Below, in pieces: positions 1-64,000 of a stretch of DNA of 64,000 nt. Numbering within the stretch: position 1 is the first letter of the stretch; every line of letters starts with the position of its first letter. The notes below the pieces were generated by a model. That model had not been told where the DNA came from, ran no database searches, and worked only from the letters and a program-made list of their open reading frames with translations. The DNA comes from Struthio camelus (lineage: Eukaryota > Chordata > Aves > Struthioniformes > Struthionidae), in NCBI RefSeq assembly GCF_040807025.1, contig NC_090953.1, positions 23,730,997 through 23,794,996 on the forward strand, written 5' to 3'. A program made the translations under genes and the position numbers.

Positions 1-314
1 CTTCCCTGCAGCTTCCCGGAGCTGTTTTGGCCAGCGCTGGGCTGGGCCGAGGTGAGGGATGACAGCCCTGTTGAGGAAGACAGGAGGTGGCTTCCTTTTT
101 TTTTTTTCCTCTTGTTTTCTTTCCCCCCACTGACATAAGCGGTGTGCCCTGGGGGTGAGCAGAGCTGCTCTTGTTCACAGAGGCGTCTCGCCTTCTCTCT
201 CTCCCCATTTAAACCATCCTGGCTTCAGGAGCAATCTCGATACGGCCATGAGGCAGTTGCTCCCTGGGGCTGGCTCTGTCCATTTTCTGTACGGTGGTGT
301 CCAGCATCTCCCAG

Positions 315-452
315 CTCTGCAGTGAACTGGGACAGCGGTGCCAAGTACGGGACTACCAGCTGCATCTAAAACTGGAGCTGCGAGGCAGAGCGCCCACTTC
401 TTACGAACGAGAGATGCTTAATATCGCTAATAACCTGCTCCAAGGGCCAAGA
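315..452 (+). other. Candidate coding exon of an unidentified gene
   Basis: An open frame follows a splice-acceptor-like sequence ending catctcccag at 314. It continues for about 46 codons in phase 0 to a weak donor-like sequence near 452. The peptide begins LCSELGQRCQVRDYQLHLKL and later contains APTSYEREML. It reads more like real protein than the surrounding frames, with amphipathic spacing and few low-complexity residues. I do not recognise the family. No other exon of the same gene is visible in the window, so it would be a terminal or orphan exon of a gene lying mostly to the left, or chance. Confidence 0.25.
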
Positions 453-453
453 G

Positions 454-1600
454 TAAACATGGAAACTTGGCGAATATGGAGCCATTTACCTTTCTGGAGA
501 CAGAACAGCAGAGCGCTTCAGCAAAGCAAGGGCTAACGGTGCCGGACGCGGGCGGCTCTGCGAGGTCTGCTCGTGCTGGGGTCAGGGGTGTTTAGTGTTG
601 CTGCGCGGGCTGCAGAAAGGTGGGGTTTTTTTTTTTTTTTTGGGGGGGGGGAGTTGACAATTTGGTAATCTCGAAATGAAGCCAGAAGACTTTCTAGCAT
701 GGCTTATGGCTGTTGGGAGCCCACCTCTCCCTATTTTAATTCATATTCCCATCTCCAAACCAGGGCTGACATTGCAGGAGGAAGCACCCATGCCTGCCTC
801 TTCCTGCGCAGGCTCAGGAGGGGGACACCAGTTTAAATAACATTGCGTTGACTGAGGGATGAGCTAGTTTGCGAGTCCAGAAAGATTGTGATTTAAAAGT
901 TTTAAGTCCTATGAAACAAAATGTTCTCTTCCTGGCATTTAGCCTCCCAGCACTTGTGTCTGGGCTGGGATTTCTTTTACACCCTTTCTGCCTGTAATGG
1001 GAAAAATATGTGTCTGCCTCTTAGCATCAAAGGCCTTTCCTATGAGGAAGTGCTTGCTGTCTCTAGGCTGTGCGGTCTCCTCCTGCCTCTCTGGGCTTCA
1101 GCAGAGATCTTAGCGCGTGCATGTAACAGAGACCTGTTCCTGCAGGAAGCCTGGGGGTGAGGCAGGTGAGGAATAGCTCGAGTCCAGCCCATCCATGCCT
1201 ATTTCTTTCCCAAAAGGGGGCGGTTGCAAATTGGCTGTAGATTGAAGCGTGGGGCTGCAGAGCTTGCACTGAGGCCCAGGAGCTCTGAGACGGCAGCTCT
1301 GCAGCGGTGTTTGCCGGCTCTGCCTTCCCCTGCCCATGCAGGCTGCGGAGAGCGAGGGGAGGGATTTCTGGGCACCCCGTGGCACCCCATGCCCTCCCTC
1401 CAGGGCTGTCGTGGGGGGACGCTACAGTGCCGGCTGGGTCCAGGAGGGTTTCAGGTGAGCTGCAGGGAAAGTAGGGTACTGCATCCCCCTCCCTGACCCA
1501 TCCAGTGCTTAATAGTCACATGCAAACCCAGGTCTGTGGCGAGCTCTCGGGTGTCCTGGCTGGCGCTGGGTCTGGGGGGCTTGAGGGAAGCACAGAGGCA
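454..1600. other. Intergenic, nothing recognised
   Basis: This stretch lies beyond the presumed 3' end of ISLR. It holds homopolymer runs near 626-651 and no gene, RNA or repeat that I can support. Confidence 0.5.
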
Positions 1601-1625
1601 AGATGCACCATTTTTTTTAAAGCTA

Positions 1626-1631
1626 TTTATT
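1626..1631 (-). terminator. ISLR: Candidate poly(A) signal of ISLR
   Basis: AATAAA on the minus strand, about 1.5 kb after the ISLR stop codon. It is the only canonical hexamer I found between the stop and this point, so it is the best candidate for the end of the ISLR transcript. Confidence 0.45.
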
Positions 1632-3162
1632 GTGCTTGGTACTTTGATATGTCCATACAGCTTTGGATACAAGGCAATGCTGGCTGCAGGAATCTCTGTA
1701 TAGCTCCTACAGGACAAGCACTAGCAGAAGGCACGAGGAACGAGTACATTAGGCAGCAGGGAACGAGCCGTCCTGCAGGAGATGGGAGAACCTGCAGCCC
1801 TTCCCTTTGCAAGAGTCGGACTGTGCATCTCATGGTTGGGGGGGTGGAGAAGCTCAGAGGTTCCCCCATGAGACAACAGGCTCCCCCATGCCACCTGGGA
1901 CACATGGGCACAGCATATACGTCCCATGTGGGAATGCTAAAGCGCTAAGGAGAATTGGGTTTATGGTGCTACAGGGCAGCTCATCCTCTCTGTGCTCCTG
2001 GCTTTCTAGCTACCAATCTTTCTTCCTGCCTCCCACAGCAGTTCCTCCTCCTCCAGCATTGAGCCCCTGCTCGGTTTCCCATCAGAGAGGAGCACTGAGA
2101 AGCAGTTTTGGTCTCTGGGCTCAGTTCCTCTCCTGTTGCTGAAGTCTCTGAGGCAGGCTTGGAGCCAGAGCTCAGTGGGTCCAGCCCAGCCAAGCATTTT
2201 GGACCGCAGGCTTCAATGGCAAAAGGGAGGTGAGAATCAGCCATGCCGTGTCTGGGAGAGGGTGGCAGGGCCTGATCCTGCAAAGCGCAGAGAGCCTCCA
2301 TGCTGGAGGAGGGAGCAGACACCTTAGATGCTCCCAGGATCCAGCCAGCAGGAGCTGTTTGTGCTCCTACTGGGATGAAAACAGTGGAAAAGCTTCCACT
2401 GTTCTGAAAAAAGAGCCTGATTTGAGCCCGTGGCCGGGTACAACATGCCTTTGCTCCTCCTCAGAGTACCTGTACTGCTTCCATAGCACTGCTGTTATCT
2501 CTGTCCACCTAGAGCCACGTGCCTAGTGACCCCAGGACCCTGTACCAAGGCTATTTCTCCGATCTCAGACTGGCTTTTACACTCTTAGTGTTTAGCATGA
2601 AGTTGGTAGTAGGACATTAAGTGCCTGGCTAGCAAAGGGACCAGGTGTCCGGCCATCTGGCTCACTGTTGGGTTCTGATCTTTGCTTCCCTTATGTGCCG
2701 ATGGACTGATGAGATCCTCTTTGTGAGATATCTCCTCTCCTCCCTCACTACTGTGCACTACTGCAGATGGAGGAGGGCTTGTGGTGGTAGAGATGGGCTC
2801 CCAAGTTGGGTACCATTTCCCCCATTTAGGGTGGCCTTTTTTCCTGCAGCCGTGCTTCGGACTTAGAGGGGAGTTAAGTCAGTAGGTGGCAGATTTGAAC
2901 ACCTGGAAGGAGGCAGGCATGGTGAAGATCTGCCCCCAGATCTGATTTCACTCTAGCTTGTTTGACGCTCTTGACTAACGGAGCCCAGCCCTGATTCCTA
3001 TCTAACGAAGGGTTGAAATACCAGCCCTGGGCTTGAGTCTCAGATCCCCTTTGGCTCCTGACCTCCTGCAGTTCCCAGAAGCTCAGCAAACGCATGGCAC
3101 TACGTGAAGATAAATGATACAGAAAGAGGGAAGACCCAAGGTGCTTTTTCCTCCTCCTTCCT
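1632..3162 (-). other. ISLR: Presumed ISLR 3'UTR
   Basis: The stretch between the ISLR stop codon and the first canonical poly(A) signal on its strand. Short open frames occur in several readings but none resembles a known protein. Assignment as 3'UTR is an inference from the signal alone. Confidence 0.4.
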
Positions 3163-4431
3163 TTAACAATAGAGAGCGATGCCCAAAGTCAGCAGGAGGG
3201 TCCCTAGCCAGACTTGAGGCACCACTCCTCCAGCCTTGCTCTTGGACTCCCTTGGCACGTGGTAAACAATCACCAGCTTTTCTCCAGCACCAGAGGGATC
3301 CAATTCATCCCCCTTGTAGCAGCTCCGGCCTCCCAGATGGCTGGCCTGGGGGGCGTTTCGGAGCAGGTCATCAGCTGGATTCTCTGACCCAGCCAAGGCC
3401 ACATTGACTGAGACATCCCGCATGCCCACATCATTGACAGCTAGGCAGGTATAGATGCCTTCATCTTCCTTGCTGAAGTTGGGGATGGCCATGGTGCCAT
3501 TCTTGAAGACCAAGAAGTGCTCTTGGCTCTGCTTGGCACGCCCAGGAGGCAGGATGTTTCCATCTCTTGCCACGTTGGGCCCGTTGATCTCAATGCTCCG
3601 GCTGGAGGTCTGGATCTTCCACCTGATCTCTGGTGGAGGATTGCCTGCCACGCTGCAGTGCAGAGTGAGGGTAAGGCCATCGTACATGACGGTGTTGTCC
3701 AGATTGGAGAGGTAGGTGAGCTGCACAGAAGGGGCGATGCAGTAGTGGTCAGGGATGTCTGTCACAGCCCTCCCTTTGAGCCTGCTGGGAGCCACGCACA
3801 GGATAGACCCTCCCTTGGTGATGGAGACAGAGGTGTTCTCAGTCCACTTCTTCAGCCAGAAGACCTTGCAGGAACAGTTGAAGGGGTTATTGAAGATCTG
3901 CAGCTGGGACAAGGAGGGCAGGTTGTCAAAAGTGCCCTCAGCCAGGGTGGTCAGGTCGTTGTCATTGAGCCACAGGGACCGCAGGTCCTTCAGGGAGTAG
4001 AATGCGTCCCGGGGCAGCCCAGCCAGGCGGTTGTTGTTCATCTTCAAGATCTGCAGGTCGCTGAGGTTGCGGAGATCTTTCCAAGGGAAATCCACGATCT
4101 TGTTGTGGCTCAGGTCCAGGTTCTTCAAATGCACCAACTGTGCAAAAGTGCCCGCCTCGATGGAGCTTATCTGGTTGTAGCCCAGCCACAGCGACTGCAC
4201 TTCAGGAACCTCAGAGAAGGAGTTCTCCCAGAGCGAGCTGATCCTGTTGGCCGATAGGGTGAGGATCGTCACGCTGGGCAACAGACCCTCTGGCACCTCC
4301 TGCAGATCCTTGTAGGCACATTCTGCCAGCAGACGTCCATTCTTCTTTATGGAGCAAGCACAGGTCCTGGGGCAGGCCAGGCTGGACCTGAGGAGAGCAA
4401 CAATGCCCAGGCAGCAGAGAAGTGGATTCAT
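3163..4431 (-). CDS. ISLR: ISLR (Meflin), leucine-rich repeat and Ig domain cell-surface protein
   Basis: A single coding exon of 422 aa, close to the human length of 428. Residues 1-19 form a signal peptide (MNPLLCCLGIVALL). A cysteine-rich LRR N-cap starts at CPRTCAC, followed by about five leucine-rich repeats to around residue 170. Then come an LRR C-cap (NPFNCSC) and one Ig-like C2 domain ending in the YTCLAVND motif. The last residues are hydrophobic (VWLGTLLLTLGIALYC), as expected of a GPI-anchor signal; in mammals ISLR is the GPI-anchored mesenchymal marker Meflin. The frame stays open 78 codons upstream, but a good acceptor (ctctgttcccag) lies about 10 bp before the chosen ATG, and this ATG opens the signal peptide. 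It is the tandem paralogue of ISLR2 upstream on the same strand. Confidence 0.95.
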   Translation of the reverse strand: MNPLLCCLGIVALLRSSLACPRTCACSIKKNGRLLAECAYKDLQEVPEGLLPSVTILTLSANRISSLWENSFSEVPEVQSLWLGYNQISSIEAGTFAQLVHLKNLDLSHNKIVDFPWKDLRNLSDLQILKMNNNRLAGLPRDAFYSLKDLRSLWLNDNDLTTLAEGTFDNLPSLSQLQIFNNPFNCSCKVFWLKKWTENTSVSITKGGSILCVAPSRLKGRAVTDIPDHYCIAPSVQLTYLSNLDNTVMYDGLTLTLHCSVAGNPPPEIRWKIQTSSRSIEINGPNVARDGNILPPGRAKQSQEHFLVFKNGTMAIPNFSKEDEGIYTCLAVNDVGMRDVSVNVALAGSENPADDLLRNAPQASHLGGRSCYKGDELDPSGAGEKLVIVYHVPRESKSKAGGVVPQVWLGTLLLTLGIALYC

Positions 4432-4441
4432 CGTTCCTCCT

Positions 4442-6127
4442 GGGAACAGAGACACGGAGGGGAATGAAGGGGATGCCATATTCTCTGTCTGCCTGGGACA
4501 CCACTGTGGGGCTAGCTGAGTTGGGAATTTGCTTTTCCTTGCCAAGTAATAACAGGAAACAGCAAAGGACTGAAATATCCATGTGATTATCCACAGAAAT
4601 TCAGCTGCTGTGGTAAGAAGGCTATTTAAAATATTCCCTAATCTGAGTAAGGCATTTCCATGCAAAGAGCAGAGCCTTCTACTACCTACATGAAAAGAGC
4701 TGGCCAGAAACTTCCCACTAAAACATTTCCTTCCCCCACTAGGAAATGTGTCTCTTCAATTAATCTTTCACAAAATGTCACCAACCTGGGACACTTTCCC
4801 CAGGTAAACATCCTGTTCTGGGAACCCTGTACCCCTTCAGATTTTGAATGGAAAGTTTTTTTTCTACCTGAACTCCTGGTTCACAGTTTATTCTATTTCT
4901 ACTAAAACCAATCCCTCCAGGGCAGCAAAATACTTTCAGAAGCAGACTCAGCTGTCCTCTTTCCCCCAGCATGCTTGCAGGATTTGCAGCACACTTTCAG
5001 ACCTCAAACCAACCCCAAATCTCCACATTATCCATGTCATGGAAAAAACAAACTCTAAATGGCTTTTTCTCAGCAAGAGAGATTGGGGTCCCAGGCTGCT
5101 GGAAGTCTTTAGAGCTAAATGTTTCTGGCTTCCAGTCTCAGAGCTAACTCCTTACTCCCCTTCTTGCTGTCTTGCCCTTGCCTGTCTCCTGCAAAGGGGA
5201 CCTTGTATGCATACAGCTCCTGACATATGGTAGCTGTGTCCCACCATGCAAAGGTTAACTGCAGCTCTGCGAGGAGCTGGCAGTGAGACCCCTTTGTCCT
5301 GTAGGCAAGTTTCGCTGCTACTTCCATTTCCCAACCCTGTCATTTGGAGCAGGAGGGGGGAGATTTTATTGCCAATAAAGACACTGAATAAGAAGCCCTG
5401 CACAGCAACTGGGGGAGAAGGCTCAGTGTTGCAAAAGCTGGGGTGGAATGGCCAAACAGGGACACAGAGGGGCCCATCCTGCTCCTGTGGGCTCTGCAGG
5501 GACAGAAGGGAGCGGGACTGGGGTACAAGTGATGGGGAAGGATCCCAAAGGGCTCCTGTGAGCCAGAGGAAATGTGAGTGCCCAGCAGCTTGAGGAGGGC
5601 TGGATTCCTCTTGGCTGATGTTTTTAAAGCCCCTGGCTCCTTTAGTTTTCGGGTGCCTTTCGGAGGCCCTAGCCCTACCTGTCGGGTCAGGTGTTGGCTC
5701 CAGGTTTGCAGGAGCGGATCCCCTTCATCCCAGCCGCCACAGGCTGATCGGGCTAGCTCCGGGACACGCTGGTGACGCGGTCCCAGGGGCAGAGCCCTGT
5801 TGGTGCCCCAGCTGGGCTAGCCGAGGAGGGGTGGTGGTGCCGGGGGCCGCGCCGTGGGTGCTCCCCGGCCGCAGCTCCCGGCTCCGTCGCCTCCTTCCTC
5901 GCAGCCCCAGCGCCGGCCCCTCGATCCCAAAGCCCTTCCGCCAGCCTTCCCCCTCGGGGGCCCAGCTTCCCCCGGCGCTGCGCCGCGGCGGGGCAGCCCC
6001 CGCAGCCCGGGCTGGGCTCCCCGGCGCCGGCGGGGCTGCCCCACCACCAACACCCCCGGGACCGGCGGGGCTGCCCCCCCCGCCCGGGGGCCTGCCTGTC
6101 CCGGGAGCGCCCCGGAGGCTCACTTAC
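4442..6127 (-). other. ISLR: ISLR 5'UTR intron
   Basis: A minus-strand donor GAG|GTAAGTGAG at 6127 pairs with the acceptor ctctgttcccag| at 4442. This gives the usual ISLR structure of a noncoding first exon and one coding exon. The interior holds no recognisable gene. The exact pairing is inferred from splice consensus. Confidence 0.65.
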
Positions 6128-6600
6128 CTCCTCCCCGGCTTCCTCGCTCGCTGCCCCGCGGCTGGTGAGGGCCGGGGGAGCCGGGGGGGCGGCGTAAGCA
6201 CGGCCGGTTGGAGCAGCGCAGCGCGCATACCAGAGCCGTGAATAACCATCCCTCCCTTCCCCGGCCCATCGGCTCCGGCCCGGCCCCGGGCGAGCCCTGC
6301 TCGGGCACCGGCCCCCCGCTGCTCCCGGCCCGGCTGCGGGACCCGCGCCGCCCCCGGCCGCGGCCAGCCCGGCCCGCGCCCCGCGCCCCGGCCCCGCCTG
6401 TCCCTTCACCGGCACCAGCAGCTCCCGAGGGGGCTGGAGGCCAAGTCCTTTCTGCCCCGCCGCGGCTCCGGCGCTGGAGGCTGCAGCGAGCGGCGGAAGG
6501 GGCCGCGCTGGAGGCACCGCGGCTGCAGGCTCCCTCGGCCCGCACCGGGCTTCTCCTCCCCCTCCCCGTCCCCCGGGCCCTTTTGTTTTCCATGGCACCG
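6128..6600 (-). promoter_or_regulatory. ISLR: ISLR first (noncoding) exon and CpG-island promoter
   Basis: A dense CpG island spans roughly 5.78-6.59 kb. The noncoding exon ends at 6128 with a strong minus-strand donor. The transcription start is not defined by any TATA box that I can see. Long open frames on both strands here are by-products of GC richness. Confidence 0.55.
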
Positions 6601-6699
6601 ACCCACACCAGAGCTCGCCTTCGTAGGCTCTGCGATCACAGGGAAAACAACTCCGGGCCTTCCCGCCCTCCTCCCAGTGAATTCCTGGTGGAGACGAAC

Positions 6700-9600
6700 T
6701 GCTCCTGGCCCGGCTCTCTGTCCCGGGAGCTGTCGGGCTGCGCAGCTCCAGCCTGGGCAGGCAGGATGCTGCGCACAGCGCCCAAAGGCTCTGCAGCCCG
6801 GGGGTCCCAAACCTCACACCTCCAACTGCGGGGTTCTGTCCTCGCAGGGGACATCTTGGGGACATTAGGATGGTAGATGAGTGGCTTCTGATGGGAGAGG
6901 ATGAGGGGAGAGGGCTGTCTGGTGAGTTGCCTCTCACAGCTTCTGTGTCTCAGAGGCCGGTGGGATGCCCTGCCGCAGGGCTGCGTGGGCTCGGGGCAAG
7001 GTGGGAAGGAGGGTGGGATGTGTTTGGGTTTGAGTAGTGTGGACTGGGGTGGTGTGACACCCACGGTCATCTTTCTGCCCTGCAATAAACTACTTGTAAA
7101 AGCTTTTAAAAGCAGATCAGGTGTGAGTTTGTCCTGCAGCCACTGTCCTCCTGCCTGGCAAGAGAACTCAGGCAGCCCATTGCTTCTTCCTTCAGGACAG
7201 ACATGGCAGTCTGGGAGATCGGGGTACAGGGATGTCCCTGCTCCCTGCCTCATTCTGCCACATGTATCCACTGGCCAGCTGGGCATCTCTTGTAGGAAAG
7301 CCATCTGCTGCAGGGATGATGTTAGAACAACACCATGTGAGTTGCCCTCAGCCTGCAAGCACTGAGGTGCCCGGTGCTCAGAATTGTGCAGTGTTCAAAA
7401 ACTTCTCCAGTCCTTCCCCAGGAGACCAGTGCAGCCCTGAGACAGGGGCCCAGGGTGGTGCAAAGATCTCTGTCCTTGGGGAGAATCCAACCCTATGTGG
7501 AAAAGGCCCTGAGCAACCTGATATATTCCTGAAGTTGGCCCTCTTTAGAGCATGGGTTTGGACCAGACCTTCCAGTGGTAGCTTCCAATCTGGATACCCT
7601 GTGTTCCTAAAGAGGAGGAGAAGGGGACGAACACGAAGCTCGATCATGAGCTCCCAACTATAGTAGAGGAAATGATAAACTCATTGTGACAATTCAGCAG
7701 GGCTCTTGCAGCTCTGTCCTTTTCCAAGATGAAACCTGCTGAGAAAGCCAAAGGAGGGGCAGGCTTGTGGCACATGCAGCTTTTGCAATCAGCCTGTGAA
7801 AGGTGAGGACTTGCCCAGGGAGCTTGGATTCAGCCCCCGTCACCTGAGATGGCAGATGGTAGTGATGCCCCATGGGCAGCCTTCACCCTGCTCAGCACCC
7901 TGGCACGATGTGGCCTCCCAGGCTTCCCACGTTGGCTCTGTAAGATGGGAAAACTCAGCCACAACACTAATTTCGGGAGACCCAGCCACAGCTCGCTGTC
8001 TTCACACTTGTGCTGACGCAACTGTCACTAAGGCCAGGCTGTGAACAGGACTGGGGTTAAAAATAGTGCCGTGCAAAGGAGAAGAGGATTATTTTGAATC
8101 TAGATCAGTTCATTGGGTGGGTTTACAGCATGGCTTTGACATGGCTGTGGGACTTGCAGGCTGCTGTGGATTGAGACAGGCAGCCAGGAGCAGGAATTTT
8201 CTGATTCACCCTTGAGACAAGGTTAAGGCAGCACAAACTCACTGTGGTGGGATCAGTACCTGCTTTGTAAGATATTATGGAGGGGCTGCATTCAATCCCT
8301 GGCCTTCTTGACTGTGATGCTTTGACAAGGCCAACGAGGGGTTATTTCCTGGCCCCCCTTTTCTCACTGCTCTGAAGCATGAGGCCCATGCTGGGGCTAA
8401 GTTGCAGCTATCCTGTTAGTTGCTCCAGTGAGCACTAAAACCTGGCAGTACACTAGTGTCAAAGACGCAGATTTGCCTTGTTCTTTCTCTGATCTTGCCA
8501 CAGAAAGACCCTGTGGGTTGATATCGCTGGCTTCCCTGATCCTGGAGCACGTCGGACTGACGTCAGGCTGGAGATGCAAGGCCCTGATGGCAGAGCCTCT
8601 GATCCGCGCTTAGGGCTGCCTACCCACACTATGAAGTGACGTGGCCCACTGACCACACTGGCATGTCCTAATCAGCTTCTGAGGACATCTGGGAGGGTTC
8701 TGGGATTTTAAACCAGCGGAGGACACAGAACAAGAATGACTTCACAGGAACTGGCCTAATTCCACCTGCTTACATCAGTGAAGCAGATCAAAGATGCTGC
8801 TCTGGCTAATTCTACAGGGACCGTAGGACTTGCACTTCCTGGATCATTGCTGGAGGATTTTCATTTCATTTCACCCCCCTGGACACCATGGCTGTGGGGA
8901 AACAACAGTGTTACTGCTTCCATACAGGCTGTGGAGGCCCTAGGAGAGGTTTGGAGCTGCTGTTACTGTGCAGCTGCATTATCACACAGCCCTGCTTAGC
9001 CTCTTTGCAGCTGTGGGATTTTCACTGTCTTCTGCAGGGTCTCTGGCCCCTTCATCTGAATGACCCCCAGAAGGTGCGACCAAGGACCTTGCTTCAGTAG
9101 CAGTGGGTGAGATCTCTAATGTTGGGGGTGGCCATAACAAGGGGAAAACTGCGACATTATTTTGCCTTGAATTCTTGATCGGGGGTGAGGGATGATTTGC
9201 GGGCAGGAGGGGACAGGGGTGCAAGCCTCTCTATTTTGGGATTGCCATGGGCAAACGGTGCCATACAGCTTCACAAAGTTGAGGTACATTTGGTAGAGTG
9301 ACTGTGATCACTACGTAAGTGCTTGTCAGCTGGGTCTGCATGGGTGCAAGGTGCTGTAGGTGGTTCAAAGAGCTTCACTCTTCTCTTTCCTAGTGGTCTG
9401 TCATCCTGAGGGAAAGGTCTGTCGTTGCCCAGCTGAAGGAAATGAAAAGCCCCTGGGGATCTGCAATGTTCCTTCCCCTGTGTGCTGCAGAGGGATACGG
9501 AGGGCTGAAGGCTGTGAGATGTGAGGGGCAGGAAGGAGGTGAGCAGTAGGTGGAGGTGTCTGCCCCAGCACCCAGCCAGGGCCTGAACAAGGCGGAGCAG

Positions 9601-10230
9601 GAAAGGTCTCAGGGGCCTCTTGCTCCCCAGGAGTTCCCCTGTGGTACCCCCAGCCTGCAAGCTACGCTTACGAAGCGGAGAGGAATGCAACCTCCGCGCT
9701 GGGTAACCAAAGGCAGATGGAGAGAGGAGGGAGGAATGCGTTGGGGTCAGCGCGGCTGGGCCGCTTCCTTCGCTGCTGCGGTCAGAGCCCTCGGAGGCCG
9801 AGGGCTGGGGTGCCAGGACGCAGCCCCCTGGGCCTCCCTGCCTGCCTCCCCCGGGTCCCGCTTGCTCCAGCCCTGGGACAGGAGAGCAGATGTCAGGCTA
9901 GGGGTGCAGCTGTGGGGAGAGCCGCTTGTTGCCCGTCGCTCATCACCCATCACCCACGGGAACATCCCACCACAGCTTGACATCAGAGCCGAGGGGAGGG
10001 AGGAGAGGTGGACGTTGCCCCCCGTGTACGGCACGGGTCCTGGCCGCTCCACCAGGCAAGCTCACTCCAAGAGGCAGGGGCCTTGGGCTGCAGGCTGTGC
10101 AGAAGGGTTAATGCCTTAGGAAGGGGCCGAGCCACACTGCCGCAACATGTTAACCCTTTCCAGGCAGCGCCAGCCGGCGGAAATGGCCCGTGGATACGGG
10201 AGCGTGGCAGGATGCGGAGTTCCATGCCCG
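6700..10230. other. Intergenic between ISLR and ISLR2, left part
   Basis: No gene, RNA or clear transposon was recognised. A modestly CpG-rich patch lies at about 9.7-10.0 kb. Open frames are short and lack family resemblance. Confidence 0.5.
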
Positions 10231-10525
10231 ACCCTTTCTCATGCCTTTGGCTATCCAGGCACTAATTAGTGCCCTCCTGAAGAGGAGCAAATCTCAGAGT
10301 AATCCAGCATTGGTAGGCATCTCATCATAGCGAGAGTCCCTATAGATACATTAGGCAGGGAAATCTATTACTCTCTAATTAAATGGAGACAAAAATGATT
10401 GTTCTTTTTCTATTCCTTGTATGTTTCAAAGCATAAAACTCAATTAAAGTGTATCCGCAGAAGGGGATTTGTCTACAGCGGGGATTCTCCATTTTGCATA
10501 TGCTTTTAGAAACTGAGCAAACACC
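10230..10525. promoter_or_regulatory. Candidate conserved noncoding element (homeodomain/POU-type sites)
   Basis: An AT-rich island in GC-rich surroundings carries several homeodomain cores: CACTAATTAGTG (palindromic), CTCTAATTAAAT and CAATTAAAG. An octamer-like ATTTTGCATATG follows. Spacing and composition resemble developmental enhancers near neural genes such as ISLR2. This is inference only. Confidence 0.3.
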
Positions 10526-10529
10526 TGGG

Positions 10530-11500
10530 CCACCGTGGCAGTGCCTCAAATGCCTAGGATGTGGGGGCATTTCAGCGGGTGCCCCATACCCCCCCACCTC
10601 CTTGCTCATTGACGTCCTTTGTCTATCTTCTCTACGCTCCCTTTCTTTACCGTACGAAAAAGATGCAGAGCCAGCAGAGACTGGACTTAAAATAGAAAGC
10701 CGTCCTCTGAAGGAGGGAGAAATGTGTGTTTTCGGGGCGGGGGGGGAGGTGCTCCGCTGGGTTGCAGAAGCTGGCGTTTGGAGAGGGTGAGGGGTGTACC
10801 AGGGGGTGCCCGGCTCCTGCCCCGGCAGTGCCTGGGGCTGTGTGGTCGCTGTGCGGTGTCTGGGCAGAAACGGGGGTGCGTGTGTCCGTGTCCAGGTAGT
10901 GCAGCCCTCCCCTGCTCGCCAGGGCTTGTAGGTCTGGAGTTCACTGTCTTTCACCCCAGGTGCGCATCTCGCTGGCCCCTGTTGCAGAGGCAGTCGGAAG
11001 GTGGCTTGCAAACCCTGGGTACCGGTCAGGCATCCTGAGCCACCTCTGGTGCTGGTGCATGTGTGACTGTGCCTGCGTCGGGCTGGCGTTGTTTGTACAG
11101 CAGGACACCGCCTCTCAGAAAGGGACGCTATCTGTGTCACGGGCATGTAGCCGGGTAGCTCCAGAAAAGAGAGAGAATTAAAGCCAGCCTTAATCTTCTC
11201 GGTGTAATTGTGGGCTTAAAGCATCAGCAGGGTGAGAGGAGAGCGGTCCCGGGCAGGCTGGGCTGTGCTGGGCATACCCAAGCCCTCGCTGCGGGACTCC
11301 CCCGGCTGAAGGCACCGCGTGTGCAGTGGTGGGGACGCGGGTGGGCACGGGGGCTGGCACCACCCTGCCCAGGCAGCCCTGTCCTGCCGCCGGGACCCCC
11401 ACCCGGCACCACGCATCCCCCAGCTGCGGCACTGCGGGGCAGGACGGCACCGGCAGTATATCCATATGCACACATGCATACAGAGTGCGCACGGGAGACA
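10530..11500. other. Intergenic, GC-rich, nothing recognised
   Basis: GC-rich unique sequence with a short G run near 10739. No gene evidence was seen. Confidence 0.45.
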
Positions 11501-11504
11501 GGCG

Positions 11505-12190
11505 TTTGTGTGTGTGTGTGTGTGTGTGTGGACGGAGAGAGAACGTGCGTGTGTACACAGGTGGTGTAGGTGTATATAGCGTGTCTGTGTACATATAGTG
11601 AGCGTGCATATTGTATGTGCATAGATATATAGCACTTACGTAAATAGCATGTGTATGCTGTATGTATCACATGTATATATAGCATGTGCATGTTTATATA
11701 ATGTGTATAGAGAGTGCGTGTGTATACGTGGTGTGTAAATATAGTGTGTGTGTTTGTATGTAGAAAGTGCATAGCGAGAGAGTGTGTACCATATGTAAAA
11801 TATATATTTGATTTATTACATTTTCCTACATATTCTGTGTTTAAATGTATTTATAGTGTGTGTATAGTGTAAGTACATATAAAATGTGTGCTCATAGTTT
11901 GTTCATATAACATTTCTTTGTGTGTATACACAGCACGTATGTATAAAATGAGTGTGTACAGTGTATATATACACGTATTTAGTATCTGTGTACATAAATA
12001 GACTGTGTATATGTGTAAAAATATAGTGTGTGTGTATGTGTATATAAAGTGTGTGTGTGTGAATGGTGTGTGCATATATATGCTTACATATAAATATATA
12101 TATACTGTGTGTATGCATGGAGTATGTATGGACATATATCTATATATTTTTATATACGTATTTATAGCAGGCATTATGCGTGTGTGTGTG
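11505..12190. repeat. Compound (TG)n/(TA)n-rich microsatellite block
   Basis: It starts with a clean (TG) run of about 12 units at 11507-11530. It continues for nearly 700 bp as imperfect gtgtgt, atatat and gtgcata motifs. All long frames here encode His/Thr/Tyr repeats and are artefacts. It lies about 300 bp beyond the ISLR2 poly(A) signal. Confidence 0.9.
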
Positions 12191-12495
12191 CCTCCCTCGC
12201 ACACGCAGAGCTCTCTTGCCTGTAGCTGCAGTGATGCTTCTCTCTGCCGTCTCCCGGCGGGTCGTACCACGCCGGGCTGGGCCGGGCCACCTCTCCCCGC
12301 CGCCCCGTCGCTGCGGCGAGCGGCGGCGGCGGCGGGTGAGGGCCGGGGACCCCGCTCTCCCCCGGAGCAGGCTCGGAGGAGGGAGCCGAGCGGCCGGTCG
12401 GGCCAGGAGCGCTCGGGGAGAGCAGGGCGACTGGGCGTAACCTCCCCCTCGTCCCCGGACAAGCAAGCAAGGAGCCGGCTCCACTTTCAATCCCT

Positions 12496-12501
12496 TTTAT
12501 T
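12496..12501 (-). terminator. ISLR2: Poly(A) signal of ISLR2
   Basis: AATAAA on the minus strand (context tcaataaaaggg), about 1.4 kb after the ISLR2 stop codon. It fits the long 3'UTR usual for this gene. Confidence 0.6.
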
Positions 12502-12787
12502 GACTCTTTCACAGACAGAAGCGCGTAGAAAAAAAGACCGAGGTTCTCGTTGGCTCCAGGGCTCCTCCGGCTGTCCCGTCCCGTCCCGTCCCACCGGCGG
12601 GGCCGGGGTGCGCGGCGGCCCCTCGCCTCCCGGCCCGGCTCGCCCCCGCCGCCGGCGAGCGCCACAGACACATCTACGGTACAGACACTTCCTACAGCAC
12701 GCTACTCTAGCCAACACACACGGAGGGAGAGCCGGCCGCCGCTCGGCCTCCCGCAGGGCCCCGCTGCGGAGACACCCGCGAGCAGGG

Positions 12788-12819
12788 CGGGGGGGGGGGG
12801 GGTGGGAAGGGGGGGGGAG
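12788..12819 (+). repeat. Poly-G tract
   Basis: A 32-bp stretch that is almost all G, interrupted by one T and two A. It is a possible G-quadruplex on the + strand and a C tract in the ISLR2 transcript. Confidence 0.8.
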
Positions 12820-12884
12820 CGCCCCTCCCGGCTGCGGCGCGGGGCTGGGAACTGTCCGGTCCGGGGGTCCTGAACGGCGCCGCG

Positions 12885-13275
12885 GGCCCCCACGGGGCGC
12901 CGCGAGGATCCACGGGGCGCGGCGCGCACCCGCGGGGCTCGGCGGGGACCGCGCCGGCGAGCGGCGGGGACCTGCTAAGCGCCGCGGGCAGCCACGGGGC
13001 AGGGCGGACACCCACGGGGAGTGGTAAAAATCCACAGGGCACAACGGGGACTGCCTCGGGAAGCAGCGGGGACCCGCCAGGCTCGGCGGGAACCCACTAG
13101 GCGCGGCAGGGATCCACGGGGAGTGGCGGGGACCCACTGAGTCGCGGCGGACACCCACGGGGAGCAGTGGGGACCCACAGGGACGCGGCGGAGACCCACG
13201 GGGTCGCGGCAGGGACCACATCGGAGAGCCGCGGGCACCCGCCGGGGCACGGTGGGGACCGCACCGGGGCACAGT
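12885..13275. repeat. GC-rich minisatellite, ~20-bp unit, ~19 degenerate copies
   Basis: Tandem units of 19-22 bp on the pattern cccacggggnncggcgggga repeat about 19 times by eye, with variable divergence. It lies inside the presumed ISLR2 3'UTR. The unit length is near 21, so it also creates a long proline-rich minus-strand frame, which I regard as a by-product. Confidence 0.8.
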
Positions 13276-13904
13276 CCGCACCCCACATACACCGGCACAC
13301 GGCGGAGCCAGCGCACGGCGGGGCCGCTTGTTTTCAGAAAACGGTTTGGGAAATTTGGGGGTTTTGTTTTATCCATCTTTTCTCTCTTTTTTTCGTTCTT
13401 TTCCCTTAGGAGAAAAGAAAAGAAAGGGAGAACGGAGGGCAAAGGAAGAGGGAGGAGGAGGAAATCGTTGCAATACTGTAGCAAACCCGAGAGGGAAGAC
13501 CGTCACCGGATCGCGGCTGTGCAGAGACCCCCGACGCCGACTGAATCCAAACGGAAACGAAATCGTGGGAGAAACGGCCCACCCCGATGCGAGCAGTCCT
13601 GGGCGAGGTCCCCTGCGCGGTGCCCGTGCGTTCACCCCTCTCCGAGGATCTGGTGTCTGATGGAGGAGGAAGAGGAAGAGGAAGAGGAGGGACGCACGGG
13701 TGTCGCTTAGGATTTTTCGTTCTTTCTTTTTCGTTCCTTGCTTGGAAGGAAGGAAGGAACGGCCCGACGGCTGCCCCGGCCGGCGGCCCCGGGCTGCGGC
13801 TCCCCAGCGGCGGGTCGGGCGGCGGGGAGGGCTGCCCGGGGCAGGCCGAGAGCGGCGGGGAGGCGGGAGCGGGGCGCGGGCGGCCGGCCGGCCGGCCGGC
13901 AGGC

Positions 13905-16001
13905 TCAGCGGGCCGGCTGCCTGTAGTTCCCGTTGATCTCCTGCGAGATGGTCACCGCCTCGGCGCCCAGGGGCAGCTTGTCGCTGTACTCGGAGCGGAC
14001 CTCAAACTCCTCGGCGGTGGCTTTGGACTGCGACTCTGCCATGGAGCCGGCTGCCACGCTCTCGTCTCGCTCCAGCTCCGGAGCCCCTTCGGCTTCTCTC
14101 CTTCTCCTCCTCCTCCCTCCTTCGTCGTCCTCCTCCTCCTCGTCTTCTTCCTCAATGTCCCCTTCCCCCACCTCGCTAGGATTGTAGTTCTTCTCAGACT
14201 CCAGGTAGGAGGCGCGGGGGTCGAAGTCGGCAGCCATGTGCTTCTCCATCTGGTCCGGGTTCTGCGCTTTCATGATGAGCTTGTAAGTCTTCCCTTGGTA
14301 CTTGGAGAGGAGGTGGCAGCATGTGGCACCCATTAGGGGTAGGGTGGCCAGGACCAGCAAGAAGATGCTCACGACAACAATGATGATGAGCGAGGGGATC
14401 TCTTTCTTGGTGGTGAAGACCACTTGGACCTGGCAGTCCTCCCCCAGGTAGGTGAGACACACAGAGTAGTTGGTACCGGGGTTCAAACCCTGGAACCAGT
14501 ACGAGTTCACCCCTTCCTCGATCTTGGACCACTGGACCAAGGCGTGGCCCTGGCTGCTCTCCTGGCACAGGTAGAGCATTCTGAGGTGGACCTTCTCGGG
14601 CTGTGTGTAAGTGGGTGTGAGCTGCACCCTGGCATCACGCTCTGACACATCTAAGGCAATCACACCCAGATCGAAGGTGTGCTGCTTGAAGTCACCACTC
14701 TGGTTGAAGGCATGGTTGGAGATATACCTACTGGCCTGCGTGGAGCCGCACTTCTTCTCAAAGGGAGGAAGCTGGAAGGGCACTTGCCCTTCTCCCATAG
14801 ATTCTGTCCCAGCCGCCGAGGATGGGTGGCTCTGACGGGTGGGGCTGAGAGGTTTGTTCCTCTCGTCTGGCATGAGCACACTGTTCTTTGCCCCTTTGGC
14901 CCCAGGCTTCCTGTCACCTGGCTGTGCCTTGCCCCCTGTGGGATCCCTCCCGGGCTGCAGCGGGTATTTCTGGGTCCCAGCCACAGCCACGTTAACCGAG
15001 GTCTGGTTGCTCCCCATTTCATTGGTGGCCAGGCAGGTGTAAGTGCCTTCCTCCCGCTTGCTCAGGTGAGGAATCACCAGGGTGCCATTCTTGAAGACCA
15101 GGAAGCGCTCCAGGTCCTGTTTGGGGAGGTCCTTCCCAGTGCTCTCTCTCGGGCTCCCTTTGATCTCCAGGGCTTGGCTGGAGGTACGGATCTTCCAGCT
15201 CACTTCAGGTGGGGGGTTGCCTGTCACAGCACAGTGCAGTGTCAGGGTGAAGCCATCAAAGAGCTCTGTGGTGTCCAGGTTAGGGAAATAGGTGAGCTGC
15301 ACAGAAGGTGACATGCACTGCACGTCTGGGATTTTCCCCACTGGCACTCCTCGGAGCTGCTCTGGGAGGCTGCAAGTGATGGAGTCCTTCTCTGGGATGG
15401 AGATGAGTGTGCTATCCATCCACTTCTTCAGCCACTGGAGCTTGCAGGAGCAGTCGAAGGGGTTATTGTAGATCTGCAGGTGGGAGAGGGAACTAAGGGA
15501 GTCGAAGATACCTTCCGCAAGAACAGTGAACTTGTTGTTGTTGATGCGCAGGGACCGGAGGTCCTTGAGGGTGTGGAAGGCTCCCTGGGGCACCTGGGCC
15601 ATGTGGTTATTGTTCATCTTGAGGAGCTGGAGGGCACTGAGGTTGTAGAGGTCCTGCCAGGGGAAGTCCACGATCTGGTTGTGGCTGATGTCGAGGTTTT
15701 TCAGTTGCACCAGGATGGCGAAGGTGCCGGGCTCGATCGAGCGGATGTCGTTGTGTGCCAGCCAGAGGGAGGTGACCTGAGTCACCTCCACAAAGGAGCG
15801 CCGCTGCAGCGAGGTGATCTTGTTGGCGGACAGGCTGAGGGTGGTCACGTTGGAGGGCAGCCCGGTGGGCACCACCTGGAGATCCTTGTAGGCGCAGTCG
15901 GCGAACTGGTGGGCGTACTTGTCCACACAGGCACAGGGCTCCGGGCACGCCCGGGCCAAGCCGAGCAGGGCCGCCAGCCACAGGCTCAGCAGCGGGGCCA
16001 T
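13905..16001 (-). CDS. ISLR2: ISLR2 (Linx), LRR/Ig transmembrane neuronal receptor
   Basis: A single coding exon of 698 aa (human about 745). In order: signal peptide (MAPLLSLWLAALLGLARA), LRR N-cap CPEPCACVDKYA, about five leucine-rich repeats to near residue 170, LRR C-cap NPFDCSC, and one Ig C2 domain ending YTCLATNEMG near residue 345. A Pro/Ser-rich linker follows, then a second extracellular segment of about 100 residues, a transmembrane helix near 537-563 (IIIVVVSIFLLVLATL), and a 133-residue cytoplasmic tail. The tail has an acidic block (EEEDEEEEDDEGG) followed by six arginines. In mammals Linx modulates Trk and Ret signalling and guides axons. The ATG was chosen because it starts the signal peptide and lies 8 bp after an acceptor-like cttccccggcag. 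It is the tandem paralogue of ISLR. Confidence 0.95.
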   Translation of the reverse strand: MAPLLSLWLAALLGLARACPEPCACVDKYAHQFADCAYKDLQVVPTGLPSNVTTLSLSANKITSLQRRSFVEVTQVTSLWLAHNDIRSIEPGTFAILVQLKNLDISHNQIVDFPWQDLYNLSALQLLKMNNNHMAQVPQGAFHTLKDLRSLRINNNKFTVLAEGIFDSLSSLSHLQIYNNPFDCSCKLQWLKKWMDSTLISIPEKDSITCSLPEQLRGVPVGKIPDVQCMSPSVQLTYFPNLDTTELFDGFTLTLHCAVTGNPPPEVSWKIRTSSQALEIKGSPRESTGKDLPKQDLERFLVFKNGTLVIPHLSKREEGTYTCLATNEMGSNQTSVNVAVAGTQKYPLQPGRDPTGGKAQPGDRKPGAKGAKNSVLMPDERNKPLSPTRQSHPSSAAGTESMGEGQVPFQLPPFEKKCGSTQASRYISNHAFNQSGDFKQHTFDLGVIALDVSERDARVQLTPTYTQPEKVHLRMLYLCQESSQGHALVQWSKIEEGVNSYWFQGLNPGTNYSVCLTYLGEDCQVQVVFTTKKEIPSLIIIVVVSIFLLVLATLPLMGATCCHLLSKYQGKTYKLIMKAQNPDQMEKHMAADFDPRASYLESEKNYNPSEVGEGDIEEEDEEEEDDEGGRRRRRREAEGAPELERDESVAAGSMAESQSKATAEEFEVRSEYSDKLPLGAEAVTISQEINGNYRQPAR

Positions 16002-16008
16002 CTCCCTC

Positions 16009-16638
16009 CTGCCGGGGAAGACAGGGGCCCTGAGGGCGCCCACCCGCCGCTCCGCGGGGCCCCCCCGGAGCGCAGCCCGGCGCGGTGCGGGCGCCGGCGG
16101 GGGCGCGGGTCTGGCCCGCCCGGCGGGACGCGGCTGGGCGGCGGCGGGGACGCGCCCGCCCGCGCCCCCTTTGTCCGCGCCCGGCTCCCCCGGCAGCCTC
16201 TCCTCTCGCCTCGCTTTTCGCCCTCTCCCGCCGCGCTTCTCCACTACCTCTCTTCCCCTCTCTCCTTCTCTTTCATTCTTTCTCCTTCCCTTTCTCTCTC
16301 CCGTTTTCTCTCTCGTTCCCCTCCGGCTCTTTCCCTCCCTTCCACTCTCTTTTTCTTTTCTTGTTTGCGCTCTTTCTCCTCCCCCTCCCTTGATCTCGTT
16401 TTCTTTCTTCTCCTTTTCTTTTCTCCTTTTCCTGTTATTTCTTTTCTCCGTTCTTTCCTTCTCCTTGCATCCTTTTTTTTCTCTCTTCTCCTCCCCACTT
16501 TCCTTCCCCTCTTCTCCTTCTCTCCCTAGTTTTCCCCTTCCCTATAGCTCTTTTTCTCCCTTTCTCCCTCCTCTCACCCCTGCCCAGTGCCCCCCGCCCC
16601 CCGCCTGGCCGCACCCGGGAGGTGACTCCGCGCCTTAC
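16009..16638 (-). other. ISLR2: ISLR2 5'UTR intron (candidate)
   Basis: Acceptor cttccccggcag| at 16009 and donor GCGG|GTAAGG at 16638 on the minus strand. The intron would hold the long pyrimidine tract. A second possible donor, CCG|GTGAGAT, lies at 17304, so alternative first exons are plausible. Confidence 0.45.
16245..16575. repeat. Homopyrimidine/homopurine tract (~330 bp)
   Basis: The + strand is almost entirely C and T, with tctcttt, ccttctc and ctttccc variants. The ISLR2 sense strand is therefore purine-rich. The frames it produces (Ser/Phe/Leu on one strand, Lys/Arg/Glu on the other) are low-complexity artefacts. Confidence 0.85.
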
Positions 16639-18660
16639 CCGCTCCTAAGTGGCGTTAAGAAACACGCAGGACTTCACCTCGCCGGTACCGGTACTCCGCA
16701 TCCTCCTCCTTAGCTCCGTGCGTGCGGCTCGTCCCGGCACGGCGGAGCCCCGAGGACCTTCGCGGACCGCGTCCGGGCACCCCGCCAGCCCGGATACGAC
16801 GGTGATGGGCGCGGGAACGAGCCGAGAGCAGGCGCGGAGCGAAGCCAGGCGGCGGGGTGGGGTGGGGGGGGCGGCCGCCGCGGGGCCTCCCGCACCCCGC
16901 GCCTCGCCGGGCTGAGCTGCGCGCCGGAGCGGGGCCGTGCGGGCACTGCGCTGCCGAGCCGAGAGCTCAGCGAGGAATTAGCATTTCTGCCAGCCTCCCC
17001 CTCCTCACGGTTGCCCCCTCCCTCCTCGCCACCCCTTTCCCATCCCACCACCCACCCACCCCCGCTGCTCGCCAGCCTCCGCCGTGGAGACAGAACCCGG
17101 CTGGAGAGAGACAGCTCCTTCCCCGGTGCAGGGATAACCCCTACCCCCTCCCCAAAATCCCCAAACCAATCCCCCCCCACCAGACCAATGACTAAAACTC
17201 ACATGCACTTGACGACAGCCGTGATCCAACCCCCCCCCCCACGCCTCCCCACTCCCTCCAGCCATCCCTCTTTCTCAATCCGGATTGCCTCCGCCCGATC
17301 TCACCGGCGGGGCCGGGATGTAAAACCTGTTGGGGAGGAGGGGGGGGGGGCAGCGCCGGGCTGTGCGGCGGCCTGCGGCAGCGAGGACCGGGGCTACCGC
17401 AGCCCGTCCCGGGGCCGAGCCGACCTTGTGCACGGCGGCGGCGGCTACTGGGAGGACCGGGCAGCCCCCCCCCCGCCCCCCAATCCTCACCCGAGCGCTG
17501 CCGCTGGGCGGGGGGCAGTGAGCGCTTTCGAGACGCCGGGGACGCGCCTAGTTTGGCCGAGTCCCCCCAGCCGTCCCCCGGCCTGCCAGCCCCCCAGCCC
17601 GGGCAATGCAATATTTATCAGGGCAATATGCTCCGGGTACCACCGCCTCCGCCCGTCCCGTCGCGGGTGGCTCCCTTCTGCAGCGCCTTAATTGAATGCA
17701 AATAGCTTTTAAGCACTTGAGCGTAGGGGGAAGGAAAGGCGGGGGGGGGGAGGTGAAGGGCTGCAATGGATTGCCCGGGACGTGGCTGCTCTCCTTCGTC
17801 TTCCTCCTGGAGGTTTAAACTCCTTGGAAAGACGCAGTAATGGCGAGACCCCCGTTTCCCCTCCGCAGCCCACGGGAGGCTTCGAGAAACGGTGGTGGGT
17901 AGTTTTATCTCGATGTGAGGGTTTGTCGTCCCCCCCCCAACACCAGCCCTGCCCTTTGCCTCTTCCCCCGCGATGTGAAACGCCATAAATAATTGATTTT
18001 ATTAGGGGAATCGATTCCTCTGCTTTCCTCCCTCCCTGCATCCCTGCCTTCCTCTCCTGCGCTCCGGCGGCTGTGCCCGGGGAGCTCTGCCGGGGGCTGT
18101 CGGGGCCCGCGGAGGGTCACACGGGCCTCGGCTAGGGTCACCGCGGGACCCCCGGCCCGGGTCTGTCCTGGACCCGGCGCCTGCCCTCCCGCCCGGCTGT
18201 CTGTCGCGATGCGCCGCCGCGACAGCCGGCGGCCCCACCTAGAGCTACAGCCCGGCCCTGCGGCTACGTTCCCACCCGCGGGGGTGGGCCACGTCCCCCC
18301 GGTTCAGCGCCCCGGACACGCGTGGGGTGCGGATGCGAAGGGCTTCGGTGCGGGGCGCTGCAAACGCGGGGGCCGGAGCCAAGGAGCGCCGGGGGCTCCG
18401 GGGCTGGGCGGGGCCCTGGCTACCCCTCGGGGCGGCGGGGAGGGGGTCTCACCGCCTCCCTGCCGCTCGCAGGCGGTAAAAATCCTGGTCACTTCTCCCT
18501 GGGGCTTGACAGCCCCGGGACCTGCAGTCTCAGCACGGCCGAAGAGGAAAGCTCGGAGCCCAGCTCCACACCCCTGCCCCGAGGCCACGGGGATGGGGGC
18601 TCCCTTCTCCCCCCCTCCCCCCCCCAACCTCCGGACAACGAGAAGGCACTGACCTGGAGG
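16580..18660. promoter_or_regulatory. ISLR2: CpG-rich ISLR2 promoter region
   Basis: Two GC- and CpG-dense stretches (about 16.6-17.6 and 18.0-18.65 kb) surround a less GC-rich core. Minus-strand donor candidates occur at 16638, 17304 and 18653, which suggests alternative noncoding first exons. The central part, 17600-17720, holds an octamer ATGCAAAT at about 17696 and the phrase cttaattgaatg. No coding gene is supported. Confidence 0.45.
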
Positions 18661-18669
18661 GGGGAGTGA

Positions 18670-21600
18670 AGGGTGTCCGATAGCTGAAAGAGCAGAAGAG
18701 GGAAGTCCTTTGGCAGCTAAACAGCAAGTCTGATCCTCGATCCCAGCCCCAGCTACCTCTGCCCTCAGGACCTTCACAGCAGAGCCGTGTCTAAACCTTC
18801 TGAGCTGCCCAACATCATGTGTCCCATCGTGGCCCTGGGGCTGTGGACTGCCTGTGGGCAGGCGGTGGTCTGCAGGCCAGCCAGGGACAGGAGCTTTGTT
18901 GTGTGTGAGGCTCTTTCCCTGAGGGATGTGCAGGATCAATGAAGGATCCTGCCTGGGAGCCCTCTGCACAATCCCAGGCTGTGGACAGAAGTTCCCAACT
19001 CCAGGGGGCAACCCAGGGGCCCCACTGGCTTGTGGTCCAGTTCTGCGCCTGGTTCTGCCTCAAGGCTGCAGACAGACACACTAACATCATTTAACAAGCT
19101 GCAGTGGGCAAAGAAGCCCATTCTAGACGCCATCCCAGAGGATTCACTTTTAGCGCTTAAAAAGGTTCTAGTCTGGGCCGTATGGGGATGGGAATCACCA
19201 TAATCCCACCAGCATGTGGGGCAGGAGAGCACAGCCCAGTTCAGTCTCCAGGGTGGCTCCCTCTTACCTCTTCCCTTACATTCAGGACAGAGATATGGAC
19301 TCAGAGACAGTAGGAACCAACTGCAACCCAAGCCAGTGCCCCCCCAAAGTGCAGTACGGTGTCCCCGGGATCTGCAGGGGTGTGCAGGGGGCCCCAGATT
19401 GCCAACTGCCCCCCTGCACAGGGTACGCAGGAGAATCTGCGTACTGGTGCCCGGAGACCAACTCGGCTTCAGTTTCCTTCTGCGACGTGATCTGAGGGGT
19501 GTTGTGTGCCCAATGTCCACAGAGTCAGCAAAGTGTTTGGGCCGTGTGTGGCTGTGGGTTGCAGAAGAGCCTAAATGCCTAATTTCCATGCACATAAATG
19601 AACACTGACTGGCGTGTTGTCCTATGGTCACCTTCATTGCAGTTGTCAGCCGGCTTCCTGGCACAGCTTTGGCCCAGCACAATTAACACCTCCTAGACAA
19701 AGCCTCGGCATGGTTCAGGGGACAGTATGGTCCAGAATGTGTTCCAAACAGATGGACAAAGCCACATTGTTGCGGTGGAAGGAATTTTAGCTGTACGGGC
19801 ACAAGACATACTGTGACACTGGACCTCCTGTCTAAGGCTTGGGTTTGTTTTATTTAGTGGCACAAGCTTAGCTGGGAGAGCCTCTGAATTTGCCTTCAGA
19901 ATCAGAGATGCAGCCTTTATTCTGCCCACGCTAGAAGGACAGCAGTCTGTTACTCATTCTCCAGCCACAGCAAAAAGTGGTCTCCGTGTGACGGTGTAGC
20001 CAGCGCATATTTGGGGAGTTACAGGAGATTGCAGAGAAGGTAATAGGGAACAAGAAGGAAGCAGATGGGTTTCCTGCGCAAGGGGACAAGGGAGGGAAGG
20101 GGCTGGAGGCCTAGATTTCTCACCTTGCCTAGTGCACTTCTCCCTGAAGCAGGGAGAAGCCATGGGGGGAAATGAGGCATCAGGAGTGGATGAAGCCACT
20201 GCCTTGCAGACACTGGCCTTTCAGTCTCAATCCAGACTACTCTTGAGCAGAGAGAAGGAAAGCAGGAGGGAGGCATCACTTCACATCCTGCACAGATGAT
20301 CTGTAGAGCAGTGTTTCACCTGCTGCTTGCCAGTGTGTCTCCATGTCTCCCTTTCTGCTGGAGCAGAGTTTGCAGTGCTGTTGTACGTTCAGCATCGGCT
20401 GTGGCTGGGCTGAGAGATGACTCATTCACTTTCCATCCCTGCAGCTGGCTTTTAGCCCAAGCATGCCCTCACCCTTACCATGACACTCTCCCAGGCACTA
20501 GCAATTTGAAGCTCAGGACATTCTTACATCAGACATTTGTATTTGTGTTTTATAGCCCCCCTTTTCCCCCATTCTGATCACTTTTTGACCGAGCCCTGTG
20601 GCAGGGAGTCCCACAGTACATCAAGATGTTCAGCATCTTCAAGCAAGCAAAATGTGTATCCACACCATATAGATTATCGTAGATCAAGCTCATCCTCATG
20701 CCAGGGAACTTCCCAGTGCGAACAACAGCACTGTACTAAATTTACTGAATCTTTTCCAAGAGTGGGGAAAATGTCATGTCAGTTGATACCTTTGGTCACC
20801 TTCCCACGAGCAATAAGCATGAAGGGCTCTGTGACAAAGTGTCTGCCCGTGCCTTTCCTCTTTTGCAAAGAGCATCTCAGGATCACCTTTGGATCCCAGG
20901 ATGACCCCCATGGCTCACCTTTTGGAGGAAACAGCCTCGTGATGCAGTGGTTCCCCTTAGGACAGGTTCCCCATCAAGCAGGTGAGGGGGAATTCACTGT
21001 TGGTGAATGGACGGAGGCAGACAGCCAGGAAGGAAACAGAAGGCTTTGGAAAACATCTAATATTGGGCAAGGAGCAGGGTGGCTCCGGAGTGTACGTTCA
21101 CATGAGTGTGGGATGACAGGGAGAAGTTTGTGACGGGGTTGGAATCCAGGCACTCCTTATGGCCCTTGCCACAGTGGGGCTCTGTGACCTTGGTATTCAG
21201 AGCTTGTTGAGTATTTCCTGAAGGCCAGGATTTGGGCTCTGCAACTCAAGTGTTAAGAGTGGTAGAGACAGCCACATGGGAATGCAAGGCTGGAAAATTA
21301 TTCTGAGGAGTATGAAAGCAGGTTAAACTGTCTCAAGGAGGTGGCTGACACAGATAGGACACTTGCTGTCTGGCTTTTCACTGCACTTCACTGAGCTCTT
21401 CCCAAGAGGCCTTCATTCATCATGCAAGGGGAAGAAACCCAAGTATCCCAGACAAAGTGGCAGCGTTTCTCCTATACGCATTTTAGGAGCGTCGGAGCAG
21501 CATGTCATGCTAGAAGTGGGTCACAGGATGAGCCATGTGTGCGACTGGATGGATAATGCTTCTCTCCTTCCCCACTCCTGGGGCCAGACCCTAACCTACA

Positions 21601-21690
21601 CCCTCTGGAGGGCATCATAGTGTAAAGCTGCATGGTGTGAGTGACAGCCTCCATTCACCTCATGACTCCCCAGCATACTACACATGGAGT
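18670..21690. other. Intergenic between ISLR2 and PML1, left part
   Basis: No gene was recognised. The longest frames (19214-19495, Cys-rich, and 20537-21133) have no recognised relatives and no splice support. A weak resemblance to an old LINE 3' end near 20590-20700 was not strong enough to name. Confidence 0.45.
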
Positions 21691-21693
21691 TCG

Positions 21694-21730
21694 TGTCACT
21701 CCTTGTGCCTCAGTTTCCCACGTGCAGGGA
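21694..21730 (+). repeat. MIR-like SINE fragment
   Basis: Contains ttgtgcctcagtttccca, the core signature of MIR/CORE-SINEs, in + orientation. Only a short piece is recognisable. Confidence 0.45.
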
Positions 21731-21785
21731 GTAACAGTCCTTTGTGGTAGCTTTTCAACACCTCAAATGAAGAGCTGCAGCAGAG

Positions 21786-21868
21786 GATGATGGATGGATG
21801 GATGGATGGATGGATGGATGGATGGATGGATGGATACAGGATGGATGGATGGATGGATGGATGGATAC
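21786..21868. repeat. (GATG)n microsatellite
   Basis: About 20 GATG units in two runs, separated by a short interruption (gatacagg) near 21833-21840. Confidence 0.95.
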
Positions 21869-21964
21869 ACAGGTGGAAGAGCAGGTGCCAGGGTTATTGG
21901 CCTCTCCTGCTAACAGCACATCTGCCGTCAGCATGCTCCTAATATGTGACAAGTAGAAGCTGAG

Positions 21965-22075
21965 CTGGGGGCCAGACCCTCAGCTGGTGTCAATGATCAC
22001 AGCTCTGCCAGGGTTGCTGGGGGTGGGCGTAGGGATTGGGGGGGGGGGGGAGCACATTCTCAGCTGATATAAATG
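21965..22075. repeat. Probable old palindromic interspersed repeat
   Basis: The phrase ggccagaccctcagctggtg, and a degraded arm containing cagctgatataaatga about 90 bp on, resemble an ancient palindromic repeat of sauropsid genomes (consensus remembered as GGCCAGATCCTCAGCTGGTG). A G run (22039-22051) lies between the arms. The name is not recalled with certainty. Confidence 0.35.
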
Positions 22076-22079
22076 AGAG

Positions 22080-22630
22080 AGCCTGCTCGCTGTAGGATTC
22101 ACTATTTCCTCACTGAAACTAATGAGGATATGCTGGTTTATGCCTGCTGATTGTTAATCCTTGCCTGGAAGCATTGGGGGAGAGCAATCCTCTCCTCCAA
22201 GGTGGTCAGGTGCATTTGTTATTTGAGGAGGTGGTCATGCCTGTGATTGGAATCTCCTGTGTTCTCCAGCTATAGCCCAGCTCCTTAGGGACCAGGTGAG
22301 TGCATATGGAGACCTTCTCCTAGGCATGTCCTGGCTGGAGGGCCTGGTTGATCAGAGACAATATGGTTTCTTCCTCTATCTAGGCAAGACCTCTCCCAGC
22401 TTTGCCTCCTTCCATATGTCCATCCACTTCCCCAAATACTTAACGGAGGCTCCTATCTGTCCACCACCACCCCTTGCTCTTGATTATCCCTGGGATCCAA
22501 ATCCATTTGGGGGCTAGCCGGTAGATTTTTTTTTTTTTTTTAAACTAACAACACAGTCCTGTTAATATTTACTGGGCTCTCTGGGGTAGATCCTTTGCTG
22601 CTGCTGCACCCACTCTGGCCATCCAGCCCA
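22080..22630. other. Intergenic, nothing recognised
   Basis: Unique-looking sequence with a poly-T run near 22527-22541. No gene evidence. Confidence 0.4.
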
Positions 22631-22639
22631 AGTGAATTT

Positions 22640-22950
22640 GTAGGGTATAATCAAATGCAGAGGAGCTGGCCCTTTGGCTGTAATTAGTTTTACATGTATG
22701 TTGGAGAAATCCATTTTCATAAACAAGGAGGATTTATGCTCTTCTTTCTTGCCTTTTATTTTATTGTCCCCTTTGTGAATCCCATAGCACTTTGCTCTGG
22801 GCTAACAGGGAGTCATTTATGAATGGTTTAGATTGAGCAATGCATTATTAATAACAGCCAATCAGGCAAGTAACATATTATATATCATTTCAGGAGATTA
22901 GCTTTATTCAGTAAAGTTATTTCTTGCTCTAAATAAATGAGACTCCCGTT
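22640..22950. promoter_or_regulatory. Candidate conserved noncoding element
   Basis: AT-rich, non-repetitive block with a TAATTAG core (ctgtaattagttttaca), an inverted CCAAT context (aacagccaatcagg) and a run of short homeodomain-like motifs (cattattaataacag). Its composition differs from both flanks. Enhancer function is inferred only. Confidence 0.25.
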
Positions 22951-22959
22951 CTTCCTAAC

Positions 22960-25360
22960 GCCTCTGACTTTTCATGGGATGGATGTGGGTGGCAGGGAGG
23001 TCAGAGTAGGGTTCGGCATTGTCCCACCAGTTCCACCCCCATAGAAAGGTTTACGGTTCTTTCTCCACCCTGGGTCTGCCAGTCTGCCTCCTCCTGTGCA
23101 GCTTCTACCAAAATTGTCCCTGCAAAGAGGCTGTGACATCAAGGCATTTGGGTAGCAGGTCTAAAATCAGGGGCGCATCACACAAAGGCTGTCATGCCCT
23201 CTTCCTCCTGCAGGCTCCCTGGGGTGGGCATGGGGAAGTCACTCCTACTTCTTGTGACTTTCCTGAGCTGTACCAGCCTGGCAGGGTACAGAAACGCCCT
23301 GCCTGAAGTGGAGGCTGGTGACTATTTTTTTTGGAAGCTCTCTCCCTGCTAGGGGCACCCCAGCTGCCACCCTTTCCTCCAGTGCTGGAGCTTGTTGAAT
23401 GTTGCTCTGATCACCCTGCAGTGACTAATGATGATGAAACCCTGTTCTAGCTGGGTGACTGAGCTTTATGGCAATGCAGGACTAAGACAGTTAATCTGGC
23501 TCCTCTAGACCATTGACTTTACTGTTTTACAAGACTTTGATAAGGCCAGTGACATCAGACAAATGGAGCTTGCTCTTGTAGGTGACTACCTGCTTGCCTT
23601 CTATGCCTGCCCACTGCACGTAATCCTGTGTTAGACATCAGAGAGTCTACAGGGAGAGTGAGATGTGAACTCCCCAACTGTGGGAACAAGGCCCGCACCG
23701 GAAAGCCTGGCTGAGCTGTGGCTGGCCTTGGCCCCAGTGACCCCAGTCGGGGTCAGAGGTGGACTGACCCCCCTGCCCCAGGATGGCCTTATCTGGGTTT
23801 GGTGACAAGCCCTCCTGCCCTGCATGCTTTTCTGCCCTCATGGATTCTCCCTTGGGATTGCTCCCTGAATTGCAAGAGAGCACATCATGTGATGCTGTAG
23901 CTGTCCTGCTTGTATCTAGATTTTAATAGACACAAAAGGCAGCGTGCGGGACAGGCAGAAGGTGATGCAGCCCCCTTGCTTACCCCTGTCTTGCAGCTAA
24001 GACCCTGTCTGAATATTTCAAGACTGCTTCTGAGCCCTTCCTGGTTTGTTGGGTGCTCCCAGATGATGGGATTTGTTTTCTTCCTGTCTCACCCCGATTT
24101 CCTGAGCCTGGCAGCTCCTACCATGTCCCCACCAGGAGGAGGAGGCGGCCAGTAGCTTCCTGTGGTGAGCGGTAAGGGTGCTCTGGGGCTAATGTCAGCT
24201 CTGGGGAGCCCTTACTCCAGCAGCCAGGTCCTGCTACCCCAGCTGGTTTTGGCACATCCTTTCCCTACCCATCACCTGCTTTCAGCTGTCCCTGGTGCCA
24301 CTCTCTGATGGTGCGTTGGCACTGCCCTGGCTGGGCTGCCCTCTGTGGGAGTCCACCCCGACTGCGCCTTCTTCCTCCTGGACTTGGAGGAAGAGGACCA
24401 GGCCCCTGCACCTCTGGCTTAGCTGGTGGGGGGGAAAAGTAGAGTTTGCTCCCGAGAGCTTGCAGCGGGTGCTCTCCCCCAGGACTGCTGTCTGGAGGCT
24501 CTCCTGGGCCCATATCACTGTCCAGCCTCGTGATCTGCTGCAGCTATTCCTCCTTCTGTGCCTCCTTTAGCAGGCCAGATGCCCTGGTGATGGCTGCAGC
24601 TAGGCAGATCCTGGCAAGGCCTTTGGCAGGATGTGCACGTGATAGAGGCCATGGCTCTCTGGGGGGAAAGGATGAGGCGGGGAGGGGAGGGGGGGTGTTG
24701 TATGGATGTGCTTATGTGTGTAGGGATGCCCATGGAATTGGCAATATGGGGAAAGCAGTGTGGCAGCTTGCATGGGGGTATCTTTGCGTGTGTGCGCATT
24801 TGGGAGAGTATCTGTGTGCCCACAAGTGTGTGGGTGCCTACTTATGTGCATGCACAAGCATGCATGTGCATTCACAAGTGTCTGGGTGAATACATGTGTT
24901 TGTGCACTAATGTGGCTGTATAGCATGTACAAGCATGCATGTACGCCTGGACAAACACGTGCAACTGTGCGCCCAGCTGTACAAAAGAGACACCTGGTGG
25001 TGTGTCTCCTGCACTGCCCTGTCCATGTCACGCTCACACCCCCCTGCCTCTGGCACAGGGACAGGAGGCCCAGGCCCCAGAGAAGATGGGGGCAAAGGAT
25101 GTGTGTGTTGCCCCAGTACTGGGACATGGCAGCCCCTCCAAAGGGGGTGACACAGCTAGAAATCTCTGCCTGCCACTTCAGGCCAGATTTGGGCTGCAAA
25201 GGTCTGCAAAATAAAGGTACCTCTTGCTGCCTAGCTGGGACAGGGCTGATTCCCTTTCTCTCCGAAATGGTTGCATTGCGTTTGGTACAAATAGCATTTA
25301 GAGAATGTCTTCCCTGTGCCCTTGCTGGGAGAGGTAGAGACACTGCTGGGCTGTGCTGCA
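22960..25360. other. Intergenic between ISLR2 and PML1, right part
   Basis: No gene was recognised. A GT-rich imperfect repeat (tgtgtgtgc and acaagcatgcatgt variants) occupies about 24700-24960. Open frames there are shadows of the repeat. Confidence 0.45.
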
Positions 25361-25363
25361 TAA

Positions 25364-25402
25364 TTTATTTTCTAAAGATGTTAATTCATGGGATTGTTTA
25401 TT
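25364..25402 (-). terminator. PML: Poly(A) signals of PML copy 1
   Basis: Two minus-strand AATAAA hexamers, at 25402-25397 and 25369-25364, lie about 300 bp after the PML1 stop. They give a short 3'UTR. Confidence 0.6.
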
Positions 25403-25692
25403 CCCCTTAGAGCTGACCTGGAGCCCTGATCCCTTTTACATCCTATGCCAGGAATGGAAGGGGTCAGGAACTCGCAGGGAACAGTGAACCCTGGCTAATG
25501 CATCAGATGCTGGAAACTGGTGGGGGGGGATGCCTGAGCAGCTCTGCACTGAGGCTAGGTGTGCTCGGCTCCTCGGAGGCTCTTCAGGAAGCCAGAGCAA
25601 GCATCTGTGACAGGGTTAGCCTGGGACCTGGCCAGCCCATGTCATGGTACAACAGCTTTGGTGCTGCAGCCCTGCTGGGGCCTTCCTGCTGC

Positions 25693-28600
25693 CTACGCCT
25701 GCTCCAGCTCCCAGAGGATGAGGTTGCGCCTGGCCAGGATTTTGGCGGCTCTTTTGGTGAGGAGCTTTTCCTGCACCAGGGCCTGCAGGATTGTGTAACT
25801 CTGCAGGTTGCAGTGTGTGAACAAGGGCCCTGGATCAGGGTGGGAGAACAGCCCCAGGGCTTCACCCAGATCCTGCAGTGCTTTCGCTGTTGCCAGGGCG
25901 CTGCCTTCGTTCAGCTGTTGCCGAAGGTGTTTTCTCAGCAGGCTCTTCAGCTTGTAGGAAGGTGCCTTGGGAAGCTTCTCTTTGATTATGGGCAACATGT
26001 TCCAGTAACCCTCCACAGTGTGGCAGAAGTCCACTTTCCTGGCTGTGGCATCCAGAGCTTTAAAGAGAGCAGGCAGCTCTGGTGCCCAGAAGTTGTAGAC
26101 CACCAGGACAGGCCTGGGGACGGAGCGGAGGTACCAGAGGAGCTGCTCCATCGCCGTCTCCAAGGGGACGCCCTGGGAGAGCAGCATGAGCACTGACTCG
26201 GGTGTCTGGATCAGTGTCTTGAAGGTGTGATCTCCGTTGGCTGCTGCTATCTGTGTGATCTGCTGAGCTGCAGAGGGGAAAGTGTAGGGCTGGCATAAGG
26301 CCCGGGGAGGTGAAAGGTTGAGCCCCAGCCTGTCAGGCAAGCAGGATGCCCCCTGAGCCAGCCTGCCCCTCTCTGCTCATGGCCACCCTTCGCTCTCCCC
26401 CCAGCCCCTTAAAGGGCAGAGTAACTTGCTCACTTTTCTGGTCGACCTTCAAGTCGAAGAACACCAAGGTGCTCAGCCCTGGCCCGTAGCCCCAGGGGCT
26501 GGCAGAGCCAGGGCTGTGGTGCGAGGTGCTGCTCCCTGAGTGTAAGAGGGTAGAGGGCTCACTGGAGACCTGCAAGAGAGCAGAGAAGCAGCTGAGCTGC
26601 TGACCTGAAGTCACCTGCTCTGGACTCTGGGAAGGCATGAACTGCAGTTTTGGGTGCAATGCAAACCCAGAGGCTTTGAGCAAGGACCCACTCATGTTTG
26701 CCACAAACCCATTGTGTCCCTGCACCACTGGGGAAGGGCTGAGCCTGTGTCATGTCTCAGGAGTAGGTTGGCTCAGTGAGTCCCAGAAAGCCCAGAGCCT
26801 GAGCTGAGCTCCTGGAGCAGACAGGGCCAGGTGAGCAAGAGCAGAGCCCCCCAGGGCAGCTGTTAACTGAGCAGTGGGAGTGAGATAACAGCCAGCAGAG
26901 CAGATAGCGCCCAGGTCCTGGGACCCGCTGCTCTTTTCTGCACTCGTCCATGTGGACACATCCTAATGTCCAAACAGTGGACATAAATGTGGCTGAGCAA
27001 CCATGGTATTAGATGCTAATGGGCTTAAACAGGAGAAGTTTGGCCTAAACAGGAAAAAGAGAATGAATTGGGCAAGGTGGAGGTTTGATGTCTCTCTGGG
27101 CTCAGCAGACATCCTGTGCTTGTCCTTGCACAGGATTTCCCAAGGTGAGTAAGTAAACCTAGCCACCTGGCTGCAGAGGGTAAGCTGAGGCACAGAGCGG
27201 GAGAAGTGCCCTGCTGGAGCCCACTGACAAGCCCTGGACAGAGAAGGAAAGAGCCTCCAGTGCTCCTGTAACCAAGGCCCTCGGTAGAGCCTCTCTGCCC
27301 TGTCAGGCTTCAAACAGCCCCTGCAGCCTCAGCAGGGACAGACATTAACAGTGAGTATTTGCCAATAGGAAGAGCAGGCCAGTGTGTTCAAGAGGCTCTG
27401 ACCTTGTTTTTCTGCCCCTTCCCCCAGGGGTGACCCTGCACTGCCAGGATGAGAGGCGAGTTCATGGCAGCTCACAGCTTGGCTGTGGTTTCTCTTCCCA
27501 AAATAGCACTGACCACCCTGTAGGAATAGGACATGCATCTCCCTGCACATCTGTGCTCCAAGCACTGGCTCACTGCACCTTCACTGGGACAATTTTGCAA
27601 AACTCTTCCCACCTGGAGACCAGAAATGCTGGAAAGGAGACCAGGAGCACTGGAAATGTGGTCGAACAAGTGTTCACCAGCACATCATCAGAATCAAGTG
27701 ATTTCTTACCCCTCCTCATCCAAAGGCAATTGGGTGACCGGAGTTGCTTTAATGCCAGGGAAAACTAGGGGAGGTGTTTTAAGGCATGGGTTCCTCTCCC
27801 TGGAAAAGGACAGGGGTGGGATGGTGATAATGACTGGGTGGTGGCAGCTCCCTATGTCACTGCAGCCTGGCTGTGATCATCTGGTTGTGCCTTTAATGAC
27901 CCTGTTGTCCTGAGCCTTTGAAAGGGGCAATAAGGGAGTTAGATGAACCAAACTTGGCAACATAATGCGATCGCAGATGCTCTTGCTACCCAAAATAGCA
28001 ACTAGCCAAATTGAATTTATATGCAAGAAGGCTTTATTGAAGAGTGAGACAGGAAATCATGCAGGTTTTTTTCAGGGGCAGGGGGTCTGGGGAGAACCAC
28101 ACATTCAGGCACTCATACCAGCAGATGCGGTCCTGGATGACTGGCCAGCTGGTCCTTGAGGAGCCAAGGCCCTGGGAGCAAGCCGTGTGCTTGCAGCTTC
28201 AGTTCGATGTGTGTAGCAAGACAATCCCAAAGTGATCCCAATATCCCCCCGCTATTGGGGTCTTGTCCTCTTGTAAGATGTCCGAGTCTCTAGGTCCCCC
28301 TGCACTGTGCCATGCAATGCCCAGGCTGCACCCAGATGCCTTATCCCGTTGGTCTGCTGCTACTGTTTCTCCACCTTGCCGTGCTTAAACCAGTTTTTTC
28401 CAGTTCTCAAGGATGCACTTCATGGGTGCTTTAGTGACCAGCATCTGACCATCGAGGAGTTGCTTATAGCCCTGGGATCTCTGTTTTTGCCTCTGCCCAT
28501 ATCTTCAACACCTTTGCTACTATCCCATGCTTAAACTCCATATTGTAACTAGATATGTGGTTCATGCAGCAGTGTGAACACACAACAAGCTCGTAACAGG

Positions 28601-31600
28601 CCCCCAGCCCCAAGCCCTTTTGAAGTTAGCACAAGGCTTGTGGCATGGTACTAGAAGTGACAGTACAAGGCCACTGGCAAGCAGGGATAGAACTTGGTGA
28701 GTGGTTTTAGACCTGCTGCTCTTTTCCCTGCTAGTGAGGAATTGGGACAGTGAGGAAAAACAGCTTAGCAAAAGGAATAAGGAAGACAGCAGCGGGCTGG
28801 GATTTATTCTGGAAATAGCTTTATTGAAGAGTAATAAGAGCTTCTGCATTATTAGTTTATACAAAAAAGGCTGTTAGCTCCTCATTCAGCCAGTGCCACA
28901 AAAATAGCCCCCCTTAATCCTAAACCAGCCACACTTGCTTGGTTTCCAGAAGGATATCCTGCTAATGCTGGAGGTAATGACATTTCGGTGGAGATCCTGC
29001 GTCCTCGTGGAGGGCTGCTTTGTCCATGTGCCCAACAAATGATTTGCAAGATGAACAGCCAAAATCTAGCCCTGTGTGCTTTGAAGGTGAGGCTCTGCCT
29101 TTTTAACATGATTACAGCAAGCATGAAACCTGTGTGGCTCGGTGCTGTAGGGGGGCTCCAGTGAGTTGAGTGGCTCGAGAGAGCCCACGTTTGGTTCATC
29201 TAACGACCTTTGTCTGGGCCACTGAGTTGCAACACACAAGCCTTCTTTGGCAAGGCTATTAAATCTCATCGCAGGGAGCTCTGAAGTGGAGGAGTGTCAC
29301 TTTAGGAAGCCTTGGATGGACATTACTTGCTGTGGTGGCTTCCAGGAATTTCTTGGCTTATTTAGGCAGCAGGACTGATGAATTCTGCTCTGCCTCCAAG
29401 CATGAGTGCTACATTCAACTCCAAAACTCGATTTTTATCCAAAGACTGATTTTTTTTTTTTTAGCTGAGAATAACCTTCCTAGTGAGGCTTAGTAGCTGT
29501 TCCTACCACATCCCAGCCTGCAGAAGGAAATCTACTGTGATAATTTGCACTTGAGAGGGGTGCTGAAGGGACTTTGATCTGAATATCTCTTATGAAAAGA
29601 AGAGCAAATAGCTATGGATGTTTGCTAAGCGATCTTCCCTGTGGCAGTGTGAGTTTTGCAATTATCTGAGCACAGCTTGAAGCCTAAACAGAAAAGAAGA
29701 GGTATCCTCTGTCCCCATACATTGCTCTTCTACTACCTCTAAGTGCTGCATGATGGTCCTTGGTAATGAAGTTGGAAGGGACATGCTGGTGGCTGATCAG
29801 ATGAACTACTCGCCCTCCTGGATTCATTCCCCTTTGACCATGAATAGCCCCTGGCCTGGACAAGATTTTCTCATCAAGTCTATAGGCGGGCTTAAGGCCC
29901 ATCAGGTCTATAGGCGAGTGTATGTTCCCTCACAAGGAGGGGGGTACCAGATCCTGTGGGTTTGAGGCTCCTAAATCCCTGCTCTTTCTTGGGGAAGAGT
30001 CCGAGGTGGACAGCTGTTCATTTGCCCAGAGAAAAAGAAAGCAAGAAGCTGTAGACTGACTCGGAAAGGTCGTCTTGGGAGATCATCTACCTTGTGCTAC
30101 CTGCTTGTGATCCCACCTTGGTGCAAATCAGAGAGAGGGTTGCTGCCTTTGAAAGAAGGGAGCAGAGCCCTGGCTGTTCCCGAAGGGACTTGCTGATACC
30201 AGCAGAGCCTAGACCACGGAGAAGGTGGGCTCATGTCTTAGTCAGGCTGAATGTTTCCTTGGGCTACTATCCTGGTCTCCAGGCGGTTACCCTGACTACT
30301 CTGGCTTGCCCTTGGCTGGTGGTGAGCTGAGGGGAGCATGCTCATTCCCTGCTGTGCAGCCCACTGCTCTCTGCTGAGCTGAGTGCTCCCACCTGGCTCC
30401 ATCTTTACAACAGAGCCCAGGAGGCTCTTTATAAGAGAAACCAAAGTTTGGACTAAGAAGAAACCCTTGTTTCCTCTTTGCTGGAGAAACTGAGGCACAC
30501 CTAGGGAAAGTATGGAGCCAAAGAGAAGAGGCCAAGATCCCTCCCAAGCGTCCAGGGCCCCCTTCGTGCATTGTGCAGTCGGCCCTGTTCACTACAGCAA
30601 ACAAAGGGGAAGAGGAAGCCTTGAGTGAGTCTAGCTGATCTGAGGATGGGAAGAGGCTTGGATCTGGGCACGGTTTAAGGAAAGAAAAGAGATGCCAGTG
30701 AGGGAGCATGTGTGGGGTGCGGAAGATGCTATTTCTCTTCCCTGCTGCTACAAGTCGGTTTGCTGTCCGCCTGCAAACAGGAGAGGAGAAGCAGAGATTG
30801 TGCTGGGCAGGGGATATCTACAGTGAGGCAGGAAAATGGGGCACCTCTTTGGCCCACCCTCCTCCTGAAGAAGCAAGAGGAGAAGGAAGACTCAAAGCCT
30901 GGCAGCAGTGGGGCAGGCTGTGACTGGTCTCAGCAAGGGCCAGCTGCCGTCTTCTGCCTCCCGCGTCACGGGGCCAGGGGACCGTCGCCCTGTCCTGCTC
31001 AGCAATGAGGGAGGTCTGGCGTTACACTCACCACTGTGTCTTCCTCGCTGTCCTCTGAGCTGCATATGATGATGCTGGTAACTCCTGTGGAAGGAACAAG
31101 ATAGAGTTGAAGCTTTCTGGGCCTGGGAGGGGAAACTGTGATTTTTGGAGGGGGAGAGAGGCTTGCAGCTGGCTAAGCAGGCTCCCTCTGGTTTTATGAC
31201 AGGAGGACTGGGTTTACCTCCTCCTAACTTGTCCAGCCTTTCTGCACTTAGCCAGAGGGCAAAATCTTCCATCAGGAGCATAAACCCATCCAGCCGTGGC
31301 TCGTGGACCAGCCCACCCAGGGAAGTTTTTTGCTACCTCCCCGTTCCTAGATCTGAGTGAGAGCCATCTTCCACCCTGTTTAAGCCCCATGTGCATGTTG
31401 CTTCAGCCTCTTAGGTGGATGGTGTTTCTTCCTTCCTCCTCTTTTCAGAGACCCAGCTTTTTCCTGCTGATGCAGTGGTGTATGGCTGAGCTGCAGGCCA
31501 CCTCCCTCCAGGATGCTGCAGGTACACAAACTTCCTGTGCGGCTGGGTGTGCTCAGTGCCAGTCACTAAATATTGCAGTGATCACTTTTTGCTCCAGGCA

Positions 31601-34600
31601 AATCCAGAGCTCCCAACTGCTGGAGACAGGGAAGTATCTCTGCAAACTTGCCCTACTTTTATGTTTTTGCTCAGGTAAGCTTTTGGCTACATCGAGGACC
31701 AGGCAAAGGGCTGGATGGAGCATCTTTGTGGAGCACCATTGCTCTTGCCTTCATGACCAGGGAAGCTGTTTCCACTCTCTGCCTCAGACCAAGAGGGGCT
31801 TGGCCAAGGCCACCAAGTGCAGGGGGGTGCCAGGGGCTGGGAAAGATGGGGGACTATCCTAGAGGGAGAGATGGGGTAACACGGAGGAGGGCCGCATACC
31901 CTTGTCCCTACCTGTGTCATCAGCGTGGCTCTTGCAGGCGTTAGTGGTGGGGATGCTGCTGCAGTTTTGGCTTGGCGTGGACGTGCTGGGCCCACCCTTG
32001 TCGTTCCACTGGTTTAAAATGGGATTGCTGCGGGCCGGCGCGTTGTCACACTCCACCTTCAGCTTTTTGGGTGAGCTCTGGCTGCCCCTCTCCACCTGGT
32101 GTGACCTCCACTTGGGCCGTGTAGCGGCAGGGGGAGCCTGGCAAGGGAGAGCACGGGGGTAAGGGCTTGGGTGGGCTGGGGCACCATGTCCCTGGCAGTG
32201 TGTGCCTGGGCAGGGGGATGTAAACAGCCCCTGATTCAGACATCTGGGAAATGAGCCCCTATGCAGAAGGGGGCTGCAAAGCTTGAGGATATTGTCCCTC
32301 ATTTTTCTACCTCTTTGGCAGGTGGCTATTTTTCCGCTACATCCCTGTGGCATGGAGCCTGACAGCTTGCTGTGCCATTGCGGGGTGGCCCAGTGCGTGC
32401 CTGCACCTCTTGGGCTGCAGGGCCCGGGGCAGGGGCTCAGGAGGGGCCGACAACCCACATTGGGCACTGCAGCACCACGAGGACGCCAGTCTGGTCAGCT
32501 TGGGGACAGCCCTGCAGAAGTGGTCCTCACCGTGCTCGCCTGCGTCTCCTCGAGGCTGATCCTGAAGGTGGGCACGATCCCTTGGCTCCTGAGCTGGCTT
32601 GGCTCCTCTTGCTGGGGAGAGAGTGCAGAGCAGCGGTTAGAGCGAGGCTTTAGGCCGCTGGCTACAAAGTAGGTTCCTTACTGTCCAGGCAGAAAGGTCC
32701 GCAGCATTTTTCCTATCGACTAAGCAATCGATGGGATGGGGAAGGGTAAGACTGGCCCCCCGGGTAAGACTTGCAAAGGTCAGAGGAAGGGGGAGATCTG
32801 CAACTCGACTGACACGGGAGCTCCCCCTGCCGTGATAGCATGCTGGGAAGAAATACAGGCATCTCACCAGGTCGTTCTCAAGGGCCACCTCAACCTCAGG
32901 GACAGCCTGGGAAGCAGCACCTGCAAGAGAAGGAGGAGGGTGAAGTCTAGCTGGAAAACAACCTCTGATCTGGGTTTGGAGCCTCCAGAGCACTCACCCA
33001 GCCCTGCCAGCAGATGAGCTGGGGAATACAAGCCAAAAGGCTGCAGCAAGTAAAGGGTAGCTCTGTTCTCCTTCCCGTTCCCCAGCCTTTCAGTTTGGGA
33101 TGGCCTAAGAGGCTTAGGAGGACCTGGGAACCCAGAAAGGTGAACAAGCAGCATCACCGCGGGGTGTCAGATCAGTGGGAGATGAGGAAAGGGCTCTGAT
33201 CATATGAGCAAAGGACCAAACTTTGCCTCAGCCAAAATGAGCATGCTACAAGAGAGAATCTGGGCTCATCTCACTGCAAGAAGGTGGCTCTGAGCCCTGT
33301 GGGACTCAGAGAGACACCTCCTGGGAGGCAGGGATGCAGGCACTGGCTCAGCTGACCCGAGCCCACAATGTCAGTGGGACAGCTGGTTCCTTCCCTGCTG
33401 GGGTGGAAGAGCAGTGAGGGGCTCGGGCTCGGGCTCGGTCCGGACACAGCCTCCCCTCACCTGTCCGCCCCATCACTCGCTCCGCCAGCGCCTGGAGCCT
33501 GCCTCTGCACTCAGCAAAGTCCCCCGCGGCCTGCACTTGGCCCCCAGCTGCCGTGGGCTGCAGCCTCCGCAGCTCCTCCAGGGAGTCCTTGATGAAGGGC
33601 TGCATGTCCATCACCTCCTGCTCCGTGGCGTACAGGCTCATCTTCTCCACCAGCTGCTCGCCGGCCTCCATGCGCCGCAGCACGCCTTCCACGCGCCGCA
33701 GCTCCCCCGCCAGCTCCTGGCGGCCCTGCTCCCGCCGCGTCTCCACCAGCCCCAGCAGCTCCTCTTCCTCCTGACGGATCAGCCGCACCAGCTGCTCCAC
33801 GCGCTGCTGGATCTGCTCCCGAGTCTCGCTGCTCACCCGCTCCAGGCGGGCCACCTCGTCCTGCAGAGCCTTGTAGGCATCTTCAAAGCCGCTTTTCCTC
33901 TGCTTCAGCTCCAGGCTCATGGCACCCAGCTCCTCCTGCCTCCGCTGGATCTCGGTCCGGATGTCACAGTAGAACTGGGAGTGTTTGTTGTCCAGAAGCG
34001 CGCAGGAACAGCACAGGGGCTTCTCACACCTCTTGCAGTAGATGCTGCAAGGAAATAGAGCTCTGTTCAAGGCCAGCACGCAGTCCTCCCTTCCCTTCCC
34101 AGGACCTTTGAGCGAGCAGAAAAGCAATTCTGCTGCAGTGGGTACAATTTGCCCCGTGAGGCAGTAGGAAAGCGTCAGTCTCATTTTATGGACAGGAGAA
34201 ACTGAGGCACGAGTCAGGGAAGCGATGTGCCCTAGGCTGTTAGTGGCAGGCGTGGGCACAAAGCTGGGTGGCATTAGCCTGGTTGTTTAACCCAGTACTT
34301 CCTAAAGCCTTGTTCATCTCCTTCCTCCCAGGGACCCCCATCACCACTGATTTCCTGCCCAGGCCTCGCAAAGGTTGCTGTGATCCCTCTCTGAAGGTAG
34401 GTTATTAAACCCCTTTCAGCTCTGGCCAGGAGATGGCAGATCTGAACCTGCAGAAGTCAGCTTGTATTAGGCAGGACAGCTTCAGAGCAGAGCCCTGGAA
34501 ATACCCATGCTTCACCAACAGAACGCTTTGCTCCCTTCCCTCCTCCACCTTGTGGTCCTCTGCCAAAGCAGCCCCCTGAGCAGGTGGCAAAGATGCCGCT

Positions 34601-36386
34601 CTGACCTGGTGATGTGACCCTGGTCGGTATGGCCAGGACTGGAGCAAAAGAGGCTGCAGGATTTTCTCGTGCCTTCCAGAAACTGGTGGGCTGTTTCTGC
34701 CCTCAGCTCCTCCACCTTCCTGGCCTCGTGGCTCCTCTTCTTGAAGAACCACTGGTGGGCCTCGAAGCAGGCGAGGCAGAGAAACTCCTCGCACTCGGAG
34801 CACCAGACCACCGCCACCTCCTTCCGGCACCGGCTGCAGTTCAAGCCACTGCTGCTGCTGATCTTCTTGTAGATGTTCAGCCTGGCCTGCAGGCTGGCAA
34901 ACAGCAGGTTGTCCATGTCAGGGATGCCTCTGGCCTGTGGGATGGCGGTCTGGCACACGGGGCACTGGCCAATGGGCTTGTTCTCACTGAGGCAGCTGAG
35001 GCACAAGGTGTGGAGGCAGGTGAGGAGCTTCAGGTTGGGTGATTCCTGTTTGCAGCCCTCACAGAGAACAAACTGGAATTCCTCCTCCGGTGCCCGCGGG
35101 CAGGATGGAGGGGGACAAAGGGATGTTCCGGTCTGGTGGCTCGTTTCCATGTGGGCAGCAGCTCCGTGTCCGTCCCTTCCTAAGTGGAAGGTGGTAAGAA
35201 GTCCCATTATAGTGTGAGACCTGGGGAGGGACAGGCAGCCCAGGAGGCTTGCCGAGCAGAGGTGACCTCCTGCGTCCCACTGTCCCGCCCTGGTGGCTCC
35301 AAGCATGGCTCTGCAGCTGGAGCTGCAAATGGTGGCAAGTTACTAGTGGCAACTGAATTTAGCTGCCCCGCTCTAGGGAAGGGAGAATGGAGCCACAACG
35401 CAGGCAGCTGGCTTGTCCCCATCCTTCACGCAAAGGGAGCTGGGGGGGAGACAGTCAGCTGGGGGGGCGAGGGGGTCTCTGCAGTAAACCCCTGCTGCAT
35501 GCATCTCTCTGGGCCACTCTCTGCCCCATGACAAGGCTGGCAGCCAGGGGGGACGGATGACAGCCCCCCAGCAAGGTGGGAGGTGCCGGGAGCTGGCGCT
35601 GCGCAGTTTGCTGCGGGTGCCTCTGGGGAGACTCTCTGCTGTCTAGGAGGGTTGTGCTCCCACCGCCGCCTTGCTCTGGGCAGGGGTGGGGGGCGGCACT
35701 GCTCACCTCCTCCCTGCTGACGGCCACCTTGCCACTGTGGTGCTCCCTAAACCCGGCCTCCCCAAGGTCTCTCCCCTTCTGGATTTCAAAGTTACGGGTG
35801 GGAGGAGCAGCGAAGTCTGCAAGGGACTTTGGTTTCATTTTGCTGATGTCCTCTCTTCCGGCTCTTGGAGGGGGAGGGAGCCTGCTGGGGGGGTTCCCAT
35901 GGGGGAGCTCCCAGCCCTGGGCTGGCCCAGGGTTCACGCAAAAGCTTCTGCGCCTCTCTGCAGGGAGCGATGGGACACTGGCACCAGCCCTCCCCCGTGG
36001 CATCGGGCCCCCCAACGGTCCCTCCACCCTCGCGAGCCCGCTCCAAGCACAGCAGCGCAGGCGTGAGACCCTCCCCACCACCACCACCACCCCAAACCAA
36101 GCAGGGCCCCCACCCCCTCACCACCTCCTTCTGCCCCATGCGAAGGTTTTTGCAGCCGGTCGGTGCCTCTGTGCCCCCTCCCCACCCAAGCATGCACCTC
36201 CCTTTGGAGAGGCTTTGGCCAAGCTGCGCCCTCCGGCCCCGTCGCTCGACCTAGCGGAGGGGGAGTCCGGCGCATCGCTGGCCTGGGGCGCCTGGGGCCC
36301 ACGTTACCTGCCGGGGGGTGTAGATCGGGGTGACCTGGACCGGGAGCCTGGGGGCCTGGGAGGGAGGCGTCAGGGCTGTCAGGCAT
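25693..36386 (-). CDS. PML: PML copy 1, TRIM19-type nuclear-body scaffold (ancestral-position copy)
   Basis: Nine coding exons, all on the minus strand: 36386-36308, 35179-34606, 34044-33461, 32920-32868, 32611-32531, 32137-31912, 31084-31032, 26569-26434 and 26267-25693. Lengths sum to 2361 nt with consistent phases, giving 786 aa (human PML-I 882). Domains: Pro-rich N terminus; C3HC4 RING at 66-102 (CEGC, CLHTLC, CPVC); B-box 1 from 141; B-box 2 from 221 with the CCSCA dicysteine that binds arsenic in human PML; coiled coil about 245-410; NLS/SUMO site SPKKLKVE in exon 6; SUMO-interacting motif IIICSSEDSEED in exon 7; and the PML-I exonuclease-like C-terminal domain starting LVFFDLKVDQ. PML organises nuclear bodies that sumoylate and sequester partners and act in antiviral defence. 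Its head-to-head position with STOML1 marks it as the orthologue of human PML. The first exon and exon-2 acceptor (cttccacttag) are the least certain calls. Confidence 0.9.
26570..31031 (-). other. PML: PML1 intron between exons 7 and 8 (4.46 kb)
   Basis: The largest intron of copy 1. It separates the SUMO-interacting exon from the PML-I-type C-terminal exons, as in human, where alternative ends arise here. A MIR-like fragment (gctgaggcacagagcg) lies near 27184 and another (gaaactgaggcacacc) near 30485. An unidentified repeat-bounded stretch spans 27938-29204. No alternative coding exon was recognised. Confidence 0.6.
27938..29204. repeat. Unidentified stretch bounded by a 16-bp inverted repeat
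   Basis: GTTAGATGAACCAAAC at 27938-27953 recurs as its exact reverse complement at 29189-29204. Inside, the 15-mer GCTTTATTGAAGAGT occurs twice in direct orientation (28031-28045 and 28819-28833). The flanks beyond the 16-mers do not align. It may be a degraded interspersed element or chance; I cannot name it. Confidence 0.3.
34165..34275 (-). repeat. MIR-type SINE in PML1 intron 2
   Basis: The + strand reads ttttatggacaggagaaact then gaggcac and gatgtgccctaggct, the reverse complement of the MIR core and its conserved flank. About 110 bp is recognisable. Confidence 0.75.
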
Positions 36387-36830
36387 GCCGCTCCGGGTAG
36401 CAGGCCTCTGCGCCACTGGTCACCCTTGGACTCCCTGCTCTCGCTTTCGTTTCTCTAGCGTGCCTTGGGGGGGGGGGGGGTGGAGGAGGAAGAGGAGGAG
36501 GAGCTGGAGGGAGGAAGCTTTCCAGCTGCCAAGGGAGGCGGGGAAGGCAGCGGTACTCAAGGCTGCTCCAAGCTGCTTCCTGGGGCAGCCGGGTTGGCGG
36601 GAGATGTGCGCCGCGCCAAGGCACTGCCGGCGGCGTAGGGAGCGGGGCCGATCGCACCGGCGGGGCTCGGAGCGGTCCCGCGAGGGAGGTGCGGAGCTCA
36701 AAGCTCGCCTTCCCCTCCGCTCCTAGGCGTGCACCCCCCTTTCGGTGCTTGTTTCTGCCCTCCCCTCGGCCTCGGGGACGAGGGGTAGTTGCGTGGCAGG
36801 GGCAGGGGGTGTGGTGGTGGGAAAGAGAGG
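36160..36830. promoter_or_regulatory. CpG-island region shared by PML1 (-) and STOML1 (+)
   Basis: A GC-rich block lies around the first exon of PML1. In human, PML and STOML1 start within about 100 bp of each other on opposite strands; here their start codons are 1.69 kb apart and diverge. I infer a bidirectional promoter, with the STOML1 5'UTR either long or spliced. No TATA box is evident. Confidence 0.5.
36443..36455 (-). promoter_or_regulatory. PML: ISRE-like site in the PML1 5' region
   Basis: On the minus strand it reads GAGAAACGAAAGC, about 57 bp before the chosen PML1 ATG. The human PML interferon-stimulated response element is remembered as GAGAATCGAAACT, in the same place in the first exon. 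The position and the GAGAAnCGAAA core are shared, so PML1 is probably interferon-inducible. Confidence 0.55.
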
Positions 36831-36839
36831 AGAACCTGG

Positions 36840-38072
36840 CAGGGAGGGGGGCATCCTGGCACTGCAGGGGTTATAGGGTAAAGATTGGCTTCAGCTGCGA
36901 TACAGGACCCTGGACTTTGCTATGGTGTGAGTCTGGGTGGTTGCTTGGCTGTAGGGGCTTGTTCTGCATTCAGAGCAGCGGGTCGAGCCCCTGCTTGAGC
37001 CCTGGGGACTTTAATTTGGTAACATCTGCCAACTCCTTCTCCTCTCTTGGTAGCACTGGTCAGGGCTTTGCTGGGTCTCCGCAGTCTGCTGCAGGGTGCT
37101 GAGCTGGTGTGTGTGTGTGGTCTCAGTGCCGGCGTCCCTCTGGGGACGTAGCGTGACAGGGTGTACATCTGGGTGGAGGGCGGGTGCCACTGAGCAGGGG
37201 GCCCCGATCCCCAGGGAAGTCTGGGGCTTCCTGTCCTCCAGGTACAATGCTGCACTATAGGATCTGCAGCAGGAGCTGCTCTCGGAGCCACGGCTGCGCA
37301 AGATCCCGGGGTGCAAGCGTGGAGAGAGGGGGCCTGGAGCAGATAAGGGGCTATGGCATGGCAAGAAAGCCACAATGGAGCTGGAATTGCTGGCAAAAAT
37401 AGCTGTCCCTATTCCCTATGGGGCTGGAGAGCCCCCCGGACCTCCCCGAGGTGCATGCACAGTGGAGGATCCGGTCCTCCCCACGGCTAGAGGAGCAGTT
37501 CCCGTGCGGGGCCCACGCAGAAAAACTCACCGAGCCGTTTCCTCCTTCTGCCGTCAGCAGCCACATGACAGGCGAACCAGGAAGAGATCGCAGCCTCCCT
37601 CCTTCCCCTTGCAGCATCCTCGCTGGGGAGACGGCGGTCGGCTTGCGCCCCCATGGTGGGGCGGGTGGCGGGCAGGGCCCTGCTGCCGGGCGGGTGCCAG
37701 AGCCCTCTCCCTTCCTGGCTTTTAAATTTTTTTCTGGTATCCTTCCGACTTGCGTAGCAGGGCAGAGAGGTTTGCAGCTGCTCCAGGAAAACAGGAGTCG
37801 GGCAGGGAGGGAGCGTGCCTGAACTGCCGGGTTGCCCAAGCTCCTGGGGACCAGCTGGAGCTCCAGTTTCTGCTCTGTGGCACTGGTAAAAGTGGCAAGG
37901 TCCCTGGGGGAGGCAGAGCCTGTGCCAGGCTGCAGAGGTGCTCAGCGGGCAGCAGCGGCAGGCGCAGGACTCGCCACTTCAATAGCAGAGGGGAGACAGG
38001 CTTAGAGGGCTCTGGGTGCAGAGAGCCGGGCTCCTCTCCAGCTGAAGCACCAGCGCCAGGGCTCAGGGCATA
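36840..38072 (+). other. STOML1: Upstream region / presumed 5'UTR of STOML1
   Basis: Between the CpG island and the STOML1 start codon. The reading frames present have no family resemblance. An acceptor-like cctctccag lies about 30 bp before the ATG, so a spliced 5'UTR is possible. Nothing else was recognised. Confidence 0.4.
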
Positions 38073-41000
38073 ATGTTCAGCAGGTCGGGATACCAAGCCC
38101 TTCCCTTGGGAGACTTTGACCGCTTCCAGCAATCCAGCATCGGGCTCTACGGTGCCCAGAAAGGCTTCTTCTCATTTGGATCCAAGCAAGACCCTCTGGG
38201 GCAGACCTCAAACGGAGCAGGTGAGTCCAGACCAGGGGAAGAAGGCTGCCTTCATCCCTGGCACAATTGCCATGTTTTTCTGTGGGGCATTGCACCAGCT
38301 GTGTGCCCCCCACCCTGCCAGCCTCCCCATCATTAGCCCTGGGGCAAGGGGTGCAGGACTTCTGGAGGGCAGAGGCTTCGCTGGGGATTTCTGGGCAGGG
38401 AAGGGGCTAATGGGGCCATCAGAGCTGGTGCAGAGATTCCCTTTCATCCTCCTGCAGATTCCTCCCAGGGCTGGCTGTCCTGGATCTGCCATGGGATTAT
38501 CACGTCCTTCGTCTTCTTGTTGATGGTTGCCACCTTCCCCATCTCGGGCTGGTTTGCCTTGAAGGTAAGCGAGGACAGAAGGTGAGGAACAGGTCAGTAA
38601 AAACCTGTTCTGGCAGAGCTGTTCCTAGCTGCCCCCGCTCAGGACGCAGCCCTGATGCTCCCAAACTGCAGGCTGGGAAGGGCCTAGGCTATGCAGCACA
38701 AAGGGTTCTCTCTGCCCTTGGATGACCCTGTGGATCGGTGATGGAAGAGAGGTCCTCTCCCCTAGCCCACCCTGGGAGCTGGAGGGGCACATGGCTCACA
38801 CAGTGAGGACTGGCAGTGGATGACTGCAGCTCTGTGGTCTAGCATCAAGCTTGATCTGGCTCCCAGGGCAACCGCGTGTGGGCAGGGGCTCCAGAGGAGA
38901 CAGACCTGCTCTTAGGGCTGTCAGGCTGGGTCCCCCAGCACAGGGTTCACCAGACTTCGTGTTGTCCAAACGTGCTGGTGGACACCCTGTCAGGAGAGAT
39001 GGGATGGTTGTAGTGATGTTTCTTGGAGGTTTGTTTGCTCTTCCACAAATGTGCTGGTCTAAGTGTCCCCTTTCCAGATTGTGCCCGCTTATGAGCGAAT
39101 GATCATCTTCCGCTTGGGCCGCATCCGGGCACCGCAGGGGCCAGGCATTGTCCTGCTGCTGCCCTTCATCGATCATTGGCAGCGAGTGGATCTGAGGACG
39201 AGGGCCTTCAACGTGCCACCCTGCAAGGTGAGCTGTCCCATGGCCTCAGGGGACATGTCTCTAAAACACCCCGAGCAGCCTTCTACAGCTGGTTTTTGAA
39301 GAGGTCTGGCCCTTGGTTCCTTCCATGGATGCAACTGTCAATCCTTCTTTCCTGTGACAAGGTGGGAGAGGGCCGTAGTGCTCTGAACCTGGGAGCCCTG
39401 GGCCTACCTGTGGTTGAAAAACTTCTCTTGACTCTGCACGTGTTGTTCAATGGATGTTCCTGGTTGGAGACATCTCGGAAAATATCAGCCCCTACCCTTC
39501 TGCCCCATCTAAGTCTAGATGTCTCTCAGTAAAAACTCCAGGCTGACAACAGGCCTTGCCACTCCAACTAGTCCAAATTTGATCATTTGGGTTAGGTTTA
39601 TTTCTAATTACTCTCTTAATAACGAGATCTAGAGCCAGCTTCCCTTGTGCTCATGTGCAGACATGCTCCCTGTGACCAGAAATGGCTCTAAAGTATGGGT
39701 TGCTGCCCGTGTTGATGCTCAGTGACCAAATGGAACAGGGGTAGCCTACTGGTCCGGCTAGGACTTGGTGGGGGCTGTTCCAGTTTTGCAGAGTTAAGGC
39801 AGCAGTCTCTGCAGCAGGCCTGGTGCAGTGTGGGTCTTGATGCAAGGCATGAATTGGGGCCCCTCTTTTGGCTGAGCACAGATGCCTACTCCTTTCCCTC
39901 TCCCTGTAGCCCTGGGCTATGGAACTCCTCTGGCAAGGCATGGTGGGGTGTCTCGTGCAGTAGTGCATATGAACTCCTCCTCTTGCATGCTCTGATCCCC
40001 AGTGAAATGCTGCGTGGTCTCTTAAACTCTTACTTGCATGCCCTTGGCACCAAGTACAACTGAAACGCTGCAGTTGCAGGGGGAAAGAAGTTAATGTCTT
40101 TGCTCCCAGGTTCTGAAGACAAGGGTTGGGCCACGGGGCAGAAAGGGGGACAGATGCTGGCCCAGGTGCAGCCGGCCTGACTCTCTTCTGCACAGCTGAC
40201 CTCCAAGGATGGCGCTATCATCTCGATGGGTGCTGATGTCCAGTTCCGGGTGTGGGACCCAGTGCTGTCCGTCATGATGGTGAAGGACCTCATCACCACC
40301 ACCCGCATGACAGCACAGAATGCCATGACCAAGACTCTGCTGAAGAAGAGCCTCCGTGAGATCCAGGCCGAGAAGTTGCGGATTGGGGAACAACTCCTGG
40401 TGAGGACTGCCCCAGGCCTATGCAGAGCTCCCACTCTCTCCCCAAACTCTTCAGCTCTGGGTGTGAAAATAACAGTAAGGGAAAATTGCAGCTGTTTCCC
40501 CCATGTGGGAAGAGTCCAGCTGGCAGTGAACCCCAGCAAAAAGAGGGGAAATGGGAAGAAGTAGTGTTTAATGCGGAGCAGGTATCTTCAGCCTCTGGCT
40601 GTGGATCTCTGGAGGTCTGTGGCATATGTCCGAGAGGTCTGGTTACATAGAAAAGCCAATGTGTTATCAGCAGGCTTAAATTCGACCCCTGTCTCCACTG
40701 GGAAATTGCTCTGAGGGGGCTGCAAGCTGAAAAGGGCTTTTGGGGAGAGAGGCAGGGCAGCTGCCGAGGGGAAATAACTACCCTGCCCCCAACAGACCTG
40801 GAGGCAGGCCAAGACCTTGTGGATAAAACTGCTGCAGGTGAGGACTGGGAGAGAGGTGAGGTGAGGGTTCGCAGGGCTGAGGAGAGCAGAGCTCTGGGAC
40901 TGACCATCTGTGGGTGAGGGGCAGGGCTCTATCTCTGGTTGGTGTTCAGCTGAGTTGCTTGGCTAACGGCAGTCCTGCCTTTGGGAAGGAAGAGGAGATG

Positions 41001-44000
41001 GCTGGGGAGGTCTTTGGGATATACAAGTATCTTAGGGAATCTGGGATGTTTTTGAAGCCACAGATGCTGCCTGCCAAAGCACTACCCCAGGCCATGGTGC
41101 CCATGGGAGATGGAGGAAAGGGGCAGCCTGGGAGGGAGCAGATACTCCTGTCACTGAATGGGGAACGAGACAGAGCTGTCTTCCCTGCCCCGACCTGCTC
41201 CGGTCTGAGCTGGGCAAGCAAGCAGCCCTTTGCCTGTCCTCACCTTCCTGTCCTGCGCAGGCTGTGTATATCTCAGCAACTACGCACAGCACTCTTGGGC
41301 CTCTCAGGGCTTCATAACCCTGCTCAGAGCCACCTGGCTGGACCCCAGCTGGCCCCATGCAGAGCTAGCTCTCTTCCTCCGGCTCCCAGCTCAGGGGGCA
41401 TGCTTGAATGCGAGAGCAGCCATACTGGCTGCTCCAGCATCTCCTCCAGCACTCCGCTGCTAAAAGCAGGCAGTAGCAGAAGTGCAAAATAAGCTGTGGG
41501 ATGTCCGTTATCAAGGATGCTGTGGTGAGCAGCCTTTCTGGCTGTACCCAGCTCTGACTGGGCTGCCAGTGTCTCTTGCTCTGTTCTTGCCTGTGTAGCT
41601 CGAGATTAATGACATGACCAAGTCCTGGGGCCTTGAGGTGGACCGGGTGGAGCTGACCATGGAGGCTGTGCTACAGCTGCCCCAGGAGAACCTGGCAGGC
41701 CCCCTCGCCACCCTGCCACCAGTGCCAGGGCTGGAGGGACTCGACAGCACCATTCAGCAGCTGGCTGCCCATCTCTTCGGCAACACTCTGGCTCTGACGG
41801 GCAGTGCCAACAGTGCTCCAGAGGCAGGTAATCAGCTCCAGTGCCATGCCTTGTCTGTTACATAGGTGCCTGTCCCTCCAGTCCAATGACTTTTGAATCC
41901 GCTGGTGCTTTCCCTTGTGTTTTACAGAGGAGTCAAAGTCTCCAGGATATGACAAGCGCAATGCAAATAGGCCAGCAGGGAGAGGAGAGAGAAGTATTTA
42001 GGGCACAGCTCAATACAACATTCAGCACAACATAAACTTTATGATAAGACACTGGAGATGCCACTCAGGAGACGAGGAACATATCTGTGGGAACCTGGGC
42101 TCCAAGGTTGGATGTGATCCCGTGCAACTTAGATCTCATCGTTTACATCAGGACAAAGTCAGGGAAGGCCCTGCAATTTCTGAGAGAGCTGATACTCACA
42201 TTTGAAGGCAACATTTGGGCAGGATTTGGCTCAGATGCTGTCTCTTATTGATAACAATACTAAGAAGGAAGCAGTCTGGTTTGGTGGAGAGAGTTTAGCA
42301 GTGGTTTAAAAGAGAGGGGATTGGCTGGGGTTGCTGTGATGAGAGGTCTTGCTCAGGTGCTTTGAATCACACTGTGAAGATTAGGCAGGAGACCTAAAGA
42401 CCCACATATTTGTTCAGGTCCCTTGTTTTTTCTAATAAGAAAAAAATTTAGGCTGCAGCTCTGGGTCTTTGGCTTAGCTAAATATCCTACTTCTTCAGGT
42501 ATTTTGGCTCCAGGAAGATCAGGGCAAGTAGGAAAATGAAATTTGGTGGGAGTTGGAGGAGCATATGACATGCTGACCCATTTTCCAGAAATCCCGCACC
42601 AGTTTGTGCCCCGCAATGTCTTTTAGGGAAAAAGGGGTACCAGGGGAAGAATAATCCACTGCAGACAAAGGAGCAGGCAGTAAGAACTGGCAAAACCATG
42701 CTTTCTTCTTCTTGCTTAGCTGGAAAGTTGCTTGTTAAGTGGATGTGCCTGCTCAGGAGACCTTTGCTGTAGAATGGCTTGCGGATCCATGCAGACCAGC
42801 TATGTCCAGCTGACCTGCTTCCATCCAAATGCTCCCTCTCTACTTCCCCTGAACCCTACTTCTGTACCCTTGTCCCCAGCAGACAGCGTGGAGACCGTGA
42901 ATGAGGTGGAATCTCCCACTGCTGCCGTCCCCACCGCCAGCAGCAGGAGAAAACCCAGCGTGGACGAGCTGCTCTCAGCTGTGGAGCTCTTCCTGTCCGA
43001 GTCCTTGGTTGGCCAGGTGGGAGCATGTTACCAGGTCAACATCATCCTGCCAAGTGGAGTCCGGAGCACCTATTTCATAGACCTTTCCTCAGGTCACTGC
43101 TCTTCTTTCTTCGGAGTTGGCATGTTGAAGGCTGGAGGGTGTTTTTGCTTGTGTCTCCTTTGCATGCTGCATACCCTGCAGAACTCAGTCGTAGAGGGGC
43201 TCCCCAAGCAGCGAGACCCAAAATGAATCCTATTTCATAGCTCTGTGAAAGGCATCCTGGAGTTTTTTAGCCAAGTGCTGTAGTTTGTCGACTCAGGCCT
43301 TAAGTCCATGCTCTCTGAAAATCCAAACTGTAATTTTCAGTTAGAAAGAGAGCACTAATGGAAACTTGGCAGCCTGGTCTCCTTGTGACTGACCAAGTGA
43401 GATTGTTAAGAGACCGTAGGGCTATGCTTGGGTGTGTTGGGTCTTGTCTACAACCAGCCCAAGTGGGTAACGATGAAGGGACACATGTGGATAGCACCTC
43501 GGGCATATGCCATGCTGGCAGGAGTCCTCAAAGCACCATATCCCATCCCCCTCACAGAACTTTGTGGGCACCAGTGGTGGTTTTCCTGGTGGCCCTGACA
43601 AAACAGGACACGGCTTGGAAGTGAGCTACTGGAGCAGGACATTGGTGGAGCAATGTAGGAGAAATTTGCCTCCATATTCCCCATTCAGTAAGGACTCCTT
43701 CCTCCAAAATCACCCTGCCAGGCTCTTATCTGTCACCAGGCCCAATTCAATCCATGTGAAACAGTGGGGGAAAACTCTAACAAGCAAGCTTGCATCCTGA
43801 GGCTCACTGTTTCTTCCCCTCCCACCTGTCCACGTCCTATAGGCAGCGGGCAAGTTGGCCGCGGATTGCCAGAGGGCAGCCCTGATGTGGTTCTGGAGAT
43901 GGCAGAGAAAGACCTGCAGGACCTCTTCCTGGGTGAACTTCGTCCCTTGAGTGCCTATATGAGCGGAAGGCTGCAGGTGAAAGGCGATCTGCACGTTGCT

Positions 44001-44045
44001 CTGAAGTTGGAGGAGCTCTTCAAGGCAATGAAGCAACGTAGATAG
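38073..44045 (+). CDS. STOML1: STOML1 (SLP-1), stomatin-domain/SCP2-domain membrane protein
   Basis: Seven coding exons: 38073-38220, 38458-38564, 39078-39227, 40196-40399, 41599-41827, 42880-43092 and 43843-44045. They sum to 1254 nt with consistent phases, giving 417 aa (human 398). The N terminus carries GYQAL, matching the GYxxL-type late-endosome sorting signal of human SLP-1, followed by the FDRFQQSS motif. A hydrophobic hairpin (FVFLLMVATFPISGWFAL) spans about 65-84. The stomatin/SPFH domain follows (YERMIIFRLGRIRAPQGPG, then RMTAQNAMTK). The C terminus is an SCP2 sterol-carrier domain (about 305-417, ending YMSGRLQVKGDL). STOML1 is linked to cholesterol transfer to late endosomes. It is head-to-head with PML1 and is followed in tandem by PML2. 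Confidence 0.95.
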
Positions 44046-44994
44046 AGCATGCGTGTGAGTGTGTGCCCTTGTGTCCATGTGTGCATGTGTCTTTGTAGAT
44101 GTGCGAAAGGCACAGCAGGGGTGTAGTCACAAATGGTGGGGAATGCTAGGGTGCTGCAGGGCGAGGGCCTTGCCTTCCTCACTTTGGAGCTCATGCTGTC
44201 CCCTCTACAAGGTGGCAGGAGTTGTGTGTGAGCAGGGAAACTGAGGCAACACAAGCCTAGAAAACTCCCTGTCCCTCAGGTTCCTACCCTCTTCGGGGTG
44301 AGCTCCATTGCTTGACCATGTCCTTTTCTTTCCCTCCCCTCCCCACTCTTGCCCACAACTTTACTGGGAATAAGTTGGCACTCCAGCCTATGTCCAGAGA
44401 ATGCAGTTTCCTTCCAGGTCCTTTGGCTACGAGTTGCTCCAGGAGCATAGGGCAACGTCTTGCTGCCTCCCCAGTGGCAAAGGGAAGAGGGGTGGGTCTC
44501 CCCTGGGAGATGTGGGGATGGGATCCCCCTGGGGATCTCATGCTGGAAGGGGCAGGAGGTGACTGGATTGAACTGGGAGGAGCCTGGGGACACTGTGATC
44601 AAAGCAGCTTGACAGAACAGTAGTCATGGGAGGGGGATGGCACAGGGAGGAGATCATGGGAGGTCAGTGCAGCCGAAGGGGGACAATAAGGCGATTGGGC
44701 GAGGCTGGATGGTGTGAGTGGGCCTGGGATCAGGTCTAGCTGATCAGTGGATGCTGGACCCCAGCATTTCCAAGGGAAGGAGCAGCGGCAGCAGGTTAGG
44801 GAATGACCTGCTCAGACATGCCTGGGCCTTCCCGACACAGAGGTTTGTAATAAGTGATCGCGCTAATTTGTGCTTGAAAGCGCTTTTGCATGCATGCTGT
44901 GAGGTCTGTCCACGGGGTGCGCGTGGATTGTATATAGGCGTATATAGATACTTATTTATTTTGTAAGCTTCCTTTCTATCGACTCTTGGTCTAC

Positions 44995-45000
44995 AATAAA
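44995..45000 (+). terminator. STOML1: Poly(A) signal of STOML1
   Basis: AATAAA (ctacaataaacctg) lies 950 bp after the stop codon and follows an AT-rich tail. It is the best 3' end candidate. Confidence 0.75.
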
Positions 45001-45094
45001 CCTGTTCTGCAGCCTTGCCCAGGGCAGAGAAGATCTGATGATTCTATGAGCAGCTGAGGCATGTGGCCAGGACCTGGGTCAGCTGTGCTGCCTT

Positions 45095-45200
45095 GCCTGC
45101 CTTGCTCTATCCCTTGGTGCCTCGGTTTCCCCTTCTGTAGGCCCAGGGGTCCCAGGGTACTGTATAAAGCGCTGAGAGATGTACAGAGGCCACATACTGG
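45095..45200 (+). repeat. MIR-type SINE
   Basis: Contains ggtgcctcggtttcccc followed at the expected distance by tgtataaagcgctgagag, both conserved MIR-family segments seen in amniotes. It lies just beyond the STOML1 poly(A) signal. Confidence 0.75.
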
Positions 45201-46800
45201 CCAAGGCATCAGAGCCGTATTTGCTGTTGCCATTAAAGAACGCAGTGCAGTGTACCAAAGCCCTGGGCTGTGCTGGCTCTGTCCTTGCCGTTCAGTCGCT
45301 ATTAACACCTGAGGTCCTGCCACATGTTGGAAGAGTTGTCTGGGTGCAGCACAGACTCTTCTGGAGATCTCTAGCACTTTCTGCCTTCCCCATTGAAAGG
45401 GAGGAGTCATGTGCTGCTACGAAGCGTGGGGCAGAGGAACTGGCAGTCCGAGCAGCTGCCCTGGAGATGGGGGTGCCAATCCTTCCCCATGGATTCCTGC
45501 AACGCCACCAGCTTCAGGCAAGGGCCTTTGGTTCCTTTGCAGGACCCAGCACCAGAGGTATTAAAAGTACTTCTGAGCTCCAGGCAGTGCTAGGCTGCCC
45601 CAAGGATGTTTTTCAAGACCTGCCCAATACAACTGACCCCCTTGTGACAGGCTGCTGCTTCCAGAGAGCCCGACTATCACACCGGACCTGCAAGAGGACA
45701 TGGGCATGCCATGAGGTGCTATCCCAGGCAGAGCAATAGGAGCAAAGGCATGTGTGGAGGGCAAAGTTATTGGAATGAAGGTGCGTGCGAGGGGCAGGGC
45801 TGGGCTTGTTTGCTCAGAGCTTGTGAGTGGCAAACGAGGCTGGGTGGATCCTACCGCCTTACTGGCAGCCAGGGTCCTCTAGGCTGCAGCAGGGCAAGGG
45901 AGGCAGCGTTTGGCCCCGGCAGCAAGAATTGAAATGTCTCATGGCTGCATTCAGGCCAAAATCACCTGCTAAGTCTCCTCTTCAAGGACTCAGTGATGTA
46001 TCACCAAGAGCAAGTTGCCTGGCAAGCAGATTGTGTGGCCTGGTGATCCCTGATGTGCAAAGCAGGACTATGCCAAAGGATTGCTCTGTCCTCTCCTTCC
46101 TTCACCCCTTTTCCCTCTAAGAGTTATGCCAGCCCAAGCATCTGGGCTAGACCCTGGGAATTTGAGAAGCAGATGCTTTCCACTCTCTCAAAAGCCCCAA
46201 GATGAGGGAGCTACCACTGCATCTGAGATGCTGTGGGCTTTGTGCAGAGCCGTCCCCGTCCCCAGGGACAGGCAGCCTGTGCAGGATGGTGCTGCCTGCA
46301 GAGATGGCAGTGCCACCCCAGTCGTGCCTCATCTTCCCCTGGGCTTGACAGTCTGGACAAGGTCTCAAGTGCGGTCCCACTTTCACGGTGGTTCCCTTGC
46401 AGCTGCAGGCAGGCCCAGACCGAGTCGTAATTCCCCAGGGCCAATGCAGTGCTGGAAGGGTGCACAGAGCAGAGAAGATCCGGGAGTTAAAGCCAGACAC
46501 CTGGGACAAATGGGGCAGGAAAATGCTGTTCTGAGGAGGGACAAGCACAGCTGCACACAGGGCAGAGCTCTCTCCTCTGGGATGTGCTGCTGGGAAGAAA
46601 CAGAGTCCTCTTTGGCACTGCCGTGTCCCTGCCCATCCCAGCTCCTGTCCTTCAGCCACCCCAAACTGGGACAGGGAAGCCGGGCTCTGCACTCTCAGCC
46701 CTGCATTTTTCTCCACGATTTGGCTTTTTGAGAAGTGCTGGGGAGGTTTGTGCCCAGACCTAGCTCCAACCACATCCTATCGGGGCCTTTCCTCCCTCTG
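45200..46800. other. Intergenic between STOML1 and PML2
   Basis: Holds no recognised gene. Open frames in both strands are short, without family resemblance or splice support. Confidence 0.45.
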
Positions 46801-46818
46801 GAAAGAGAGGGAGGAAAA

Positions 46819-46830
46819 GAAACAGAAACC
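46819..46830 (+). promoter_or_regulatory. ISRE-like site 1 upstream of PML2
   Basis: GAAACAGAAACC matches the ISRE consensus GAAANNGAAASY. It lies 230 bp before the PML2 start codon. Confidence 0.5.
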
Positions 46831-46975
46831 TCCTTTGGTCTCGGGAGGGCAGAGCTGGCTGGAAGCATCGTTCCAGTCCACGGAGCCGTCGCTGCGTCGG
46901 GGCTGGGAGTGATCACAAGAGGGCTCTGCGCAGCCGGCAGCCCTGCACGAAGGTGGAGTTACTTCCAGGGCAGAA

Positions 46976-46987
46976 GAAAACGAAACT
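46976..46987 (+). promoter_or_regulatory. ISRE-like site 2 upstream of PML2
   Basis: GAAAACGAAACT is a full match to the ISRE consensus, 73 bp before the PML2 ATG. This is roughly where the interferon-responsive site sits in human PML exon 1. A site so placed in both copies suggests retained interferon control. Confidence 0.6.
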
Positions 46988-47059
46988 CCGAGGCAGAAAA
47001 ATCTGAAGGGACGTCTTAGCCAGTGAGCAGAGGGCCACCAGAGCTGCCCACGCCTGACG

Positions 47060-50000
47060 ATGGCTGCAAATGCCCCCCCAAGCCAGCAGAGCTCACAGTT
47101 TGAGACCCAGGTAAGCTCCTGGACAGACACTATCGAGGTGATGGGATTTTGGGGGGGAGAAGGCAGGTGGGTAAGAGATGGTGGGACTTCCACAGTCTGC
47201 AGAGAGCCTTGGGGCAAGAGAGGGTGTCAGCATCGGCCAGGGGGCTGAAGGAGGAGCATGGTGGGGAAAAAGGATGAGAGAAAGGCATGGGCACATTGGG
47301 GAAGGAAGTGACTGTAGGCCTGAGCCACAACATGGCTCCTGCCGCATGGTCCGTGCTGCCTTCCCCCCCAACCTGTGCTGGGCAGTGGAGGCGGTGCATG
47401 GGGCCCTAGGAAGTCTCCATCCTGGCAGAAAGCCCGCAGGACTCAGCCATTTTCTTCTGTGCCCCCAAGTGTCTCTTACTGACCGATGTGATGGGGATAA
47501 AGAGTTTCAGCGCCTGCAGGGCAGCCCGGCACCAGCGCCTGCCCATGCTCTCCCTTGGCCCAGCAGGTGCAAGGCACCGAACCTGTTCCCTGTGGGGAAG
47601 GAAGGCTGGTCTTCAGTCCACCTCCAAGCCCTGTGGGGAGGAGGGCACAGGCTGCCAAAGGAGGAAGTACAGATGCCCCAGAGAGATGGAGGGAAGGAGG
47701 AAGCCAGAGGAAAGGGCCAAGCGAGACAGAGTGAGTGGGGGAGCAGATGGCAGGATGGATGCGCTCTATTCTCAAACCCGTGAGGTTATCGTCCAGAGGG
47801 CATCTCGGACAGTTTCTCTACAGCTGTCTCATCCCCCATCCTCTGCTCTGTTCGTCCTGCAGCCCTGGGAGCAGGAACTGGTGCTGCTGCCCTGCTGCAG
47901 CCCTGTCTTCCCCTGCCCCATGGCCCCAGGGCCAGGGGCAAGGTCTGTCTTCTGTGGGGCTGCTAGGTTGGGACCCATCTCCTCCCTTTGCTAGAGGGAG
48001 AGCAAGCAGTTAGCAGGGCCCCTGTCCAGCCAAGCCTCCTGCGGTGCATGGGCCAGCTCTGGACTGCTTATGGGGCCTGTGCATCCCTGGCTGGAAATGG
48101 TTGCTCACTGGTTGCTCAGCAGGGTCTGAACAGGGCTTGCAGGGGTTACCTCCCTCCGAAATAAGTGTTTCAGGAGCTTTTAAAAACACTTTTTCCTCCC
48201 CGGCACTCACAGTCTGTGGCTCTTTCTCCTTCCCTCTTTCTTTCTTTGCTCCCCAAGCTGCTGGAAGATGAATTCCAGTTTGTTCTCTGTGAGGGCTGCA
48301 AACAGGAATCACCCAACCTGAAGCTCCTCACCTGCCTCCACACCTTGTGCCTCAGCTGCCTCAGTGAGAACAAGCCCATTGGCCAGTGCCCCGTGTGCCA
48401 GACCGCCATCCCGCAGGCCAGCGGCATCCCTGACATGGACAACCTGCTGTTTGCCAGCCTGCAGGCCAGGCTGAACGTTTACAAGAAGATCGTTGGCAGA
48501 GTTGACTTATTCTGTGACAACTGCAAGACAGAAGGCGAGTTCTGGTGCTCCGAGTGCGAGGAATTCCTGTGCACAAAGTGCTTTGAGGCCCACCAGAGAT
48601 ACCTGAAGAAGGAGAGCCACGAAGCCAAGAGGGTGACGGATATCAGAGCAGGGTCAGCTAAAGACTTTCTTGAGGGTACCAGGAAGGCTAGTAACTTATC
48701 CTGCTCCAACATGACTCACAAGAGCCAGACATTAAGGTAAACTTCCTGGCCTGGGATGGTTTCTTTTTGCAGTGCAGCCAAAGGCAGGGGAATATTTGCC
48801 ATGTGTATTGGGGGAAATCTGAAAGACGAAGAAATGGCTTTGAGCTAGCTCCGTGGTAGGTGTGAGCAGGGTGGCTCTGTCCCTCTGCTGCCCTGATTGT
48901 CACCAGCCGGGTCGCCATGTAATGGAGAAGATGGATGGGAAGTAAAGACTAGTGGGCTCCAGAGCAGGAAGGGAGGGTTGGAGGTAGCCATGACCAGACC
49001 AGGGTCTGGGTGTGATGCAGAGCTGGATTCAGGCGCTCTCGAGGGAAAGTCCAAAGGAGATTAGGAAGTGGCTGGAGCAGGCCGTGGAGACCAGCACTGA
49101 CTACTAGCCAGGACAGATCAGACGCAATCTCTGCCTCAGGATGTCCCTAGGCCACCAGTCCTCAGCCCAAGACTAACAGGACATCTGCTGGGGATGGATG
49201 AAAATCTCCCTTCCCCGTTCTTATATTCTTGCCTTATATTCTTGGAGATAAGATACTCTTTGATCTTATATTCTTATACATATACCAAATAAATAACTTT
49301 AGAATTCACCTCTTTACTGCCCCTGCAGTGCATGGATAAACATCTACAGTAACGGTTTCACAGGCAGAGGTGATGGGTATCGCTCCACAGGAAGGCAAAC
49401 CAAATTGGTTTCTAAGCTAGGACTTAAGCAATAATCTCATTAAAAATAGACCTGGACATAAGTCATTGCACAGGCCTAGAACAGAAGCAGGAACAAATTC
49501 CTCTTTAGGAAACCAAATCATATGGGGAAGATTATGCCCAGGCTCTGCCTGAAACAAGGCTTCACTGTCCAGCCCTCCTCCAAGATTCTCATTTTCTGTT
49601 AGAGATATTCCTGTGGCTGCAGGAGAAGAAGGTACCCTACTAGTCAGTGTCAGTGTGCTGCGCTGTAGTAACTGGTCAGGTGAACAGTTTAGCCAATTCA
49701 AAAGAGGAGTAGAAGCCCTGTGGAAGTAGTTCAACTGAAAAAGTGCTTTTTTGCAATTGGGACAGGATAAGAGCAAATATCTGGCCCATATTGGTAATAG
49801 ATTTACTCACATGTAATCATGCTTAAATGAATGAGTTGCAATAAGAGTATGAGAGTGCATGGTCTAAATTACTGCTCTGCCTGTGCTTGGCCTCACAGTA
49901 TCTACTGCAAAAAGTGCTGCAAGCCTGTCTGCTGTATCTGTGCCCTGCTGGACAGCAAGCATGCAGGCCAGCATTGTGATATCAACACTGAGATCCAGCT

Positions 50001-53000
50001 AAGGCAGGAGGAGCTGGGTGCCATGAGCCTGGAGCTGAAGCAGAGGAAAAGCGGCTTTGAAGATGCCTACAAGGCTCTGCAGGACGAGGTGGCCCGCCTG
50101 GAGCGGGTGAGCAGCGAGACTCGGGAGCAGATCCAGCAGCGCGTGGAGCAGCTGGTGCGGCTGATCCGTCAGGAGGAAGAGGAGCTGCTGGGGCTGGTGG
50201 AGACGCGGCGGGAGCAGGGCCGCCAGGAGCTGGCGGGGGAGCTGCGGCGCGTGGAAGGCGTGCTGCGGCGCATGGAGGCCGGCGAGCAGCTGGTGGAGAA
50301 GATGAGCCTGTACGCCACGGAGCAGGAGGTGATGGACATGCAGCCCTTCATCAAGGACTCCCTGGAGGAGCTGCGGAGGCTGCAGCCCACGGCAGCTGGG
50401 GGCCAAGTGCAGGCCGCGGGGGACTTTGCTGAGTGCAGAGGCAGGCTCCAGGCGCTGGTGGAGCGAGTGATGGGGCGGACAGGTAAGGAGATCCTCAACC
50501 AGAGGGGTTGGTAAGGTACTGAGAGCAAAAAGGAAGGTTATAAACCCTGGTTTGTCCGTAATCTCCATGGGTTTCAAGTCTCCTTTCATGTGGCTATTTG
50601 TTGGACCTGTAACTCCTGCCTTTGCTCAGGAGCACAGATCGTCTTTCCTTCCCCCAAGGATTAGGAGGCAGTTGCTGTTTTTAGCCACTTCTAAAACACT
50701 GGTCAACTCTTGCTCTTGTGGAGGACGTTAGTCCTCCAAATACAATTGTAACGGGAGAGAATGTTGTAAATTGCTCAGGCTCAAACTTTGCAGGGGGCTA
50801 AAAAGTAAGAGAGGGAAATGACGTCTGGGATGCGGAGTGCATGGAGAAGGAGTATTGGTTCACAGAGGGATTGGCATTTGGAAAGAGAAAGTGGGTAGAA
50901 AGATTGGATCAACTCCACATCATCTCTGAGAAACGTTCAGTCCGGTGACACATGCAGGTCCCACAGAGGTCACAACTATCTTCCAAGGTTTAGTGTCCTA
51001 CGATCCACTAACCGCTTCTCGCTCCTCAGATCTCCAGCAGGCATTCACAAGAGCTGGCTGAGCACTTAAAAAAAGATTTGCATTTGCTAAACTTGGGCTG
51101 TCCACAATGATGGAGCATCAGGGACAATTCCCATCTTGGTCTGTTGATTACTGCCTTGGGGTCACATATCCAATTGGGAAGGGGAAGCACTTCCAGGGAG
51201 CAATCCCCAAAAGGGCTGGTGAGTTGTCTGTGACTGATGCGGTGTTTGGCCAAGTGTTTCTGAAGCTCTTCAGCAGCAGTGCTGTGGAAGAGATGCTGGT
51301 GGTATGGGAGTGGTGAAGGCTTTGCGTCCTTGATACGTGAAGAGAATCTGGTTACTCGTGTGCTGGAAGAGTAGGCAGCAGTAGAGGGGCTGGCTTAGGC
51401 AGCTTGTGGTAGCATCCTTCCAGCAAATGGGGAAAAAAAGAAACAAGAGGAAGGGACTTTGAGAGGTCGTCTTCTCCATCCCCCTAAGGCTGTCAGGGTC
51501 AGTTCAATTCAGACCTGACTGCTTCCAGAGACCTCCTTGGCCTACTATGGGCTTCCACCACTGAGCTCCCTGGGCTGAGCCTGTGGGTCACAGAAGAGAT
51601 CAGAGGTGATCTCCTGGATGGAGCTTGGGGTTTTCTGGGGACAAGCTGCAACCCACCCCACTTCTTGTGTCTCTGCCACTTAGTAAGCATCATCCCTCCA
51701 TTTTCTCCCTTGACCCCAATGAAATTGCTTAGAACAACTGTCCTCCAAGTCCTGATTGTTCCCTTCTGTTCCCTTCCCCTCCCCTCCCCTGCGACAGGTA
51801 CCTCTGCTCCCCAACTTGGCTCCCCATACGAAGATGAGAGCGCCCCAGTACTCGACCCTGAGCTTCAGTCTCCTCAAGAGCAGGCCCAGCCGCACAGATA
51901 TGTCCCTGCAGGGCTCCATGCCCATGACCACGAGCAGCCCTGTGCACCCATATCAGATCCCTCCAGCAGCAGAGGACATGTGTGTCTAGGACGAGGAGGG
52001 AACGCGTCCCCAGCCCGACCCATCCCTCAGGACCTTGCTAGGCAGAGGAACGAGGAAATGGAGGATGACTCTGGGTCACCTGCCAGTGCCCATGAGGACA
52101 CTGTGCCTATTCCCAGGAACGTCCATGATGCTTTGGTCTCCCTTCAGGAAGATTTTGGTGCCTGGGCCAGGTCAAATGTACAGCAGGCAGATGAGCTCCT
52201 GAAGGCAGGCAATCACCTCCTGCAAGCTCAGCAAAGGGCCAACAGGCACCTGCTGTCCATGGCACAGGGGGTCAAGGCCATGTCCTGCTCCCTAGACACT
52301 ATTGCCTCTGCCATGAAGCCCTTGCTGCAGAGCTTGCTGCAGTCCAAGCGGCAGCCTGCCGCAGCCATGTCCAGCCTGCGAGAGTCCATGACCACAGACG
52401 TGGACTGGCCATCGCTGCCCTCCAATATACTGGAGTTATTCCTTCCTAGCACCTCACAGCACAGTGAGTCGCTGATCCCAACAGCTGCCATGGCCTCTTC
52501 TCCTAGCAGACATCCTCCTTCCTGTCCTCCCAATGCTGCTGACCCCTTGGCCAGCCCAGTGCACTCTGTGTCCCCCAGCACAGCTTCAGCTGAGACCTTG
52601 GAGGGTGAATGCCCCCAGTCAGGGCACTCCACCAGAGGCAAGCGTAGCTCGAAGTCTACCACCAGCCTTCGGAAAAGGAAGAAGTGAAGCTCCCTTTGCT
52701 GCTGTTCCAGGGTGTCCAGATGACCAGAGGTGGTTGCTCATGGGCCTGTATTACATATCTTGAATGAGGGAGGCTGGTCTCGGGAGGCCAAACACAGGAT
52801 TTAACTCCCATCTGCCCTGTTACTGATGTCCATCATGGCCTTAGGCATGTCCCTTCACTTCTCTGCGCTTTGAGCTACCATTCTCCCCAGCTTACTCTGC
52901 TGACCTGAAAGGAGGCTCCATCCACCCCATTTCTATAGGCAAGGGCTCTGATGGGAAGCAGCAGGATCTAGAAGAGAGGTCTCAATGGAGAGCACAGTGG

Positions 53001-56000
53001 GGGATCCTGTCTGTGACCCTGGGAAAGAGACGGGAGTGAATGTCTTGTGCAGTGAGGAGCCTGCCACTGAGTCTGCGGTGCTCTGCAAGGACAGCCAGAC
53101 ACAGACCAGGCCCTCTCACCCCTACGTGGTTTGCAATGGACTGCAGCTGCTTTGAAAACCCGTTAAAGGTCCTGATAGGGACCTGGCGCTCCACCTTACC
53201 TGTGCAAACTTTACTATGCCAATAAAGTCCTCTTGGACTGGAGAGTGAATGTGTCTTTTGCTGTGTCAGGGCCTGGAAAGGGCCTTCCTGGGGTGGGGTG
53301 TCCAGGGAACGTGGTTGGGGTGAGAGATTCCCAAATTGTACTCCGCGCCCCATGAAGGGCTGAAACAGGTATGCAGCAGCAGTGCCAAACTCTGAGCACT
53401 GCTTCTTGCCTGTACACATGGTGCGGTGGCCAGCAGCCCCAGAGCTACCTGTGAGGGAGCCTAGGCAGGGCTCCCTGGAGGCATAAGATGGGTTTGGTAG
53501 TGTGGTACTGTCCCACCTAATGAGTCCTAACTCATGATTACGTGCATGATGCTACTAATTTTGTTTTCCTTGCCAGTATTGTGTGCCTTCCCCAATCAGC
53601 TTATGGGCCTGAGAAGGTCAGGAAGGTGGTTCTGTAAGCTGCAAGCCCAGATGAGAGAGCTTTATGAAAGGAGTCTTTAGTACAAGGATGGGAGAGGGAA
53701 CTGGTAGATCCCAGGATGTGTTCCTGCATGAGTGTGCCACAAGATTCAGTGTGGCAAGCCCATGTGAGCAAACGGCCTGATTGTGGGAGGTTCATGAGGC
53801 AAGTGTGAGAGAAATTAGGAGAGAAATTTGGAGAAAAGAAGATCTAAGCATAATAAAAATGTGGTTCCCGTGGCTCCAGAGGTATTTCTTGAGGATCTGA
53901 CACATTTCTCATTAATGGATCCTTGCCAAGATAGTACTTAGCTGAAAGCAGTGGGATGCAGAGCTGCAAGGAGTAGCAGCTCTCTGATCTAGCCTGGTGA
54001 GCTGCGCACTGAAATATTCACATGGCCGAGTGCCATGCCACATGGGCGCCCTCGCTTCCTCGGAGAGCAGAGGATGAGTGCTGACGGGAAGTGGGCAGGC
54101 CAGCGGCTAGGTCCTAGCGCGATCGCTTGATTTTAGCCTCAGCAGTGTCTGCAAGCGGGGCTTTGGGTTACCTGCTGTGACCACACAGCCCTGCAGCTGG
54201 TGATGTGACATAACCCTGGCACAGGAGCCACATTCACACGGTCTGCGAGTTGGCCATCGCTGCTCTGTGTGTGTGCACGCTGGCGTGCCGGAGCCCCGCT
54301 TCACCCCGTGCCTATCTGTCTGATTCTGCTTGTGTCAGCTTATGCTGCGTAAGGCTGTGCCTCAGTTTCCTGATGTGTGAATACTAGCATCTTCTGTGGA
54401 GCGCTTTTTTGTCAGCTCATTCAAAGCACTGTAGCAAGGGTGGCACTTGGTACTCTCAGATGTCTCTAATGCTGCTCTCCCTCTTCTTGACTCTGTATTG
54501 CTGTTGTTTCAGAAACTGCCTCTGCTCAAGCCACAGAAAACTCCCATCAGGTGAGACTTGGTTTCTACTTGTTTTTCTCTGGGAATTTTGTGTTGCAGGA
54601 TTATCTGGCAAGAATTCAGGGCTAGCTTCCAGCCCTGGCAAGCACGAGTTCCTTTATTTAATGGTGGCGGTGGTGGTGGTGGGGGGGGTGTGTTTGGTTG
54701 CTGCTTTCCAGATTCCTCCTCGTGTGTCTTGTTTTGAAAGGGGTCATCTGAGCTCCAGGTGAGATCCCAGGTTCAGTTGCCTAGATAGTGCACCCCCATC
54801 CCTTGAGCTGGGCTGTCTCTAGGAGTAAGGCTGCAGAACCAGTTCCAGGGCCCATACTGCCATGGCAAACTTTGTCCCTTGAAGGTACCTTTCTGGCTAA
54901 GGTGCAGACAAACCTCACAACATGAGACATGCCACCACATGTACTTTAATGACATCACGGGCACATTGGCATGCAAATTGTTTCCTGCCTCGGCTTTTCA
55001 AACTGCACTGTGCCCTGTGCTGAACAAAAAGCAGGGGCCTTTATACATCTGCAGTCAGGGCTAGTGGGAGAGACACTGCAGCTGGCTCTGATGTGACTGG
55101 TGTCTCCAACCAAATCTTTGCACTCCAGAAGGGCAGAGGACTACTCCAAGCAGAAGTGACCTAGGATCTAAGATGTCCAAGGCAAGCTCCCTTCTCTTTT
55201 CCTATGGTGCCTGAAGGACTTGTGACTAGCATTAGGGCTGCCTGCCTTTGCCCGGGATAAAACTTTCTTCTGAGCCGTGACAGAAGGATGTGTCTGCTCT
55301 CCTCTTGTATCTTCTGGAGGGGCTCAGACATTAGTCAAACATACAACTGGTAATCCAGGAAGATCCAGTCACAGGCTGGAGGAAAGACAAAATGACTGCA
55401 CGTTAGCCAGGCAGGCAGCCTGGGCCTGATGTCTCTGGATGGCAGGAGCAGGGCTGGGGCCCACCAGACTGCCCCTGGGCAGAGCTCATGCAGTTTGTCC
55501 TTAGCCACCCCAGTTGGGGAGCAAGCTTGGACCAGAGGATGGGCCTAACCCTGTCTGCAAGCAATACAAAGAGAGCAAACTGCTTAAATGACAAGATAAA
55601 AGTGATTTATTCTCTGAGCTCAGGGAGGGGAGATTCACAGCAGATTCACACAGAAAGGCACCTTTCTTCTTTGGGGCTGTTTGGCAACATGGAAAGTTCC
55701 TGGCCAGTGTCAGGCAGGAAGGGTGCCTTGCCCAGCATGGCTGGAGTCACCACAGCCTGTGAGAGACAGGGCCAGGTGAGGCTTCATACCGGAAAGAAGG
55801 AAGTGGTGTTTGGTGACCCTAGAGTAGAAGAGACCATGTGGGTAAACAGCACTTGCTTTGGGCAGAGTGCAAACCAGTGTGGGAAACCAGCTGGAGAACT
55901 ACCAAAATACTCTGGGGCACTGACAGCACTAAGTTGTTCTAGGAAAAACAAACTTCGGCTTTGTCCAGCCAGCTCTCCATCTCCAACTCGTGCCTCTCCC

Positions 56001-59000
56001 CTCCCCTCCCTACCATTGCATGCCCTCCATCTCCCCAAAATAGGAATCCTGTGCTCTGTCCCATGTCACCTCTTCCTCAAGCCCCCTCTCAAGCCTACAC
56101 ACATCTCTAAATGCCAGTCTCCCACCCTGGCATCCCCCACTCCTCAATCACACCTCTCTGTTCCTTGCCCTGTGTCCTCTCTTAGTCCCCACCTGGGTCC
56201 CATCCCATTCCCAGATTGGTATATTGGGCATGATGGAGCAGTGCCCAGAAATTGGAGCTGTTTGCTTACCCAAGTAAAATGCCCAAATGCAGCATCCTAC
56301 CTCATTTGGGCTTGTTACCTGACTACGGAGAGACTTGTGGTGGAGACCACCTCAGCCAGGCCAGGGGGTCCCAGTCCCCTCCCACCACTGCTGTAAGCAC
56401 ACTCAAAGCTCATACCTAGGCAGACCATGCAGAGCTGCTCTCACTGGCTCTGCTTTACATGGTTAGGTCATCTCTGCATCCACTCCTCTGAAGAGGAGGA
56501 ATGTTCAAAACGCAGATGTCCTGCCATCGCCAGTGAAGGTGATGAAGGTTGAAGACAACGACATTGAATGGATGAAATTGGAAGTCTTGCAGAAACAAAG
56601 CTCCTTCGATCAGCCTGGAACCAGCTATCCGGTGTCTGCTGTGGCTCATACCACCAAAAAAGATGGCTTATTGGAAGATGTGGAAAATAGCAACAGTGGG
56701 CTGCATGATTCAGGTAAGCAGCCCACTGCTGCTTTGTTTACCTTTGACAATGCTTTCCCGCTCTTCATTTCTAAAGCAATGAAGCCATGGGTAGATTTTT
56801 CAGGGGAAAGCATCAAAGCAGGGCGGAGAGCAGCATCCCCATAGGTAAATTTCACAAGAGGATAGTTATGTCCTAGCCTATCATCTTGAGTGGCAAGATG
56901 TTCAGCAGTGATTGCTAGGGAACCAGGCTTCATTCAAAGATCTCACCCAGCGTATACTGTGTATCTATGACTTGGAGATCAATCCTTTTCCAAGTGGGCA
57001 CCAAGGGCAGGGTCCTCCCCGCTCCCCATCCTCATTGCTGGCCATCCAGAGTCACCTCTCAGCGTGGCTAGTGATGCAGATTGCAGGGGCTGTCAGACCC
57101 TTGCACCCAGCACTAACTGCGAGGGTCAACAGAGCCACAGGTGCATCTGAAATATGACGAGTCTTTCCTACCTTGGCAGATAACGATATTTTCTGCTTGG
57201 ACAGTTTTGAAGAGGACAGCAGCGATCAGGAGTCGTTGGTGAGTATAGCCAGCCACCTTGTGGCTGATGGGGCAGAGGACAGGCAACAAGCTCAGCCTCC
57301 TTCTCAAGCAGAAGAGAAAGGACTTTTGGTGCCTGGCCCTTCAGTGTTCAGTGTTTAAGCTCAGGATTCACCATGGGGACGGGACCACTCGGTGCTTCCA
57401 GACCTCCAGGGCTGTCCCAGAGTCCTCCTCAGAGCCTGGCAAGGAATTTCTGAAAATCCTTCCTGAGTTGCAAAATACCTTTGTAAATCCCCTCCAGTTC
57501 CCTTTGACTTCTGGGGGTATTGGGCCTCCCAGTAGCTTGAGAGTCTTTGCAGATACCATCCTGGTGAAGACAAGATGGTGAGCAGCCAAAATGAAAGCCA
57601 GCATGAGAAGGCAGTCCAAAACATCATCTTGTCTTCGAGGCTGTGAATGGCTGGGTTTTTGCTGTTACTTTTGAGCAGTTCCCACAACAGTCTGCACCAC
57701 TGTGGCTGTTCCCCAGCTGTTCAGAAGAGATTAGAGAAATAAGCAGCTTCCTGGCCTGACTGCTATCTGTCTTGGCTCACAGCTGGAGGAGAGATGCTGT
57801 CTTGCCTGGAGGTCATCCCAGCTTTTCTTTCACTTTTGAGCAGGAAGCCAGTCAGGAATGATCCAAGTGGGCCATCCCAGTAGTGGTCTGCCCATCCCAT
57901 AGTGGTATGTCACTTTGTTTGCAGTGCTGGAGGGCACAAGTTTTTATGACCAACTAGAAGGTCTTATTTTATCTTAAGTCCTCTAGCAGGTAATTCAAAA
58001 GGATTCCTAAACTTTGGTAACCTTCCACATACATGTGGTTGGGTAGGTCTGCTAGCTCCATTTTACCGTGTCAGAGACAGAATTAATGCCGTTTAATAAC
58101 GCAGGCCAGGCTCTGGGAATGAATACACAGCTTGGCTTATGTCTTCACCAACAGTTTCTTCCTCCTTGCCCTGAACAGAGCAGCCTGGTCTATGCTGCCT
58201 ACTGGGAACAGTCTGTGACGCATGCTCTGTGCCAGGCCATACTCAGGCATCATAGGGGGAGGTGCATGGACTGAAACCATACCAGGACCATGCGGACAAG
58301 AGCAGTCCCCAAAGCCAGCCCACATTTCTCAGGCTGGCCTCTATTGTGTCCCTGCAGTGTCCCCACTGCATCCAGTTACATCGATGGCTTCCCAGTGCAC
58401 ATAGTGCTTTTGCTGCCAGAGCATGAGCTGAGCTGTTATTGAGATATAGAGAAGGGCCAATAGAGGGGGGACCATCCTTCTTCTCTAGCCCTTTTCATCT
58501 TCATGAGCCTATCTAAGCCTGCACTTCTGTAGGGCTCTTCTTGGAGTGCCCTGCTAGCCCTCCAGGACGGCCCAACGAGTTCCCAGAGCTACTACTCTGA
58601 CACTTCTTGTAGACTTCCTCAAGAGCAAATTGTTTCCTTTTCCAGGACTCCAATCTGCTAGATGAACCTAACGGCATGCTCGATGAAAGCACCAGTGAAG
58701 ACTGCCTGGACATTGCCGTCAGCAACCAGAACATACTTGACTTGAGACAAGGATCCCTGCTGTTCTTTGATGTCAAGATTTTGAGTAAGATCCTAAGTGC
58801 TGATGCTTCCCATTTACAAAGAGCATCCTGTATTGCAGCAGGCTCAGATCCCCACACCTGGCAATGCCTCTTTTGCGAAGTCCAGACACTTCCACTGCAA
58901 CTTTGGCTATGTAAGGGAGACGTCATTCTCCTGAGCCCCCAAGAGTCCTTGCCTCAGGGTTTCAGGACAGCTGGAGGGCTGGGAGGAGTGTGAAGCCTGT

Positions 59001-60234
59001 AGGGCCATGAGTAGATTTCTGAGAGATCAGTCAGCTAGCTGAGCAGCCCTTGGCTGTTGCATTTTACATGTGACAGTATGGGGCCCCAAGTTCTCTTTCC
59101 CATGGGCCGATCTCTTTTGGTAAAGGTAGATTTTACTTTTCAAGCCCCTCCTTAGCCCACTCTCAGACAGCAGCAAGAGCGCTTGTGTGCCTGGTGGGGG
59201 GAATGATCCCACACTGCAGGAGGTGTTGAGATGTATGGGAAGTGTACTACTGAAGGTTGCTAGGTGATGGAAGCTGAGGGTGTGACTGAGTGTGGGAGGA
59301 TGGACGTAGAAGAAATAATAAATCCATCCCCCCAGCTGCTATTGATGGTGAAAGCCTTTAGAGGCTGAGCAACTCAGTGAATGTTCTATTCTCCTGCTGA
59401 GTAAGAGACTAATTCTGCCTTTCTTCCCTCTCCTCCTCTTTCCCTTCCCCCTCCTCTTCCCCAGAAAATGAGATCATTCAGGTGGCAGTGGTAGACAGAG
59501 AGAAAATTTTCCCGATCCTGATTCAGCCAGTGAAATGTTTGTCCACCTTGATGGCCAAAAATAGTGTCTGCGAAGTTGGCCTGAGGAATCTGCTTTGCCA
59601 CCTCAACACTGTACACAGGCCCATCCTGGGTGGATTTGGTCTCTGGTCGCTCCCTTTCCCCACCCTCTTGAAAGCCCTGTCATTTGTGGACAAGAAAGGG
59701 GAGTTCAGCTCTGCTGTGTATGGTTTCCTAGACATTTTGCCTCTGATTAAAGAGAAGATCCCCGAGAGGGATAATTACAAGTTGAAGACCTTGGCCAACA
59801 CTTATCTCTGGCGACAGCTCAGTGATTGCAGTGCCATGGAGAGTGCGAAGGCTATGAAGGATCTGTACGAGGTCCTGGATATCAACCTGGGGAAGGAACC
59901 CAGGCTGATTCTCAGCCATGCCAGCCTGGAGTGCTTCATCTCCCTCACGCCCTTGTTGACCGAGAAACTTCTCACCAAGCCATCCGCCCAGACGCTGGCC
60001 ACTCACAACATTGGCCTCTCTGAGCTCTGGTCCTGCTACAGGCGTGACCCCAGCAAAGGGCTCCAGAAAGTGTGCCGTCTGGTCAATATTCGTCGGCACA
60101 GCTCCGAAAAGAAGGTTCGAAACCTGAGCAAGATCAAGGTCTACTTCCAGCAACAGCAGCAATCAGCTGAATGCCAGACGACCCCAGTAGGCAGTGATTT
60201 TCCAGAAACCATAAAGAGTGAGAAAGACTGTTGA
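47060..60234 (+). CDS. PML copy 2, second TRIM19-type gene
   Basis: Eight coding exons: 47060-47110, 48258-48736, 49899-50482, 54513-54550, 56467-56713, 57180-57238, 58646-58784 and 59465-60234. They sum to 2367 nt with consistent phases, giving 788 aa. The N terminus is short (MAANAPPSQQSSQFETQ). The RING spans 28-64; B-box 1 starts near 103; B-box 2 starts near 180 and keeps the dicysteine (CCICA); the coiled coil is about 204-370. Exon 6 gives a basic patch PLKRRN and the sumoylation-type VMKVE. Exon 7 gives an acidic SIM-like DIFCLDSFEEDSSD. Exons 8-9 encode the exonuclease-like domain (LLFFDVKIL, then LPLIKEKIPERDNYKLKTLA). Intron phases equal those of PML1, so this is a DNA-level duplication, not a retrocopy. 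No match to PML1 exon 5 was found; exon 4 joins exon 6 in phase. The exon 4 and exon 6 acceptors are the weakest calls. Confidence 0.85.
48737..49898 (+). other. PML2 intron 2
   Basis: AT-rich, with repeated ttatattctt motifs near 49220-49275. The segment 49380-49800 may be an old interspersed repeat, judging by composition. A 119-codon minus-strand frame in it has no recognised relatives. Confidence 0.45.
50002..50484 (+). repeat. Near-identical coiled-coil tract shared with PML1 (inverted copy at 33459-33941)
   Basis: Base-by-base comparison shows one mismatch (50459, T versus C, changing Val to Ala) in 483 bp. The 103 bp of the same exon before the tract differ at about 35 positions, and the introns beyond do not align. 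The two tracts are inverted relative to each other and flank STOML1. Confidence 0.9.
51798..52687 (+). CDS. Alternative terminal coding exon of PML2
   Basis: A strong acceptor (cccctcccctgcgacag|) begins an open frame in the phase needed by exon 3, which ends one base into a codon. Joining exons 1-3 (1114 nt) to this exon (890 nt) gives 2004 nt, or 667 aa including about 296 new residues. These comprise a Pro/Ser/Glu-rich stretch, a probable helix or coiled coil (containing ADELLKAGNHLLQAQQRANR) and a basic tail RGKRSSKSTTSLRKRKK before the stop, likely a nuclear localisation signal. The helical segment vaguely recalls the C-terminal helices of transposon-derived Myb/SANT proteins, but I cannot assign it. 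PML1 has no equivalent; its matching intron is only 540 bp. Confidence 0.6.
52835..52925 (+). repeat. MIR-like SINE in the 3'UTR of the alternative PML2 exon
   Basis: The phrase ggccttaggcatgtcccttc followed by acttctctgcgctttgag corresponds to the MIR core around ccttgggcaagtcac. It is degraded but recognisable. Confidence 0.55.
53221..53226 (+). terminator. Poly(A) signal of the alternative PML2 isoform
   Basis: AATAAA (ccaataaagtcc) lies 534 bp after the stop of the alternative terminal exon and is followed by a GT-rich stretch (gagtgaatgtgtcttttgct). It supports real use of this exon as a 3' end. Confidence 0.65.
53240..54512 (+). other. PML2 intron, right of the alternative exon
   Basis: Contains a MIR-type SINE at about 54340-54440 and otherwise nothing recognised. 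Confidence 0.5.
54340..54440 (+). repeat. MIR-type SINE
   Basis: Shows ctgtgcctcagtttcctgat followed by gtggagcgc and cattcaaagcactgta, in the order expected for a MIR relative. Confidence 0.7.
54551..56466 (+). other. PML2 intron where exon 5 would be expected
   Basis: A donor-like ggccag|gtgagg at 55775 follows a phase-0 open stretch. However, the peptide does not resemble PML1 exon 5 (which reads VPTFRISLEETQ) or the human exon. I therefore do not call an exon. The region also has a Pro/Ser-rich open frame to 56396 without family resemblance. Confidence 0.4.
57239..57358 (+). other. Possible intron-retention tail after PML2 exon 7
   Basis: If the donor at 57239 is not used, the frame continues 39 codons (beginning VSIASHLVADGAEDRQQ) to a stop at 57358. 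Human PML makes short isoforms by comparable exon-7 read-through and alternative ends. Use here is inferred. Confidence 0.3.
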
Positions 60235-60714
60235 AAGATGTCTGTGCCTTACCAGTACAAGACCCTGTCTCTCACCCATGGAGAGTAACTCCTGGGGCAA
60301 ATTACCAGCTCATGTCACTAGTTTTGCATTCAAAATTTTCTGCCTGCTCCTGCCTGGGGTGATGGGTCTGGGTTTTGATATGTGACAGTCTCCTGCCGTC
60401 CTCCCTCATCTAAACACTTGTGTTAAGGTGAAGAGCTGGGGACACTAGGCTGGCTGGGACATGTCCTCTGGCCTTGCTCTGATCTTGACACCTTGTAGCC
60501 TCACTGTGTATTAATTTCCCCTCTGGATGAATCAAACCAACTATAGGAAGAAATCTTTCCATGATTTCTGGGAAAGGAAGCTACTGCTTACAGTCCATCC
60601 TGCCTTTGCTGGTTTGGGGCTTGGGGGGAGAAGGGGGAGAGGGAAAGGGGCAATGTGGTTGGAAGCCAAATGGAAAAACAGCGGGTACTGAAATTAATTT
60701 AGAAGGGCCAAGAG

Positions 60715-60720
60715 AATAAA
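60715..60720 (+). terminator. Poly(A) signal of PML2
   Basis: AATAAA (agagaataaaggatg) lies 481 bp after the PML2 stop. It is the first canonical signal on this strand. Confidence 0.7.
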
Positions 60721-60729
60721 GGATGCCTG

Positions 60730-63700
60730 TAAATGCTGGGAAGGGGTCTAGATCATGGAGAGGAGAAGGAGGAATGCAGAAAAAGGGGATAGGAGGCCTT
60801 TTTGTGGCATGATCCACACCCTATTTTACTCCCAAGCTTGGTAAGAGGTGTCCCCACCTTGCACATCCTGCCCTCCCTTAGCCCCCTTTGCCCAGCTTGG
60901 GGGTGTCTCTGCCTCTGAGGGGTACCTGAACTCCTTGTCCGTCTTCTCGTGAGCAGGACAGCGAGGACAGAGGGCTGTCCCTTGTGTTCCTGTTGTCAGA
61001 GCTGCTCTGTCACTCCAAGTAGCTGAGCCTTCCTGTGAGCCAGTATTTGCAATGTCATTGTGGGAGGAACCAAAAACAGTCATATGCAGTGCATGTCCTT
61101 TGGCCACCAGGATTCAGCGTCTGGCTGGCAGGGATTCAACCTCTCTGCTCATGTGCTCTCTGCTCATGTGCTCTGAAAGGGGGGCAGTGTGAACACAGGG
61201 AAGAAGGGCTTGTGTTACTCATTCCTTTGTGAGGGACAACAGACCCTGGAGAGTGGGGGAGCTGGGCTGAAGAAAGCGACAAAAAAAACCCAAAAAACCA
61301 AAAAGCCCCTTTGGGTCCATCTACTCTGAGATATGAATCTCCTAAGTGAGTGCACAGTGATACTGTTTTCCTACCTTCTCCCCTGCTTTCCAAGCTCAAA
61401 GACAGACAGGGAATTGCTTGGTCAGGGAGGGAATGTCATTGCTCTTTCTGTAGAGGCTGCTGTGCCTGCTTACAGATGCAGAAGAAATAAATCATTTACT
61501 TAATTTGATGTGTATTGCTAATAATTTGCTCTTGCTCTCCATTCCCATAATGCCCCCTGTGGAATATAAAAAGGGCCAGGGCAAAGAGTCTAGAGCAGCC
61601 TAGAGATCCAGCTACCCTACACCCTGGACACTGCCTGTAAAGGGAGATTAGTAGGGTGTTGGGTGCTGGAAGAAAGTGTATTCACCCCCAGCTGGCTTCT
61701 CTGCTCGCCCTCAGGATGCTCTCGCAGCCTAGCAGCCCATTAAGCTCTCAGCACAGCTCAGATGAACACAGAGAAGCAGAAGAAAATCCATTTGGTTTCG
61801 GGGAGGGGAGGAATCTCTCTTCTTCCAGCCTTGTGGTAGCTAGAGATGGTCAGGGTGAGCCTGCCCCTCCCTGCATCGCTGCGAGTTCAGACAGGGAACC
61901 TGGAGATGAGGAGCAGGTGAAGCTGGGGGTGGCCAGAGCGGGCCTGAATCTCCATTCTGCAAGACAAGCCCATCCCTAGTGACCTCCAGGAGACCACTAG
62001 GCTGCCAGCATTTCCTGGATAACCTGTTTGAGTTAGCACATACGTGAGGCATCTGGATATCCTCCTATGCCAACGTAAGAGTTGGCTTGAGGCCAGGGGA
62101 GAAAGAGCACCAAGAGGTCCTGCTTGCTAAGGGAGTAGCCGAGAAAGCCCAGCATTGTGCTCCCTGCGGGAACAGCATGCATTATTTCCGTTTGTGTGGT
62201 GTGTAGCTGTCCTGCCTGCTGGCAGATACCCAGTTTGGATCACACCAAAATAATCTGATTTAGCCACGACAAACAGCTATTGTCATGAACTTGTGGGTGT
62301 CTCGTCTGGTCCCCATCGGAGCCAGAACCAGCGCCTGACATCGCGGAGAGGCAGGAGAGGGCACAGCTCACAAGTGAGGGCAGGAGGGAACTTTGGGGGA
62401 AGCCTCACAGCAAGGAGACGTGGGGGCAGGAGTCCAGGGTCCACGGCTGTCCCCTGACACAGATCAAGGTTTGCTGCAAATCCTGCAAAGACTTCAAGTC
62501 AAAGTGAGCTGCATGTGTGAGGAAAGCAATGAACACGCCAACCTTTACCCAGAGGCAGGAGCAGAACACGTTCTCTCTGCTCTATCCCTCAAGACCCATG
62601 CAAGGAGTGTTGTTTAAAGCCATGGTCATCCCTGAATGTCACTTAAACCCCACAGGATGGTTTTCCAGCTGTTTTTTTCCTTCCAACCAGGCACAATGCA
62701 ACTTGCAGGGTGATTCGTAGCATGCCGTGGCAGTGGGTCGCTTTTCCCGGCCCCCACTCCTTCTCAGGAATACGGAGGGGACCGGTTGATGTCAAATTGT
62801 CCTGTGCTACCCAAAAAGGTAGGGATTGCCCAGACACCTCAGAGACCATTTTGACCCTCGGTATGTCTGGCCTGGCTGGCAGGGGTCCTCGGAGAGACAG
62901 GACCTGGAGGCCTCTAGTGCTCCTACCACCCCTGTGACGTGACCAGAGCACTGACTCCCAGGCTGAGGCATGCGTCACTCTGCTTTTGTTTGCTCTGTGC
63001 ATTATTTCTGGTAACAATCGTTTCCAACACCAGGCATCCTCCTCCAGTCCTGCCCTGGAAGCTGCTGATTCACGTCTGTTCAGGAATGGTTAAACGGCTG
63101 CTTGTGCAGAAGCGTTTTCCTGCCTCTCACTAAAAACACATGGACACGTCGGGAAGCATGTAAGAAACAGCCAGTGCGGACGCCACCGTGTGGAGTCTTC
63201 TCTTGCAAGAGCAGAAACGCGGTCTGGTGTCGCCGACAGTGTACAGCTCCTCTGTGGTCTCCCCTGGGCCAAACAGGTCCTGCTTGTGCCTGGTGGTGTC
63301 TGCACAGGCAACAGGGTATCAAGCCCAGGGCAACTTCAGGAGCCTCCTTACCATACTCTCCCTTCACAGATTGATGGCAACATTGCTAAATAATCGTATA
63401 TGTATCTGAGCTTGGCGGGACTGGATCAGGCCCTGGGTGAGGCACCCAGAATCCAAGGGGAGCCAATGCCAGGGTACGGAGAGTGGTAGTTAGCAGAAAT
63501 GGCAGTGTGTTAGGTCTGGTTCGTTAGGGTTCACCCAATAGTCGGGGATCAGCATTTGTCCTGGGAGAGGTGCAGATTTCAAAGGCTGAAATTCTGCTTC
63601 CCCATGACTCCAGGAGTCCCCTTCTGAGGAGGGAATATTTTTCAGCAGAGCACTTTTCCCCTGGGAAGCGTGGACCCTACAGCTACAAAGTTTGACAGTG

Positions 63701-64000
63701 ATCTCTCCAGTCCATATAGTCTTTTTGGCAGAAGCAAACCCAAGCGCTTACTTTCTTATTTCCTCCCTTCCAGGTTCCTCCAGACAACCTGAATTCGTAC
63801 TGTGTCAGTTCCCAGGGCTGCCCCAGGACTCCCTAAGCAAGCTTTTCTGAATATTTCCACCTGCATGAAATACAGATTTTCTTTTCCCTTTTACTCTTCC
63901 ATCTGATTCAAGTTAAAATTTCCTCTTCTTCCTCCCTGCCAAAAATCAACATCTTTCAGTGGAAGGAAGCACAAGTTCCTTGCCAACTCTCTGAAGTCAC
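60730..64000. other. Region right of PML2, no recognised gene
   Basis: By synteny with human, the 3' end of LOXL1 on the minus strand could lie beyond STOML1. I found no lysyl oxidase signature in any frame here. A TATA-like GAATATAAAAAGGG lies at 61563-61576 with a 107-codon frame after it. No transposon was named. Confidence 0.45.
61565..61573 (+). promoter_or_regulatory. TATA-box-like element
   Basis: TATAAAAAG in a good context, followed about 90 bp later by an open frame of 107 codons (61656-61979) without recognised relatives. It might be a small promoter or chance. Confidence 0.2.

What the first reader, a model, noticed from the sequence alone, without database searches (positions are those of the whole stretch)
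50002..50484. 483-bp coiled-coil tract nearly identical to PML1 inside strongly diverged genes: recent gene conversion
Seen: one mismatch in 483 bp, against about 35 mismatches in the preceding 103 bp of the same exon. Identity ends within two or three bases after the exon-3 donor, and the introns do not align. Synonymous sites are also identical, so purifying selection alone cannot explain it. Inference: gene conversion between inverted copies about 16 kb apart. It would keep the two coiled coils compatible for hetero-oligomers.
Basis: partly seen in the sequence, partly recalled or inferred. Interest (0 to 1): 0.85.

Follow-up and report, generated by a model that had tools for sequence, protein, structure and literature searches.

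The report
PML twin genes sharing copied domains
Two old, strongly diverged copies of the PML nuclear-body gene in what is probably a bird or reptile genome share almost letter-perfect RING and coiled-coil segments, most simply because DNA was recently copied from one gene into the other while the parts in between were left to diverge.

Summary
Window 50002-50484 (PML2, + strand) matches the reverse complement of 33459-33941 (PML1) with 1 mismatch in 483 bp; the preceding 103 bp of the exon differ at 35 sites; introns do not align.

Synonymous divergence is 0/117.7 sites in the coiled coil and 1/45.5 in the RING, but about 2.5 to saturated in the B-boxes between. The RING is no more conserved with human PML than the B-boxes are, so constraint does not explain this. 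Genome searches found only these two copies of each tract.

Recent, domain-restricted gene conversion is strongly supported; third-position GC suggests PML1 as donor. The tracts hold known nuclear-body assembly interfaces, while B-box 1 interface residues differ between the genes. The PML duplication in diapsids is published; I found no report of conversion. Species clustering and mixed bodies could not be tested. It is a new member of a known kind, resembling the Mx and IFIT cases.

The parts
50002..50484 (+). Conversion tract 2 in PML2: coiled-coil part of exon 3 (begins at the residue aligned to human R236) plus the donor GT
   Evidence: 1 mismatch/483 against 33459-33941; dS 0/117.7 sites; Pfam PML_CC
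33459..33941 (-). Partner of tract 2 in PML1; inferred donor
   Evidence: GC3 test
48270..48476 (+). Conversion tract 1 in PML2: RING plus following helix (human residues 51-117), exon 2
   Evidence: 2 mismatches/207; dS 0.022; human numbering
34875..35081 (-). Partner of tract 1 in PML1; inferred donor
48477..48736 (+). PML2 B-box 1 and linker, not recently converted; human W157/F158 positions are R/Y
   Evidence: dS about 2.5 and aa identity 0.535 to PML1 over B1+linker; residues
34606..34874 (-). PML1 B-box 1 and linker, not recently converted; W157/F158 kept, V123 is S, F138 is V
   Evidence: one search placed the exon end one base short; corrected
49899..50001 (+). PML2 B-box 2 (5' part of exon 3), not recently converted
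   Evidence: 35 differences in 103 bp; synonymous sites saturated
33942..34044 (-). PML1 B-box 2 (5' part of exon 3), not recently converted
48258..48736 (+). PML2 exon 2 (first base not certain)
   Evidence: open frame, donor GT, exon 3 joins in frame
49899..50482 (+). PML2 exon 3
   Evidence: AG acceptor, GT donor, open frame
34606..35093 (-). PML1 exon 2 (first base not certain)
33461..34044 (-). PML1 exon 3
59443..60027 (+). PML2 last-exon-like coding stretch (PML-I type C-terminal part), old divergence
   Evidence: tblastx 35.9% aa to PML1; Pfam PML_C on the longer ORF 59413-60234, 97 bits
25705..26289 (-). PML1 last-exon-like coding stretch
   Evidence: tblastx; weak Pfam PML_C on ORF 25693-26376, 20.3 bits against a cut-off of 27.1
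40181..40399 (+). Exon of a stomatin-like gene between the two PML genes (STOML1 by recalled synteny)
   Evidence: stomatin chains match at E 1.8e-4 to 9.5e-3; no Pfam match

Best explanation
PML1 (minus strand) and PML2 (plus strand) are an old inverted duplicate pair flanking a stomatin-like gene. Recently, two pieces of coding sequence were overwritten by interlocus gene conversion, most likely from PML1 into PML2: the RING with its helix (exon 2) and the coiled coil (exon 3). The B-boxes, introns and C-terminal exon were not recently converted and show the true age of the pair. Shown: two tracts, their limits, near-zero synonymous divergence, two copies found genome-wide. Inferred: the direction (from composition), at least two exchange patches (because B-box 1, intron 2 and B-box 2 between them are unconverted), and an age of a few million years. 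More speculative (about 0.35): conversion is tolerated or favoured there because both tracts hold known PML nuclear-body assembly interfaces, so the two proteins can still co-assemble, while B-box 1 has diverged.
For: 1/483 and 2/207 mismatches. dS 0 (CC) and 0.022 (RING) against about 2.5 (B1+linker) and saturated (B2). Of degenerate codons with the same amino acid in both genes, 1 of 220 differ in the tracts and 30 of 70 outside; Fisher p 2.5e-20. Identical runs 457 and 143 against a maximum of 95 in 20,000 shuffles. Human PML identity (8ytc): RING 33/67 for both genes; B1+linker 43/83 and 42/82; B2 24/35 and 22/35, so the near-identical domain is not the better conserved one. GC3 of PML2 is 0.873 in tracts against 0.669 in the B-box part (p 9e-6; 3.6e-5 stratified by amino acid), PML1 0.865 against 0.847 (p 0.64; 0.82 stratified), which points to PML1 as donor. 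Two places for each tract in the 1.45 Gb genome. Published duplication with opposite orientation in duck (PMC10445537 passages and section 16).
Against: No related genome could be searched, so clustering by species is untested. When the last exon is added to the non-tract set, PML1 tracts are also GC-richer (0.865 against 0.774, p 0.008; PML2 0.873 against 0.674, p 6e-8), which weakens the direction argument; GC-biased repair could raise GC in both copies. No reads were available, so over-polishing that hides a few real differences is not excluded. On function: three human RING contact positions are changed in both genes (K65 to P, C66 to N, W95 to I), so human interface roles may not carry over; nothing here shows that both proteins are expressed or meet in one body.
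Confidence: 0.88

Rival explanations
1. Purifying selection or an overlapping functional element alone keeps both domains identical since the old duplication.
For: Both are functional assembly domains in human PML; RING zinc ligands and several interface residues are kept in both genes.
Against: Synonymous sites are identical too (1 of 220 against 30 of 70). RING identity to human PML is only 0.49, below B-box 2 (0.69/0.63), yet B-box 2 differs between the paralogues. The first 19 aligned coiled-coil residues are 10/19 identical to human.
Confidence: 0.02
2. Assembly or polishing artefact duplicated the tract.
For: No reads were available to check (no call); near-identical stretches are places where consensus polishing can erase real differences (general knowledge).
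Against: Two separate tracts, each in frame, with different flanks, splice sites and introns, in one 26.9 Mb contig; three differences remain; no further copies found. Polishing would not be expected to replace sequence that differs at a third of sites.
Confidence: 0.05
3. The pair is a recent duplication in which B-boxes, introns and 3' exons diverged fast.
For: Near-identity of the tracts.
Against: Introns give no match between the genes; B-box 2 synonymous sites are saturated; the duplication is reported in birds and reptiles (PMC10445537).
Confidence: 0.01
4. The tracts mark crossovers rather than plain conversion: exchange between the inverted tracts flips the block with the stomatin-like gene, with conversion at the exchange point.
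For: Inverted geometry with an about 16 kb spacer allows it.
Against: The layout here (PML1 head to head with the stomatin-like gene, ISLR2-like gene downstream) is as I recall the human one, so no odd number of flips is seen; no polymorphism data.
Confidence: 0.04

Closest known systems
PML/TRIM19 co-orthologues TRIM19.1 and TRIM19.2 of birds and reptiles (PMC10445537; passages and section 16 read)
   Same: Two PML genes in opposite orientation on one chromosome; duplication placed in the diapsid ancestor. The authors note that duck and chicken copies sit far from their counterparts in the tree, and suggest divergence or misassembly.
   Different: That paper does not mention conversion (0 occurrences of the word). 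Conversion would be another possible cause of the odd tree.
MxA/MxB gene conversion in mammals (PMC4687636; passages read)
   Same: Antiviral paralogues; in squirrel and mouse an inverted pair Mx1(-), Fam3B(-), Mx2(+); in other eutherians conversion is largely restricted to exons for parts of particular domains; authors offer 'tolerated' and 'favoured' models.
   Different: Mx conversion is shown across many species by trees. Here one species, and two converted modules with strongly diverged domains between them.
IFIT1/IFIT1B recurrent gene conversion (PMC4887208; passages read)
   Same: One part of the gene homogenised (97% in cat) with the rest 63%; breakpoint near a subdomain border; visible at synonymous sites; functions stay distinct.
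   Different: There the 5' two-thirds is converted in one piece; here two islands.
TLR1 family gene conversion in birds and mammals (PMC3125219; abstract and list of sections only)
   Same: Immune paralogues with multiple conversion events, by its title and section headings.
   Different: Receptors, not nuclear-body scaffolds; details not read.

Membership tests
PML/TRIM19 | RING - B-box 1 - B-box 2 - PML-type coiled coil in exons 2-3 | tested here: met
   Match to 8ytc (human PML) over query residues 1-216 (E 1.9e-65) and 3-213 (E 7.3e-64); PML_CC over its cut-off in both
PML/TRIM19 | PML-I type C-terminal exon | tested here: inconclusive
   PML_C in PML2 97 bits (cut-off 27.1); PML1 only 20.3 bits, but the two align by tblastx
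Human-type PML self-assembly (function, not family membership) | RING-tetramer and coiled-coil residues F52, F54, L73, N106, L112, L240, L247 | tested here: met
   All seven kept in both genes; but contact positions K65, C66 and W95 are P, N and I in both. I279 and later residues lie beyond 8ytc and were not tested. Roles from PMC5876331 and PMC11589706
Human-type PML self-assembly (function, not family membership) | B-box 1 oligomer residues I122, V123, W157, F158 | tested here: not met
   Neither gene keeps all four: PML1 has S at 123 (and V at F138); PML2 has R at 157 and Y at 158 (and N at R131). Human W157A/K/E, F158A/K/E and V123P abolish bodies, and arsenic rescues F158E and W157E/F158E (PMC6706441); the substitutions seen here were not among those in the passages
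Human-type PML self-assembly (function, not family membership) | Forms PML nuclear bodies | not testable with these tools
   Stated as unknown for birds in PMC10445537
Interlocus gene conversion | Sharp tracts of identity inside diverged paralogues | tested here: met
Interlocus gene conversion | Synonymous sites homogenised in the tracts only | tested here: met
   1 of 220 against 30 of 70 codons
Interlocus gene conversion | Tracts cluster by species, the rest by gene | not testable with these tools
   No relatives of this genome are held
Interlocus gene conversion | Identifiable donor | tested here: inconclusive
   Composition favours PML1, with the last-exon caveat

The most novel reading that the evidence does not exclude
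Since the diapsid duplication, repeated conversion has kept the RING and coiled-coil modules of PML1 and PML2 common property while the B-boxes went separate ways, so these animals build mixed PML bodies from two subunits that share RING and coiled-coil interfaces but carry different B-box 1 interfaces (W157/F158 kept in PML1, I122/V123 kept in PML2).
Probability: 0.22. Interest if true: 0.75.

Novelty: new member of a known kind. Interest (0 to 1): 0.55.

Why it matters
Whether the two PML genes of birds make nuclear bodies is stated to be unknown (PMC10445537). This locus is a natural domain swap: RING and coiled coil equal, B-boxes different. It predicts that the two proteins can co-assemble and isolates B-box 1 as a variable interface. 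It also warns that whole-protein trees of avian PML may be scrambled by conversion.

Tried and rejected
Constraint alone was rejected by synonymous sites and by the human comparison. Recent whole-gene duplication was rejected by introns that do not align. A single long conversion was rejected because B-box 1, intron 2 and B-box 2 between the tracts are unconverted. Further copies elsewhere: none found (the tool scores only its best candidates). Naming the animal: I planned a globin search, which did not complete; bird or reptile is inferred from the published duplication and recalled synteny. The stomatin-like gene gave no Pfam match and only weak stomatin matches. The two structure-prediction jobs were not used: single chains could not test mixed assembly.

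That stretch has 3 mismatches; the tract proper starts at 48270 (207 bp, 2 mismatches). The DNA searches with 48268-48476 and the Fisher test used the older limits. The codon figures already used 48270.

Literature: PML-naming searches showed the duplication but no PML conversion report in what was listed. Of these only searches contained 'gene conversion'. One search matched 68 papers and listed 10; (TRIM19 with gene conversion) matched two, seen as listing only. Most subscription journals are not in the library.

Full report
What is there. The window is part of a 26.9 Mb contig of a 1.45 Gb genome. It holds, in order, two leucine-rich/Ig genes on the minus strand (3163-4755 and 13905-16541; Pfam LRR and Ig; ISLR and ISLR2 by recalled synteny), PML1 on the minus strand (last-exon-like stretch 25705-26289, exon 3 33461-34044, exon 2 34606-35093), a stomatin-like gene on the plus strand (stomatin chains at E 1.8e-4 and weaker; STOML1 by recalled synteny), and PML2 on the plus strand (exon 2 48258-48736, exon 3 49899-50482, last-exon-like stretch 59443-60027). 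The next 10 kb hold a ZP-N domain ORF. A paper on duck TRIM genes reports two PML genes in opposite orientation on duck chromosome 11, present in birds and reptiles, with the duplication placed in the diapsid ancestor (PMC10445537; passages and section 16 read). The animal itself was not identified.

Check of the observation. 50002-50484 against the reverse complement of 33459-33941 has 1 mismatch in 483. The preceding 103 bp of the exon have 35 differences, identity is lost within a few bases of the donor, and introns give no match.

A second tract. Window self-comparison gave a further match in exon 2. Base by base, 48270-48476 against 34875-35081 has 2 mismatches in 207; two bases more upstream bring in a third. 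Strongly diverged B-box 1 follows. Human numbering puts this tract at residues 51-117 and the start of the coiled-coil tract at R236.

Synonymous divergence. On a codon alignment of exons 2+3: RING tract 69 codons, dS 0.022, 1 synonymous difference in 45.5 sites; B-box 1 and linker 86 codons, dS about 2.5; B-box 2 35 codons, saturated; coiled-coil tract 160 codons, 0 in 117.7 sites. Among degenerate codons with the same amino acid, 1 of 220 differ inside the tracts and 30 of 70 outside (p 2.5e-20). Identical runs are 457 and 143; 20,000 shuffles gave at most 95.

Why constraint fails. Human PML chain 8ytc matches both genes over RING to early coiled coil. Identity to human is 33/67 for the RING in both genes, 43/83 and 42/82 for B-box 1 plus linker, 24/35 and 22/35 for B-box 2, 10/19 for the first aligned coiled-coil residues. 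The domain that is near-identical between the paralogues is thus not the best conserved one. Most of the coiled coil lies beyond 8ytc and was not compared with human.

Direction and age. PML2 has GC3 0.873 in the tracts and 0.669 in the B-box part (p 9e-6); PML1 0.865 and 0.847 (p 0.64). Stratified by amino acid, p is 3.6e-5 for PML2 (RING alone 0.026, coiled coil alone 1.8e-5) and 0.82 for PML1. The tracts look like PML1, so PML1 is the likely donor. Against this: adding the last exon makes PML1 tracts differ too (p 0.008), and GC-biased repair is an alternative. Pooled dS is 0.0061 (0.0002-0.034); with recalled rates of 1-3e-9 per site per year this is about 1-3 million years, at most about 17. 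The mismatch rates of the two tracts do not differ significantly (p 0.22, with the RING tract taken as 209 bp), so they may be of similar age.

Genome-wide. The coiled-coil DNA, the RING DNA and the PML_CC family each match only these two places. A search with the PML1 exon 2 protein (RING and B-box 1) found the same two genes at E up to 1e-5. The tool scores only its best candidates.

How it may work. Inverted paralogues on one chromosome can exchange by conversion; islands that stay similar keep recombining, diverged parts cannot (general knowledge). Two tract ends lie at or near exon ends, where homology stops (the donor of exon 3; 12 bp inside the presumed start of exon 2). The other two lie inside exons, next to domain borders (human residue 117, just before the B-box 1 crystal construct 120-167 of PMC6706441; R236, 12 bp before the PML_CC profile start). 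That fits either tolerance (conversion into the B-boxes is removed) or benefit; I did not test whether this closeness beats chance. In human PML the RING tetramer needs F52/F54 and L73 and is stabilised by a helix with N106 and L112 (PMC5876331 passages); the coiled coil, with L240, L247 and I279, mattered more for self-interaction than the RING/B-box interface (PMC11589706 section 9). F52, F54, L73, N106, L112, L240 and L247 are kept in both genes and lie in the tracts; K65, C66 and W95, also contacts in the human RING, are P, N and I in both. B-box 1 in human needs I122/V123, W157 and F158 (PMC6706441 passages); here PML1 keeps I122, W157 and F158 but has S at 123 and V at 138, PML2 keeps I122, V123 and F138 but has R157, Y158 and N131. 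The reading that the genes share RING and coiled-coil interfaces and have parted in B-box 1 is inference, and the pattern is not perfectly complementary.

Comparison with the known. Domain-restricted conversion between immune paralogues is known in Mx (inverted pair in squirrel and mouse, exon-restricted in other eutherians; PMC4687636 passages) and IFIT1/IFIT1B (PMC4887208 passages), and conversion is reported in the TLR1 family (PMC3125219 abstract and section list). For PML I saw none in six PML-naming searches (three of them with the term gene conversion, listings only); the word conversion does not occur in the duck paper's held text. That paper's remark that duck and chicken copies sit far from their counterparts may have the same cause, but that is a guess.

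Verdict. Real, and best explained as recent gene conversion; a new case of a known process, with an unusual two-island pattern and a clear testable prediction. Not shown: recurrence, other species, expression, co-assembly.

Noticed in passing
48270-48476 and 34875-35081: Second near-identical tract (RING plus helix), not listed in the finding given to me.
   Followed up: yes
48477-48736 and 34606-34874: Human B-box 1 oligomer residues differ between the genes: PML1 keeps W157/F158 with V123S and F138V; PML2 keeps V123/F138 with W157R, F158Y and R131N.
   Followed up: partly
51488-52687 (+): 399-codon open frame downstream of PML2 exon 3 with no Pfam match; it may be a transposon-derived ORF or an added exon. 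Copy-number searches did not complete.
   Followed up: partly
25693-26376 (-): The PML1 last-exon frame matches Pfam PML_C only below cut-off (20.3 bits), while PML2 scores 97 bits: PML1 may have lost or diverged the very C-terminus.
   Followed up: no
12876-13270: GC-rich tandem array, period about 20 or 41 bp, about 19 copies of the 20-bp unit, between the two LRR/Ig genes, less than 1 kb from the ISLR2-like frame.
   Followed up: no
3425-4317 and 15013-15893: The two neighbouring LRR/Ig genes align to each other at about 74-77% DNA identity, an older tandem pair.
   Followed up: no
L005:1875-2429 (+): ZP-N domain ORF (egg-coat protein type) just downstream of the window.
   Followed up: no
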